Assembly (NCBI GenBank): GCA_022925895.1
Contig: JAKSYS010000392.1
Span: 1-57,661, forward strand
DNA length: 57,661 bases
Direction: 5' to 3'
Source: Fragilaria crotonensis
Taxonomy: Eukaryota; Bacillariophyta; Fragilariophyceae; Fragilariales; Fragilariaceae
In this document: positions 1 to 57,661 of the stretch, piece after piece
Numbering within the stretch: position 1 is the stretch's first letter
Layout of the letters: each line of letters starts with the position of its first letter
The notes under the pieces: model-generated
Database searches by the model: none
What the model was told of the DNA's origin: nothing
The model's input: only the letters and a program-made list of their open reading frames with translations
Position numbers and translations under genes: made by a program

Positions 1-199
1 TTTGGATGGAAGATAGAACAGACACGCTGACAAAGAATGAAAGTTATAGACATATTCAAACACGAAAGGTATTTTAAATCATTCGATGGAAAACGGTTAT
101 CGAAATATCAAATTATTACAATGTAGGCCGGCGCGCGAAGAGCTTGGCAGGCGTAACTCTTGATTCATCGGTCGGCCGGCGCGCAACGGCGAAAGTTCA

Positions 200-545
200 A
201 TATAAATCCCGGTCTGCGTTTTCGGTTCATTGAGAATCCTGGTTCATTTTTCCGGTTCATTAAGAATCCGGTTCATTTTTTTGGTTCATTAAGAATCCTG
301 ATTCATTCTTTCGGTCATTTAGAATACGGTTATTTTTTTGGTTAATTAAGAATCCTGCCTATTCTTTGGTCATAAGGAGTCCCGGTTCATTAACTGTATT
401 CAAGAGAAATCCGGTTCATCAAACCGTGTTCATCAAAAACGGTTCATCATAATCGGTTCATCAAAAATCCGGTTCATCAAAATCGGTTCATCAAAAATCT
501 GGTTCATCGAAATCGGTTCAATGGAAATCGTGTTCGGAGCGATGT
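200..545. repeat. Degenerate GGTTCAT-based tandem repeat
   Basis: About 20 variable copies of a 15-18 base unit built on GGTTCATTAAGAATCC or GGTTCATCAAAAATCC follow one another. The left part favours CATTAAGAATCC and the right part CATCAAAAATC, so two sub-families of the unit are present. Units differ in length and sequence, so this is an old, decaying minisatellite. GC-rich GGCCGGCGCGC blocks lie just upstream (about 127 and 171) and GGCCGGCCGGCGC lies about 25 bases downstream (about 571). No coding function is supported; the short open frame across it only reflects the repeat. Confidence 0.75.
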
Positions 546-1740
546 CCATACATGGAAACTTGAGTTTGTGGCCGGCCGGCGCAGAAGTATTATTGTCGCC
601 TTCCATCTTCTGATGACGTTATATGATCGTTATTAATATGCGTTAACGACAAAAATTTTTCTTTAGGTGTCTGTGCCTATGATAGGCAGGGGAAAATCAA
701 TGAGTATGACACAGGAGCTCTGCCTGGCATCGTACAGTACCCTTGTACGGTTTCCGCCATGCTCCCGACAAGAATCACTCGTATCCCCAAAAACTTCGAA
801 ATGTTTGGGTTAACCCGGAATTCCGGATGTCCCTGGTAAACCACGTAAGATTCAGGTACCCGGCTTTCGTATGTAGAATTTGCTACGTAAATCGTTGTAC
901 AGTATGTAATGTACAGTACAATTGGCTGGAAACTGAGTCTTGGTTCCGAGTTCAAATAGATCACGTCGGAAATGATGGCGGATTTTGGTGACGCAGCATC
1001 ATCTACGGGCTTCCGGTATCCGACGTCCGACAGACATGTTCCGAGCGGCGCTGGCGCTCGCCATGCACCAGCATTACATGGGCTGCTTGCTGCTTCTGCT
1101 CGAGCGTCGAGCGTCGACTCGTAGTGAACAGTGCAAGTACCTGGTACCAGACCTACGGTAGTGTAAATGTAGGAGACTATGCATACCGGTAGAGGAGACA
1201 CAGACGAGCACCTTAATCCTTAATACGAAAAAAAGGGAATCATCATCTCTACTACCCTATTACGAACTGTACTATGGGACAATCAATGACAGCAATAGCA
1301 TGAGTCATGCACTACACACATGCAACACACCATGGGCACATGTCATGACCTCATGAATGCATGGAAATGTTGCAGCATAATGCAATGAGCCCTCGATGTC
1401 AAAGTTCTCTTGACACCGAACTGTCATGTAGAACTTGTTGGCAACAAGGGTGTGGAGTATGTTTGGGCCTGCATCAAGGATGGTGCAAGCAGAAACTTGA
1501 GCCTTCGGAAGAAGAAAGGTGAAGACAGTTTCTAGGCTAACATTAGAACTTTTGGCTGCTGGACGATGGACGAGGTTGTGATCACAAAACAGGGTGTTTG
1601 ACCGGTGCAGCTCCAGATATCGTCGCGAATGATACCGGTAGTTTTCAAGCACGCACTACGGTAGCTACCGGTAGTCTACTAGCTACGGTAGTATAATACT
1701 GAGTAGTGCATAAGATGATGCTGATAATGCATCATATGTA
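546..1740. other. Gene-free stretch
   Basis: No convincing gene was found. Open frames here show no domain, plausible start context or repeat relationship. The sequence is rich in short GTAC-centred palindromes such as TACCGGTA (about 1178, 1634 and 1663), which recur in other intergenic parts of the window. Confidence 0.4.
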
Positions 1741-1748
1741 GACTGGAG

Positions 1749-2442
1749 CAGGGGTGGGCAAAAAGTTACTAACCAGTGGTTAACTGCAGTTAGTTAACTC
1801 CAGTAACTAACTACGCAAAAAATATTGGCAGTTAACTAACTAACTACTACCAACCCAGGAGTCAACTAACTAACTACTTCCACCATGTGAGATAACTTAA
1901 CTAACTACTACAATCATTTGTAGAATATAACTCCATTGGGATGGAGTTAACTGTAGTATGTGTTAACTGTTCAGTGCTGAATATCGATAATTAGTTGTAT
2001 GCGTAATCTGCAAGTAGAATCAGTACACGAGACACAATGCACTGGGAGTGCTGTACTTTATCTCTACTACTAGCTAGTAGGAGTAGAGTATCGGAACTAC
2101 CGGTAGTGCTCTCTGCTCTGTATGCTCAGTCACTTACGTCTCAGTACCAGGTACTTGTACTCTAGCTACAAGGATCACGCTACTGGAGTAGGGCAATTGT
2201 ACTGTCTACTGTGCTACTAACACCTCGACATTATGAGTAGTATAACTCCAGTTAACTACTCTGATATGAAAATACTATATATTAACTATTCGAGTGCGCT
2301 AGAAATTGTACTTAACTTATGACTACCTTTTTCGTATTGCAGTAGGGAGTAACTAACTCTACAAGGGAGGTAGTATAAGTATTATACTATGGCCCGTTCT
2401 CGTAGGGGTAGTAGAGTTAAAGTTTAACTTTGCCCACCCCTG
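1749..2442. mobile_element. hAT-like non-autonomous MITE
   Basis: The element begins CAGGGGTGGGCAAA and ends with its exact reverse complement TTTGCCCACCCCTG, giving 14-bp terminal inverted repeats. It is flanked by a perfect 8-bp duplication GACTGGAG at 1741-1748 and 2443-2450. An 8-bp target duplication and CAGGGGT..GGGCAA ends are hallmarks of hAT transposons. At 694 bp with no transposase frame it is a non-autonomous MITE. The left interior carries many TTAACTAACTAC repeats, which fold against GTAGTTAA-type sequence in the right half. The intact ends and perfect duplication suggest a recent insertion. Confidence 0.9.
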
Positions 2443-2450
2443 GACTGGAG

Positions 2451-2636
2451 TATTCATTGTATGATACTCCCATAGTCGGTACATGTAATGTATGCATACA
2501 CCTGGTGGTACAAGACAGTAACTAGTCGGAGTAGTCGCAGAATAATGTTCCAGTTCGGTCTTCGGTCACGTGCTAAACGACCGATTGTGCGAATGCAAAA
2601 AGTGCTAACTGCTAACCCTCTCACACTATAATTACA
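2451..2636. other. Spacer between MITE and copia element
   Basis: This is host sequence between two insertions. It ends in ATTACA (2631-2636), the left copy of the target duplication of the copia element. No gene is seen. Confidence 0.5.
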
Positions 2637-3196
2637 TGTTAAATATCTCTGATTCCCAATACCGTAGACTCTCTATCCAGTAGTGAACTCGACGCTACTA
2701 GATCCTGTTTTCGAATATTGTGAGTTCTAGAAATTACACTTTCTAGATCTATTCCAATCTTGTTCCTGGACTCCAAAAGCTCCCAAGATTAACCACACAT
2801 CTCATCCAGTACAAGCAGAACAAACACAAGACCACTTTCCTTAAGTCCAAGTTGGAACAAGACCAACTCCAAGACTGAAAGTAATCCCACTGGGTTAATC
2901 TAACCCCGGATCCATTAGTACATATGCCTATAAAGGCTTTCCAACACTTGCATGCCTCTTGGCATAAATCCTTATGTCAGGTCTTGGTCTTGGACTTGTT
3001 TGAACCTCTGTTCACAACTGTCCAACCAAGATCATCATCGTCCAGGACATAGCTAGCACACGATCCGATCGAACAGATAGTTTTCGTACTTGCAGTGTTG
3101 TCGCGTGGTACAGTAGCACCGTTGCCATCGACACTGTCATCGCATCGTACGGTAGGACCGTCGATATTACCAACAGTGGCACAGTATGATCTGACA
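2637..3196 (-). repeat. 3' LTR of copia element
   Basis: 560-bp direct repeat, 3' in the sense of the minus-strand element, bounded TG..CA. The polyprotein frame runs through its internal edge and stops inside it at 2977, so the last 70 or so residues are LTR-encoded. Confidence 0.93.
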
Positions 3197-4440
3197 TCCT
3201 CCGTGTTCGTCGGTTCGTGAAGTCGTGCCAGAAGTCCGTTACATATTAATGCAGCATGTTTTCCAAATAGAGCGAAGGGCAAATTCTTCGTCATACAATC
3301 ACTTGGATTCTCTCCACTCCGGATGTGTTCCACAGAAAGTTCCTTAGCCAAAACCATGTCGTTCACAAATCGATACCGGACATCCACGTGTTTTGTCCGC
3401 GAGCCAATAGCAGTGTTCTTCGCCATAAATATCGCTCCAGTATTATCTTCCCGCAGGATACTTGGCAACATCGGACCACTTGCGTTGCTTCCGACATGTC
3501 CATCGTGACCGCTGTCATGTACGCCCATTATTTCGGTCAAAAGTGAAACAATGAATTTTACCTCAGTTGCCACCATGCTCATTGCAACAAACTCAGACTC
3601 AGTTGAGGACAAAGTCACACCAGTCTGCTTCTTTGATAGCCATGACACAAGACAGCCTCCAATAGTCACCAAGAAACCAGAAATGCTTTTCCTGTCATTC
3701 CTGTCAGAGGCATAGTCAGCATCAACATAGGCCACAACTCTGAAGTCCTCGGGTTCTCTCAACTTGATGCCTTGAAAAGTGCCAGACTTGAGATAACCAA
3801 CCAAATGGGTCAATGCTTTCCAATGTTCTTCATTGGGGGCAGTCAAATGGGATGTAAGCTCTCTGCATGCATTGGAAATGGTGGGCTCAGTTTTGCCGCA
3901 AGCAAACAAGATTCGTCCAACAAACGAACGAAACAGCTCCATATTGATGATCTCATCTTCGGGCGATGAACGAAGTGGCGGGGTCACAGAAGCACCGGGA
4001 GTCGAGAATTCCTTGATGTCGGATTCCATGTATTCTTCGTAGTCACGTACAATGGCCTCAATGTAATCCGTCATGTTGGACAAAATGTAGTCTCCATCGT
4101 CGTCCGTTCCGAATTCATAGTCGACCCCAAGGTGTCTCTTCAACTTGCCCAAGTCCGAAATCTTGACAGAACCGGTAATGCCCTTCTTAATCTTAGTGAC
4201 CGCCGCTTGGAGACCCGTGATGATGCAGTCGTCGCAGTAGACCACCACAAGAGCTTCCAGTACACCATCTGCATCAAACAACATGAACAAACACGGATCA
4301 GTTTTACACTGTATTAAACCGAGGCCCCGAAGTATCTTAGCGAAGGTCTCCATCCAAAGTCTGGGACTCTGGACCAATCCGTATTGTGCACGGCGAAGCC
4401 TAATGATCATTCCGCGCAGGTCCTTTCCCTTACTTAAGTA
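2977..4440 (-). CDS. Copia Pol, C-terminal part: RT and RNase H
   Basis: This is the continuation, in the same frame, of the Gag-Pol frame beyond its TAA stop at 4443-4441. The first methionine after the stop is at 4410. It carries the RT segment QYGLVQSPRLW, then the catalytic box YCDD (about 4225; copia usually has YVDD), then copia RNase H with AYVDADYASDRNDRKS, SSTESEF and EDNTGAI. The frame continues past RNase H into the LTR and stops at 2977. As it starts inside RT it cannot be a stand-alone enzyme. It must be made by stop readthrough, or this copy is defective. The rest of the frame is undamaged. Confidence 0.9.
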   Translation of the reverse strand, partial: YLSKGKDLRGMIIRLRRAQYGLVQSPRLWMETFAKILRGLGLIQCKTDPCLFMLFDADGVLEALVVVYCDDCIITGLQAAVTKIKKGITGSVKISDLGKLKRHLGVDYEFGTDDDGDYILSNMTDYIEAIVRDYEEYMESDIKEFSTPGASVTPPLRSSPEDEIINMELFRSFVGRILFACGKTEPTISNACRELTSHLTAPNEEHWKALTHLVGYLKSGTFQGIKLREPEDFRVVAYVDADYASDRNDRKSISGFLVTIGGCLVSWLSKKQTGVTLSSTESEFVAMSMVATEVKFIVSLLTEIMGVHDSGHDGHVGSNASGPMLPSILREDNTGAIFMAKNTAIGSRTKHVDVRYRFVNDMVLAKELSVEHIRSGENPSDCMTKNLPFALFGKHAALICNGLLARLHEPTNTEDVRSYCATVGNIDGPTVRCDDSVDGNGATVPRDNTASTKTICSIGSCASYVLDDDDLGWTVVNRGSNKSKTKT

Positions 4441-7400
4441 TTACTCCAACAGCCCTTCAGGTAACTCGATGAAAATGTCTGTGTCCATGAGAGCATTCAA
4501 GAAAGCAGCTTCAACATCTATCATGTCCGTGACCCAATATTTCTTTGTCCTTCCGTTCTTGAGGGCAATACACAGAACAACTCTGATAGTGGTATTCGAC
4601 GCAAGAGGGGAGTATGACTCAACAAAGTCCACCCCTGGAATCTGCTCATAGCCTCGTATGACAGTTCGGGACTTCTTAGTCCCATCCACTTTCTGCTTGA
4701 AGATCCAGCGGGTTCGAAGTGTCTTACGTCCCGGTGGCAGCTTGTGGCGTTGTAAGAACTCCCAAGCATCTCTCGAGATGAAGTTCTCCAGTTCGTTGTG
4801 CATAGACTTAAACCATGTAGGGTCATTGAGCTTAAGTAACGCCTTGTAATCCTTTGGTACTCCCAACTGAGGGTCCGACTGGAGCGTTGCGCTTAAAATC
4901 AATTCCGAAAGGGCCATAGATGCAGTGTCGTAATTCCTGATAGTAGCATCCGTCGTTCCCGAAGCAGCACGCGATTTCGACCTTGTCTGCGCTGGTGAGA
5001 ATGACGATGCCAAATTCCTCCGTGCAGGATTATCGACAATGGCAGTGGCCTCCGGTAAGACATCCTCCGTGCTCGGGCGGGGCATAATTGTAGGCATGTC
5101 CAGGAGGTCATCAACATCGTCGTCGTCCACATCTTCAACATGGGGCACGATTGCCGAGGCTGGCACAATGACCGAATCTTCCGTTAATAACTTCAACTGC
5201 TCAAACAGAGGCAGGTCATCAGTTGCCGTGATTCGTCCATGCCACTCCATCCACTGGTGTACATCTCGAGACAAAATCGTCTGCTTAGTTGCAGGGTTAT
5301 AAAACTTATAAGTGTCGCCAGAATGGTCATCCGCATAGCCGACAAAGATACATTTGAAAGACTTGGGATCCAGCTTTGCCTTGATCATAGACCGATTCGT
5401 AATATAGGCAACACGTCCGAAAGGTTGCAAATGGTCCAAGATACGATGCTTCTTCGTGTCCGGTCCGTACCATTTGGTATAAGGGTCATCGGTTTCGCCA
5501 CTCTTAGGGAGTGAGTTCGTCAGCTTTGTGATAGTGTTTATTGCTTCCGGCCAAAGCAAAGCCTGTGTTTCAAGTGACAGTTTTGCACAATACATAGTAG
5601 CAAAAGCACGGTTCTTACACGTAGCAAAACTCCTTTCGACAACCCCATTCATTTGAGGCGTGTTGGGAGCAGTCATTTCCAATTCCACATCATATTCGGA
5701 ACAGAGCTCCTGTACATAAGACTCATTTTCACCGGCATTGTCGCACCGAAGGAACTTGCATGGTTTGCCCGCTGCTTTATTCATCTTAAGTAGTTTTGCC
5801 AACGGAATATGGATACCGCTCTTCTTTGGTAGAAAGCAGTCCCAACTGAATCTTGTATGGTCGTCCACGATGCGAAGCCAATACTTGTTCTGGTTCAAAG
5901 AGTCCGAATAAGGGCCCGAAATGTCCAAGAAAAGTCGTTCTCCGGGAGCCTTGGCCTTTGTCAACGTAGACTTAGGAACTGCCTTGGCGCGTGCTTTTGC
6001 GAGAGCGCACGAACCACATGGTTTTACTGTCCCAGTCAATGTCCAACCTTGTTTCGCTGCCATAGCATTCACCGTACGAGTGTCAGGATGTCCCAACAAG
6101 CCATGTGCAACATTGATATCGAGAGTCACGGGTGAAGCCGTTAAACTATTTACTGACTCCCTGTCATGTGGTCCGGGCATTCGGGTCCCTTCAAAATAGC
6201 ACAGTCTGTCCTTATTGTTTATCTTGAACCGAACTGGTTCAGTAGACATCGGCGTATCCCAGACAAATTCATTACGGGTAACTTTGCTTAAGCTCCAATT
6301 GTTCTCGATGAGCTGGCGAAAGCTGACAATATGCTTGGTAAACGCAGGGGCGTAGTACACATCTGTGAAGGACACAAGCGTTCCGTCATTGTCCGTCAGT
6401 GTCACTGTTCCCTGTCCAAGCGTCTCAACCATGTCTCCATTACCAATTTCAATTTTCCGATTAGAGGGGCGCATGTCGGTCATAAGAGTGTTATCGTATG
6501 TAACTCCCGACGTAGCTCCTGAATCGAGAAGCCATTCCTCCGTGTTATCTGTACCAGCAGATCCGACAAATTCGTTCGAAACTTGATGACCGGCATAATT
6601 GCCACGAGGGTGATTGATAACAGTCAAAGCTGTGGATTCGACAATTTCCGTATGGACATCCTCCGCAGTCGTGGTCATGATCACAGGACGTTCGAAAGCC
6701 ACATCGAAGTTGGTATGAATGTCTCCACAAGTTTGCTCAAAACTGAGAAACTCAGAATCCTGCCAATTGTTGATTTCACCGCCATTTCTCTCCTTCTGAT
6801 TGTCCTTTTCATCCCATTCTTTCTCCACAACTCGGGTGACACCCACAAACATAGCCATATCCGAAGTAGGATCACTTGTAGCCTTACTCTTCTTAGGCTT
6901 AGTGCACTTGTTCGAGTAGTGACCTTTCTCGCCACAGTTGTAGCAAGTAACGTTTGACTTGTCGCTAGAGGTCTTTCCCTTTCCACCGACCTCGTCGATG
7001 CCTTCAACCGCTTTCGAACGACACTCTGCCGCCTTATGACCGATCTTTCCACAGTTTCTGCAGGTCCCTTTGAACTTCTTGTAGGGATGCTTGTTCACGT
7101 TCGCCATCAATGCCGATTCCGAAGTAGACTTTCCTTTGACCTTTAACAAAGACTTATACTGCAAAACGATCTCCTTGCGAAGCTTGGTCAACGTAGTATC
7201 CGCCAATTCGCCACGGAACTTCACAATCACAGGGTCATAGCCCGTCGACATAGAATTCATGATGTGCGACTTCATTTGGAGCTCATCCTTCTCATACTTT
7301 GCGTTGATCCTCCCGATGCGCATGTTGAGATGATCCAAGTCGTTGAACCACAACTCAGGATCCTTCTTGACTTCAACCAACTTGCAAGCGCTGAATGCTT

Positions 7401-7851
7401 CGGCCAAATCCGGGTAGTTCTCCTCCGCATCCGTAGAGCAGTACTTCTCTTGTAAGATCGTCCATGCAGCATAGGGATCACCAGCACAACGTTCGATCAA
7501 CGCATAGGCCTTGTCAGTGCAGCTCGCAACCAAGTAAGTCCAAGCCGCAGCGCGCGCATTATACTTCCTGTTCTCCATGACCGTAGTAGGACGCATCGTA
7601 GAAGCCGCCATCGTAGGTTCACCCGTAGCTGGATCAGTCATCTCCACTCCAGGGACTTCAACTTCAGCGTTCTCAAACTCCTCGGCAGTCAACCCCTTGG
7701 TCAACTCAGCCTTGGTCAAAGCCAAGAGGAAGGACTTGGAGCTGGCAAGGGCAAGGGTCTTCCCTTCCCACGACCTGAACTTGGTCTCGTCGCCGTCGAA
7801 GGCGAAGGCCCTGATCGTAGAACCAAACGTAGACTCCTTGTACTCTTCCAT
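4441..7851 (-). CDS. Copia Gag-protease-integrase-RT(N) polyprotein
   Basis: A 1136-residue frame starts 30 bases inside the 5' LTR. The N-terminal part is Gag of the UBN2/copia type. Two CCHC zinc knuckles follow (CRNCGKIGHKAAEC near residue 264 and CYNCGEKGHYSNKC near 303), then the aspartic protease motif LLDSGAT near 441. Integrase has an HHCC finger (GHPD..CGSC, about 585-615) and DDE core residues in LFLDISG, RCDNAGE and NGVVERS (about 640-740). The start of RT follows (RTRWIFKQK, DVEAAFLNA). The frame stops at TAA just after ELPEGLLE, between the first RT catalytic Asp and the DD box. It is full length for copia up to that point. Confidence 0.95.
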   Translation of the reverse strand: MEEYKESTFGSTIRAFAFDGDETKFRSWEGKTLALASSKSFLLALTKAELTKGLTAEEFENAEVEVPGVEMTDPATGEPTMAASTMRPTTVMENRKYNARAAAWTYLVASCTDKAYALIERCAGDPYAAWTILQEKYCSTDAEENYPDLAEAFSACKLVEVKKDPELWFNDLDHLNMRIGRINAKYEKDELQMKSHIMNSMSTGYDPVIVKFRGELADTTLTKLRKEIVLQYKSLLKVKGKSTSESALMANVNKHPYKKFKGTCRNCGKIGHKAAECRSKAVEGIDEVGGKGKTSSDKSNVTCYNCGEKGHYSNKCTKPKKSKATSDPTSDMAMFVGVTRVVEKEWDEKDNQKERNGGEINNWQDSEFLSFEQTCGDIHTNFDVAFERPVIMTTTAEDVHTEIVESTALTVINHPRGNYAGHQVSNEFVGSAGTDNTEEWLLDSGATSGVTYDNTLMTDMRPSNRKIEIGNGDMVETLGQGTVTLTDNDGTLVSFTDVYYAPAFTKHIVSFRQLIENNWSLSKVTRNEFVWDTPMSTEPVRFKINNKDRLCYFEGTRMPGPHDRESVNSLTASPVTLDINVAHGLLGHPDTRTVNAMAAKQGWTLTGTVKPCGSCALAKARAKAVPKSTLTKAKAPGERLFLDISGPYSDSLNQNKYWLRIVDDHTRFSWDCFLPKKSGIHIPLAKLLKMNKAAGKPCKFLRCDNAGENESYVQELCSEYDVELEMTAPNTPQMNGVVERSFATCKNRAFATMYCAKLSLETQALLWPEAINTITKLTNSLPKSGETDDPYTKWYGPDTKKHRILDHLQPFGRVAYITNRSMIKAKLDPKSFKCIFVGYADDHSGDTYKFYNPATKQTILSRDVHQWMEWHGRITATDDLPLFEQLKLLTEDSVIVPASAIVPHVEDVDDDDVDDLLDMPTIMPRPSTEDVLPEATAIVDNPARRNLASSFSPAQTRSKSRAASGTTDATIRNYDTASMALSELILSATLQSDPQLGVPKDYKALLKLNDPTWFKSMHNELENFISRDAWEFLQRHKLPPGRKTLRTRWIFKQKVDGTKKSRTVIRGYEQIPGVDFVESYSPLASNTTIRVVLCIALKNGRTKKYWVTDMIDVEAAFLNALMDTDIFIELPEGLLE

Positions 7852-7881
7852 CGCAACAATCTAACTGATCGTTTTAAAACG

Positions 7882-8441
7882 TGTTAAATATCTCTGATTC
7901 CCAATACCGTAGACTCTCTATCCAGTAGTGAACTCGACGCTACTAGATCCTGTTTTCGAATATTGTGAGTTCTAGAAATTACACTTTCTAGATCTATTCC
8001 AATCTTGTTCCTGGACTCCAAAAGCTCCCAAGATTAACCACACATCTCATCCAGTACAAGCAGAACAAACACAAGACCACTTTCCTTAAGTCCAAGTTGG
8101 AACAAGACCAACTCCAAGACTGAAAGTAATCCCACTGGGTTAATCTAACCCCGGATCCATTAGTACATATGCCTATAAAGGCTTTCCAACACTTGCATGC
8201 CTCTTGGCATAAATCCTTATGTCAGGTCTTGGTCTTGGACTTGTTTGAACCTCTGTTCACAACTGTCCAACCAAGATCATCATCGTCCAGGACATAGCTA
8301 GCACACGATCCGATCGAACAGATAGTTTTCGTACTTGCAGTGTTGTCGCGTGGTACAGTAGCACCGTTGCCATCGACACCGTCATCGCATCGTACGGTAG
8401 GACCGTCGATATTACCAACAGTGGCACAGTATGATCTGACA
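7882..8441 (-). repeat. 5' LTR of copia element
   Basis: Partner of the repeat at 2637-3196. One difference was noticed: C at 8380 where the other LTR has T at 3135. In element sense this LTR holds the promoter. Its outer edge is only about 240 bases from the start of the divergently oriented gene at 8679. Confidence 0.93.
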
Positions 8442-8512
8442 ATTACAGACTGCCGAGTTTGTATTGCTCGACGCTCGACTGTGCGAAACGAAACACTCCT
8501 TTGGTGGGTTAG

Positions 8513-8536
8513 TTGGTATTCGGCATTCGGCATTCG
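8513..8536. repeat. Short GCATTCG repeat upstream of two-TM gene copy 1
   Basis: Three units (GTATTCG, GCATTCG, GCATTCG) followed by a GCAGGTAGCACGCGACAAG-type block. The same arrangement, expanded to six units, precedes gene copy 2 at 24127. It is therefore part of the duplicated promoter or 5' UTR. Confidence 0.7.
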
Positions 8537-8678
8537 GCAGTGGGCAGGTAGCACGCGACAAGACGAGCTCGAACAAGCAGCGCTTGAACATTGTTTGAAT
8601 CAAATCGATGCAACAGCAACAGCAACAGCAACAACAACAACAACATTATCGTCGAGTTCAAGTTCATCGCTGGTTTCC

Positions 8679-9611
8679 ATGAAAAGCATACGGCAACGAA
8701 AAGCGGATCCATCCCCGTCCTCGCGCGGGACGAAATCGCATCCGCAAGAAGAAACGGTCCGCATCGTCATTGAACAGAAAGTCGATCGCCTTAATGATCA
8801 TGTCGAAGGCGATGATCTAGATCTGCATTCATATCATTCTACACCGCCGCAACCATTGCGGATGATACCCGACATGCGCTACTCAGAATTTCTGCAAGGG
8901 CAAACGTCAAATCGAATAGATGTATCAGCATTTCTGACCGGACCTCAATGCGCCTGTCACTGTATAGCCTTCAGCTGGATTGCTGTGGCGTTTCTGGTGA
9001 GTTGTTCCTGTTCACGACCCCGTTTTTTACGTGTCGACTCGATTTAGTGTTTGCATCCATTCATCCATACGTGCTTGTATGTAAAGCTATGAGAAGTGCA
9101 ATCGTATCTATCTGTTGAAACATATCTCGTTGCTCACTTTTGGAATGGAATCTTTCCCGACTAACGACAACTATGTACGTTGTGTAGCTATGGGTTGGAT
9201 TTTTGATTGACACGCAACCGATATTCATAAAGGGTGTTCAACCCAAGGGTATATTTGCTATTGAAGGAGTCACCTTCAATGTTCGAACCGAAGATCAACG
9301 ATTACCAGCATGTGCCACAGCGTAAGTCAATTGATTGTCAGAAAGGATGAGTTATTTTGGAGTACCGTCGTAAATTCACTCACTCGCTCACTTGCGTGCT
9401 TCCTCCCTCGTTGAAAACTCCACTTTCGCAACAACGTGAACAATAAACGATTCCTCGCAGTTACCACACCGCATACGCCTATCTCGTGACAATTCTCCTT
9501 TGCTTTGCATATCGACGAAATTGGTTCCAGCTGTTGGCCTCTAGATTACCGATTCGACTATTGCGACGACGATACACTTATTGTAATCAAATGCCTCCTG
9601 AGGAACGGTGA
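8679..9611 (+). CDS. Two-TM-helix protein of unknown family, copy 1 (3 exons)
   Basis: Exons 8679-8996, 9188-9321 and 9461-9611 join to 200 residues. Introns are GT-AG, and the first has a CTAAC branch point (GACTAACGACAAC) shared with copy 2. The N-terminal 85 or so residues are hydrophilic (IRQRKADPSPSSRG). A first hydrophobic segment is split by intron 1 (CIAFSWIAVAFL / LWVGFLI). A loop of about 40 residues (DTQPIFIKGVQPKG) follows, then a second segment YAYLVTILLCFAYRR and a short Arg-rich tail. The exon structure is supported by copy 2 (24275-25412), where the same splice sites and frames are kept and exon 2 is nearly identical. The family was not recognised; a small membrane protein is inferred. 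The start is the in-frame ATG shared with copy 2. A CAG/CAA-rich short upstream frame begins at about 8608 in another frame. Confidence 0.75.
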
Positions 9612-11264
9612 ACAGAGTTCGTAGTGACAGTGAGAAACGGAAAGAAAAAGCAGCGTTGGTCAGGAGTACAACTGTTGGGTATACTTCAGGTACCGTCTGA
9701 TGTCGTCTGTCGATGAAATGTCTTTATACGTCTCTGCTAAGAATGTCGAAGTTCGAGGGTGGGTGGGGACTACGCCTCACCAAGTGAGGAAGTTGCCTCA
9801 ATGTCCGTAATTTGCTTAATGGTTGCGACTCGCAACATCAATATAGCCGTATCAGAGGCAGATCCAGCATGTGTCGATTGCTGCGGCCAAAGCACTCACT
9901 TGAGGGTGCTGTGTAAAAGTGCACCGTTAACTCCTGTGAGACGTCCATTATACATCATTTGCATTAGGATCCTCATGACCATTGATGGATTAGAAATCAG
10001 CTTTTGCAGAAATGGTGACTGGCATTGCTGTTGCCACTCCTCCCACGAATGATTCGACTACATCAAAATCGCCACCAAAAGGACTCCAGCGATCAAAATT
10101 GTCAATAGTCAAGCATTATTTCCCAATTACAACAGGACAGGGTCAGCTACAGCATCGTTTTGCATATCGCTTTTGACACCTTTACATGAGATACCTTCTA
10201 CGAGTTTGAGTGCAAAACAAGTAATAAAAAGAACAATCACCTTGTTGGGATCGTGTAATGTGACTGTTGCCTTGTAAGCAACATGAAATGCTGACAAGAC
10301 ATCCTTGATGCGCAAAACTGCAACCTTTCCACCAATGATCAAACCTGGCAAGAATTCTTTCACCTTTCTGCATGTGCTTATATTGCAAGCCAAGGTTGAA
10401 TGCATGTGTCATTGCTTACGATGTCGTTCAAACATCTTGAGAGACTACGCTGCAGCACTTCCTGGATGATGGCTTAGACAACAATCACTATGAACAGCAG
10501 CACTTTACACACAGGGCTTTTGCATCAATGTGATGAAATAGAAGACAACTTTCGTGTCCTCCTTCAACTTCTGTTTCGGTAAGTTGTGATTAGATCATGC
10601 TGTTTCCTGCTGATCATTTTAGTGACAAATACATTTTCGTTCACTGTCCACATTTCATGCAAAATGGTGACCATTGATTGTTACCATTTTCATGCACTAT
10701 TGTCCTGATGCCATATTCACTACTACACCAGCACAAGCTATGCAGATATCAGTAGACAACATGACTGTAGTATTAAGTCTGCTGATGACGACAAACAATA
10801 GAGCAGCTACCTATAACAATGCTATTTATTGGTGCCCTTCACATTTCATCCTTGGCATCTTTGTCCCCAATCTCATTGTCAAACAGAACATGATGATTGT
10901 TATTTACAGGTCGATTGAACGTATTGCACTTGAACAAATGCAAATGCAGACAGATCGAACGAGGGTATGCACCATAGTCGCATTATATTCGAAGCCGAAT
11001 AACGAAGCCACATAACCTCGAATCCCGAACGCGCTTCTTCGATCGCAATGCTCGATAGAGATAATGCAATGCAAAGCCGTCCTACCCGTTGTTGAATCCG
11101 AACATCATTGCTTAAATTTTTAATTTCGTTCATTAGCTTATCAAAGCACTACAGCTATCAACTTTACAATCCCCTTTCCTTTACATTCCGCTTTGCTGTA
11201 CTTTTTGTTTCAGATAAGATGGAGAGAGCTCCGTTCCGACAAAAACACAACATGCTTTGTTTGA
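9612..11264. other. Gene-free stretch
   Basis: No gene recognised. Open frames near 10127-10412 (minus) and 10674-11015 (plus) lack domains and paralogues within the window. The texture (AT-rich, many CATGCA and TTGCAT words) resembles the unassigned stretch at 34.6-35.9 kb. Confidence 0.35.
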
Positions 11265-12671
11265 TTGTTGACAACTCATCATCTTTGCAAATCCCCATTG
11301 AACAATCTGACTAATCATTTCAGGCACGATCAAGCACGCTTTTTAAGATTCACAAGCGATATGGAATCCTCAACGTCTATCCCTCGGTTACTTCGTCCGC
11401 TCAGCTCCTCAGATGGAAATCAAAACCCGAAGAGTCATTTCCATAGTCTCATAATTCCCATGCCAGCATTCTTAACAATCAGTAGTGTTACTCACACCAC
11501 CCTCATACCTCTTGCTGCAGGAAATCTTGCACTCAACGCAATGAAGGTCTTGTCAATGAATGCCGTGTTGCTGCTTCCAGCAATCATTATCCCGTCTGGA
11601 CTCGGCAAGCAAGCCTCTATCAAGCCAGAGGAAGGCAAAGGCGGTCGTGTACGATGCGTAGCTACCATACGGCATGCAATTTTCTTCAGATAACGGACGC
11701 GCAAGTTCGTCGTCTGGCAACTGAGGTTAATCTCGGGAATACAGGATTGATTGGAACCATTCCCAGTCAGATTGGACTCCTCACAAATCTGAAGGTTTTG
11801 AAGTTACTAGGCTACGATAAATTGACTGGTGGGAAAATTCCGCGTGAGGTTGAAGGCACGAAGAATTTGCTGGAGTATTTGGACGTAAATGGAAATATCT
11901 TGGCAGGAAAGATTCCGCGTGAGATTGGACGCATGAAGAATCTGCAGTATTTGGACTTGAACCAAAATGGGCGGGATTGACTGGAAAAGTTCCGGGTGAG
12001 ATTGGACGAATGACAAACTTGGCGTATTTGACCGCGTTTGAGAATTCATTGGCTGACTGGCAAATTCTGCATGAGATTGGAATCATGAAGAATCTGAGAA
12101 TTTGACCTTAGGCTTGAATAAATTGAAAGGGAACATTCCATGAGAAATTGGACGGATGAAGAATCTGCCGTATTTTTGCTCTGGTGTCAATGCATTGACT
12201 GGGTATATTCCAAGTGAGATTGGACAGATGATGAATCTGGTCATTTTGGGCTTATGCATGAATGAGTCGAATTCCAACTTTAGTTGGACACATGACAAAT
12301 TTGCAGCATGTGGACTTGGGCGGTGATACATTGTTTTGAAAATCCCAAGTGATATCGGATGGATGACAAGTATGACATCCTTGGACTTATCTGAGAATGC
12401 AATGACTGGAGCCATTCCGAATCAGCTTGGACGTGTGACAAATTTGCAGAACTTGGACTTGTTTTCAAATTCATTGATTGGCAACGTTCAGAGTGAAATT
12501 GGACTCCTCACAAAGTTGTCCTATCTGTACTTTACTTGAATGCAGTGAATGGGGAAATTCCATCATGGTCCCTCTGCTCAAATGCAATCTTTATTGACTG
12601 GATGTGAGGAGCTCAGCACATGCAATTCAGGCTGTTGCAAATCAGGTGATACAAATATTGCCTGCCCTTAA
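11265..12671 (+). pseudogene. Decayed leucine-rich-repeat protein gene
   Basis: From about 11700 the sequence encodes LRRs of the plant/diatom SDS22-RLK type, with the recurring pattern IP.EIG..KNLQYLDL (for example TGTIPSQIGLLTNLKVL, AGKIPREIGRMKNLQYLD, TGAIPNQLGRVTNLQNL). At least nine repeats can be followed, but they lie in all three frames with stops, including a TGA where an Arg codon is expected near 12141. The end still shows a Cys-rich cap (GCEELSTCNSGCCKSG) and a stop at 12669-12671. Upstream, a frame from 11265 or 11345 contains a hydrophobic stretch and may be the N-terminal part. Nonsense changes as well as shifts indicate true decay. Confidence 0.8.
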
Positions 12672-14754
12672 AGGGGTGGTTGACAACATCCAATGATGAT
12701 ATTTAATCCGGCCCATTGTTGAAACCACTGCAGTTTTCCAACAAGAGGAGTCATCTTCTGCTGCGACTGAAAAACCTCCTGGCTGTATGCATATACTCGG
12801 AGAACGAGCTAGCAATAAGCGCTGTTACTAGGGACCAAGGGTGTTCATTTAAGGTATCCTGCCTGCTCGCCTTCTGTCGCCTTTTAATTACATTACTTGC
12901 ATGTAATGTAGTCGCCGTATTTGAGCTTCAAAACGGCGCCGGGGTGGATTGCGACAGTACGAAGGAATCTCGACTATACAGCGTGAATCTCTCAGGGCCG
13001 TTCTTATCGATGCGAAGATTTCGCAACCTTCTCAAGAAAAAGTCGTTTTCCACTTTCATTTTTTTTACGTCATACCCTTCCAGAAAAAACACGGCATCGC
13101 ATTCTTATCGAGTCGCACTTTCGCAAAACTCTTCGCAAAACGTTTTAAGAGTTCTCATCCTAGCTGCCAATGTTTCTGGTGCGATCAAGAATCTCATTGC
13201 TATCTCTACTTGTCCATGAAGCATGGGTACAGTCGTCCTCCCGTAATACGGAGAACTTGAACTAATACTCCCTTTCACCTATCGAATGACGAAGTAGCTC
13301 AAAGCAACTACTACGTCTCTTGATTGTCAGAATTTCTAAATTGGATTAAATGGTCTACAGTAATACACACGACAGATTCAATTACAAGAGTTTTCATGCG
13401 GCGTCATTCTCCCCGTGAGAGTAGCTTTTCACATTCTCTTTTTGTTGCAAAGTACCTAGTATGCTGGATGATTGGGAATTCAAAGGCATGCGCTTGCAAG
13501 GATTGTTGCTGTGCACGAGAGCGTCTTATTACAAATCAAATCGTGTGCATCCTTGGCAACTCCTTTGGAGACAAACTTCAAATCCACTCGAGAAATGCGA
13601 CGGTAGGCGTCACAGACATCGACTTGTCTGTCATGGTTGCCTCAATCCGCCATCTCCGGCAGCGCCAAATAATCAGGGTTATGCATACGGTGTTGCATCG
13701 TGAAGCTGGAGTATTTTGCTGACACCTCTTGAGAATAGCAACCTTTGCTTCTCTCCTGGCGGACAAGATAGATTTGCGTCAAGTCATAGGAGCCATACAT
13801 TCTCAGAATGTTCCGCTGTCAAAAGATACGATTGCTGAGCATCAATTTCACGACGTAGTTAGGCTTGACTCTGAACTTCTGCAATTGATATAATTGCAGA
13901 AAAATAAGCATCCCACAAAAAATGAGACATCAACTGAAGGAGAAGAGAGTAGTGCGGAGTGTGGAGCGACAGGAACTGGAAGTGACAGACATTATGGAGT
14001 TCATTCTCTCGATGTATTCGAGTCCATGATTGTATGCTTGGTACACACACACGTTGTCAACAAAAACAAAATCTTCGATTCTTCGATTGTCATCATTCTT
14101 ACCACGTGTCATCACCTGCGCTCACGATGGTCACCTAAACTGATAACCTTCTCAAAATGAGAATTCGGATATGAGCAGGTTATCAGCCCCGTTTGAGAAG
14201 GTTATCAGCCTGATTGACGTTTGCAACAAAATTGGCCAAACCGTGACGTGGCATGAAAATCGACATTTTCTTGCGAAGACTGCGAAATATTCGCATCGAT
14301 AAGAACGGCTCTCAGACTAAATGCAGCACTGTGAGTCACAGTCAGAGTACAAGTACTGCTGTACTCGGAGTAGTAGTTAATGTAGAGTTCCTACACCCGT
14401 ATCAACATTACGTAAAATCTACGTGACGTTGCGAGGCACGATTTTGAGGCCTCGACAAGGCGTTCGGGCCAAAAAATTAAGGCGCGCGCCTTCCATGTAC
14501 AGGTACAAGATGCACAAGTACCAGTACCAGGACTAAAAGGAAAGGTCCAACCACGCACCTCTGTTTGGTATTAATTGCATGTAGAAGCTACGAGAAGAAA
14601 CGTGATTTTGCCGGACCTGACACGACCTGATGGCTATAACGGAAGACGGTACCTGGTACCTGGTACAACAGTACCGGTACTCCGAACTCCGAACACGTCC
14701 GGCTAAACTCACTCGAATGTTGCGAAGAGCTGATAGCCGCACGCCGCACGTCAT
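12672..14754. other. Intergenic stretch with inverted repeats
   Basis: No gene recognised. The stretch holds an imperfect 63-bp inverted repeat (12991-13053 against 14253-14315, roughly 80% match by eye) enclosing about 1.2 kb, and a 17-bp hairpin at 14140-14208. The open frames between them have no recognisable domain. It may be a decayed fold-back or TIR element. Confidence 0.45.
14140..14208. repeat. 17-bp inverted repeat / hairpin
   Basis: CTGATAACCTTCTCAAA at 14140-14156 is exactly reverse-complementary to 14192-14208, with a 35-base loop. GGTTATCAG is repeated once more inside the loop (14178-14186). Function unknown. Confidence 0.8.
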
Positions 14755-14994
14755 TTGCAGATAAGACAATAAGCCAATGCAACAGTAGACGGTACTTCTT
14801 TACTATCGCATTAACTCACTGTCTATCCGTACAGTCGCTTCGTAGTGTATCACTGACGGCCCTAGGACAGTCAACTCCTCTAAACGGTCAGTTGACGGAA
14901 AACAACACCTCTCTGATGGAAATCGCTCACTTGTTTGTATCTGATCGATTTGAATGCGTTTGTGATGGCACATCTGCAAATGCATTTTTTCGCT
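14755..14994 (+). repeat. YR element left terminal repeat A1
   Basis: 240 bp from TTGCAGATAAGACAATAAGC to CATTTTTTCGCT, recurring without visible change at 23361-23600. The match ends abruptly at both sides, setting the left end of the element at 14755. Confidence 0.93.
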
Positions 14995-16078
14995 TCAGTA
15001 ACTTACGATGTCACGACGCCAATGTGCATGGACGTCTATTAACCTATAACTTGTGAGTTCAAGTGTTCGAGACCTCGAGAGGTACAACATTTTGTGTACA
15101 TCAAGTAACATGTATTTCGCGGCGCGGCTACGATAGCGCGCACCCCCCCCCAAATTTCTTTATTGGCAATGATCGAGACCAAACAAGGTACACCATTCGA
15201 CCACCCATTACATTCCTGATCCCTGCCAAGTACGGCATATCTACCAATAACTACGGTATGAATGACGATCGAGACCTAGAAGGTACATCGAACCAAAACT
15301 TAAAGACCAAACTTCTCTGTTACACTGATCGTAAGCACGCACTTAAAACAGACAAGAATTCCTATTTTACGCAAGAAATGCAACAGTAGCGGAGTGGGCG
15401 GAGAAGCAGAGACGCATCCCCCCCCTTTCTTAAAAAACAACACCCGCTTAGTTGGTTGCTATCTTACCATCACAGCCGCCATTCTCGAAAATTCAAAAAC
15501 GAAACACACAATCGTGAACAGTCTTGTAATCGTGATTCGATTCAAGATCCAAAAAGTTATATACCAAGTAAGGATAATCGTACATACCTGTGGGAAAGAC
15601 CAAAAACATGCTCCAAAGAAATGTCTTAGAATGACCAACTACCAGTGATACACCTATGTAAATATTCGGACTGAGCATGGCGCAACCACAGTAACAATTT
15701 GTTCTTTCCTCGTCAAAATATAAAAACTCCATCCGACGACAGTAACACTTAAAGCTCATTCACATTTCCCAATAAATACCATTAATTAACGATCAGCTCT
15801 CAATCTAATCCGATTGCGCATTTGAAACACACTCCTTGTCGTCCAATAAACTTAGAGTACTCGCAATACACAGCCATGTTTCATGGTGATTTTACTTAAC
15901 AAATGTCAGTCGGGTCCAGAAACACATGGTATGCGTTAAAAAACTTATCACCCTAAACACAAAAGTTTCGAGTCACACCCACTCACCATAGTCCAACAGT
16001 ATAACCGATTTCGATCTCACAATCCGTCGAATTTGTCGATAAGCTTATCAAGAAACACCAAACCTACTTTCTACGAAG
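14995..16078 (+). promoter_or_regulatory. Long leader of the YR element with spaced motif
   Basis: About 1.1 kb separates A1 from ORF1 with no convincing gene. Three copies of TCGAGACC-N4/5-AGGTACA occur at 15067-15086, 15173-15192 and 15269-15287, about 100 bases apart. Two poly-C runs (about 15145 and 15418) are present. The region probably holds promoter, leader and possibly packaging or priming signals; this role is inferred. Confidence 0.5.
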
Positions 16079-18583
16079 ATGTCGTTGATCGTTGCTGCCC
16101 GGGACCTATCCCTTCGCGAACTCGCACTCCAAGCTGCTGCTTCTGCCAACCTTTCGAGTTTTGCAGCTGCAGGCGAACCAAACCCAGTTCATGCTGAAAA
16201 AATTGTTTCAACCTTCGCCAAGACGTGCACCCCGCTTACAAGACTTGCTATTCTCTGTGATACCAATGTGACCAAGCAGCTCGTCTTTATCCAGCCTAAC
16301 TTCAAGATGGCAACATTGTCGTGCCCTTTTCTCACTGTCGGGAGAAACAACGAAGACGTCTTCGCCGGTAGCCTTGGAGACTCCATGGACCTCCTCTGCC
16401 CAGTCACGATCAGGATGAAGGATGTCAGGGGCGACGTCATTAGCATCTGCGAATCCCGCCCAGATGTTAACAAGTACAACCTGGCTACATCGGAAACAGA
16501 CCCCTTAGAGGAGGAAGGATTGCCACCACCAGAAGGCCAAGACCCAATCCCTCCAGGACCTGATCGTATCATGATCAACCTCAACGTCGCAACTAAGGAA
16601 CCGTGCTTTGTTGCAATCCCCAAAGTCTATCCTGTCACTAGCGGAGCCGCTATTCAAACCGAACATGACATGTCGGTCATTACTACCCCTGCCCTCGAAA
16701 ACTACAGTTGTGATAGCATGGAAGCTGTTTGGTACGAATCTATGAGGTATGGCATTCGCCATATGGACAACTACTCCATTCAAGCTACCAACACCCTATT
16801 TGACTACGCGGGCGTCGAAAAACGTGAATTTATCCATGAAAATCGGAATCTCGCTTCACGTTTCACTACAATTGTGACTTTCTTGACACCAGATGAACCT
16901 TTGTATCACGTCGTTGCCCAGACAGTCCGCGCGGAAAAAGACAAGGTAACCATGGCTTACGGTACAAAAATTCTCAATCTCATGCCACCCAACCGAGTTG
17001 GTAATACACCAGCTCACAATATTGCAGGAAACCCCATCGACCTCACGACGCAAGACCCAACGGGTATCTCGACATTGCTCGAAGGGTTAGCAAAAGCAAT
17101 CTCCGAATCGTCGTCGAAGACGCTTACGGGTACAGAACGCGAAAAAGCAAGCGAGGCTGAAGATGCAAAACGATTTTATAGCATTTTGTTCGCATCTATC
17201 AAAGATACCATTGATGAAGACGGCATTCCGACCAAGTCATTTGTGAAGGCCAAGATCCACCCCCTTTTTATTCCTGTTCTCACAGCCAACAAGAATTCAA
17301 AGGCAACTAAAGCTATGCAAGAAGCAGTCGAATCAATGGCCGCAGAGTTGAGTACCCATGATGATCGTTATGCGTCAGCGAGCAATCTATTCCCGCGCAT
17401 GTTCGATCAACCGCTCACCGCAGCGTTGCGTACTGGGCAATGGGAATATCAGCATACAGTTTTGAATCCCGAAGGTATCAAAACCAATGTTGGTATCCAC
17501 CATTTTGCGCCACCAAGAACATGGAGCGCAAGCTACAAGACACGTCAAGAAGGGGAAACCAAACTTACTCAGCAAGAGCAGGTGGAAGAAGACAGGAGCC
17601 GCATTGGGGCAAAAGCCACTGATTTATACCACATGGGTTGCATGGGGACTTTGCCGGACATCAACGAAATGATTGGTAACTTTTATGCTATTATGTGCGT
17701 TATCATCGAGTTCGAACGCGATCGCCCGCCGCTCATTTGGACCGAAGTGGCAAAGTTTGCGCAAATCTTGCGTACAAACGAAGGCCGCCAATGGGCTGCC
17801 CTTCACCGCAACATGCGCGAAGTTCTCTCCAATGTCGGACAAGACATCCAATCTACTATTGCAGGGTTTGTGTCAGAAGCTCGGAAGACCAACTACAAAA
17901 CTGCCATGAAGAATGGTAACGAGATTTCTCCGTGCATATTCGACATGGCACAGCACCAAGGAACCGAACTCCGCCGTAACTTCCAAGGCACGATCCTGAC
18001 TATGACAGCAGGAACATACAAAGAGGCATCTATTATTTACAAGCTCTTCCAGCCGGAGCAACAGAATAAAGAGAACTCACGCAAGCGAGAGGCCAACACA
18101 GAATTCTCAGCCCAGAATAGTACTCCACCAGGAAACCGTAACCGACCTTTCCAGCAGTCAGCAGGAGGAGGAGGAGGTAACCGTAACACTCCACCAAACA
18201 GCCAACAACAACACACCAACCACGTCACGCCTAACAACAGCCCAACAGCTAGCGGCGGACAAGCCTTACCAGGGAAAACGGTGTTTGTCCACAGCAACCC
18301 AGCCCCGTCGAAGTTACCCCATCCTGGCGCCATCTTCCCCCATCCAAACAGGCCAAACCAATTCACAGTCCTCTGCTGCCGGAGCGCATACGACGGACGC
18401 ACATGCCCATTAGCAAACTGCGCATACTACCACTTTCCTTCTCAACTCAACCAAGTCAACCGTGACCTCAAAGACAAGCTGAAAACCTGGGTGATCGATA
18501 ACCAAGACAAGGTTAGCTGGCACCCTGACGTCGCAAATTGGGCAAACCCCCCAGGTAATGTCGCGAACAACAACAGGCCATAA
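16079..18583 (+). CDS. YR retrotransposon ORF1 (Gag-like, CCCH finger)
   Basis: An 834-residue protein occupies the Gag position, first after the leader. The N-terminal 700 residues are globular with no family I recognise. Residues about 680-765 are a low-complexity Asn/Gln/Pro/Gly linker (SAGGGGGNRNTPPNSQQQ). Near the C terminus, CCRSAYDGRTCPLANCAYYH fits C-X8-C-X4-C-X3-H, a CCCH zinc finger. CCCH fingers bind RNA, so it may replace the CCHC knuckle of retroviral Gag; that is an inference. The start ATG at 16079 follows an A-rich context and is the first in frame. The frame is unbroken. Confidence 0.88.
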   Translation: MSLIVAARDLSLRELALQAAASANLSSFAAAGEPNPVHAEKIVSTFAKTCTPLTRLAILCDTNVTKQLVFIQPNFKMATLSCPFLTVGRNNEDVFAGSLGDSMDLLCPVTIRMKDVRGDVISICESRPDVNKYNLATSETDPLEEEGLPPPEGQDPIPPGPDRIMINLNVATKEPCFVAIPKVYPVTSGAAIQTEHDMSVITTPALENYSCDSMEAVWYESMRYGIRHMDNYSIQATNTLFDYAGVEKREFIHENRNLASRFTTIVTFLTPDEPLYHVVAQTVRAEKDKVTMAYGTKILNLMPPNRVGNTPAHNIAGNPIDLTTQDPTGISTLLEGLAKAISESSSKTLTGTEREKASEAEDAKRFYSILFASIKDTIDEDGIPTKSFVKAKIHPLFIPVLTANKNSKATKAMQEAVESMAAELSTHDDRYASASNLFPRMFDQPLTAALRTGQWEYQHTVLNPEGIKTNVGIHHFAPPRTWSASYKTRQEGETKLTQQEQVEEDRSRIGAKATDLYHMGCMGTLPDINEMIGNFYAIMCVIIEFERDRPPLIWTEVAKFAQILRTNEGRQWAALHRNMREVLSNVGQDIQSTIAGFVSEARKTNYKTAMKNGNEISPCIFDMAQHQGTELRRNFQGTILTMTAGTYKEASIIYKLFQPEQQNKENSRKREANTEFSAQNSTPPGNRNRPFQQSAGGGGGNRNTPPNSQQQHTNHVTPNNSPTASGGQALPGKTVFVHSNPAPSKLPHPGAIFPHPNRPNQFTVLCCRSAYDGRTCPLANCAYYHFPSQLNQVNRDLKDKLKTWVIDNQDKVSWHPDVANWANPPGNVANNNRP

Positions 18584-18908
18584 AAAATCATTCGAAACGT
18601 CCTTACCTGACTAACGACTACCAACAAATAATCCAATAGTTGCAGCTTTCTTTCCAAACCGCCGCCTCCAAACTCCACATGCAAAACCTTCAAGGTTATT
18701 AGTAATCCCTATCACCACCGACGAAGTAGTTCAGCAAGGAGTCGATTGCACCGTACAACAACCGAACGGTACCAGCACACTACCAGCACGAACAATCGCA
18801 CCCAGTTTAGCACATTGTAGGGACAATCAACGCACTACTCCCGCAATTTGGATCCCCAAACAATGTCAGGGCAGAGATAATGAATCGACGGTGAGGACCA
18901 ACCTTGAA

Positions 18909-21548
18909 ATGTCAATCCCAGTCACATCACAATACCTCCATCAAGCGGTAAAGACAGGCGACCTGCATCCGCATGCAATTGAACTTCCCAGCGACAATTT
19001 GCACGCCGACAATTGGGGGACGGGAACCCTCACTTCCAAAAGACTTGATGCATTTGCTTCATTTGTGTTGCCGCCAAGCATCCAAAAACACTTAACCCAA
19101 CCATTTGGTAAGGATTCTCTATCTCACTCGTTCGTGTCGCAAAAATGTTTTCGTCATGTCCTACTCCCTTTGTTGAAAAGCGGTTTCTTGTCTTGTCGAG
19201 CCACAAAAAACCTTGAAAAAGCATCCCGACGAGCAAGGCAACTCCAAATGTTACGTAAGAAATATGCTCATGTGAATTTCTTGGAGCTCCAAGGGTTCCA
19301 AGAAGATTGGGACTCAACGACAACGATTCGTAGCGATTGGAAAGCCATGACATCTGCCTGTCTTCTTCACTTTGACGGAGACGTTGCATCAATGGTGCGA
19401 TGGATTGGAGGCCCTCATACGAACGCACACCTCAATCCTAGCGAGATTCTCGCAAAACTAAAGCATGTCGTGGACGACGATATCTTTATGGACGTCCAGC
19501 GCATCCTCACCTTGGGAGCGCCAGCATTGTGCCAAGCAGAGGCATCGGAAGAGAATTTCCAAGCCTTCCTGAAGTACGGTAACCATGCGTCAGTGACCAA
19601 TAACCAACATGTGTTCAAAAGCACGATAGTGAAACAGAGTCGCCGGGGCCTTACCTTGATCATGGACCCAAAGTTAATCTACTTCACATTGAACGCCCAC
19701 CTTTCACCCCAAGGTTTGGTGGATGTTCTTCACTGCCGTCGGAAACCAAGACCGTTATCCGATAGCAGTTTCCGTCCGTGGCCAGGAGCAATGGCAATTA
19801 ATGACTGGACTGACAAACGAAATGAACCCAAACTCCACTTCGCAAAATCATTTTTGAATTTTTGTATTTGGCAATGGAATTTGGCAATAACTTACCCCGA
19901 CTCGGACAGATACACGGGAGATGATGACGTACAGTGCGCATTCCCTCGCATAAAGTATAACCCGCAGCTTGTTGCGATGCACAGTTCCATTTCCAACGGG
20001 ACGTTGAGCATGAATACCGGGCTGACATTTGGAGATAACACAAGTCCATCCAACTGGGAACCCATCGCTAGGGCCCGCCAGCAACTAGCAAGCCATTTGT
20101 GGCACACACCCGACATTCTGCAAAGAGCGCAACGATTTCTCCCCGAGTTTAAATTTGCACCACCAGCAACTCTAGCCGAGAAGGAACGATTTGCTCTGGC
20201 TATCCCAGACTCTATCAACAAAGGAGTCAATGACGAAAATGGTAACCGCCGAGCACCAACATACGACCATCATGTTGATGATAACATGTATGCCGATGTT
20301 GCAGATCTCTTGCCTCGAGCCGCCGCTGCCAGTGTCATAGCCCTTTACGAGATTGTTGGGTACCCAGATGGAAGGATTCCGGATCCCATCTCATGGGAGA
20401 AGTTCGAAACCACACACACACACATCAGACGTGTCGTTGGTTGGGAAGTAAATACGCGCGACTTAACCTTCGCACTTCCGGCAGACAAACGGGCCTCGAT
20501 TGCAGCAACACTTTTAGAATGGACCGCTCGAACAAGCTGTACTATCATGGAGGCAGCTGAATTACATGGCACTCTTGCGGATGCATCCCGAGCTAATCGC
20601 AAAGGAAGGGCAATGTTTTTCGGTTTCCAGAACGCCTTTCGCCGCGCCATTCGCAGTCGTTATCATCAAGTTCGAGGGTTCTACTCACGCACCAACCGGG
20701 CAAACAAATTTTCTCAGCAGTTACCAAAGCATCTTCACCATCGACTCGACTCCCTTGTTGCTCGAGACATGGCAGCTCTACTATGGCACACAAAAACCAA
20801 ACTCCCGATATCACACCAAGTTCACCGCGAGCTCCACAGTTTGTACTTGTACATGGCAGATACTACCAGACCATGGGCAATCAGTATTGGCCATATCATC
20901 CCCCGAGATGCGCAATTCACCAGTCTAGGCGACGCATGTGGATTAGGAGGAGGAGCATTCTGTCACGAGCTATCATTTTGGTTTGACGTTGTGTGGTCGG
21001 ATCGTACCCGTCACTTGTTTGCAACAAAACAAGTCCACATCAACATCTTGGAATTCATTGTTGTTTTGTTGCAACTGGCAGCTGCCATCACTCGCACAGA
21101 ACTTGGGTCCACTTCCACAAACGGCCGCATCCCACCCTTGTCAAAACTCGTTATCAGATCTGATAACTCACCTACCTGTCATTGGGCCCATAAAGTATCC
21201 GCTAAATCGGAGCGCGGCCAATTGTTTGTAAGCATGTATGCCAACCTTATCGACCGGACAAACCTCACTATTGAATGCTCCCATATTGCCGGCAGCAATA
21301 ACCACCTTGCCGATTTCATTTCACGACCACCCCCTGATACTATCTCTCACCATACTCGCTGCCAACAGATATTTCACGAGGAGCCGAGGCTGCAGTGTTA
21401 TCACTTTTTCCGACCGCATCCCGAACTCTTATCCTGCCTGGAGTCCAGGCTGTCCACCGCACACTGGCTGGAAAGCCCGCCACTTCCAAAAGTGCTAGGA
21501 CGATTCGAAATCGTCGACTCCACTACTTCCTCTTCTGTTTTCATATGA
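18909..21548 (+). CDS. YR retrotransposon ORF2: reverse transcriptase-RNase H
   Basis: The frame is open from before 18891; the first ATG is 18909, giving 879 residues. RT motif A reads YTGDDDVQCAF (about residue 333) and the catalytic DD box is HHVDDNMYAD (about 453), an unusual HVDD in place of YxDD. RNase H of the DIRS type follows, with Asp in GDACGLGGG (about 674), Glu in INILEF (about 710), Asp in RSDNSPT (about 750) and the closing AGSNNHLADFISR (about 793). The stop TGA overlaps the likely ORF3 start as ATGA (21545-21548), which suggests coupled translation. ORF1 ends 325 bases upstream in another frame, so how ORF2 is started is unclear. Confidence 0.9.
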   Translation: MSIPVTSQYLHQAVKTGDLHPHAIELPSDNLHADNWGTGTLTSKRLDAFASFVLPPSIQKHLTQPFGKDSLSHSFVSQKCFRHVLLPLLKSGFLSCRATKNLEKASRRARQLQMLRKKYAHVNFLELQGFQEDWDSTTTIRSDWKAMTSACLLHFDGDVASMVRWIGGPHTNAHLNPSEILAKLKHVVDDDIFMDVQRILTLGAPALCQAEASEENFQAFLKYGNHASVTNNQHVFKSTIVKQSRRGLTLIMDPKLIYFTLNAHLSPQGLVDVLHCRRKPRPLSDSSFRPWPGAMAINDWTDKRNEPKLHFAKSFLNFCIWQWNLAITYPDSDRYTGDDDVQCAFPRIKYNPQLVAMHSSISNGTLSMNTGLTFGDNTSPSNWEPIARARQQLASHLWHTPDILQRAQRFLPEFKFAPPATLAEKERFALAIPDSINKGVNDENGNRRAPTYDHHVDDNMYADVADLLPRAAAASVIALYEIVGYPDGRIPDPISWEKFETTHTHIRRVVGWEVNTRDLTFALPADKRASIAATLLEWTARTSCTIMEAAELHGTLADASRANRKGRAMFFGFQNAFRRAIRSRYHQVRGFYSRTNRANKFSQQLPKHLHHRLDSLVARDMAALLWHTKTKLPISHQVHRELHSLYLYMADTTRPWAISIGHIIPRDAQFTSLGDACGLGGGAFCHELSFWFDVVWSDRTRHLFATKQVHINILEFIVVLLQLAAAITRTELGSTSTNGRIPPLSKLVIRSDNSPTCHWAHKVSAKSERGQLFVSMYANLIDRTNLTIECSHIAGSNNHLADFISRPPPDTISHHTRCQQIFHEEPRLQCYHFFRPHPELLSCLESRLSTAHWLESPPLPKVLGRFEIVDSTTSSSVFI

Positions 21549-22600
21549 AACTTACCGACGATTGGTTACTCGAGAACCAACCGCAACCGAGAGCCAATTT
21601 CCAATTAGCCATGTATGCAACGCATCTTGCTACCGGTTCCTCACTCCATTTCAGGACCATCAAAGCGAGCACTATTGCCAGTTACCTGCACGATGTCGCA
21701 ACCTTTTTAGGCCGATTTCGACTCATCGACCCGAGATTTGTATCAACTGCTGATACAACGCTTGCCCCTGCAATAGCACAAGTGCTAGCGGAACAGAAAC
21801 GATGGGAATTAATCCCAAACCGCCGTGAACCGTTCACTGTCGATCTCTTCATTACCATTGCAGATATCGCCGCAACCAGAATGGATGATTGTTGTTTAGA
21901 GGCAGCAATGGCTAATTGGACACTCTGCAACTTATACGCTGGCTGCCGCGGCATTGAATGGGCCCAAACCAAAACAACCAGTCGTGCCTTCCAAGAATTT
22001 CACCGCAACCGATTTGGTAATGCATACGCGTTCACCCTCGCCGATGTTGCATGCTTCTCGGAAAATTCAAGCCCGATACCAATTGCACATGCATTAGCCG
22101 TCCCTACACAAGTTGAGAAGGTCAAACTGCGATTCGAGGAACAAAAAAATGGTGAGAATGGTGAATGGAAGTTATTTACTCGCAACCGCAACAAACCGAG
22201 GCTTTGTTTTGTTACCCATTTCCTGCACATTTTGGCCAGACACAATCGCTTAACCCAGTCGTCGCCGACCCACCCACTCAGCGTATATCGTGGTGCCAAC
22301 CAGACCGTTTATAACATCACGTCAACAGATATCGAACTCATCATACGTCAAGCCGCATCGAAGTTGTATAATTTAGATCCAACGATCCATCGCAAAACCC
22401 TCCAATCATGGTCAAGCCATTCTCTTCGTGTGGGAGCCTGTACACTATTGTACTCCCAGGGTTTCAGCGAAATGGAAATAAAATATCTCCTGCGGTGGAA
22501 AAGTAACGCCTTTATGACTTACCTCCGCAACTTAGCGGTAACGTCGCGACGCCAAAATGAGGCTCTCAATGATATTAGTGAAATCCCTAATTTTGTGTAA
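21545..22600 (+). CDS. YR retrotransposon ORF3: tyrosine recombinase
   Basis: 351 residues from the ATG of the ATGA overlap; the frame is open back to 21395, so a longer start overlapping ORF2 is possible. The C-terminal half has the tyrosine-recombinase catalytic set: first Arg in AGCRGIEW (about residue 135), H-x-x-R in HSLRVGACTLLYSQG (about 292), then LLRWKSNAFMTYLRN with the nucleophilic Tyr (about 326). These enzymes insert circular cDNA by site-specific recombination, consistent with the absence of a DDE integrase and of a target duplication. The N-terminal half looks like the SAM-like core-binding domain. Confidence 0.9.
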   Translation: MKLTDDWLLENQPQPRANFQLAMYATHLATGSSLHFRTIKASTIASYLHDVATFLGRFRLIDPRFVSTADTTLAPAIAQVLAEQKRWELIPNRREPFTVDLFITIADIAATRMDDCCLEAAMANWTLCNLYAGCRGIEWAQTKTTSRAFQEFHRNRFGNAYAFTLADVACFSENSSPIPIAHALAVPTQVEKVKLRFEEQKNGENGEWKLFTRNRNKPRLCFVTHFLHILARHNRLTQSSPTHPLSVYRGANQTVYNITSTDIELIIRQAASKLYNLDPTIHRKTLQSWSSHSLRVGACTLLYSQGFSEMEIKYLLRWKSNAFMTYLRNLAVTSRRQNEALNDISEIPNFV

Positions 22601-23126
22601 GACCGATTCACAACATTTTGCACCGCACATGTATCGCACATCACATCCCACATCACACATCAAACATTTCAACTAGAAGATTACGAACGTTAATTCGCAG
22701 TTTCATTCTGCTACAGTCAAAGTGACTGAATTTTTGTGTAAGACCGATTTGCAACTTTCCATTGAACACATACTTGTACCTGGTGTTCCCAGTACCCTTA
22801 CTACAGTATGGGAGTACCCCAGTCAGAAACAAAATTCGTTTCTCCTACTAAAAGATTTGAGTATGATACAGTACCTGGTACATGCCCTTGTATCGTACAT
22901 GTATCATACCAGGTACTGTACTGTACCTGCAATGGGCCACACCCACACCACCCCAGGAGCATAAGGCCCCCTTCTCCTGTCTCTTTGTCTTGCTCGATCC
23001 AGTTATAACAACCCAACTAAATTTTTTTTTTTTTTCTTTTCCTTTTTTCTGGCTGTCTGCCGCCGAACGATATGGCTCCAAACCCTGCTACACTGCGTAT
23101 AACAGCGTCAGCAGACGACATGGGCA
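22601..23126 (+). other. 3' untranslated part of YR element
   Basis: No gene. The last bases of ORF3 (TTTTGTGTAAGACCGATT, 22591-22608) recur at 22732-22749. An inverted pair CAGTACCTGGTA / TACCAGGTACTG lies at about 22869-22920. A run of about 15 T followed by pyrimidines lies at 23022-23048, just upstream of B1. These may be termination, polyadenylation or priming signals. Confidence 0.45.
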
Positions 23127-23360
23127 GGCCAGTGCTTTAGTGAACCATCCGGGAGCCGTTAGACTCCTCGGATATTTAACGTCATAACAACTACGTTTTT
23201 AGCCCAATACCACTGCAGACACATAGCACTAGCTAGTAAGCGTGCACTACTGTGGCATTTCGGCACATGCGTAGTCGTGCAGACTATCACTCTGTAGCAC
23301 TTCCGATATCGCTCGACGTTGCAGTGCAGCTGAGGCGACTTCTGGGAATCCACAGGATTC
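23127..23360 (+). repeat. YR element internal repeat B1
   Basis: 234 bp from GGCCAGTGCTTTAG to CCACAGGATTC, identical by eye to B2 (23630-23863). It directly abuts A2 with no spacer. Confidence 0.93.
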
Positions 23361-23600
23361 TTGCAGATAAGACAATAAGCCAATGCAACAGTAGACGGTA
23401 CTTCTTTACTATCGCATTAACTCACTGTCTATCCGTACAGTCGCTTCGTAGTGTATCACTGACGGCCCTAGGACAGTCAACTCCTCTAAACGGTCAGTTG
23501 ACGGAAAACAACACCTCTCTGATGGAAATCGCTCACTTGTTTGTATCTGATCGATTTGAATGCGTTTGTGATGGCACATCTGCAAATGCATTTTTTCGCT
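23361..23600 (+). repeat. YR element internal repeat A2
   Basis: 240-bp copy of A1. Its start follows B1 immediately. 29 unrelated bases (AACCCACCACCATCCCCAGC...) separate its end from B2. Confidence 0.93.
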
Positions 23601-23629
23601 AACCCACCACCATCCCCAGCGACCACGCC

Positions 23630-23863
23630 GGCCAGTGCTTTAGTGAACCATCCGGGAGCCGTTAGACTCCTCGGATATTTAACGTCATAACAACTACGTT
23701 TTTAGCCCAATACCACTGCAGACACATAGCACTAGCTAGTAAGCGTGCACTACTGTGGCATTTCGGCACATGCGTAGTCGTGCAGACTATCACTCTGTAG
23801 CACTTCCGATATCGCTCGACGTTGCAGTGCAGCTGAGGCGACTTCTGGGAATCCACAGGATTC
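23630..23863 (+). repeat. YR element right terminal repeat B2
   Basis: Second copy of the 234-bp B repeat. The match to B1 stops after GGATTC, placing the right end of the element at 23863. Confidence 0.93.
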
Positions 23864-24126
23864 CGTCCATATTGTTGGAGTCCAGTACGTATCTATGTAG
23901 CTATCATAGCGGTGCAGCTACTTTGACTGTGATACCCGAGTACTGAGTAGTACTGGCGGTACGAGAAAGAGACAATACTGCAATACTGTAGTGCCCACTG
24001 GTTAGTTCGGTCACTGAGACAACGGACTATGGGAGGGTGCATGCAAGCAACCCTCACCACAATTGCTGACTCCTGCGTTGCATTGCATGAGCGTGCATTA
24101 GTTCCACGAAACAAACATTGGGTGGA

Positions 24127-24171
24127 GCATTCGGCATTCGGCATTCGGCATTCGGCATTCGGCATTCGGCA
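24127..24171. repeat. GCATTCG heptamer microsatellite
   Basis: Six perfect 7-bp units GCATTCG followed by GCAGGTAGCACGCGACAAG, upstream of two-TM gene copy 2. The equivalent site before copy 1 (8513) has three units, so the array has changed length since the duplication. Confidence 0.85.
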
Positions 24172-24274
24172 GGTAGCACGCGACAAGACAAGCTCGAACC
24201 AACAGCGCTTGAACATTGTTTGAATCAAATAAATGCATCAACATCATCGTCGAGTTCGAGTTCGTCCGCTTGCC

Positions 24275-25412
24275 ATGACGAGCATACGCCAACGAAAAGC
24301 TGATCCGTCCCCGTCCTCTCGTGGGACGATGTATCCGCAAGAAGAAATGGTCCGCATCGTCATTGAACAGGAAGATGACCACGACAACGATCGTGTCGAA
24401 CGCGATGACCTAGAACTGCATTCATATTATTACACACCGCAACCATCGCGAATGATACCTGACAAGCGCTACAAAGAATTTCTGCAAGGGCAAAGAGCAA
24501 AACGAAAAAATGTATCTGTATATCCGACCGGACCTGAATGTGCCTCTCACTGTATAGCCTTCAGCTGGATTGCTGTGGCGTTTCTGGTAAGGTTTGTTCG
24601 TGTTTTATGACACTGTTTTTTTTGGCGGATCGACTCGATGTAGACTTTACGTCAAGTCATCCACGAATGCTTGTATGTATCGATATCATCGTCTTTTGAA
24701 ACGCATCTCATTGCTCGCTTTGGGCATCCGAACTTTCCCGACTAACGACAACTACCTATGTTGTATAGCTATGGGTTGGATTTTTGATTGACACGCAACC
24801 GATATTCATAAAGGGTGTTCAACCCAAGGGTGCTTATGCTATTGAGGGAGTCACCTTCAATGTTCGAACCGAAGATCAACGGTTACCAGCATGTGCTACA
24901 GCGTAAGTCGATTGATAGCCAGAATGGATGCCTTTTTTGTTTTTGAGTACCTCTGTGCATTCACTTCCCACGCTCACTTGCTCACGTGCTCACTTCCTCG
25001 TCTGCATCCGCTTTCGCAACAACGTATACAATACATGATTCCTTACAGTTATTACACAGCATATGCCTATCTCTTGACAGTGCTCCTTTGCTTTGCATAT
25101 CGACGGAATTGGTTCCAGCTGTTGGCCTCGAAATTACCCATTCGAATATTGCTACGACGAAATGATTACAGTGATATTCCAGATCATGATGCGGATCATC
25201 ATCGTCATAGTGCAAAACATTTTGATGCTGCTACGAGCGGTGGATTGCCTCTCTTTCATCAATCTAGTCGACGACGACGACATTGTAGTGGTGCAGCATC
25301 GGCAATGTGGAATCGATGCTTCATACTGTTGCGGAATGTATGGCAACGGTGGTGTTGTGGAATGCGATTCTCACTGCCTGGACGAGATAATACCAAACGA
25401 CGGAGGGAGTAA
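24275..25412 (+). CDS. Two-TM-helix protein of unknown family, copy 2 (3 exons)
   Basis: Exons 24275-24586, 24769-24902 and 25049-25412 join to 269 residues. Splice sites, phases and the CTAAC branch point match copy 1 at 8679. Exon 2 (LWVGFLIDTQPIFIKGVQPKG...) is almost unchanged at DNA level and the TM segments are kept (FSWIAVAFLLWVGFLI; YAYLLTVLLCFAYRR). The C-terminal tail differs: copy 1 stops after about 20 basic residues, whereas copy 2 runs on for about 90 with His/Asp-rich (DHDADHHRH) and Arg/Cys-rich parts. A start 42 bases upstream (24233) is also in frame; 24275 is chosen because it is shared by both copies. Function unknown. Confidence 0.75.
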
Positions 25413-26079
25413 AAGCGACGGAGGAACTGCTATAGTGATGGTCATCATTATTATTGTAGGTTTTGAGTTGTCTTTTCCCACCTGAAGACAAAGCAACCAA
25501 GAGTTTATTGTTGTGGTGCAAGTCTCTCTCTGCGGTCTTGGTCTGGATTGGTCAATGATGCTGCGATTCAAGTAGCAATCACCTCGCAAGACTGGGGATG
25601 GGACGCACACAAGTAGTTTATTCTTCAGGATTGTCTATTGGTTTGACTACCGGTAGAGTAATCTATATTGAGTGCAGTATATCAACGGCGGGTAGAAATA
25701 GGAGGTCCCGTATTTTGCCCTTCAGATGCGAAACTGCTATTTACATACTGCGTCAAGACGCGATCTTCGCCAGGGCACTTTTCAAGTATACAAAGAGTAG
25801 AAAAAGGAGAAGAGATTGGATTATGTACTTCGTTGTCTATTGGTGTATGATTTATGTCTATGTTCTATATCTATGGTGCAGAGGACCTCTCGCAAACATG
25901 GCTCTCCAATTGCTCAAAGCGAGAGGTCTCGTCAGTGTAATGTGTATCTTTATGTGAGAATGAAAAAATGCATTTGAACATTGCAGTCCGCAGACGCCTT
26001 CATCTCTCTCCGATGAGAGAGAACGTTTTGTTCATAAAAACAGATGTGTAGAAATGTATCACTTGGTCCGAATGATGAA
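25413..26079. other. Gene-free stretch
   Basis: Space between copy 2 of the two-TM gene and the convergent gene ending at 26080. An open frame at 25598-25957 has no recognisable features. No terminator-like structure stands out. Confidence 0.4.
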
Positions 26080-27018
26080 CTAAACTTGGTTCTTGGAGGA
26101 CAGCAACGACGCGATTCGAGCGTGCATCGCATCCAAGATCATGTTGCGAATAGCCCTGTCGAGGCTATCGTCGTTCTTCATCATCGACTTCAGCTTGACG
26201 GTGTCGATGCGCAGAAGCGTCGCACCATTGGTACCCGCCTTCACGGTAGTCTTGGGGTATTCAGACCTGCTCGACGTTGGAGAGGCGAAGCTGAGATCGC
26301 CAAGCAGAAGACCCCTTTTACTGGAAATCTGCTGAAGCCTTTCGCCCATGGACTGGATATCAACCTGTCCTTTGTACAACCAAAATAGGTCTTTGCGTTC
26401 CCCTTCGACAGTCATCTCATCGGTGGTGATGATCGCCCCTGGAGTGACTTCAACCCACTCCAAGGCTGCGTTCGAGAGAAACTTGTATTGCATCCACGTC
26501 ACCCCTGAAGGGCGAAACAGAGATGCATATGACTTTCGGTCTCGCATGGTGAGTTCCTTTTGTGTAAAGGCTGGCGCTACGGATCGCGCAAGAGTTGCCG
26601 ATGAGATACAAAGCATGGCCATCTGAAAGAGAAGCTCTTCCGGCATCATTGCGTGATCTGGTACGTAGTCAGATGCCATGACAAAAATTCTGCCAATCAC
26701 GGCGAGAGCTCGAATTGCAACCGTGGCGGGACCCAGCAGAGACGCGAAATCTAGTGCAAAGTGGGCGGCATCCTGAAAGAGTTCCGCCTCTAGGAACGGA
26801 TCCAAGGGTGTCATTGCTGGTGCGAAGGCAGCAGAGAAAAGAGGTGATGCAATCATGAAACTCGAAGGCTCGATGACCATGTGAAGAGGGGCGTTTCCCT
26901 TCGAAACGTGCGGCACCATTTGGTTACGACTCAACCGCGCAGGATGGTGGACAACAAAACCTTCCGAGAAATAGATGCTTGCAACGACAACAGCGGTTCT
27001 CGTAATAGTTGCTCTCAT
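26080..27018 (-). CDS. Popeye/cNMP-binding-like protein with N-terminal targeting leader
   Basis: An intact single-exon frame of 312 residues. It begins MRATITRTAVVVASIYFSEG with F next, a hydrophobic signal followed by an SEGF step and a basic, hydroxylated stretch (HHPARLSRNQ). This resembles the bipartite leaders of diatom plastid proteins (ASAF-like), though the motif is not canonical. Hydrophobic helices follow at about 85-125 and 130-155. The C-terminal half (about 180-295) has TWMQYKFLSNAALEWVEVTP, then EGERKDLFWLYKGQVDIQ and LLGDLSF, which fits the Popeye / cyclic-nucleotide-binding jelly roll (the ..LY.I..G.V.. strand). Ligand residues of true cNMP pockets are not evident. Family assignment is moderate; plastid location is an inference. 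Confidence 0.65.
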   Translation of the reverse strand: MRATITRTAVVVASIYFSEGFVVHHPARLSRNQMVPHVSKGNAPLHMVIEPSSFMIASPLFSAAFAPAMTPLDPFLEAELFQDAAHFALDFASLLGPATVAIRALAVIGRIFVMASDYVPDHAMMPEELLFQMAMLCISSATLARSVAPAFTQKELTMRDRKSYASLFRPSGVTWMQYKFLSNAALEWVEVTPGAIITTDEMTVEGERKDLFWLYKGQVDIQSMGERLQQISSKRGLLLGDLSFASPTSSRSEYPKTTVKAGTNGATLLRIDTVKLKSMMKNDDSLDRAIRNMILDAMHARIASLLSSKNQV

Positions 27019-28347
27019 CGTCCCTTTCTAGTCTGTAGTTTATAAGCCGCCTAGTAGAAGAATCTCAGACGCCCTTCTTCTATTGGTGATGACCCAGATG
27101 GGGTTGGCTTGTATTTTATGTCTGTGGTGAACGCTCGATTTCGAAACTGCACGAATTGTGACGGTTGGATTCATGGGGACGACGGAGTCTTGAAACGGTA
27201 CTCCTATACACATATATATGTATTCATGCACATAGCTCATGTAATGCTTATTCTGCGTCGCGTCGTGTCCTTTGAGACAGTTTTCCTCCAATCATTTCTG
27301 TTCCAAGCATGATGCCACCGCCCATCAATCGCTTACGGTACGTTTTCGGTCGTGGTTCATCATCGGGTGCGGTTCTGGAGTTCTCCAGAATCTCCAGTGC
27401 ACTCCGAGCAAAGGAAAATGAGTCAGTCTCGACGTCGCGTCTCGGGACACAGGAATGGTCGTATTGTCATACAAGGTACAATAAGGCTGTTGCGCGTTAC
27501 AGACCTTCCAACCGCTGTGTAGACAGAATAGTGAAGTTCGGGTTCAACACATTTTCAAACGTTTGCCTCAGAAGCCGATTTGCGCGTGGATGATGAATGA
27601 TGGGGTGTGTGGAAGGGAACATTGTTAGCAGTGAATCTTACATAGCCTCCCAACGAGTTTTCCACATGGAGTTCATTCTTGCTTCAAGTCATAGCGCAGT
27701 TTTACAGTAACATTTCGCTCGTTGGAAAATGAGAGCGTCGATTCGATACGTCGCTGTCCAACATTTTCTACGATTCATCTCGAATTCGACTCTGTTCACG
27801 ACGGGAACGACGGCGCCTCCCCCCGATGACGCGCTCAGGAGAAGATTCCAAGAAGGTTCCCATAATATTGCGCTCTGACAAGCTGACAGGTTGGAGTATT
27901 AGATGGAGATTGGGTTCAGAGGAAAGTCAAGCCAACTCATGCGCATGCAATCCTGGTTCCGATTTTCGGGCATTGAAAAACATGGCAATCGGATTCTGGC
28001 GAAACTATGGAGGGTGTGTTGGGACAGGAGCTGCTATTTCTTCAAATGGTCAGCCCAATCCAACATTGGCTCAGAGGCCCTTCGTATCATCGTTGCGGAC
28101 TTGATTAAAACTACACCCATTCGGTTCTTGACGCTGTTTGAAACCCGTCGTCCATCGACAAGACATCATTGTTAGCCACGATGCGTTGAAAGTGGATCTA
28201 AATTGAACTTCTGTTAAGAGTTGTTCATCTAAAGGAAAACAAACATGCTGGAATGACAATCCTGGGATGACCCACCGCACCGACGATGAGCCGTGTGACG
28301 TCGTGATTGTACATGCACTCAATGACGCAAAGTCAGTGCGCGGAACT
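27019..28347. other. Gene-free stretch
   Basis: No gene with support. Frames at 27309-27593 and 27903-28175 were examined and show no domain or paralogue. The first 250 bases probably hold the promoter of the minus-strand gene starting at 27018. Confidence 0.4.
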
Positions 28348-28883
28348 TTATGCAAATGCAAGTACACTTGCGAGGAGAGTGATCACGGTTTGAGCCTTGT
28401 TGGCCATGATGGTGTCTGCGTTGAAGCCACTCTTGTCCATTTTCAACACCAGGGAAACGATATTCATAACTGCTGGGACCTTAAGGGAGTCAAACCCAGT
28501 GTCTCCCAATTTGAACAAGGCACAAGCGACAGCAGTTGCAAGTGCATTGAGTGCGAATAAGTCCCCAGTGACGAAGTCAGCGAGCTGCAATTTGAGATTG
28601 GCAATTTTGAGAATGCTGGATCTGAAAGCGAAAATCAAAATGCTTCACCATTGGGCACTCACATTGGAACTGGCTCCTCCCGTCGCGCTGGAAATGTACT
28701 TGCTCCCTGCGCCGGCGGCATATGCCATGGTAGCTGTCTTGGCCAACTTCAGTGCCATCTCACCGTCCAGAGGTCCAATCTCAACACTTCCCCACGGACA
28801 GCAAGGGCCGAGTGAGCCACGAACGCGGGACGCTCTGCACGGGCGAATGCGAAAATAGCGAGGAGCAATGCGACGATCTTCAT
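28348..28883 (-). CDS. Small secreted/plastid-targeted protein of unknown function (one apparent frameshift)
   Basis: The start at 28883 gives a signal peptide MKIVALLLAIFAFARA followed by ERPAFVAHSALAVRG, a typical diatom signal-plus-transit leader. About 35 codons in, the frame shifts at a run of G; beyond it the other frame reads EIGPLDGEMALKLAKTATMA, then YAAGAGSKYISS. A GT-AG intron follows (GTGAGTGCCC...AAATTGCAG, phase 0). The last exon, ending at 28348, encodes LADFVTGDLFALNALATAVA and further hydrophobic helices. One base added to the GGGG run would join the frames, so the shift may be a consensus error. The family is unknown; it is small, with two or three short hydrophobic helices. 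Confidence 0.6.
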
Positions 28884-30295
28884 GACTTCGAATGATTTTT
28901 TATGTTTCACCGAATGGCAGAATCTTTTCGTTGTTGTGTTGCAGGTCGTTGGATCGTTGGATCGTTGGATCGTTAGACTTGGTGTCAGGAGAGTGTCAAG
29001 TTGTTCCGTTATTTGTCATGCATCTGGCATCTTTTATTATCCGTCAAAAATAATAAATATTTACGTGATGTCACAGTTCCGGGTACCGAAAGTCTGCAAA
29101 CACCAATGTCAACCAAGATCACCATCCGAAGGGTTCTCGCCGATCAACAAGTATGTGCAATGGTATGTCATATGTATGTGAGTAATCAGCCGGATTTGAT
29201 GTGTGGTGTCAACCTTTCAGATCTGGCTCACATCGACTGACACCTGAGAGAGGATACGGAATCAACAAGTTCAAGTAACCACATGTCTTGAATCTTGGTG
29301 CGAGACATAGCGTGGATGGCGGTTTCACATCATTAGTGACTGTGGATCGACCTTAGTTTACTTTCCGTCAGGTGAAAGCATGGTGGTGCCTATTATGTGT
29401 TGCAAGATCATATTCTTGTGGACGATCCACAAGCACGATATCGACCCCTGGCAATATTCGAGCTGGGTCCTCCCAAAACGAGCGAACAGGAGTGGCGCGA
29501 TAGCTGTAGTGTAGCAAATTTAGTGAAAGCTATCGTAATACTTGAACCACTTACACTGTGTGCTCGGGTGTCAGGAGTGAGTACTCATACCAGATACTGG
29601 TGATCATTCCAATGAACCTGGGGGCTGGTCTGTCCGTGTGAGGAGTGCAGCCTTGATCACAGAGATCCGCATTGCTGAAAACAGTTTACTATGACTGAGG
29701 ATGCACTCAGAGCAGTACTTTGCATGCGAAACGTAGGAGACAGCACGGAGTATTCTACCGACCCATTCTATCGAATGCATCGCATCAATCGCATCGTCAG
29801 TCATTTATTGGGACGTCACTTCATCTGATAGTAGTGCTACCATGGTTGTTTACTCGGAGAATTGTTTTGGTATATGAGAATGGGCGTCTCCACCCGAGTT
29901 ATAAGACCAAAATGTGTTCGATTTTCCGGGTTCGCTTGTTTCTTTCGACTTTCGATAGTACTCCGTACTACAGTACCACACAACGTACCGCTCAATGAAC
30001 TGGTACTGTTCCATTTCTTTGTACTTGGCGAAACGTATGATAGAATATTATTACCTTCGTACGTATGAGTTGCTATTTTTAGTTTTTAGTATATTTTTAT
30101 TTATATATGAATATATAGAATATGTTGGTGGTCAATGGGAGAACTCGAGAAAATAGCTCGTATGTGTGCGGAAAGGAATGACTTCGCGGACAATGACATA
30201 AGCACTACCGCCGCCGCAGTGGTTGTGTCGTTATACAACAACTTTTCCTTGTCATCCTTTCCCAGCTTTTTCCTTCCTCAAAGTGAGTTCCAACC
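28884..30295. other. Gene-free stretch
   Basis: Upstream space shared by the minus-strand gene starting at 28883 and the plus-strand dynein gene at 30296. It contains a short GTTGGATC tandem (28946-28975) and an AT-rich tract at 30075-30125. No other gene is supported. Confidence 0.4.
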
Positions 30296-32095
30296 ATGTC
30301 GGACGCACCACGAAGTACGCGTGCGACAGCCTTGGAGGACAAGAAACGTAGATTGGAAGAGTTGAAAGCAAGACGGGCCATGCGTGAAACATTGCCAGCG
30401 GATACTCCCAAGCCATCCGCCAATTTAGATGAGTACATTGATGGACTGCTCAAGCAGTCAGCTCCTGGAGTTCCAGACTCTATTGCCACAGTGAATAAAG
30501 AACAAGGTCAACAGCGCGAGGGGCACGAGGTACAGAAGGCTCAAGAAACAACCCAAGCTAACAAATCCGAGCCGTCCGAGCCAGCCATCTCGTCGACTCC
30601 AGCCACTGCCGCTGCACAAGTGGTCATTCAGAAGCCACGCGTCGATACGTTCGAATTTGGAACTCAAACGTTCGATGACGACTTCCCACTGGAGCAGGAG
30701 GAAGATGATCTCCCTGTGACTGGGGAGCCAACGACCACTAACGGCGACGAAAACCCTCCTGCGTTGATTGAGGAACAACAACTTGAAGTAGAACCAAAGA
30801 TTTTGAACGATGAAGAAAAGGAAGAAACGGTTGTCAAGGTTTCCTTCTCAACCTTTCTCAACACAGCGTCGAAAAAAGTTGAACGTCTATTGGGTGAGCC
30901 TGTCCTAGCTGATTTGTTGGTCAACTACGTCGGCGAGACCGATGGCGCAGAGGTGGTCGAGAAGCGACCCGACGGTTCCAAGTATGTCAGTGCGCGCCAA
31001 GTCTTTGAGCACTCCAAGTGGACCGCTGGTCGCACTGTCACCGACGTGGACTGGTCACCCCATCACCGTGAACTCATGTTGAGTTCACACGATTTGGCAT
31101 CGTCGTCCACGGCTGGTGGATCCGGTCTCTTGACTGCCGTCTCTCCGGATGTTCCTCCTTCCGCGTCTCTTGCACCACGATCGGGTGAACTGGAATCTGA
31201 TGGGCTGTGCCTGGTTTGGAACCTGAGCATGCCAGCGAGACCGGAGCATATATTTACGTGTGGATCTCCGGTTGTGAGTTCCAAGTTCCATCCGACCGAA
31301 TCGCCACTTATCATTGGTGGTTGCCAGAGCGGGCAATTGGTAATTTGGGACATCCGGGCTGGAAGACTCCCAGTTCAACGATCTGGACAGGGATATCCTA
31401 TTACGTCCATTCAAGTTGTTGAAGGAGGGGTAAGTTTTTCTCTTTTGTCAGCGGAAGGCGCCTCGTCAGTTTGCTCACATTTTTCAGTCTGGATTAGTGA
31501 CATCGTCCACAGACGGAAAACTCAGTTTCTGGTCGCTTGCTAATCTTCGAGATCCCGCAGAGGTTGTTCAATTGGCTGGAAATCTATCCTGCGTTGCTGT
31601 GGCGTCTAACAATGCATTCTATTGCGGTGATGAGTCTGGCTCCGTATTTTTGTGCCCGCTAAGCGAAAACAAGTCAAAAGCGAGAAGCTCACTTTGGGTT
31701 AGTAACAGCTGTATCCGTGAAGAAGAACTTGGTATTGTCGTCCGGCGTCGACTGGACTGTCAAACTGACCAAGAACGAGAAAACAATTTGGAGCGTCGTG
31801 AGTAATTCGTACGACTACATGAGTGACGTGCAATGGAATCCCGCATCCATCCTTGTTGGCGACTGCATCCAGCAACGGCAGTGTCGGTTTGTGGAATTTG
31901 GCGGATTCGATTGAAGACGCCCTCGGAGAAGTTATTGTGGAACCCGGCGTCGGCGTCAACAAGGTTCGTTGGTCCGCCGACGGCCGTCGACTACTGATTG
32001 CGGCCGGAGAGCGAGTCCATGTCTTGAGTTTGGCGGACGACGTCTTGCGCCAGAAAGGAGATGAAGAAGAGCGTATGACCAATTTGTTGGCTTAG
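30296..32095 (+). CDS. Cytoplasmic dynein intermediate chain (WD40)
   Basis: The exon 30296-31429 encodes 378 residues. It starts with a short basic coiled coil (LEDKKRRLEELKARRAMRE), then an acidic disordered region with GTQT near residue 122 (like the LC8-binding TQT motif of dynein intermediate chains), then SFSTFLNTASKKVERLL and WD40 repeats (TDVDWSPHHRELML, LCLVWNL, GQLVIWDIRAG). A GT-AG intron (31430-31487) leads to a second exon with further WD repeats (DGKLSFWSLANLRDP; GVDWTVKLT; ATASSNGSVGLWNLA) and a stop at 32095. Two +1 shifts, near 31680 (AAAA) and 31835 (CCC), split exon 2. Both sit at homopolymers and lie in conserved repeats, so they are probably consensus errors. The subunit carries light chains and cargo adaptors of the minus-end microtubule motor. 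Confidence 0.85.
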
Positions 32096-32670
32096 GTATC
32101 ATCAAAGATGAACGTATGGTCGTGATAATGGTTAGTCGAGCTCAATGACATTCTTCGATGTCGATTGATTGTCAATACTTTTTGCATCGCGATTGTTTTT
32201 TTGGACTCGTTTCTGTGCAACTCAGTAGGTGCTAACCATAGTTTGAGGCCATGAAGTGTGTGTGTGAGGGAGAAAGCGTAGAACTCACCTCTCGAATCAA
32301 TTGTCGACGGCTCCAGAATTACGGGAGAAAACAACGAGACCTATTGAATTCGGGGCCCGCCCCTTTGACAGATAACATGACATTGCTAACAGGAAACGGA
32401 TGAGTGGAGAGGAATACTCGCTGATACACGTCCGGCCGTCAAACGCAGCGACGACTCCAGTTCGATCTGGCAGTTGCTCTCAAATTCATGGATCACTTCG
32501 TTTTTGCTCCTCCAAGGGTGACGAGACGAACAGGTCTTGGTGCATTTTCTTGTCTTGGACATGACGGAACTGTTTTGTTTCCTATGCGTTCATCTTGATT
32601 TGATCGATGGCGAAGTCTGTTTGGAATGTTTTGTTTCCGAAACATTCAACTGATGGTACCGAAGTCGCCA
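32096..32670. other. Gene-free stretch between convergent genes
   Basis: 3' space between the dynein gene (plus) and the DUF6824 gene (minus). No open frame of interest and no repeat was recognised. Confidence 0.4.
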
Positions 32671-34319
32671 CTACTGAGTAGGACAGCCTACACGGATAAA
32701 AGTTTTCATCAGCGAAGTCAAAAACCAATGGGCACGGCTATTTACATGGTTAAAACTAAGCCGATCTTGTGCGCCGCATTCATCAGACTCAAACCTATTA
32801 TCATGGAAAGAGCCGAGGACAGAGCGAGGACCCTGACTCATTTGTAGTACCTTGCTCTGGACACACATCGTTTGGACGGGATCCCAACCTGTGATTTCGG
32901 CACTCTGGAGGAAGGCCTGTACGAGAAGTAATCCTAGTGCCTGCATGAAAGGGTGGAAAAGGCTTCCAAAAGCAAAGTGTTGCCATTTCGGTCGCTCGGA
33001 GCGAGCATCCTTGGGGCTATCTTCTGAGTTGATTTTGGAACACTTGAACCAAACGTTGCATTGAGAAGATGCGTCGATCGTGTGAGAGTCCATCTGGCGG
33101 TCGGGAGGGAGGCCTACGAGAGATTTTATTTCAAGACCCTGCTCTTCGCGGTCGGAGAGGATGTGGATACGATCGTCTTGAGATTTCGTTTGCTCGACCA
33201 ACACGGTTTTGAGGTGGTCGAGATCTTCCAGAGAAAACCTTAACTGTTGATTCGTAGGTAAACCTATCGGATAAGGTGCGATACAACACCCGTAGGTTGG
33301 CTCAAGGGCGTCATCTGGCATGTGATCGCGGCTGCCACAAGAAAGGCCCGTTTGATTTGTATTTTCTTCATCCTGCTCGTTGTGGGCAAAGAGGCTTTGG
33401 ACATGGTCGTCTTGAGATTGCATTTGCTCGATCAACAGGAAATCGAGGTCTTCTGGAGGATAAGGATAGAATTCGGTATGAGTTGCTTCGATGGGTTGGT
33501 TTGCGTTATCTGACATTTGATGGTGGCTATCAGAAGAAAGGCCTCCGTGAAACGCACTTCCTTGATCCTGCTCGTTGTGGTCAAAGAGGTTTTGGACAAG
33601 GTCGAATTGTGATTCCATGTGCTCGGTTAACAGGAAATCGAGATCTTCTGGAGGATAAGTATAAAATTCGACATGGCTTGCGTCGGTAGGTTGGTTTGAC
33701 TTATCTGACAAGTGATGGCGGCTGACAGGAGGATGGCCATTTTGTAAACTAAATGCAACAGCATCGTTGATGATGTTTCGTTTACATTCAGTGCCGTCGA
33801 CCTCCTCCAAAGTCATTGCAAGGATGTTCAGGTTCTCTTGCTCCAACGCAGACTTGAGAAGGCCAAGCGGGCTTCCTCGTTGAGAGCGTATTTGATGATG
33901 TACAGCGTGTCGGACGAGCAAAGCCGTGAATATCTCGCTGCATCATTGTCCCATTCGAAGAACTTTCTTGGCTTGTGGCAGTCCCAAAATGCTTGGGCGA
34001 TATCTTCAACGGAGTGAGTGTCTTGTGGTAAATCCTTGATGCACTTTTGAATCAAAAGTTTAAACAGTTGATTTCCTGGATGTTCGTTTGTTGACATTGC
34101 GTTACCGCAGAAGATGACATCATCGGTTGTTGGCGAGGCCGAGACGGCAGAAAGTCTTGCACCTTGTGCAACGGTGCGAGTAGTGCTTTCAAAAATAGCC
34201 TGTACTGTGAGGTGGTCGTGAGGCAAGGATGTTAATGATCTCTGTTGTAACATCGCTGTCAAAAACATCATTTGAAAGTCACTCTTACCCATTGTTTTTG
34301 AGTTGCAATTTGAGTGCAT
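32671..34319 (-). CDS. DUF6824 protein with long amino-acid tandem repeats, copy A (one apparent frameshift)
   Basis: The first exon, 34319-34289 (ending ATG G), is followed by a probable 84-bp GT-AG intron (34288-34205), phase 1, placed as in copies B and C. The DUF6824 core reads TDDVIFCGNAMSTNEHPGNQ, then LFKLLIQKC, a variant of the diatom signature DVL.GRGG.TN.HPGN. A shift at a CCC run near 33865 moves the reading to the frame that ends at 32671. That part has three tandem units of about 65-75 residues built on HHLSD.NQPTDASH, YPPEDLDFLL and SQDD.VQ.LF.HNEQ, then a unique tail. The molecular function of DUF6824 is not established; a nuclear or DNA-binding role has only been guessed. Confidence 0.75.
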
Positions 34320-35918
34320 GCTGTTGTACTTTGTTGTGGTGGCTTGGTGAAAAAGACAGTGAGCCGTTGGCGCACATCACGGGGACGGGCAACTGGCAGG
34401 CACATTGTTGTTCAGTCGTGATTGGGAAAACGAAAGAACACGACTTCAGACGTGCATGATGACGTCGTAGCCAAGAAGAAATCATGAAAAGGAGGCAGTG
34501 CTGACCTTGACGTGTGTTTGATGTATGATATCTCTGAAACGTGATAGCGTGATATATTCTCGGAGTCGAGCACTGAAACTTGCCAACACGAATTGACCAC
34601 GATCAAAGGATGTGTTGATTAGAACATGCCCATGCCATGTGTCCTGACAAAACAAGAACTAAAGCAGCTTTGACAATTGCATTTTATTTTTCATTGTCCA
34701 CCCTTCTGTGTCATGCTTGCAAACAAAACAGAACTGAATTCCTGAATTTCACAAAATCAGTTGACAAGCGCAATCTTGCTCATCTTTCACAATCCTTGCA
34801 TCATGTATCCCTTGGAAAAACTGTTACACGTGACTTAACAACAACAAACATGAAGGAGGTCCATTCACGTACTACAGAAGATGAGCAATATACTGTGACT
34901 CACATGATAGTGACAATTCTGGTGGATCCAACAACTTCAACAGCAATGATGATGTCAATGATGCCACCTTTGTTTCAAATGGTTACATCCAATGCTAAAG
35001 GTAATCAGGATCCAAACAGCAACGTCAGGTTCTCTAGAATTGGAAAACGTTCAGCATGCTATGTAGCATTCACTGCAATAACATGGAGGTGAATCAAAAC
35101 ATTGCGAGAAACTCAAGGTTCTTGTTATTGGAAGACTACTTTGAAAATGCCATTGAAGCAGCATAAATATGTCTGTACTATGTATTATTCCCACTGACAA
35201 TGGAATCTTTGTTGTCCTCACTTTTGATGGAATCTTATAATATCAATCAGATTTGGCAGAAGACACAGAATTGTCCCAGATACACTTTACATTGTTGCAT
35301 TATGAAGATATCTATAGGAACCAGTACTGAGCCAGCATGTGACTTATGAAGATATCTATAGGAACCAGTACTGAGCCAGCATGTGACTTTTTATTTATCT
35401 TGAGCAGCACCTTCATCCCGTTTCAGCAAAGTACTGTTCACAATTTCATCATACACTCGCAACAGCCAGTCAATCAGCATGGAAATATACTGAGACTTGT
35501 ATGGAAAAATGCATGGCTGTAGTACCTGCGCAGGGATTTTGAAACAGATGGAGTTGGTGAGTTTAACATGCCAGTATACATGAAGGTGTATTGTGAGTAC
35601 AAGATATGCATAAGTATGATGCAGGACAAACCAATGGGCTTTGAATCAAGTATTGATTGATAACTTCATAAATACAAATTTTAAAAGAAGTCACAAAAAC
35701 TACTTAGATGGACACATCATTTGATATGCGATCAAATACCATGGAATGTAGCTAATGCACACATAGTTGTGACATGCACATGTATCTCTTCAGCAATACG
35801 ACGACAATGAAAACAGGATTTGAATCACCAAGTCAAAAGAAATGATGAAACGAACCAATAATACAGCACGCAAGGACGACGCCAGATAAACACTTAACTT
35901 TTAACATTTAGTTATACA
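34320..35918. other. Gene-free stretch
   Basis: A 151-codon frame at 34637-35092 starts with a hydrophobic segment (ALTIAFYFSLSTLLCHACK) but has no other support. The rest is AT-rich without coding signal, apart from the 44-bp tandem duplication at 35301. Confidence 0.4.
35301..35388. repeat. Perfect 44-bp tandem duplication
   Basis: TATGAAGATATCTATAGGAA... (44 bp, ending CATGTGACT) is present twice, head to tail, at 35301-35344 and 35345-35388, with no mismatch seen. It is probably a recent slippage or strand-break duplication. Confidence 0.92.
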
Positions 35919-36203
35919 ATGCCACATAAGATGTATTCATCGTGCTACGCATGCAAATTCAAAGTTTTACAGCATTGGTGGTGCAAAATCAAAATACGGC
36001 ATAATCAAACTGAATCTGTGAAACGTCTAACAACAAATGAGAATATTCGTCTCGGGCATTGCAATTGGTTTCTACAGGGTTCAAGGCTCAGGTATTTGCC
36101 CTGGTTTGGGGGAGTGAGTTTCATACACCATTGCGTAATAGCACTCAGTGTATCACGTGGTGGCATGGTAATTAACAGACTATCCACACTTTTGCGATTC
36201 TGT

Positions 36204-36993
36204 TTACATGATATTAATCTCGATGAGGCGATCGATGATACCTGAAGAGACTCTCAAGTCATCGTGATATTCAGTTGAGTCGATTTCAAAGTCAAGCGAA
36301 TCTAGAATTCTTTGGGTGTCTCGTCGATTGGATAATTATAAGGTTTGATCAACCTGTCGCCATGGGACTTGTTGGCACGAATGACGTGACGACAGGCAGG
36401 TGGCAGACCATGTTGAAAGTACTTTTGACAGCCTCGTCAATGACCGCACTGTGGCGGGTGCCATCGGCGCTGTCCAAGGCCGTGGCAAGTAGGTTAAGTT
36501 TCCCTTGCTCGACTTTCATGTGCAATACAAACTCTGTCTCTACTTCAAGTGTGTGTTTAATGATAGCAACCGCCTCGCATGTGTTAAGCTGTACCCAGCT
36601 CTCTGATTCCTTGTTTCTCTCGAAGAAGATGGATGGCCCCTCATGAGGTTCGTGGCACTTCAAAATTGCTTCCGCGATATCATCAAGGGGGTGATTATCT
36701 TTTATCTCCGTGATACACTTCTTGATCAGGAGTGCAAACTTCTGATTTCCTGGGTGTGCGTTCGTCAACCTTGGGTTACCGTAGAAGAGGACATCATCCG
36801 CCTTTGGTGAGAACTCATTCCTGGCTCGCTTAGCAGAGGTCCAACGTGTGTTTGCGTTCGCATCATGACGTTTCGTTCCCAATGACTGTGTCTGCACTGT
36901 GACAAAGTCGTGAGGTGGGTTTTTCGGACGAGAGCACCGGTGCACCTCCTTACCTATTGTCCGCGATCTGTCTAGGTCAAACGATGGGTTCAT
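36204..36993 (-). CDS. DUF6824 protein, copy B (apparent frameshifts near C terminus)
   Basis: Exon 1, 36993-36954 (MNPSFDLDRSRTI), is followed by a 57-bp GT-AG phase-1 intron (36953-36897) in the same place as in copies A and C. The core is ADDVLFYGNPRLTNAHPGNQ, then KFALLIKKC, DDIAEAILKCHEPHEGP and AVAIIKHTLEVETEF. The uninterrupted frame ends at 36349, but comparison with copy D shows that the homologous C-terminus lies in other frames down to a stop at 36204 (LDSLDFEIDSTEY; GIIDRLIEINIM). The shifts fall at TTT and TT runs (near 36415 and 36308). It lacks the long tandem repeats of copies A and C. Role unknown. Confidence 0.72.
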
Positions 36994-37335
36994 TGAATTT
37001 GGTCGATTGTAGTTTTATGACATGCTTCCAGTGGTTGGACGCAGGTTGCAGGGGTGTTCGGTGACGGCATGTTTCGATGTGGCTTGAAGAAGTTCGCCTT
37101 CTAACAAGAGGTAATTTTGTTAAACAGAATGCGACGCTGACGGCTTGGCACAGAAAACGACTAAACCACGATCTGTGATTCGCGCTTCAAGTACTGTACC
37201 CTAGTAGAGTCACACACTACTACGGTAGCACCGCACTCCGAGTACTCGGTGTACTTTGACGAGTTAAATTGGGACGATGGTCGACCAGAAGGTTCCGCCC
37301 CAAGGCTCGTTGATCGATCAATGAGAGGCAACTCT

Positions 37336-38067
37336 CTAGCCAAAGCATTCCCTCTTACGACCACGTAACCGTACCGCACTTAGTCGCTGCAATACCGAAT
37401 CACTTTTGTTGCTTGTGGCCTTGTAGGCCTTCAAAATTTCAGGAAGGAAAGATGTCTCCTCCAATTCGGGATGTGTTGATACCAAGGCCCGCTCCAAAAC
37501 ATAAAGGTCGACTGCCATTTCTTCGGGGTTGGACGATACTTTTGCCAGCCCGAAATCAATCAATGACACTTTTTTCTCGTCAGTGTGAATCATGTTCGAT
37601 GTCGTCAGGTCTCCGTGGATCGTACCAGTATTGTGAAGCTTTCCTATCAAAACACCAATCTCATTTGCGAATTTGTTCATTTCAGGTGAAGCAGTACTAA
37701 CTGAAGTCACCGTCTCTGTGCTTGATGACTCGCAACATTGTTCAAGATACTTCCGTACAGTAACACCAGAAAGATGTTCAAGGTACAAAATTGGTATTTG
37801 CACGCCCCAAACTGCTGGGCACGCAACCCCGCCTCGTCTCGCACGAAGCAATGCCTTGGCCTCGGCCTTACACCTTGCCCTTGTGAGACGTTCGTCCAAT
37901 ACTGGATGCCTATATCTTTTGGCAAACCGTTCCTTGGCAACTGCAGCCTTGTCGGGAGGGAGGAAGGACGGGATCTTCCATATTCGTGCTTCGGCTCCTT
38001 GAGATAGCAACTCCCACTCTGGCTTTGGCTCGAAGGGATGAAAGGACTTGTTGGAGGAGGAAGACAT
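37336..38067 (-). CDS. BUD32: Bud32/PRPK (TP53RK) atypical kinase of the KEOPS complex
   Basis: 243 residues from the ATG at 38067. The frame runs further up, but MSSSSNK is the sensible start and gives the usual Bud32 size. Family landmarks in order: SQGAEARIWK, KERFAKRYRHPVLDERLT, EAKALLRARRGG, catalytic HGDLTTSNMI, LIDFGLA, the ERALVSTHPE helix, and the C-terminal VRLRGRKRE tail that carries the conserved basic patch. Bud32 is the ATPase/kinase subunit of KEOPS, which makes t6A on ANN-decoding tRNAs with Kae1 in cytosol and nucleus. It is divergently oriented to the gene at 38729, with about 660 bases between. No break is seen; confidence is high. Confidence 0.93.
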   Translation of the reverse strand: MSSSSNKSFHPFEPKPEWELLSQGAEARIWKIPSFLPPDKAAVAKERFAKRYRHPVLDERLTRARCKAEAKALLRARRGGVACPAVWGVQIPILYLEHLSGVTVRKYLEQCCESSSTETVTSVSTASPEMNKFANEIGVLIGKLHNTGTIHGDLTTSNMIHTDEKKVSLIDFGLAKVSSNPEEMAVDLYVLERALVSTHPELEETSFLPEILKAYKATSNKSDSVLQRLSAVRLRGRKRECFG

Positions 38068-38728
38068 GGCGCGGTTACAAGTGGAATCAAGAACACGTGT
38101 GGCTGTTTGTGTTGTATTGTACACACAGGTGCTGCAATTTTTAGGAGCGCTGCGTGCAATACACAGATCACAGATACACAGGCCGTGCGGATCAGCGTGA
38201 CAAGACGCAAGACACAACTGCCGGGTGCATGGTGTCTGTTATCGTCCGTCGCATACTGAACTGTACAGTACGGTAGTCACGTCTATGAATACGATTGCCT
38301 GCTTTAAAAAAATTGTTCTTTTATATAGATAGTGCGCGGCTGTTCACCTGTTCACGGTTCGGAGATGCGATTGATGTGCGAGATATGAGATAACGTAGTC
38401 ACACTATGAAATCTGGGGAAAGTGACTTTTGGATTCTCGTTTCGCAGCTGGAAGCAAAAAAAAACTGTTCACCGAAGTTCCATGTGACTCATGTCACGCA
38501 CTTGCAACCTACGAGTACATATCTTTCAGAAACCAAAACTATATTCATGCATGAATATATATGACAGCGTAGGACACCTGTGAGCCCAGGAACAAAAACA
38601 CACACGGATGAACATCTGATAAAACGACCAGAAAAACGACAGGTCTTGACTTGCACTGACGAGTCATTATAGTACGACGCAAGCGAACAAACGCTGCTGC
38701 CTTTACTTTTCTCCTCGAAACACTTCCT
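38068..38728. promoter_or_regulatory. Divergent intergenic region
   Basis: Shared upstream space of BUD32 (minus) and the gene at 38729 (plus). It contains a run of A (about 38456) and TATATATGACA near 38556. No specific element could be assigned. Confidence 0.35.
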
Positions 38729-39913
38729 ATGGATCCCTATCGTGCTCTCTTCCTCCGTCAGGTTCGACAAATCGCAACGTCCAAGCCTGGAAGGGCATCG
38801 TTGCATCAGTTGCTTCGGACGGTGGAACCGGAACTTACGCTGGACGACGTGGAAAGCCCATTGACTCGAAAGAGGGCGTTCGGTCAATTAAAAAAGAGAA
38901 TCCTCCAAAATGGGAGAAACGAAGACGCCGACGCTGCCGACGAATTGTATTTCGAAGTTGGAGAATTTTTCGATGCGTGCTGTCGGGTCATGGATGCACC
39001 TGTTGCTACAAGGATTGGTGCAGATATCAAGACACCTGCTCCTATTCAGACACCAGCTTTTCCTCCAGATTTCAATGTAATTGAAAAGTGGCCCTTCATT
39101 TGCTACCACCATCCGGTGATTCCAGAGATGGGCAATCTCGCTGACAGAAATAGCACTCTGGATGTATTCATGGGCTACAAGTGCATTAATGCACGCGGAT
39201 GCGTTGCTCACGGTACCAAGCCTGGCCTTTTCTATGGCTGGAGTAAAGTGGAGCAGGATTCCGCGAGATGTGTCAATGCCGGCCATCTGTTCAGTGAAAA
39301 ATTCCAAGGAGCCAGGCGCCTTGTGGGGAAAAATGCCATCAAGGAAGAGCTCACAACACGAGGACCTGTCATATCGACGTCGTTCGTGCTGGCACCAAAT
39401 TACGTCAGCTCCAGCGAAAACATGAGCTCGTTCTTAGAGGACCGTATTGGAAAGAATCATCCAGTGGTCATAGTCGGCTGGGAATTGACTGCATTCGAGG
39501 AGGTTTGGCGAGCCATTGCCTGCGATGATACAGTTATACCGATCGCATTCGGGCAGTTTGGAATCGATGAGGCATGTATAGCTCCAGTATCCAACCTCGA
39601 GCACGTTTCATGGCAAAGTGGTCCTTTCTTGGATCTGGACGTCTCAAGCTGGCCCGTCGACTGGATGTCGTGGACTGAGCCGGAGTTCTTGCTAACCTCA
39701 GATCAGTTGGCGACCTTGTCCGAGCGTCTCGATGAAGGGTTTCGATCAGTCAAAGGAAAGCGCGCTCGTTTCGTTGTTCGCGACAAGACCAAACTGGCTC
39801 ACAGCCGTGTTTGGTACTTGGATGACATAAAATGGGACCTAACAGCCAAGGAGTGGAATATCACAGCATCCATCACACCTGTCCTCGAACAGGCTGTCGA
39901 GCCCTGCATTTGA
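38729..39913 (+). CDS. Unknown protein with papain-like (C1-like) segment
   Basis: An intact 394-residue single-exon frame starting MDPYRALFLRQVRQIATSKP. The middle has AIKEELTTRGPVISTSFVL, then KNHPVVIVGWE and FGIDEACIAP. This matches the later half of papain-family proteases (I..GPV, H.V.IVGWG with the catalytic His, then G..GI..C). The catalytic Cys motif CGSCWAF is not evident, and the Asn-Ser-Trp element is replaced, so an inactive or highly diverged member is likely. The end (LDLDVSSWPVDWMSW; KGKRARFVVRDKTKLAHSRV) recurs as a truncated copy at 44215. The annotation is tentative; what is certain is the intact frame and its partial duplicate. Confidence 0.6.
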   Translation: MDPYRALFLRQVRQIATSKPGRASLHQLLRTVEPELTLDDVESPLTRKRAFGQLKKRILQNGRNEDADAADELYFEVGEFFDACCRVMDAPVATRIGADIKTPAPIQTPAFPPDFNVIEKWPFICYHHPVIPEMGNLADRNSTLDVFMGYKCINARGCVAHGTKPGLFYGWSKVEQDSARCVNAGHLFSEKFQGARRLVGKNAIKEELTTRGPVISTSFVLAPNYVSSSENMSSFLEDRIGKNHPVVIVGWELTAFEEVWRAIACDDTVIPIAFGQFGIDEACIAPVSNLEHVSWQSGPFLDLDVSSWPVDWMSWTEPEFLLTSDQLATLSERLDEGFRSVKGKRARFVVRDKTKLAHSRVWYLDDIKWDLTAKEWNITASITPVLEQAVEPCI

Positions 39914-40661
39914 ATCGCACTGTGGTGAAAGCCTTTCATGTCACGTGTGTGTGTGTGCACTTGGAGTAATTGTACTATTTTATCTTTGGTATTTGTGGCA
40001 CCATCCTTACTATTGTGCAGCAAGTAGATATGTTGCACTCCGGGGTACTCGAGTAGTCCCCTCACAGTGGTGATGAGGATGGTAATCGCATCTTTTTTGT
40101 TGTGCACGTATTCCACTCAATAAAAAAGCTCCCTACATTAGTGTAGATCTTCTCGAGTATGTATGGTACAAGTACTCGAGTTCTCGGCAATAGAATCGAG
40201 AAGTAGGCCCGCCCACACGGACAATTTAAAATTCAGGACGTGAGGAAATGAACCTTGCCGGCGGATGGATTCAAGGCATTTCCCCGCGATTGTGCGGATC
40301 TGCGGTTGTTCTATCCCACCAAAATACTGGCGAAGCAACTATAACAAAGGATTTCTGGGCATTCCCCCTTGGCAGATGGATGGAAGCCAACAGCATGACA
40401 TTGAATACGGAAAACGGAAAGTATGGAGAACGATTATCAAGTTTGGATGGGCTTTCACCAGCCTGCGACCATGTGAGTCGTCGGCAAAGTCTCAAATGTG
40501 ATGGAGGATGTCGCAATATACATAGCATCATGAAGGGAAGCAATCTGTTCAGAATCCATTTGAATCGCACTCTATTCTTTGGACGACCTTGTTCGATGGA
40601 TGCATCTATCAGATGTTTCAATCTCACATCCGCCGCGGTTCCGACAGCAATTCTTGAATGT
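39914..40661. other. Gene-free stretch
   Basis: Frames around 40248-40682 on both strands have no recognisable features. A GTGTGTGTGTGTGC microsatellite lies near 39945 just after the stop of the upstream gene. Confidence 0.35.
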
Positions 40662-40859
40662 GTTTCTTGCGAGCCAGAGTAAGGCCTGTATGAGAAGTAA
40701 GCCTAGAGCCTGCACATCGTGGTGGTTCAAAACACTTCCGGCAGCAATAAGCTGGCATCAGTTTCTTGCGAGCCAGAGTAAGGCCTGTATGAGAAGTAAG
40801 CCTAGAGCCTGCACATCGTGGTGATTCAAAACACTTCCGGCAGCAATAAGCTGGCATTC
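40662..40859. repeat. 99-bp tandem duplication at the 3' end of DUF6824 copy C
   Basis: Two head-to-tail 99-bp units (40662-40760 and 40761-40859), with one clear mismatch (GGTGGTTC against GGTGATTC) plus small differences at the junction. 99 is a multiple of three, so the minus-strand coding tail is repeated in frame. The TGA that ends copy C lies exactly at the unit junction (40760-40758). Confidence 0.88.
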
Positions 40860-42519
40860 AGCTTGATTGGCGCCAATATCTGTGCGGAAGTTAAGTGAGT
40901 TGATTTGGGAACAATCAAACCAAAAAATTGCATTAGAGCCCATCTGGCCGTCAGGAGGGAGACCTGTGTGGAATGAATTTTCTAGAGCCCGCTCGTTGTG
41001 GTGAGAAAGGCTTTGGTCACGGTCGTCTTGAGATTCTGTCGGCTCGTCCAACAAGCTTTTGAAGAGATCGAGGTCGTCTGTAGTCAACCACAAGTGTTGA
41101 TTGGTAGATAAACTGATCGAAGAAGGTGCGAGATGAGTGGCGTCGGTGGGTTCGGAGGAGGTGTCTGACAAGTGATGGCGGTTGTCAGAAGAAAGGCCTG
41201 TATCAGAAGCATGCTCTTGAACCTGCTCATTGTGAGCAGGGAGGCTTCGGGCCAATACATTCTTGGATGGATCGAGTTCTTCTCGATAAAAGCAAAATTG
41301 TTGTTCGGGAGGTACACACCTCGGATAAGGCGCGAGATGATTACCGTCGGTGGGTTCGGTGTAGGTCTCTGACAAGGATTGGCGTGTGTGCTCTTGAACC
41401 TGCTCATTGTGATCAGGGGTGCTTCGGGCCAATATATTCTCGGAGAGATGGTGTTCTTGTGGATAAAAGCAAAGTTGTCGTTCGGGAGGTACGCACCTCG
41501 GATAAGGTGCGTGATGGCTGTCGTTGGTGGGTTCGGTGGAGGTAACTGGCAAGTAATGGCGGTTATCAGGGGGAAGGCTTGCATGAAAAGCGTGCTCTTC
41601 ATTCTGCTTATTGTGAGTCGGGAGGCGTCGAACAAGTTCGTCTTGAGATTTTGTTGGCATGTCCAAGACATTTTTGAGCTGATCGAGATCTTCTTGGAAA
41701 ACCTTTTCTGTTGAGCGAGAGGTAAGCTAACGGGATATGGTTTGATATGACAAGCACCGGCGGGCTCGTTTGCGTTATCCGACAAGTGGTGGTTGTTAGG
41801 ATGAAGGCCTCGGCGAGGCAAATCGTCTAGGGTTGGTCTTGAGCGTTTGGAGCTTTTCTCGGTAGTATCATCTTGATTGATTGCTTGCATCCTTGCAGAG
41901 TCGTATAGATCATCGAGGAAGTGGTGTTGACGGCAATTTTCCCAATCGAGAGAAGAGTTGATTGGAAAAGTTTCGATCTCACTGCCGTCACGGTCGTCTA
42001 GAGGAAAGCATTTCAAATAAGCAACTGCTGCATCTGCTTCATCGTCGCCACTGATGATGCCTTGATCTGCATTGACATTCACCCAGTCCCAAGCCCTTTC
42101 AAAAAAGGTAAGGTCCTCCTGCTCGCCGAGAGCGTACTTTATGAGATCGACCGCGTCGGCTTTGCTGAGCTCTGAGTAACTTGCTGAGTCGCCGTCCAAG
42201 ACCATGAATTTTCTAGGCTCGTGGCACTTCCAAAATGCTTCGGCGATATTGTCAATGCCGTGAATTTTTAGTAGTGAATATTGGATGCACTTTTGAATTA
42301 AAAATTTAAACTGTTGGTTCCCCGAGTATTTGTTGGTCAATTCTTGGTCGCCGAAGAAGATGACATCTTCGTTGCTGAGAGCAGAGTTATCGAAAATGTC
42401 TTGTACCGTGACTTTGGGGAGGTCGTTAGGTAAGGATGTTCATGTTGTCTCCGATAACATCATTGTCGAAAAAAGTTGAGAAACTTACCCGTCGTTGTTG
42501 TGTTAAGATTTTGGTTCAT
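40758..42519 (-). CDS. DUF6824 protein with long amino-acid tandem repeats, copy C (one apparent frameshift)
   Basis: Exon 1, 42519-42489 (MNQNLNTTTT), a 77-bp GT-AG phase-1 intron (42488-42412), then TVQDIF and the core EDVIFFGDQELTNKYSGNQQ with FKFLIQKC. 77 is not a multiple of three, so splicing is needed and supports the intron in the paralogues. A shift at the TTTT run 41704-41707 moves the reading to the frame ending at 40758. This carries about four repeat units with THLAPYPRCVPPEQQ-type, EDLD/EELDPSKN and H(N)EQVQEH elements, and a tail QALGLLLIQALLWLARN shared with copy A. The other frame stays open to 41084 as a by-product of the repeats. Function unknown. Confidence 0.72.
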
Positions 42520-43149
42520 GCTATTATTGTTGTTGTTTGCTTTGTTGTTTGCCTTGTTGTGAATTTATGTCTTGTCTTTTGCCTTGTATTGCGCGGAAGT
42601 CAAACGTCGGTCTTGGTCTTAAAAAACGGAAGACTTCAGGACGAATGGCATGTATGAAATCGTCTTCATTTTGTGAAAATGGAAGATTTCACGACGAATG
42701 ACATGTATGACAGTGATGCAAGCAACAATACATGTGCAGAAGGCTACCGGGACCTGTTGCAGGTATATTTATCCCTGGCATGTATGCAAATTCCACTTTC
42801 ATAGGCGTATATCCAAACACGACCAAGCCACGCATTTCTCCATTCACACTTCCCTTGAACGCATGATACCGGTACTGTCTAGTACGAAACTACGCTCAGG
42901 CCACCGAATACTTCACACTTCAAACTTCAAACTACAGACTGCACCTACTACCGGTAGTACCTGGTACCGTAGAGAGGGGCTTGCCGAGTCCAGAAACAAT
43001 TGGTGCTTATAACGAAGGTGCCTTTTGGTGCTGACGCTACTATGGATTTTTTGACCAACCAGAGCGCACACGTTTCATGGTCATGGAAGTTCTCGAAACG
43101 TCTTGCCGCCTTGCCACGTATTACTGCAAATATGTTTTCACTGGGTTAA
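42520..43149. other. Gene-free stretch
   Basis: Upstream region of DUF6824 copy C with a (GTT)n-like stretch at 42500-42560 and a near-repeat GGAAGA(C/T)TTCA(G/C)GACGAATG, then GCATGTATGA, at about 42628 and 42681. No gene is supported. Confidence 0.4.
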
Positions 43150-44200
43150 GTGGCTCAGGTATTGTACCAACCTTAATAAGCACCATAATAATGCACTCCG
43201 TGCATCACATGGCTGATCTTTATGTTCCAATTGTATCACGTGGTGACATGGTGATTAAGAGGCCATCCATGTTGTTAGCATCCTGCTTGCTCGACCATAA
43301 TCACGACGAGGCGATCGACGACGCCTAAAGAGGCTTTCTGGAAGTTATCTTTAGATTCAAGTGACTCGATATCAAAGTTTTTTTGCCAATCAAATGTATC
43401 GTCAGGGAAGTCAAGCGAATTAACGTCGTAGGTCATAGGGAGACTCGTCGATTGTATGGCTGTAAGGATCGATCGGTAACGCTCAGGTTGTAGACCATGT
43501 TGAAAGGCACTTTTAACAGCCTCGTCAACGACTATACTGTGGCGTGGTGTGAGCAGTGTGCCATCGGAGCTCTCCAAAGTCGTGGCAAGTTGGTTGAGGT
43601 TCTAGTGCTCGGTTTGCATGTGCAATGCAAACTCTTGCCTCTTATTCGAGAGCAAATTAAATGATGAAGACGGCCTCGCATGCGTTAATCTATGACCAGC
43701 TCCATGATTCATGGTTCCTCATGAGGAAGTTCGATGGCACCGCATGAGGTTGGTGGCACTTCAAAATTGCTTCTGCGACATCATCAAGGGGTGATCGTCT
43801 CGTATCTCGACGATACACTTCTTGATTAGGAATGCAAGCTTCTGTTTTCCAGTGTGGGCGTGCGTCAAAGTTGGGTTCCCATAGTGGTGGACATCATAGC
43901 GCTTGATGGCTTAGCAGGGGTCCAAGGTGTGATGTCGCATGCATCATGACGCTTCGTTGCAAATAACTGTGTCTGCACTGTGACAAGTGCGTGAGTTGGG
44001 TAAATTCGGACGAGAGCACCCGTGTGCTTCCTCATTCTCGTTGGTGATCTTTATGTCAAACGTTTGCTTCATAGAATGTTGTCGATTGTGATTATATGAC
44101 ATGCAGCTAGAAGTCGGACTCTAGTTGCATCGGTGTTCGGTGACAGCATGTTTCGTTGCGGCTTGCAGACGTTCGCCTACGAACCAGAGGTAAACTAGTT
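43150..44200 (-). pseudogene. Decayed DUF6824 gene, copy D
   Basis: This is the decayed paralogue of copy B. A remnant of the core can be read near 43840-43900 (YGNPTLTHAHTGKQK, then LAFLIKKC), where the HPGN signature has become HTGK. An open part at 43577-43275 keeps the C-terminal region (VDEAVKSAFQHGLQPERY; VNSLDFPDDTFDW). Upstream sequence to 44200 also matches the 5' side of copy B (GTGTTCGGTGAC(G/A)GCATGTTTCG). Frames are broken in many places and the first exon is not intact. Its right edge joins directly to a fragment of the papain-like gene, showing that a larger block was copied. Confidence 0.75.
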
Positions 44201-44214
44201 CAAAATAATGCGAT

Positions 44215-44530
44215 GTGAAGGACCTGGACGTCTCACGCTGGACCGTCGACTGGATGTCGTGGGCTAAGCCGGAGTCCTTGCTCTCCTCAAATGAGTTAGC
44301 GACCATGTCCCAACGTCTCGATGAAGGGCTTCGGTCAGTCAAAGGAAAACGAGCTCGTTTTGTTGTTCGCGACAAGGACAAACTGGCTCACAGCCGAGTT
44401 TGGAAGTTGGATGACTGGATGACAAATGATGAGACGCAACAGCCACGAAGTGGAACGTCATAGCATCCATCACACCTGTCCTCGACTAGGCTGTCCAGTC
44501 GTGCGTTTGAATCACATTGTGGTGAAAGCC
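44215..44530 (+). pseudogene. Truncated copy of the papain-like gene 3' end
   Basis: DLDVSRWTVDWMSWAKPE and KGKRARFVVRDKDKLAHSRV match the last 90 or so residues of the gene at 38729-39913. Homology continues past the stop into the 3' UTR (TGTGGTGAAAGCCTTTCAT). The 5' two thirds of the gene are missing. The frame breaks after KLDDWMTND through an indel, and the old stop context is altered. It is a pseudogene made by segmental duplication with a large internal deletion. Confidence 0.85.
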
Positions 44531-44599
44531 TTTCATATCATGTGTGTGCGAGTGCACTTGGATTTAGATTGTACTATTTTGTAGTTGTGGGTTGTTGCG

Positions 44600-45232
44600 C
44601 CATGATGATTATGCTGCTCACGTCTCATTTTTGTTGTGAATGGCGGCAGATGCACAGACGCGTCAAGTTTCGCGCACCACTCATATGTTACATGTTCTTT
44701 CGTACTGGTAGCGAAAACCTTCGTGCGTATGCATAGAGCAGATACTGCGGTATCAAATATAATAGAGGTGTATGATATGCAACCATATAGCCGAGTATGG
44801 ATATTTGCAGGTTGCAGGCGGTCCACAAAAAAAAATTCCGGGGTCCAATATCTATCACACGGATCCTAAAACGGACGTGGGAAATACTATCATATCATCA
44901 TATCATCATGTCGTACTTGTAGGACACTCATACTGGAGTACTCCCGTACAAAATACTGGAGAACATCATACAGTACGAGTACGACATCTCTATGCATACG
45001 TCACATATATGTATACAGCTCAAATACATAATCGTGTACATATCTCATGCGGGCGTCAACGGATCTGTCTTTTTCATAGCCAATGCGCTGTACTCGGAGT
45101 TGATGATCACGAATCACGAAACCAAATTCCTTTTGTCATTGATTCGTTGAATCGGCCGCAACGCGCACCTCCGCTCCGTATGTCCTTTTAGCATCGAAGG
45201 TCAAGGATCATTGATATCATTGACCCGACACC
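44600..45232. other. Gene-free stretch
   Basis: Probable promoter side of the gene at 45233. It contains a run of A (44827) and TATCATATCATCATATCATCAT (44889-44910). No gene is supported. Confidence 0.4.
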
Positions 45233-46413
45233 ATGAATATCTTACTAGCCACCGACAAGGTGATCCCTCTGCCACCTCAAGCCGCCAAGGCTCTTAAGGA
45301 ACGAGAGGCAAAGGAGAAAGGAAAGGCATGGTTAGAGGAAGTATCGGACGGAAATGATGAATTGTTCTTGGATTACAACACATGGGCTCATGTCTATGAG
45401 GCAGCTGCGAAACCTGTGAGGTTTGCTGCAAACTCCGTCCTTCCAACCGAGCCTTCGTTGCCTCGGAAGCTGATGTTCCGGAGAAGCTGAGTAGTGCTAC
45501 TACGACTGATGAGGATGGTAGTGGTTCAAAGACAAATGCCACTGGTGCTGATGAGCGTACACCGCACCATCTTCGGTCCGCACAAGCACTTGGAAACAAA
45601 ATGGCCGCACAGTTTGAGAAAGCCCAAAAGGCAAAACTCAAGGCGCGTGTCCTCGAATGCAAACATGAGAATTTAAACACACTCCGAACTGGTCTCAGCG
45701 CAAAGTTGGTATTGATGGTTCTTGACATGTCCTGTCACTTGTTGCAGGATCTGGAAGACACTCTGGAGGACCAGCGGCCCTTTGTGAATGTGATTCGTGC
45801 ACTCGTTTTGAGTTATCGCTTTGAGAAGCCAAACATGCGCCGCAAAATCTTTCACCTACGAGATGTTATTTGTGCCCGACTTGTCGACTTGTTGGACCTC
45901 AAACTGCGAGATCAGACTCTCGCTGAAACACAATTGGCATGTCGCGAGGGACTCGTCAAGATGGAAACTGACGATTTGATCGAACGAGAGTGGCATGCGT
46001 GGATTGAACGCTTTGTATACGTCAAGACTCCCACCACGGATGGTGACGTTGCTCCTTCCGCAACCGTGGTTCCGTATGAAGCCGTCCTGGCCATTACTGG
46101 ATTGGAGCCGCCGGTGGTATTTTTGGAAGAGGAATCAATAGTTGCCATTCGAGAACAGTCTCTGGAACTTGTCAAGAGGTTTGTCAAAAGCAAAATGAAA
46201 AGTGTCCATAAAGTATTGGCAATTGCATTGGATCAGCTCTTGATGGAATACGCCAATGCCAAGTTTGCACCGAATACTTCCAAGGCCGCTCTGCCACTCA
46301 GAGAGGAGATGGTCAACATCGTAGAAAGCATACACGAACGCCTTCTGCAAGCTGTGACGAAGGATGTTTCTGGAATTGTCGATTTGTTGGGCGACATGAT
46401 GACGTTGAAGTAG
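45233..46413 (+). CDS. Unknown helical protein (one apparent frameshift)
   Basis: The start MNILLATDKVIPLPPQAAKA is followed by a basic/acidic helix, then a -1 shift at about 45450. The other frame runs through a Ser/Thr-rich linker (SSATTTDEDGSGSKT), then MAAQFEKAQKAKLKARVLEC to the stop at 46413, for about 393 residues in all. The C-terminal 260 residues are predicted mostly helical by composition, with no catalytic motif and no TM segment. No family was recognised. It is convergent with the gene ending at 46748, with 334 bases between. The shift sits near short A and C runs and adding one base restores one frame, so a consensus error is likely. Confidence 0.6.
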
Positions 46414-46747
46414 CAACCCTGCAGATTTTCTTTTATGTACAACGTATCCATATAGATGCTTCTTAACCGTCTGTATTAGTAGACCTATCAAGAATTTATT
46501 TGGTTAGAGTTGACGTCGTACTACGAGTTGAAGAGGTCCTGAGTAAAACCAACAAAAATTCAACAGATGAAAGTTGCAGTTCGAGACAACATTTTTTGAT
46601 CGAGACCAAAACAAACGATAAAGACATCTTCATTTGCTCCCGTCGCTATAATGTATTTCTACAATTTCCACAGCAGAGACCCTGCATCAAAATGATTGTG
46701 TGTACACTCCACCCTCCAGTGATTACAAAAGAATAGTGCAGCTGCTT

Positions 46748-48866
46748 CTACACCGACAGGGCTACTCCCTTGAATTGAAGAACTGCGTCGTCACCATGCT
46801 TTGACTTTTGCTTTGTGTGACATTTGTCACAGTAGTCTTGTTCCATGATTGGATAGAACCACGAGCGGGCTGTACAATCCGTACCACATCCGTCGCAAGC
46901 AACATTGAATTGCTGTTTCTTTCCCCGTTTCGATGACTTGGGCATATCAACAACGGCTGAAGAGCTCGATTCGTCTAATAACGCCTTTTTCGCTTTACCG
47001 CCAGCCGCACCTGCAGTGGCAGGTGTCAGTGAGGAGGTGGACTTTCGTTTTCTCAAAGTTCGGAGCACCTCCGTGTGAGTAGTCCCTTGAGATGAAGTAC
47101 CTCCTGATTCTACTTTATCAACCGTGGGCTGGTTCTTCAATCGTGGGCGACTAGGAGGCTCGCGCTTCTTGGCGGCAAGTGCAACAATGCCTTGAGCGAC
47201 AGCAAGATCCTTCTTGGATGCCTTGAGTGCGAGTCCGGATCCATTGTATCCCGCCGAAAAATTCTGAATAAGCATGGGTTCGTCTCTTGACCAGACGGGA
47301 AAGTCTTCCAAACGAGGGCATCCACTCTCAAGGCCATCCTTCAAATCCTTTAAGCTTACCATGACAACATGATCGGCTGCGCGAGCTTTCGAAACCTTGG
47401 CCATTCCTGGTTCTTTCCCCACGACCAGAACGTCAGTCTTTCCGGATATGGCACTCGTGACGCGACCACCAAAGGCGACAATCATGGCCTTGGTCTTGTC
47501 TTTTCCCAACGAAAGGCCTTTGCCACCGCCGATTTCGGGAAAGATGCCTGTCAGAACAAAGGTCTTGTCACGGAATGCGTCTGCTGGCGATGCGCCATTT
47601 TTTCCCGGCACGGGAACAACAAAGCGTTGACGAGGTGCCAATACAATGGCAGACGACGAGGACTCCATGGGGAGTGGTAGCGCTTGTTGTGGATTTAGTG
47701 GATCGTTCAATGATGGTGGTGATGATGTTTCGGAGGTAGATGCAGCACCGCCGGCAGTCTTTCTTGGGGCTGTTCTGCGAGCCCAATTTTGCTTGTTCAT
47801 GACGTGACGGACGATCTTGTCCTTGTCGCTTTGATGCAATTCCGGAAACCCAGAAAGTAAAACATCATTCATGCTCGACAATGCGCGTTCAAAGACTTGA
47901 AAATCGTTGCATGCATCCGGATCGGGTACACCCAACCAGACCTTGAAAGGGACACCTGTAGTGGCATCACCAGTGCCATTGTATGCAAGTGGTTAGAGGT
48001 GAGATGAATCGAAACGATAGAGCACCGACGACGACGACACGGAGCACAAGAGACCAGTATAACGAGTGGTAGTCATAGAGACAGGAACTGCAAGCAAACT
48101 TACGCCAACATCTTAAATGCACCCATCCTCCATACGTTCCCGATTGTCCATTCATCCATCCTATTCTAATTTCTCCCTTGTCAATTATTTTCCAATCTGT
48201 TTCTATTGCGAGCGCATCGGTTGTGCGTGCAGATAGTCTTGAGGATCGTAACGATTTATTGTCGTTTTCAACAACAACAGGACGGGGTCTACAATTTGCG
48301 GACTTTCCCTTTTGAGTGCATTTGCTGCGATCGCTCCTTGCCAGTTCCACCCGGTATAGCGGAACTTCCTCCTCGGCGGCTTCTTGATAGTACTCCCAGG
48401 ATGGCGTTTCCATGGATGCGAAATGGTGGTCGTAGGAATCCATGTTGAAAAATTCATCTTCATCGTCACTTTTTGATGTTGATGTTGTTGCTGATGATGA
48501 TTGATTATCTGCATCGGACTGTGCTTTATTCTTCCCTGAAGGCGATTTTGTGAATTGGAAACAATCGGCAAAGAGCCAATCATCCGAAGGACGACTGCGT
48601 GTTGCACGTTGTTGATTTTGACGGTTCGTTCCATGGTGCAAGTCTCTCAACAATTCAAAGGAAGTTTGAATTGTTCGAAATAATTCAATGTCATCTCCAC
48701 CCTTGTCGGGATGATGCTGAAGGACGGCCCGAAAGTAATGCTTCTTAATCACAGCATTGAATTCATCGTGACGCGTCGCATGGTTTTCAAACTCTAAACT
48801 ACTTTCAATGCCAAGAACGGCAAGGCATTGACGAATGGTCGTCCTTCGACTCGACGACGGTGCCAT
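46748..48866 (-). CDS. J-domain / PARP-type finger / BRCT / ZZ-finger fusion protein (2 exons)
   Basis: Exons 48866-48104 and 47955-46748, phase 1, with a 148-bp GT-AG intron containing CTAAC near its end, join to 656 residues. A J domain with QHHPDKGGDD (HPD at residues 52-54) comes first, then an acidic Ser-rich linker. A PARP-finger-like segment follows (VELARSDRSKC ... GEIRIG ... GGWVHLRCWR) that is completed across the splice (R-VPFKVWLGVPDPD). A BRCT domain begins near residue 382 (FRDKTFVLTGIFPEIGG, AFGGRVTSAISGKTDVLVVG). A ZZ-like zinc finger ends the protein (ACDGCGTDC ... DYCDKCH, about 605-640). PARP fingers and BRCT domains act in DNA-damage sensing and the J domain recruits Hsp70. 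A nuclear DNA-repair or chromatin role is inferred. Confidence 0.82.
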
Positions 48867-49770
48867 GGACTTTGTTGCTGGAATGAAATGCGTGTACCGT
48901 ACAGTGGTTTGAGGTGCACCGCTTCAATGTCAGTGCTATGATCATAACACCTCACGCCTCACGCAACACACAACACGCGCCAACCGGTGTGAAAAAAAAC
49001 CATGGAGGAAATGCATAGCATGCATATCGTGGTCACGGAACATAAATGTACTCGGCGTACAACATACTACGTAGTACCAGTCCACAGTACCACTATCAGC
49101 GTCAATGTCATCATGTCATCATAGCCCCCGATGGCTTGAAGGTGAATGTGTATTAGGGTTAAGGGTATGCTGGTATACACTATACATTGACAGGCGGGGG
49201 GCATTCCAGATTCCAGTGTACAGCACCGAGTCGTATTAGTACATTAGTACCGGTACTTGCTACGTAGAGTACGTGGTACACCTCTCTACATAGGACGCAG
49301 GCCCGTATATGCATTTAATAATTAATAGCGCATATTTGCATACGCAATTAGTCCGAGAACGCGTATGTGCATACAGCGGAGCTCTTGAGTATATCTGAAT
49401 ACGTATATATTGCATCATAAGTCATAAATCAAAACATAGCTAAAGTACAGTGGTTCGGATATCGACATGGGCACTCCAAAGCTGTGAATCGTCAGAAAAG
49501 GACTACCAGGTACAGTACTATATCTCTCAAGAATCATGCCAATATCCGATGAGTGGGTTTTGTGGAACTCAGAACTCTACTAAGCAGTTGCAGCTAATGT
49601 TCATTTTAAAACGATTATAGCATGGTTTACCCACAGAGAACTGCTCGTGCGGTCTGTGGCACTGTGACCCTCTACACGATGTATGTAACGAGAATTCGGA
49701 TCTAACTTGGAGAAGGATCCTTAGGCACCTTCGTTGCTTTTTGTGCCTTCGAGTCGTTCTTGAGATCACT
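48867..49770. other. Gene-free stretch
   Basis: Rich in GTAC-centred words (GTACCGGTAC at 49248, AGTACGTGGTAC at 49268) and ACACAC/CACGC runs. It holds the promoter side of the J-BRCT gene. No gene is supported. Confidence 0.4.
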
Positions 49771-50340
49771 TCAACGGTTATCCCCCTTGGTCGCCTTCGT
49801 CGCATTTTTTGGCTTGGGCACCTTCGCCTCGCCCTTGAGTTCACGGACACGAGTTTTACCCTTGGGGATCTTTGTAGTATTCGTTGACTTCGGTGCCTTC
49901 AACTCGCCCTTCAGGTCACCTTCAGGATTAGTTCCCTTGGGCGTCTTGGGCGTCTTGGTAGTATTTGTTGCCTTTACCGCGCCCTTGAGTTCACGTGTTG
50001 GTTTAACACCCTTGGGCAACTTGGTAGTATTTGTTGCCTTTACCGCGCCCTTGAGTTCACGTGTAGGATTAACGCCTTTGGACTTCTTCGTAGTGTTTGT
50101 TGCCTTTAGCGCGCCCTTGAGGTCACGTGTTGGTTTAACGCCCTTGGGCAACTTGGTAGTATTTGTTGCCTTTACCGCGCCCTTGAGTTCACGTGCAGGA
50201 TTAACGCCTTTGGGCTTCTTCGTAGTATTTGTTCCCTTCTGAGCCTTCAACTCGCGCTTCAGGCCCCGAACTAGGTCATGGACAGCGAAGGCACCTTGAG
50301 CGGAAAAGGCGAGGATTACGAAGAAGACGGCAAACTTCAT
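49771..50340 (-). CDS. Secreted Lys/Thr-rich repeat protein, silica-associated-like
   Basis: 189 residues from the ATG at 50340; the frame continues upstream, but MKFAVFFVILAFSAQGAFA is a clear signal peptide, cleaved after AFA. The mature chain is built of about seven imperfect units of roughly 20 residues, KATNTTKLPKGVKPTRELKG and variants, each with an N-glycosylation sequon (NTT), a KxPKG lysine cluster and an RELKG block. No Cys and almost no aromatic residues are present. Secreted lysine-rich repeats with hydroxy amino acids are the hallmark of diatom silaffins and related silica-matrix proteins, but no KXXK pattern or RXL maturation site of known silaffins is firmly identified. A cell-wall or matrix role is an inference. 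Confidence 0.75.
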   Translation of the reverse strand: MKFAVFFVILAFSAQGAFAVHDLVRGLKRELKAQKGTNTTKKPKGVNPARELKGAVKATNTTKLPKGVKPTRDLKGALKATNTTKKSKGVNPTRELKGAVKATNTTKLPKGVKPTRELKGAVKATNTTKTPKTPKGTNPEGDLKGELKAPKSTNTTKIPKGKTRVRELKGEAKVPKPKNATKATKGDNR

Positions 50341-50665
50341 GGCAGGCAAATATGGAGTACTTGTACTCGGAGTATACCCTGAAATATGTCTCTTGAAGGT
50401 TTGTGTGAGTGTGTGGATGAAACGAGAAACGAGGGGGGATTCTTCGACACATGCAGTATGACGTATGACATACAGTTCGGATTTTCGCAGATGACTCTTG
50501 CAAAGGGCAAATGACTTATTGAAATGTCTTTTTCTTTGAATTTTCAAATTTGATTTATTTGTCGCCCCTTTTATCTTGCACCACGTTGTACGCTACCGTA
50601 CCCTGGATTCAACGCGTAACGCATACTCCGTCAATTTTCGTCTTGAGTCCGTTGCATCTAAGGCC

Positions 50666-50716
50666 CACCCTTACGGTAGCGAAAAGTTGCGATGAAAAAC
50701 TGACCCCCCAACTTTT
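50666..50716 (+). repeat. Inverted repeat arm 1 (left)
   Basis: CACCCTTACGGTAGCGAAAA... pairs with 51770-51820, with two mismatches in 51 bases. It contains TGACCCCCCAACTTTT. Confidence 0.88.
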
Positions 50717-51064
50717 GTTTTAGAAAATGTCGTTTCCCCGGCCTTATCGTGAATACAAATAAAGTTGTGTTTTCCGGGTCATTCTTTATCCTAGTGTCGC
50801 ATTTTATTCCATACTCGGAGTACTCCAGTATTCTTTCAGGCAATTCCACCGCACACCGTTATTGATGACTGCAGGGAATGCAGCCCCCTCCCGCATTTGT
50901 TACCCTCCATACTTATCTTGAGAACGACGACGACGACGAGTGGCAATAATGCACGATAGTTGTTTTTTAGGATTAGCTAGAGTAGACGTAGTAGATCCTT
51001 AGTTTAGAACAAATATAAGCTAATACCATACATGGTAACATTTGAGGAAGCAGTTCTCGGAAAG

Positions 51065-51600
51065 CGTCGCCATCATGGCCGCTAGCGTCTAGCTAGTGTC
51101 GCGAGGGTCGCAGTGTCGACGACGACGTCAAGCGATGCCGTCGTCGCGAGGTTTCGTGTCGCTTGTGTCGTCGTCGTCGCGAGATTTAGTGTTGACGTCG
51201 CGAGCGTCGCTTGTGTCGTCGTCGACAACGTCCACTGTCGCCTTGTCGTTGTTAGTGTCGTCGTCGTCGTCGCCAGGTCTATCATAGTGCCGTTGTCCCG
51301 TCATGGTCGCCACTCTAGTCGCCGTCTTCGTCGTTGCGAGTGTCGCTCGTCCGCGTTGGTAACATCTAGTGTCGCCGCTTTCGCTTGTGTCGTTGTCGTG
51401 GCGAGGTTTCGTGTCGCCTCCTCGTCGTCGCTAGCGTCTCTAGTCGCCGTCGTCGTTCGTCGTCATCGCCGCGAGGTCAAGTGACACTGTCGTCGTCAGT
51501 GTTGCTCGTTGACGTCGACGACGAGCGACATTGCCGTCGCTAGTGTCGTCGTCGCGACTCGCGACGTCTGGTGCCGGCGTCGTCGTTGTTCGCTGGTGTT
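51065..51600. repeat. GTC/GTCGTC-rich low-complexity core
   Basis: About 530 bases of degenerate GTCGTC, GTCGCGAG and GTGTCGTCGTC words. Several frames on both strands stay open only because of the repeated composition. Recurrent phrases such as GTCGCGAGGTTTCGTGTCGC (51147 and near 51400) suggest repeated local duplication. It is not considered coding. Confidence 0.75.
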
Positions 51601-51632
51601 GTTCCACTTTATGATTCACTCGACTCGATGCT

Positions 51633-51709
51633 CTCAACTTTTCATCGAAAAGTTGCTGATAAAAGTTGGGCCCCAACTTTTACCACCAACTTTTCGATGA
51701 AAAGTTGAG
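51633..51709. repeat. 77-base near-perfect palindrome
   Basis: CTCAACTTTTCATCGAAAAG... mirrors to ...CTTTTCGATGAAAAGTTGAG around a GGGCCCC centre near 51671, and each arm also contains smaller palindromes (CAACTTTTC..GAAAAGTTG). It could extrude as a cruciform. Confidence 0.85.
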
Positions 51710-51769
51710 ATCGGTCCAACTTGGTTTTTCATGCAACTTTTCATCCATAAGGCCGGTGAACATGAAAAA

Positions 51770-51880
51770 AAAAGTTGGGGGGTCAGTTTTTCATCTCAAC
51801 TTTTCGTTACCGTAAGGGTGTGTGTATACAGCAAAAAACTTGGAAACTTGGATCGAAGTTTCCAAGTTTCCAACGGAATC
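51770..51880 (-). repeat. Shared inverted arm
   Basis: 51770-51820 pairs with 50666-50716, and 51810-51880 pairs with 53016-53087 (about 80% by eye, ending GCTGTATACACACACCCT). The arm CCGTAAGGGTG is used by both hairpins. Confidence 0.75.
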
Positions 51881-53180
51881 TCACCTCCAAAAAACAAAAT
51901 GGATTCCCTAATTCGTGACTTAACTTGGATTTCCGAGTTGGTAAGACTCAACTTTGATCGACTTGGACGTCCAAGTTGACCACATTTTTTTAGCCAAGTT
52001 TGGCAATCCAAGTTTCGTATGCGCTATATTTCCGCGCGCGTCTTCGTAATCGGAGTGCTCAAGTACTTGTACTGCTATCAACGGTATCAACTGATGAGTG
52101 CGCTCATCGTCGTCGGGAGCCATGTTTCAACGATGAGGAACGACACCACACCAGAGGGTCCTCATCAGTCACAATATGATTGCCCCAGTCCTACTTAGCT
52201 ATTTCGTCTAAAATAGTGAAAGCCATTAATTCAAGGGTTGTATTTCTATTCAATCTAAGATAGCAAATGCGTAATAACGAGCGAGTTCGAGAAAGGGAAG
52301 GCAATTACAGCCATACGGATGTCGCCCAACTCAAAGATTTAGGGGCACAGAGACGGAGAAACGCAGCTCTGGTGGGAGAGGTTGCCGTTATTCAGATCCT
52401 GAGAAGGGACACATTGAGGGAAACGAGGCACTGGTGGGAGAATTTGCCAAATAGGAAGCGTGCGGCGCGGCAGAAACAACAAGGCAGATCGAACCTTGGC
52501 TGACAACAAGGGCCTTCCCTGTGGCTAAAAATCAGCTCCTTGACGTGACGGAGGCATGATAAGTGTGATTGACGATGAATCTTTCTCATCAGCGGAAAGG
52601 TGTGTAGAATCATCCCAAACAACCCGAACTGGACGTTTCCCCTCCGGGAGTGCCATGGTCCCACATGAGGGAGGAAGCGTACACTTCTCAGGGCGAAGTC
52701 CTTCACGCAAGTCATTCCACAAGCAAGTCTCTCTTCTTCAAAGTGGCTGCTCAGCACTCATGTCAGGTTCAACGAGACGACGAGGCGATGAGGCGACGAC
52801 GAGGACTGCATTGTGCGTCATCTGTTGTGCCTCCTTGTGATAGTGGTCAAGAACGCAGTGCATGTCGAATCTTCGGACAAAACATCTGTCCGATACTCAC
52901 GTTCGTCTTCTTCGAAAGAAAACTTGGGAGTTTCCAACTTGGAAACAAAGTTTGAATTTTGCTGAATACATGGCACTGGACCTGGACAAAAATAACACAA
53001 CGATTTCTTTCCCAAGATTCCGTTGGGAACTTCGAAACTTGGATCCAAGTTCTGAAATTTTTTGCTGTATACACACACCCTATAAGGGTGGGCCTAACCG
53101 GAAGGAACCCCATTACCAGAAGAATATAAAGAAATTAATCTCACTGGGTTAAGAAGAAACGTCTTTTGAAGTTTAATTAT

Positions 53181-53735
53181 TGGGGAAATTGCTATCGTAC
53201 CTGTTATCTATTCCAAAAATTGAAAACACCTGTTATCGGCTATAATATACCCCCTCAAATGACAATAATAGCATGCTAACTTTTACTATATCAAAAACAC
53301 CTATTATCTTTTTGCCATGTTTTCAATAGCACCATTTATGTTTTACACAACTTGCAATATCACCTATTACAATTTGCAATAACACCTGTTTCGATTATGC
53401 CAATTTCAACTCCACGCAAATTATCGTACCCCATAACGTAGAATGCCAACACATTGACACACTTTCAAAGGTAAGGATCTCACGCATTGCTTAGCATTAT
53501 CATGTGCTTCTCACTGATGAAATAAGCTGTGTTATTCCATTGACAATGCTTGGTGTGATGGTGTGAGGAAGTATCTGGTCATCTTGTGTGCTCTTGGGTA
53601 CATTCTGGTCGCATTGTCATATGCCTTCAGATTTCTCGGGCTTGAGATGGGTCAGTAACAAAAAATCGCTCGTATACAGTGGTGTACAAATGTACAACGA
53701 CGATCTTTTATGACACCAACACAACACAATCTCAT
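53181..53735 (+). repeat. MULE left terminal inverted repeat
   Basis: About 555 bp from TTGGGGAAATTGCTATCG to AACACAATCTCATC. Its reverse complement is at 57108-57658 with only small indels and substitutions by eye. The left flank TTAATTA matches the TTA at the window edge, but the target duplication cannot be measured because the window ends there. Confidence 0.92.
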
Positions 53736-53820
53736 CAGCCATTCATCATCATCAACAGCATCACCCTCTCCCTCCCCCTTCCCTTTTTGACAGTCCCTGA
53801 CACTGATTTCTTGTCTCATT

Positions 53821-56800
53821 ATGCCACCAAAGAAGAAGCCAAGAAGAGCAGCAGTTGAGAAGAGCTTTTTCCAGGAGACCCAAGGTTCTCTATTCCTCTC
53901 TGCACATGCAGAAGATGCAGGCGCTGCAGGAGAATAAGTATTTGAGTACAAACCTGTTGGACTACTTGATCCAAAGAGGAGCTCCATCTCCCACACCACC
54001 GTTGCTTCCTCTCAGGATGAAGATATCCGCACCACCATTGTACATTGGTGGATTAGCAACAACTTTCTTCATTGAGAAGGCAAATGAACTGGTGCTCCAA
54101 TCAACGCCGCGAAAGAGCCTTGAAATCATTCGAACGAGCCTGAAGAGCTACAAAGCCACCACCCTTGCCAGGGGATCAAAGCTTGTTGTGCCAATGGTTC
54201 ATAAGTCACATTTCTTTGTCCTTGTGATTGAGTTGACTGGAAAGCATGGTTGTGAATTCTACAAGGGTATTGAGTGCTATGACTCGATGGATTTTTGCAG
54301 TGCACCTACGACAAGGACACGAGGTGCAGCAAGTCATATTCGTGCATTTCTTGCTGAATTTCACAAATTCGCGCTTTACTTTGTCTGTGATGATAAGTTT
54401 AAGATAGGTCGCCCTCAAACTCAGGTCAAGCACTGCCCATGTCCGACTCAAGGTAATCTGATTGATTGTGGCCTCTTTTCGATTGGTGTGGTTCTGCACA
54501 TCATCGACAGTATTCCAATCACCAATGAAACTTTCAAACAAGAACATATGACAAAACTACGTTCTGATTTGGCAACTCACCTTGCCGCTGTTGAAAACTT
54601 ATCCAAGTATCCACTTCCTTGCAGTGTCATCAGAGGATGCTTTCCCGCATTGCTCACCATGGACGACACCGATGATGGCAGCATTGTGGTTCTTGGAGTA
54701 TCAAAATGCAGAGGACTCAGCAATGCCGAGTCCTCAACTACTGAAGTTGAGGTCATCATGGACGGAAAGGTATCAACAAATGATGTGTCTGCTAATGCTG
54801 CAGAGTCATCCGCAGCCTTCTCATGTAATGTCATTGAGGGTATAGTGGATGGTAATGTAGCAACTAAAGAGTCAGCAGCAAAGGATGCAACACAGTCGCC
54901 TGGCATGCTTAAGCTTCTCATGGAAATGATCTCACCGGCAAGCCGTGCCATGAAGAAGTGTGGAGGCAAGATATTGAGATTTGAGGAAGGAGAGGAGAAG
55001 AACGATAAGAACGATACTGAAAAGAAGAAGGTTGCTCGCGGTAGCGATATTGTACTAGTGCAAGCCCAGAAGACAGACTCCCAGGGCATGCCAAGTGAAG
55101 GTCAGGAAGAACAAGGATGCCAACCACTACAAGCACCTAACAAAATGAACACCGACGCAAAAGAGCAAGTTGAAGATGTTGTATTTTCCAAACTAGTGAA
55201 GGAACTCAAAATTGAGTCCTTCAAAAGCCTTGCTGATGTGACTCCAGTCATGGAGCAATACCAGAAGCAGTCGGGATGTCAGGTTGCGATTCGTCGAAGT
55301 GAAGTGGACAAGTTCCGGGTCTACAAATGCGCTGAGCACGTCAACTGTGTGTTCAAGGTTCATGTTGGGAGGAGACGAATAGATGGCAAGTATGTCATCA
55401 AGAAGCAATCTGTGTTGCGTCACACAACGGTCCGTCGTCCACTCAAAGCAAGTGATGGGCGACAGTGAAACAGCGGCGCTGAAAAAGTTCAGGAATACAT
55501 TGAAGAGGCTGCAAAACGAAGGTTGGAATAACTGCCCGAGATGTGATGAAAACGGGATCTCTGAAGGGAGATTCTGTGTCTTACTTGCTGCCTACCGTGG
55601 CCTCCACAAAGACTCACTAATGTCAAAGCACAGAGCAAAAGAAGGCTACCAGCAAATGATTCCATACCTGCAACAGCTACTGAAAGGCAACGGCTTCAGT
55701 CATCGAGTGGGAGACAAATGAGGATCATGAATTACTACAGGCTATGGTGATTCCGGGATTTATGGATGGCATCCTTAAGTTTGTACGCCCCGTGATCTCA
55801 CTCGATGCGGCGCATATGAAATGTGCAGACCATGTTGGCACTCTTTACATTGCTTCTGTATTGTCAGGAGCTAACGAGGTATATCCGATTGGCTTCCTGC
55901 TGTCTTCTGGAAATGAAGACCGAGAAACATGGACACACTTCCTGACAAAGCTGAAACAGGCTTGCCCTTCTTTGTGTGAAAGGGATGCGACAACTGAGCT
56001 GAATCCTTTCATCTTTATCTCAGATCGTGACAAGGGACTTCAACAAGCCCTGGATGACGTGTTCCCAGACAACACAAACGTTGTGTGTCAAGCACATTGA
56101 AGCCAATGTGAAGCAGAGGTTTGGTGCACAATGTGCGGCATATGTATTTCGGATTGCACGCACATTCTCTACTCGGCAGGAGAAGTTCTTCATTGATCAA
56201 GTACGGAAGCTAAGACCAGCCGCTGCAACCTACATAGAAAGCATTGATGGATTGTGGAAGAATACATTGGCTGGATGAGAACATGAGACTTCCGCCTCGG
56301 TATGGAATCATTACATCAAACACAAGCGAATCTGCCAATAGCATGTTCCTTGCACCTCGCAGCATGCCATGGCTCGAAGCAATCGAGAAGATTATTGACA
56401 TCATGACGAGTCGCATTTCAAGAAATAGAATGAAGTATGTTGACAAGAATCCAGATAATGTTGTTGCTGCTGTCTGGCAAAGGATTAGAGATGAAAGGAT
56501 GCTTCGCCGGCTTTGATGTGTACGAGTTGGCAAGTGGAGGAGGGCAATATAAGGTAACACCTCAAACACAAGAAATGAGTCGGGGATCGTGCAACACACA
56601 TAATCGGGTAATCGAAGGTGGTGTACTTGTGGCTTCTGGCAAGATATTGGTATTCCAGCCGTCACTTCATGGCATGTTTTCGAAAATTGAGAGATAGAAT
56701 GGAATTCACAAGTCTGTTGTCTGAATCACACGATGGCATACCAGACTTTTACAAGTACAAGGCACTGCAGCTTCTTTATGAACCGAACATTGTTCCAGTT

Positions 56801-57027
56801 TGTAGACACAATTGTTATGACGGAAAACAAAGCCTCCACCAAGAATCAAGAGACAACCTGGTAGACCAAAAGTGAAAAGATACCGCAGACGGAGTGAACT
56901 CTCTGACCCATCAAAGTCGCCAATTGTGTGTTCCAAATGTAGAGAGCGTGGACACAATCGCCGAACATGTGGAATGAAACCAAAGGTGGTCCTTACAGAG
57001 GTTGCTGACAACAAACAAGAAGAATAG
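53821..57027 (+). pseudogene. MULE Ulp1-transposase gene, broken by several shifts
   Basis: The start MPPKKKPRRAAVEKS has an NLS-like basic run, then a +1 shift at TTTTT. A 537-codon frame (53855-55468) holds a Ulp1/C48 domain with His in KSHFFVLVIE, Asp in YDSMDF, and Gln/Cys in QGNLIDCGLF, then a MuDR-type zinc DNA-binding region (AEHVNCVFKVHVGRR). Further frames follow: 55744-56100 with the MULE DDE core (VISLDAAHMK, FISDRDKGLQ), then SNTSESANSMFL. A SWIM-like CTCGFWQDIGIP whose expected second Cys reads Ala comes next. The C-terminal knuckle CSKCRERGHNRRTC precedes a stop at 57025-57027. At least five shifts were counted, some at homopolymers, so part may be consensus error. Confidence 0.85.
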
Positions 57028-57107
57028 TAGCTCTTAAAGTAGTTCAAGTTGCATGTATATGTGGTGTTGTGGCTGTTGCTCTTGATCATGAAGAACAGCT
57101 ACTTCAT

Positions 57108-57658
57108 GATGAGATTGTGTTGTGTTGGTGTCAAAAAAGATCGTCGTTGTACATTTGTACACCACTGTATACAAGCGATTTTTGTTACTGACCCATCTCA
57201 AGCCCGAGAAATCTGAAGGCATATGACAATGCGACCAGAATGTACCCAAGAGCACACAAGATGACCACATACTTCCTCACACCATCACACCAAGCATTGT
57301 CAATGGAATAACACAGCTTATTTCATCAGTGAGAAGCACATGATAATGCTAAGCAATGCGTGAGATCCTTACCTTGAAAGTGTGTCAATGTGTTGGCATT
57401 CTACGTTATGGGTACGATAATTTGCGTGTTGAAATTGGCATAATCGAAACAGGTGTTATTGCAAATTGTAATAGGTGATATTGCAAGTTGTGTAAAACAT
57501 AAATGGTGCTATTGAAAACATGGCAAAAAGATAATAGGTGTTTTTGATATAGTAAAAGTTAGCATGCTATTATTGTCATTTGAGGGGGTATATTATAGCC
57601 GATAACAGGTGTTTTCAATTTTTGAATAGATAACAGGTACGATAGCAATTTTCCCCAA
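57108..57658 (-). repeat. MULE right terminal inverted repeat
   Basis: Reverse complement of 53181-53735. The outer end reads GCAATTTTCCCCAA, then TTA to the window edge. A left-right difference is the A run length in ACAAAAA(A)TCGCT. Confidence 0.92.
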
Positions 57659-57661
57659 TTA

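Follow-up and report, generated by a model that had tools for sequence, protein, structure and literature searches.

The element at positions 14755-23863 (9,109 bp) of contig JAKSYS010000392.1 of the freshwater diatom Fragilaria crotonensis is very probably a complete, apparently recently inserted tyrosine-recombinase (YR) retrotransposon of Ngaro-type architecture. An earlier note on the window (i.e., the whole stretch of 57,661 nucleotides analysed here) had described a complete, apparently young diatom YR retrotransposon, and this description is borne out by the ends, the fold of ORF2, the YR motif, further copies, the identity of the host, and empty sites. The general kind of element is known; its lineage is unnamed and might form a separate clade, as the earlier note suggested.

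All parts lie on the forward strand in the order A1-ORFs-B1|A2-gap-B2, i.e., as split direct repeats around three open frames. On alignment, the left terminal repeat A1 (14755-14994) is identical to the internal repeat A2 (23361-23600) at 240/240 positions, and the internal repeat B1 (23127-23360) to the right terminal repeat B2 (23630-23863) at 234/234; in the earlier note, both pairs of blocks had been described as apparently identical. As stated there, B1 and A2 adjoin directly (GGATTC|TTGCAG, no base between them), which is read as a stored circle junction, and a spacer of 29 nt (23601-23629) is situated between A2 and B2. Concerning the boundaries of B, a repeat finder delimited 237 nt with one mismatch (99.578%); since this longer version mismatches at one base, the 234-nt boundaries are exact. 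B1 is closed by a palindrome, GAATCC-NNN-GGATTC (23346-23360), which is repeated in B2 (23849-23863), where its second arm forms the final six bases of the element; among 14 copies, the arms are invariant and the loop is variable. The hexamer CGTCAT to the left of A1 (14749-14754) is taken as target sequence retained at the left end. The leader between A1 and ORF1 (14995-16078) contains no ORF of at least 120 aa; in a genome search, two other copies resembled it at 71-73%, over a stretch of only about 230 nt.

The three frames had been described as open, and they are. ORF1 (16079-18583, 834 aa) is Gag-like by position and possesses a C-terminal Cys/Cys/Cys/His cluster (C766, C776, C781, H785); that it belongs to no recognisable family held in Pfam, NCBIfam, and fold searches, all of which returned no match. 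ORF2 (18891-21548, 885 aa, frame open from 18615) is predicted to fold as a reverse transcriptase (RT; residues about 204-527, 19500-20471) plus RNase H (residues about 675-818, 20913-21344): its AlphaFold model (pLDDT 88.8, pTM 0.87) exhibits fold matches to Ty3 RT and RNase H, with Ty3 and foamy virus RT being closest. Foldseek comparison of the whole chain gave low TM-scores (by query length, 0.29 or less among the top ten), perhaps due to differently arranged domains. The HVDD active site (residues 461-464), already noticed in the first reading of the sequence, is conserved among 60 aligned sequences, both Asp being invariant and H and V each conserved in at least 90%. Translation of ORF3 (21545-22600, 351 aa, frame open from 21338) most likely begins with the ATG at 21545, which overlaps the stop of ORF2 as ATGA, an overlap found by a scan in 11 of 19 copies and thus not universal. 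With its signature R...HxxR..W..Y and conserved catalytic residues, ORF3 corresponds to a tyrosine recombinase in place of a DDE integrase, as judged from motif and profile matches: it matches Pfam PF00589 at E 6e-4 (20 bits, under the cut-off of 27.1) and, weakly, Cre over the HxxR-Y region (E 0.07), and no DDE integrase was matched by Pfam in the three frames. The YR is under purifying selection.

The search for other copies proposed in the earlier note yielded dozens of relatives in the F. crotonensis genome, and the 13 copies for which both ends were read, the one in the window among them, all agree in layout and termini, although they belong to several subfamilies. A chance layout is excluded, because these 13 copies agree and because the pattern of the A start occurs 74 times in the genome, vs 0 times for the reversed control. 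Neither A or B repeats occurring as unrelated repeats nor ORF copies lacking them, which had been named as refuting the reading, were seen. The assembly yielded no near-identical sibling, the YR of the nearest copy having 84% identity, such that it is solely the identity of the repeats that points to recent activity of the window subfamily; activity of the window copy itself is plausible from its intact frames and repeats.

A-B units are also present in the genome in tandem (one case) or alone, the solo units being A-gap-B derivatives, and some copies are without A2-B2. The copies ending at B1 are C120, C62, C787, C252, and C493, in which A1 was read in three, fragmented in one, and unread in one. 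That solo units and copies without A2-B2 arise by action of the YR (when a circle carrying two B|A junctions is resolved, or by excision) and not by homologous recombination is rather unlikely: an extra A-gap-B unit is placed precisely at a B|A junction in C368, and both reciprocal products, solos and copies ending at B1, exist, but homologous recombination between A1 and A2 or between B1 and B2 predicts identical sequences, and the isolated AB repeats of the Ngaro elements of Cafeteria burkhardae are ascribed to recombination in PMC8547959 (section 11).

Searching with joined flanks revealed empty sites for 2 of 16 insertions, with gapless matches over 198/200 and 128/129 bases, although in C368 these sites are paralogous repeats, and in C829 the match stops 29 bases to the right of the joint. 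Both exhibit precise insertion without target-site duplication. A similarity to GGATTC, with which B closes, exists in the six bases directly preceding A1, both in the discovery set (n=31 sites) and more weakly in the validation set (n=22 sites); over all 53 sites a GGAT-like preference exists, with GG[A/T]T favoured. No position from -7 to -30 or rightward shows a preference at p < 0.05. This target hexamer preference is a new observation. The resemblance of the left hexamer to the end of B suggests that strand exchange takes place at the B|A circle junction, within about these 6 bp. However, position -1 favours T (C in 4/53 sites) and no target is exactly GGATTC (0/53); thus, fewer than 6 bp may overlap, or what is preferred may be a recognition motif. 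The latter alternative, in which the hexamer reflects recognition by the YR or a local property of the DNA and exchange occurs elsewhere, e.g., exactly at the A1 boundary, is possible, though less likely than not: besides the avoidance of C at -1, the best target consensus is GGATTT, GGATTC ranks only 52nd of 4096 hexamers, and in the validation set a register shifted leftward by one base slightly outscores the predicted one (2.14 vs 2.00). Against it, the preference is limited to -6 to -1, the very register of the B end, and GGATTT shares 5/6 bases with that end.

Returning to exchange within the junction hexamer, the mechanism is read from the genome sequence, with circle, transcript, and transposition as proposed steps. 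As modelled for the group, reverse transcription would act on an RNA starting in A1 and ending in B2, and the internal B1|A2 block would be the template by which both ends are restored and joined into a circle with the junction GGATTC|TTGCAG. The YR would then carry out strand exchange of this junction with a site in the chromosome. We add that the exchange would occur inside the GGATTC of about 6 bp, that targets with partial identity (GG[A/T]T) would be favoured, and that the product would have the retained target hexamer at its left end and GGATTC at its right end. In all 13 copies, the right hexamer is GGATTC and the left one is different. Integron cassettes are recombined from single-stranded folded sites, and by analogy recombination might start from a cDNA circle that is single-stranded or half-exchanged, in which the invariant B-end palindrome could fold into a recombinase site; we regard this as improbable. 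Exchange of one strand followed by replication would lead to a one-sided outcome as in the 13 copies, whereas full duplex exchange with a mismatched overlap would be expected to give both arrangements unless repair is biased. If the folded-site reading were true, YR retroelements would represent a eukaryotic counterpart of folded-site recombination.

Concerning known systems, the architecture is Ngaro-type and not that of PAT or DIRS1. Of the two families in the PAT/Ngaro end structure originally proposed, Ngaro fits rather better than PAT, judged by passages of PMC4157794: the repeats follow the order A1-[ORFs]-B1A2B2, the internal ones lying downstream of the YR, and a methyltransferase, which Ngaro and VIPER lack according to these passages, had no Pfam match in the three frames (Pfam misses the RT, too), with only 67 residues following RNase H in ORF2. 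These two features fit Ngaro over PAT. PAT elements (Pat1, Toc, Kangaroo) share the split direct repeats but belong to the methyltransferase-bearing DIRS group, and the Gag of Pat1 carries a zinc finger (same passages). The Ngaro-like retrotransposons (order DIRS) of the flagellate C. burkhardae, as described in PMC8547959 (section 11), agree in repeat layout, ORF order (Gag-like ORF1, RT-RNase H ORF2, YR ORF3), and the occurrence of isolated AB repeats. Their ORF2 matches Pfam PF00078 and PF17919, whereas none of seven diatom ORF2 proteins tested matched Pfam RT models; HVDD is a further difference from Ngaro-like elements, as is the length (9.1 kb vs typically about 6 kb). About one quarter of Cafeteria virophage elements are interrupted by a Ngaro; a scan of viral contigs for relatives of the diatom element gave 59 pattern matches and no confirmed relative.

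DIRS1 is alike in the circle modelled as intermediate and in insertion without target-site duplication; for DIRS-1, sections of PMC5633606 and PMC3266345 report an experimentally observed circle intermediate and such YR insertion at a short junction sequence. DIRS1, however, has terminal repeats in inverted orientation, complementary internal regions, and a methyltransferase, none of which was found here (no inverted pair of at least 25 nt within 14000-25000; no methyltransferase match in the three frames), and its 3-bp junction is identical to the target, whereas the proposed diatom overlap of about 6 bp is only partly so. VIPER and TATE are YR retroelements, too, but of kinetoplastid hosts. 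Crypton (CryptonS in diatoms and oomycetes) is a eukaryotic YR element but a DNA transposon without RT, and is ruled out by the RT-RNase H; the terminal direct repeats of 5-6 bp in CryptonS (PMC3212892) recall the diatom hexamer pair, whose two members are only partly alike.

That the element is a Ty3-type LTR retrotransposon, whose LTRs were rearranged by recombination into A and B blocks around a bystander YR frame, is largely refuted and extremely improbable. Apart from the closeness of the RT-RNase H fold to Ty3 and foamy virus RT, the evidence speaks against it: the four-block order recurs in the 13 copies and in one copy of a second clade, no integrase was matched in the three frames, the two empty sites lack a target-site duplication, and selection maintains the YR.

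This second clade of YR retroelements in the F. crotonensis genome, comprising C492 and its relatives, also exhibits the order A1-ORFs-B1|A2-B2 in the one copy examined, with RT-RNase H followed by YR, and is related to the window clade (hhalign 99.3%, E 3e-20 over 523 columns; 22% identity), but has a FIDD active site and the ends CGCGTCG|TTACTAG instead of HVDD and GGATTC|TTGCAG.

Target choice and joining by circles of YR retrotransposons are mostly modelled, not measured. Dozens of copies whose ends are known exactly, together with empty sites and the reciprocal products of recombination, make crossover point and strand outcome directly testable in the F. crotonensis genome. As neither of the two YR clades in this one diatom matches Pfam RT models (proteins tested), YR retrotransposons may be overlooked when genomes of diatoms and plankton are routinely annotated.

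The tyrosine-recombinase (YR) retrotransposon of the window (14755-23863, plus strand) is 9,109 bp long in all and possesses two pairs of split direct repeats, whose four blocks lie exactly where the earlier note had placed them: A1 at 14755-14994 and A2 at 23361-23600 (240 nt each), B1 at 23127-23360 and B2 at 23630-23863 (234 nt each). In the alignments which that note had proposed, A1 is identical to A2 over 240 nt and B1 to B2 over 234 nt, i.e., no difference is found at 474 sites, which limits divergence to at most 0.63% (95% upper bound). The claim that B1 adjoins A2 directly, with 29 bases between A2 and B2, likewise holds, the junction being GGATTC/TTGCAG with no base in between. At and past the YR stop, a near-identical pair of 27 nt (89%) is situated (22591-22617 and 22732-22758), possibly a 3' regulatory motif.

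Other repeats are also present in the window. On the minus strand, a Copia-type LTR retrotransposon (2634-8178) exhibits two identical LTRs of 300 nt (2634-2933 and 7879-8178); its RVT_2 match is divided between two frames (2977-4410 and 4441-7851), such that the coding region looks broken. The stretch 53214-57624 contains a frame of 537 aa matching Ulp1 protease (Peptidase_C48), enclosed by inverted repeats of 197 nt (100%) and 197 nt (99%); this is perhaps a long-TIR DNA transposon with a C48 gene. Diverged, partly tandem repeats, around 7-8 kb apart, are common to 33096-34125 and 40946-44001.

Further copies, which the earlier note had advised looking for, proved to be numerous in the host assembly (881 contigs, 62,107,879 bases; for the published genome of F. 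crotonensis SAG 28.96, 61.85 Mb and 879 nuclear contigs are given, PMC9476933): 105 rows of YR matches were obtained, and 13 copies, including that of the window, were read at both ends. Nineteen of the 105 rows (window copy counted) cover 390 or more of the 401 residues and are free of internal stops; an ATGA overlap at the YR start is found in 11/19 copies. YR dN/dS lies between 0.033 and 0.295 in nine of 12 copy pairs, synonymous sites being saturated in the remaining three.

All 13 copies share the layout A1...B1/A2-gap-B2, begin with TTGCAG (TTACAG in the copy on contig C17) and end with GAATCC-NNN-GGATTC. The arms of this palindrome at the B end are invariant in 14 copies (the 13 and the copy on C437), and its loop is ATA in 11, ACA in two and TGT in one. 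In ten of the 13 copies no substitution separates A1 from A2, and among these ten, gap columns occur in C765 (1), C191 (2) and C17 (19); in the other three, A1 and A2 differ by 1 (C829), 3 (C241) and 12 (C482) substitutions. Concerning derivative forms, the copy on C368 carries an additional A-gap-B unit behind B2, joined to it by GGATTC/TTGCAG, and solo A-gap-B units are situated on C50, C238, C229 and further contigs, similar to the isolated AB repeats known from Cafeteria Ngaro (PMC8547959). Five copies (C120, C62, C787, C252 and C493) are without A2-B2 and pass directly from B1 into unrelated sequence; A1 was read in three of these (C120, C62 and C493) and is broken into fragments in a fourth (C252).

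The empty sites that the earlier note had suggested seeking were looked for within the same genome, using 16 joined flanks of 70+70 bases (13 full copies, 3 solos), and were found for C368 and C829. For the joined flank of C368, matches at 11 places span the joint, of which two reach 100% over 141 bases; lengthened to 100+100 bases, this flank aligns gap-free with C340 and C697 (198/200 each) and with C684 (97% over 194). The flank of C829 matches C453 across the joint without gaps at 128/129 bases (100 left and 29 right, where the match stops). Both insertions were precise, the target being neither duplicated nor lost. For the other 14 flanks, no match in the host genome is readable as an empty site. 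Some bases beyond the joint are covered by a few rows, in the case of two (C17 and C306) because the left flank there resembles the B end. The left flank of the window copy contains a dispersed repeat of 80 bp (14542-14624), with around 40 matches elsewhere in the genome among those listed, mostly 86-94% identical.

In all 13 copies, the right hexamer is GGATTC, whereas the left one differs from it. The left hexamers of the two copies with empty sites are GGTGAG (C368) and GGAACT (C829), the outcome that an exchange within GGATTC predicts; in these two the left hexamer is the target, and we infer the same for the other 11. Resemblance of the left hexamer to GGATTC was first noticed in 27 of 31 distinct left flanks, for which reason all 31 count as the discovery set. 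There, the six bases before A1 agree with GGATTC at 2.39 positions, compared to 1.50 +/- 0.19 for random window positions (0/5000 draws) and 1.16-1.77 for registers shifted by 1-24 bases, whereas in the right flanks no position reaches p < 0.05 and resemblance to TTGCAG is absent (1.19 vs 1.50). A genome pattern search for A starts gave 74 hits (control: 0), and 24 further starts fetched, minus two junctions, constitute a validation set of 22. It yields 1.55/4 vs 1.00 for GGAT (22/10000) and 2.00 vs 1.50 for GGATTC (238/10000), though a register moved by one base gives 2.14, above the GGATTC register. Over all 53 sites (52 distinct) the mean is 2.23 vs 1.50 (0/10000); GGATTT fits best, GGATTC takes rank 52 among the 4096 hexamers, and exact GGATTC precedes A1 at none of the 53.

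By published structural criteria, concerning methyltransferase and internal repeats, the element is of the Ngaro type: DIRS1 and PAT possess a methyltransferase, whereas Ngaro and VIPER are without it and have internal repeats after YR (PMC4157794). From the PAT/Ngaro end structure proposed in the earlier note, Ngaro can thus be retained, but not PAT, which carries the methyltransferase. Seven ORF2 (RT-RNase H) proteins (window copy, P0001, P0037, P0043, P0073, P0089 and P0120) match neither RT nor RNase H models in Pfam, whereas ORF2 of Cafeteria Ngaro matches PF00078. A second, distant YR retrotransposon clade exists in the same genome (at least 55 match rows), with a FIDD active site; the one copy examined (C492, around 8949-16367) has A1-ORFs-B1/A2-B2 ends with the junction CGCGTCG/TTACTAG. 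Two protein stretches of this clade are likewise without a Pfam RT match, and its profile alignment with ORF2 reaches 99.3% (E 3e-20, identity 22%).

No description of this element was recognised in the accessible portion of the YR and DIRS/Ngaro literature, diatom or general. One paper makes mention of DIRS/Ngaro-like elements in the brown alga Ectocarpus (PMC3145265), and 'Gypsy/DIRS1' forms one annotation class in the diatom Chaetoceros (PMC8613185). In F. crotonensis, transcripts of transposable elements, as a class, are abundant at high pH (PMC9732472).

Of all copies, C504 is closest to that of the window (YR identity 84%). Between the two, 69% of synonymous YR sites differ, whereas A2 and B2 (23361-23863) are 90.5% identical at aligned sites, plus 17 gap columns; the terminal repeats are therefore either under constraint or swapped among subfamilies.

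The anatomy of the element fits a circle model of the DIRS-1 type, for which TSD-free integration at the junction has been modelled (PMC5633606, PMC3266345). The DIRS-1 circle is verified experimentally; here, we infer the circle, together with both ends of the RNA and the bias between strands. On this model, B1/A2 preserves the circle junction within the element, and an exchange within GGATTC would leave one target hexamer and one GGATTC, with no duplication. Since GGATTC lies on the right side in all 13 copies, directed resolution would be needed, either by biased mismatch repair or by one-strand exchange. The latter belongs to a rather unlikely reading, in which a single-stranded or half-exchanged cDNA circle would recombine and the palindrome of the B end could fold into a recombinase site.
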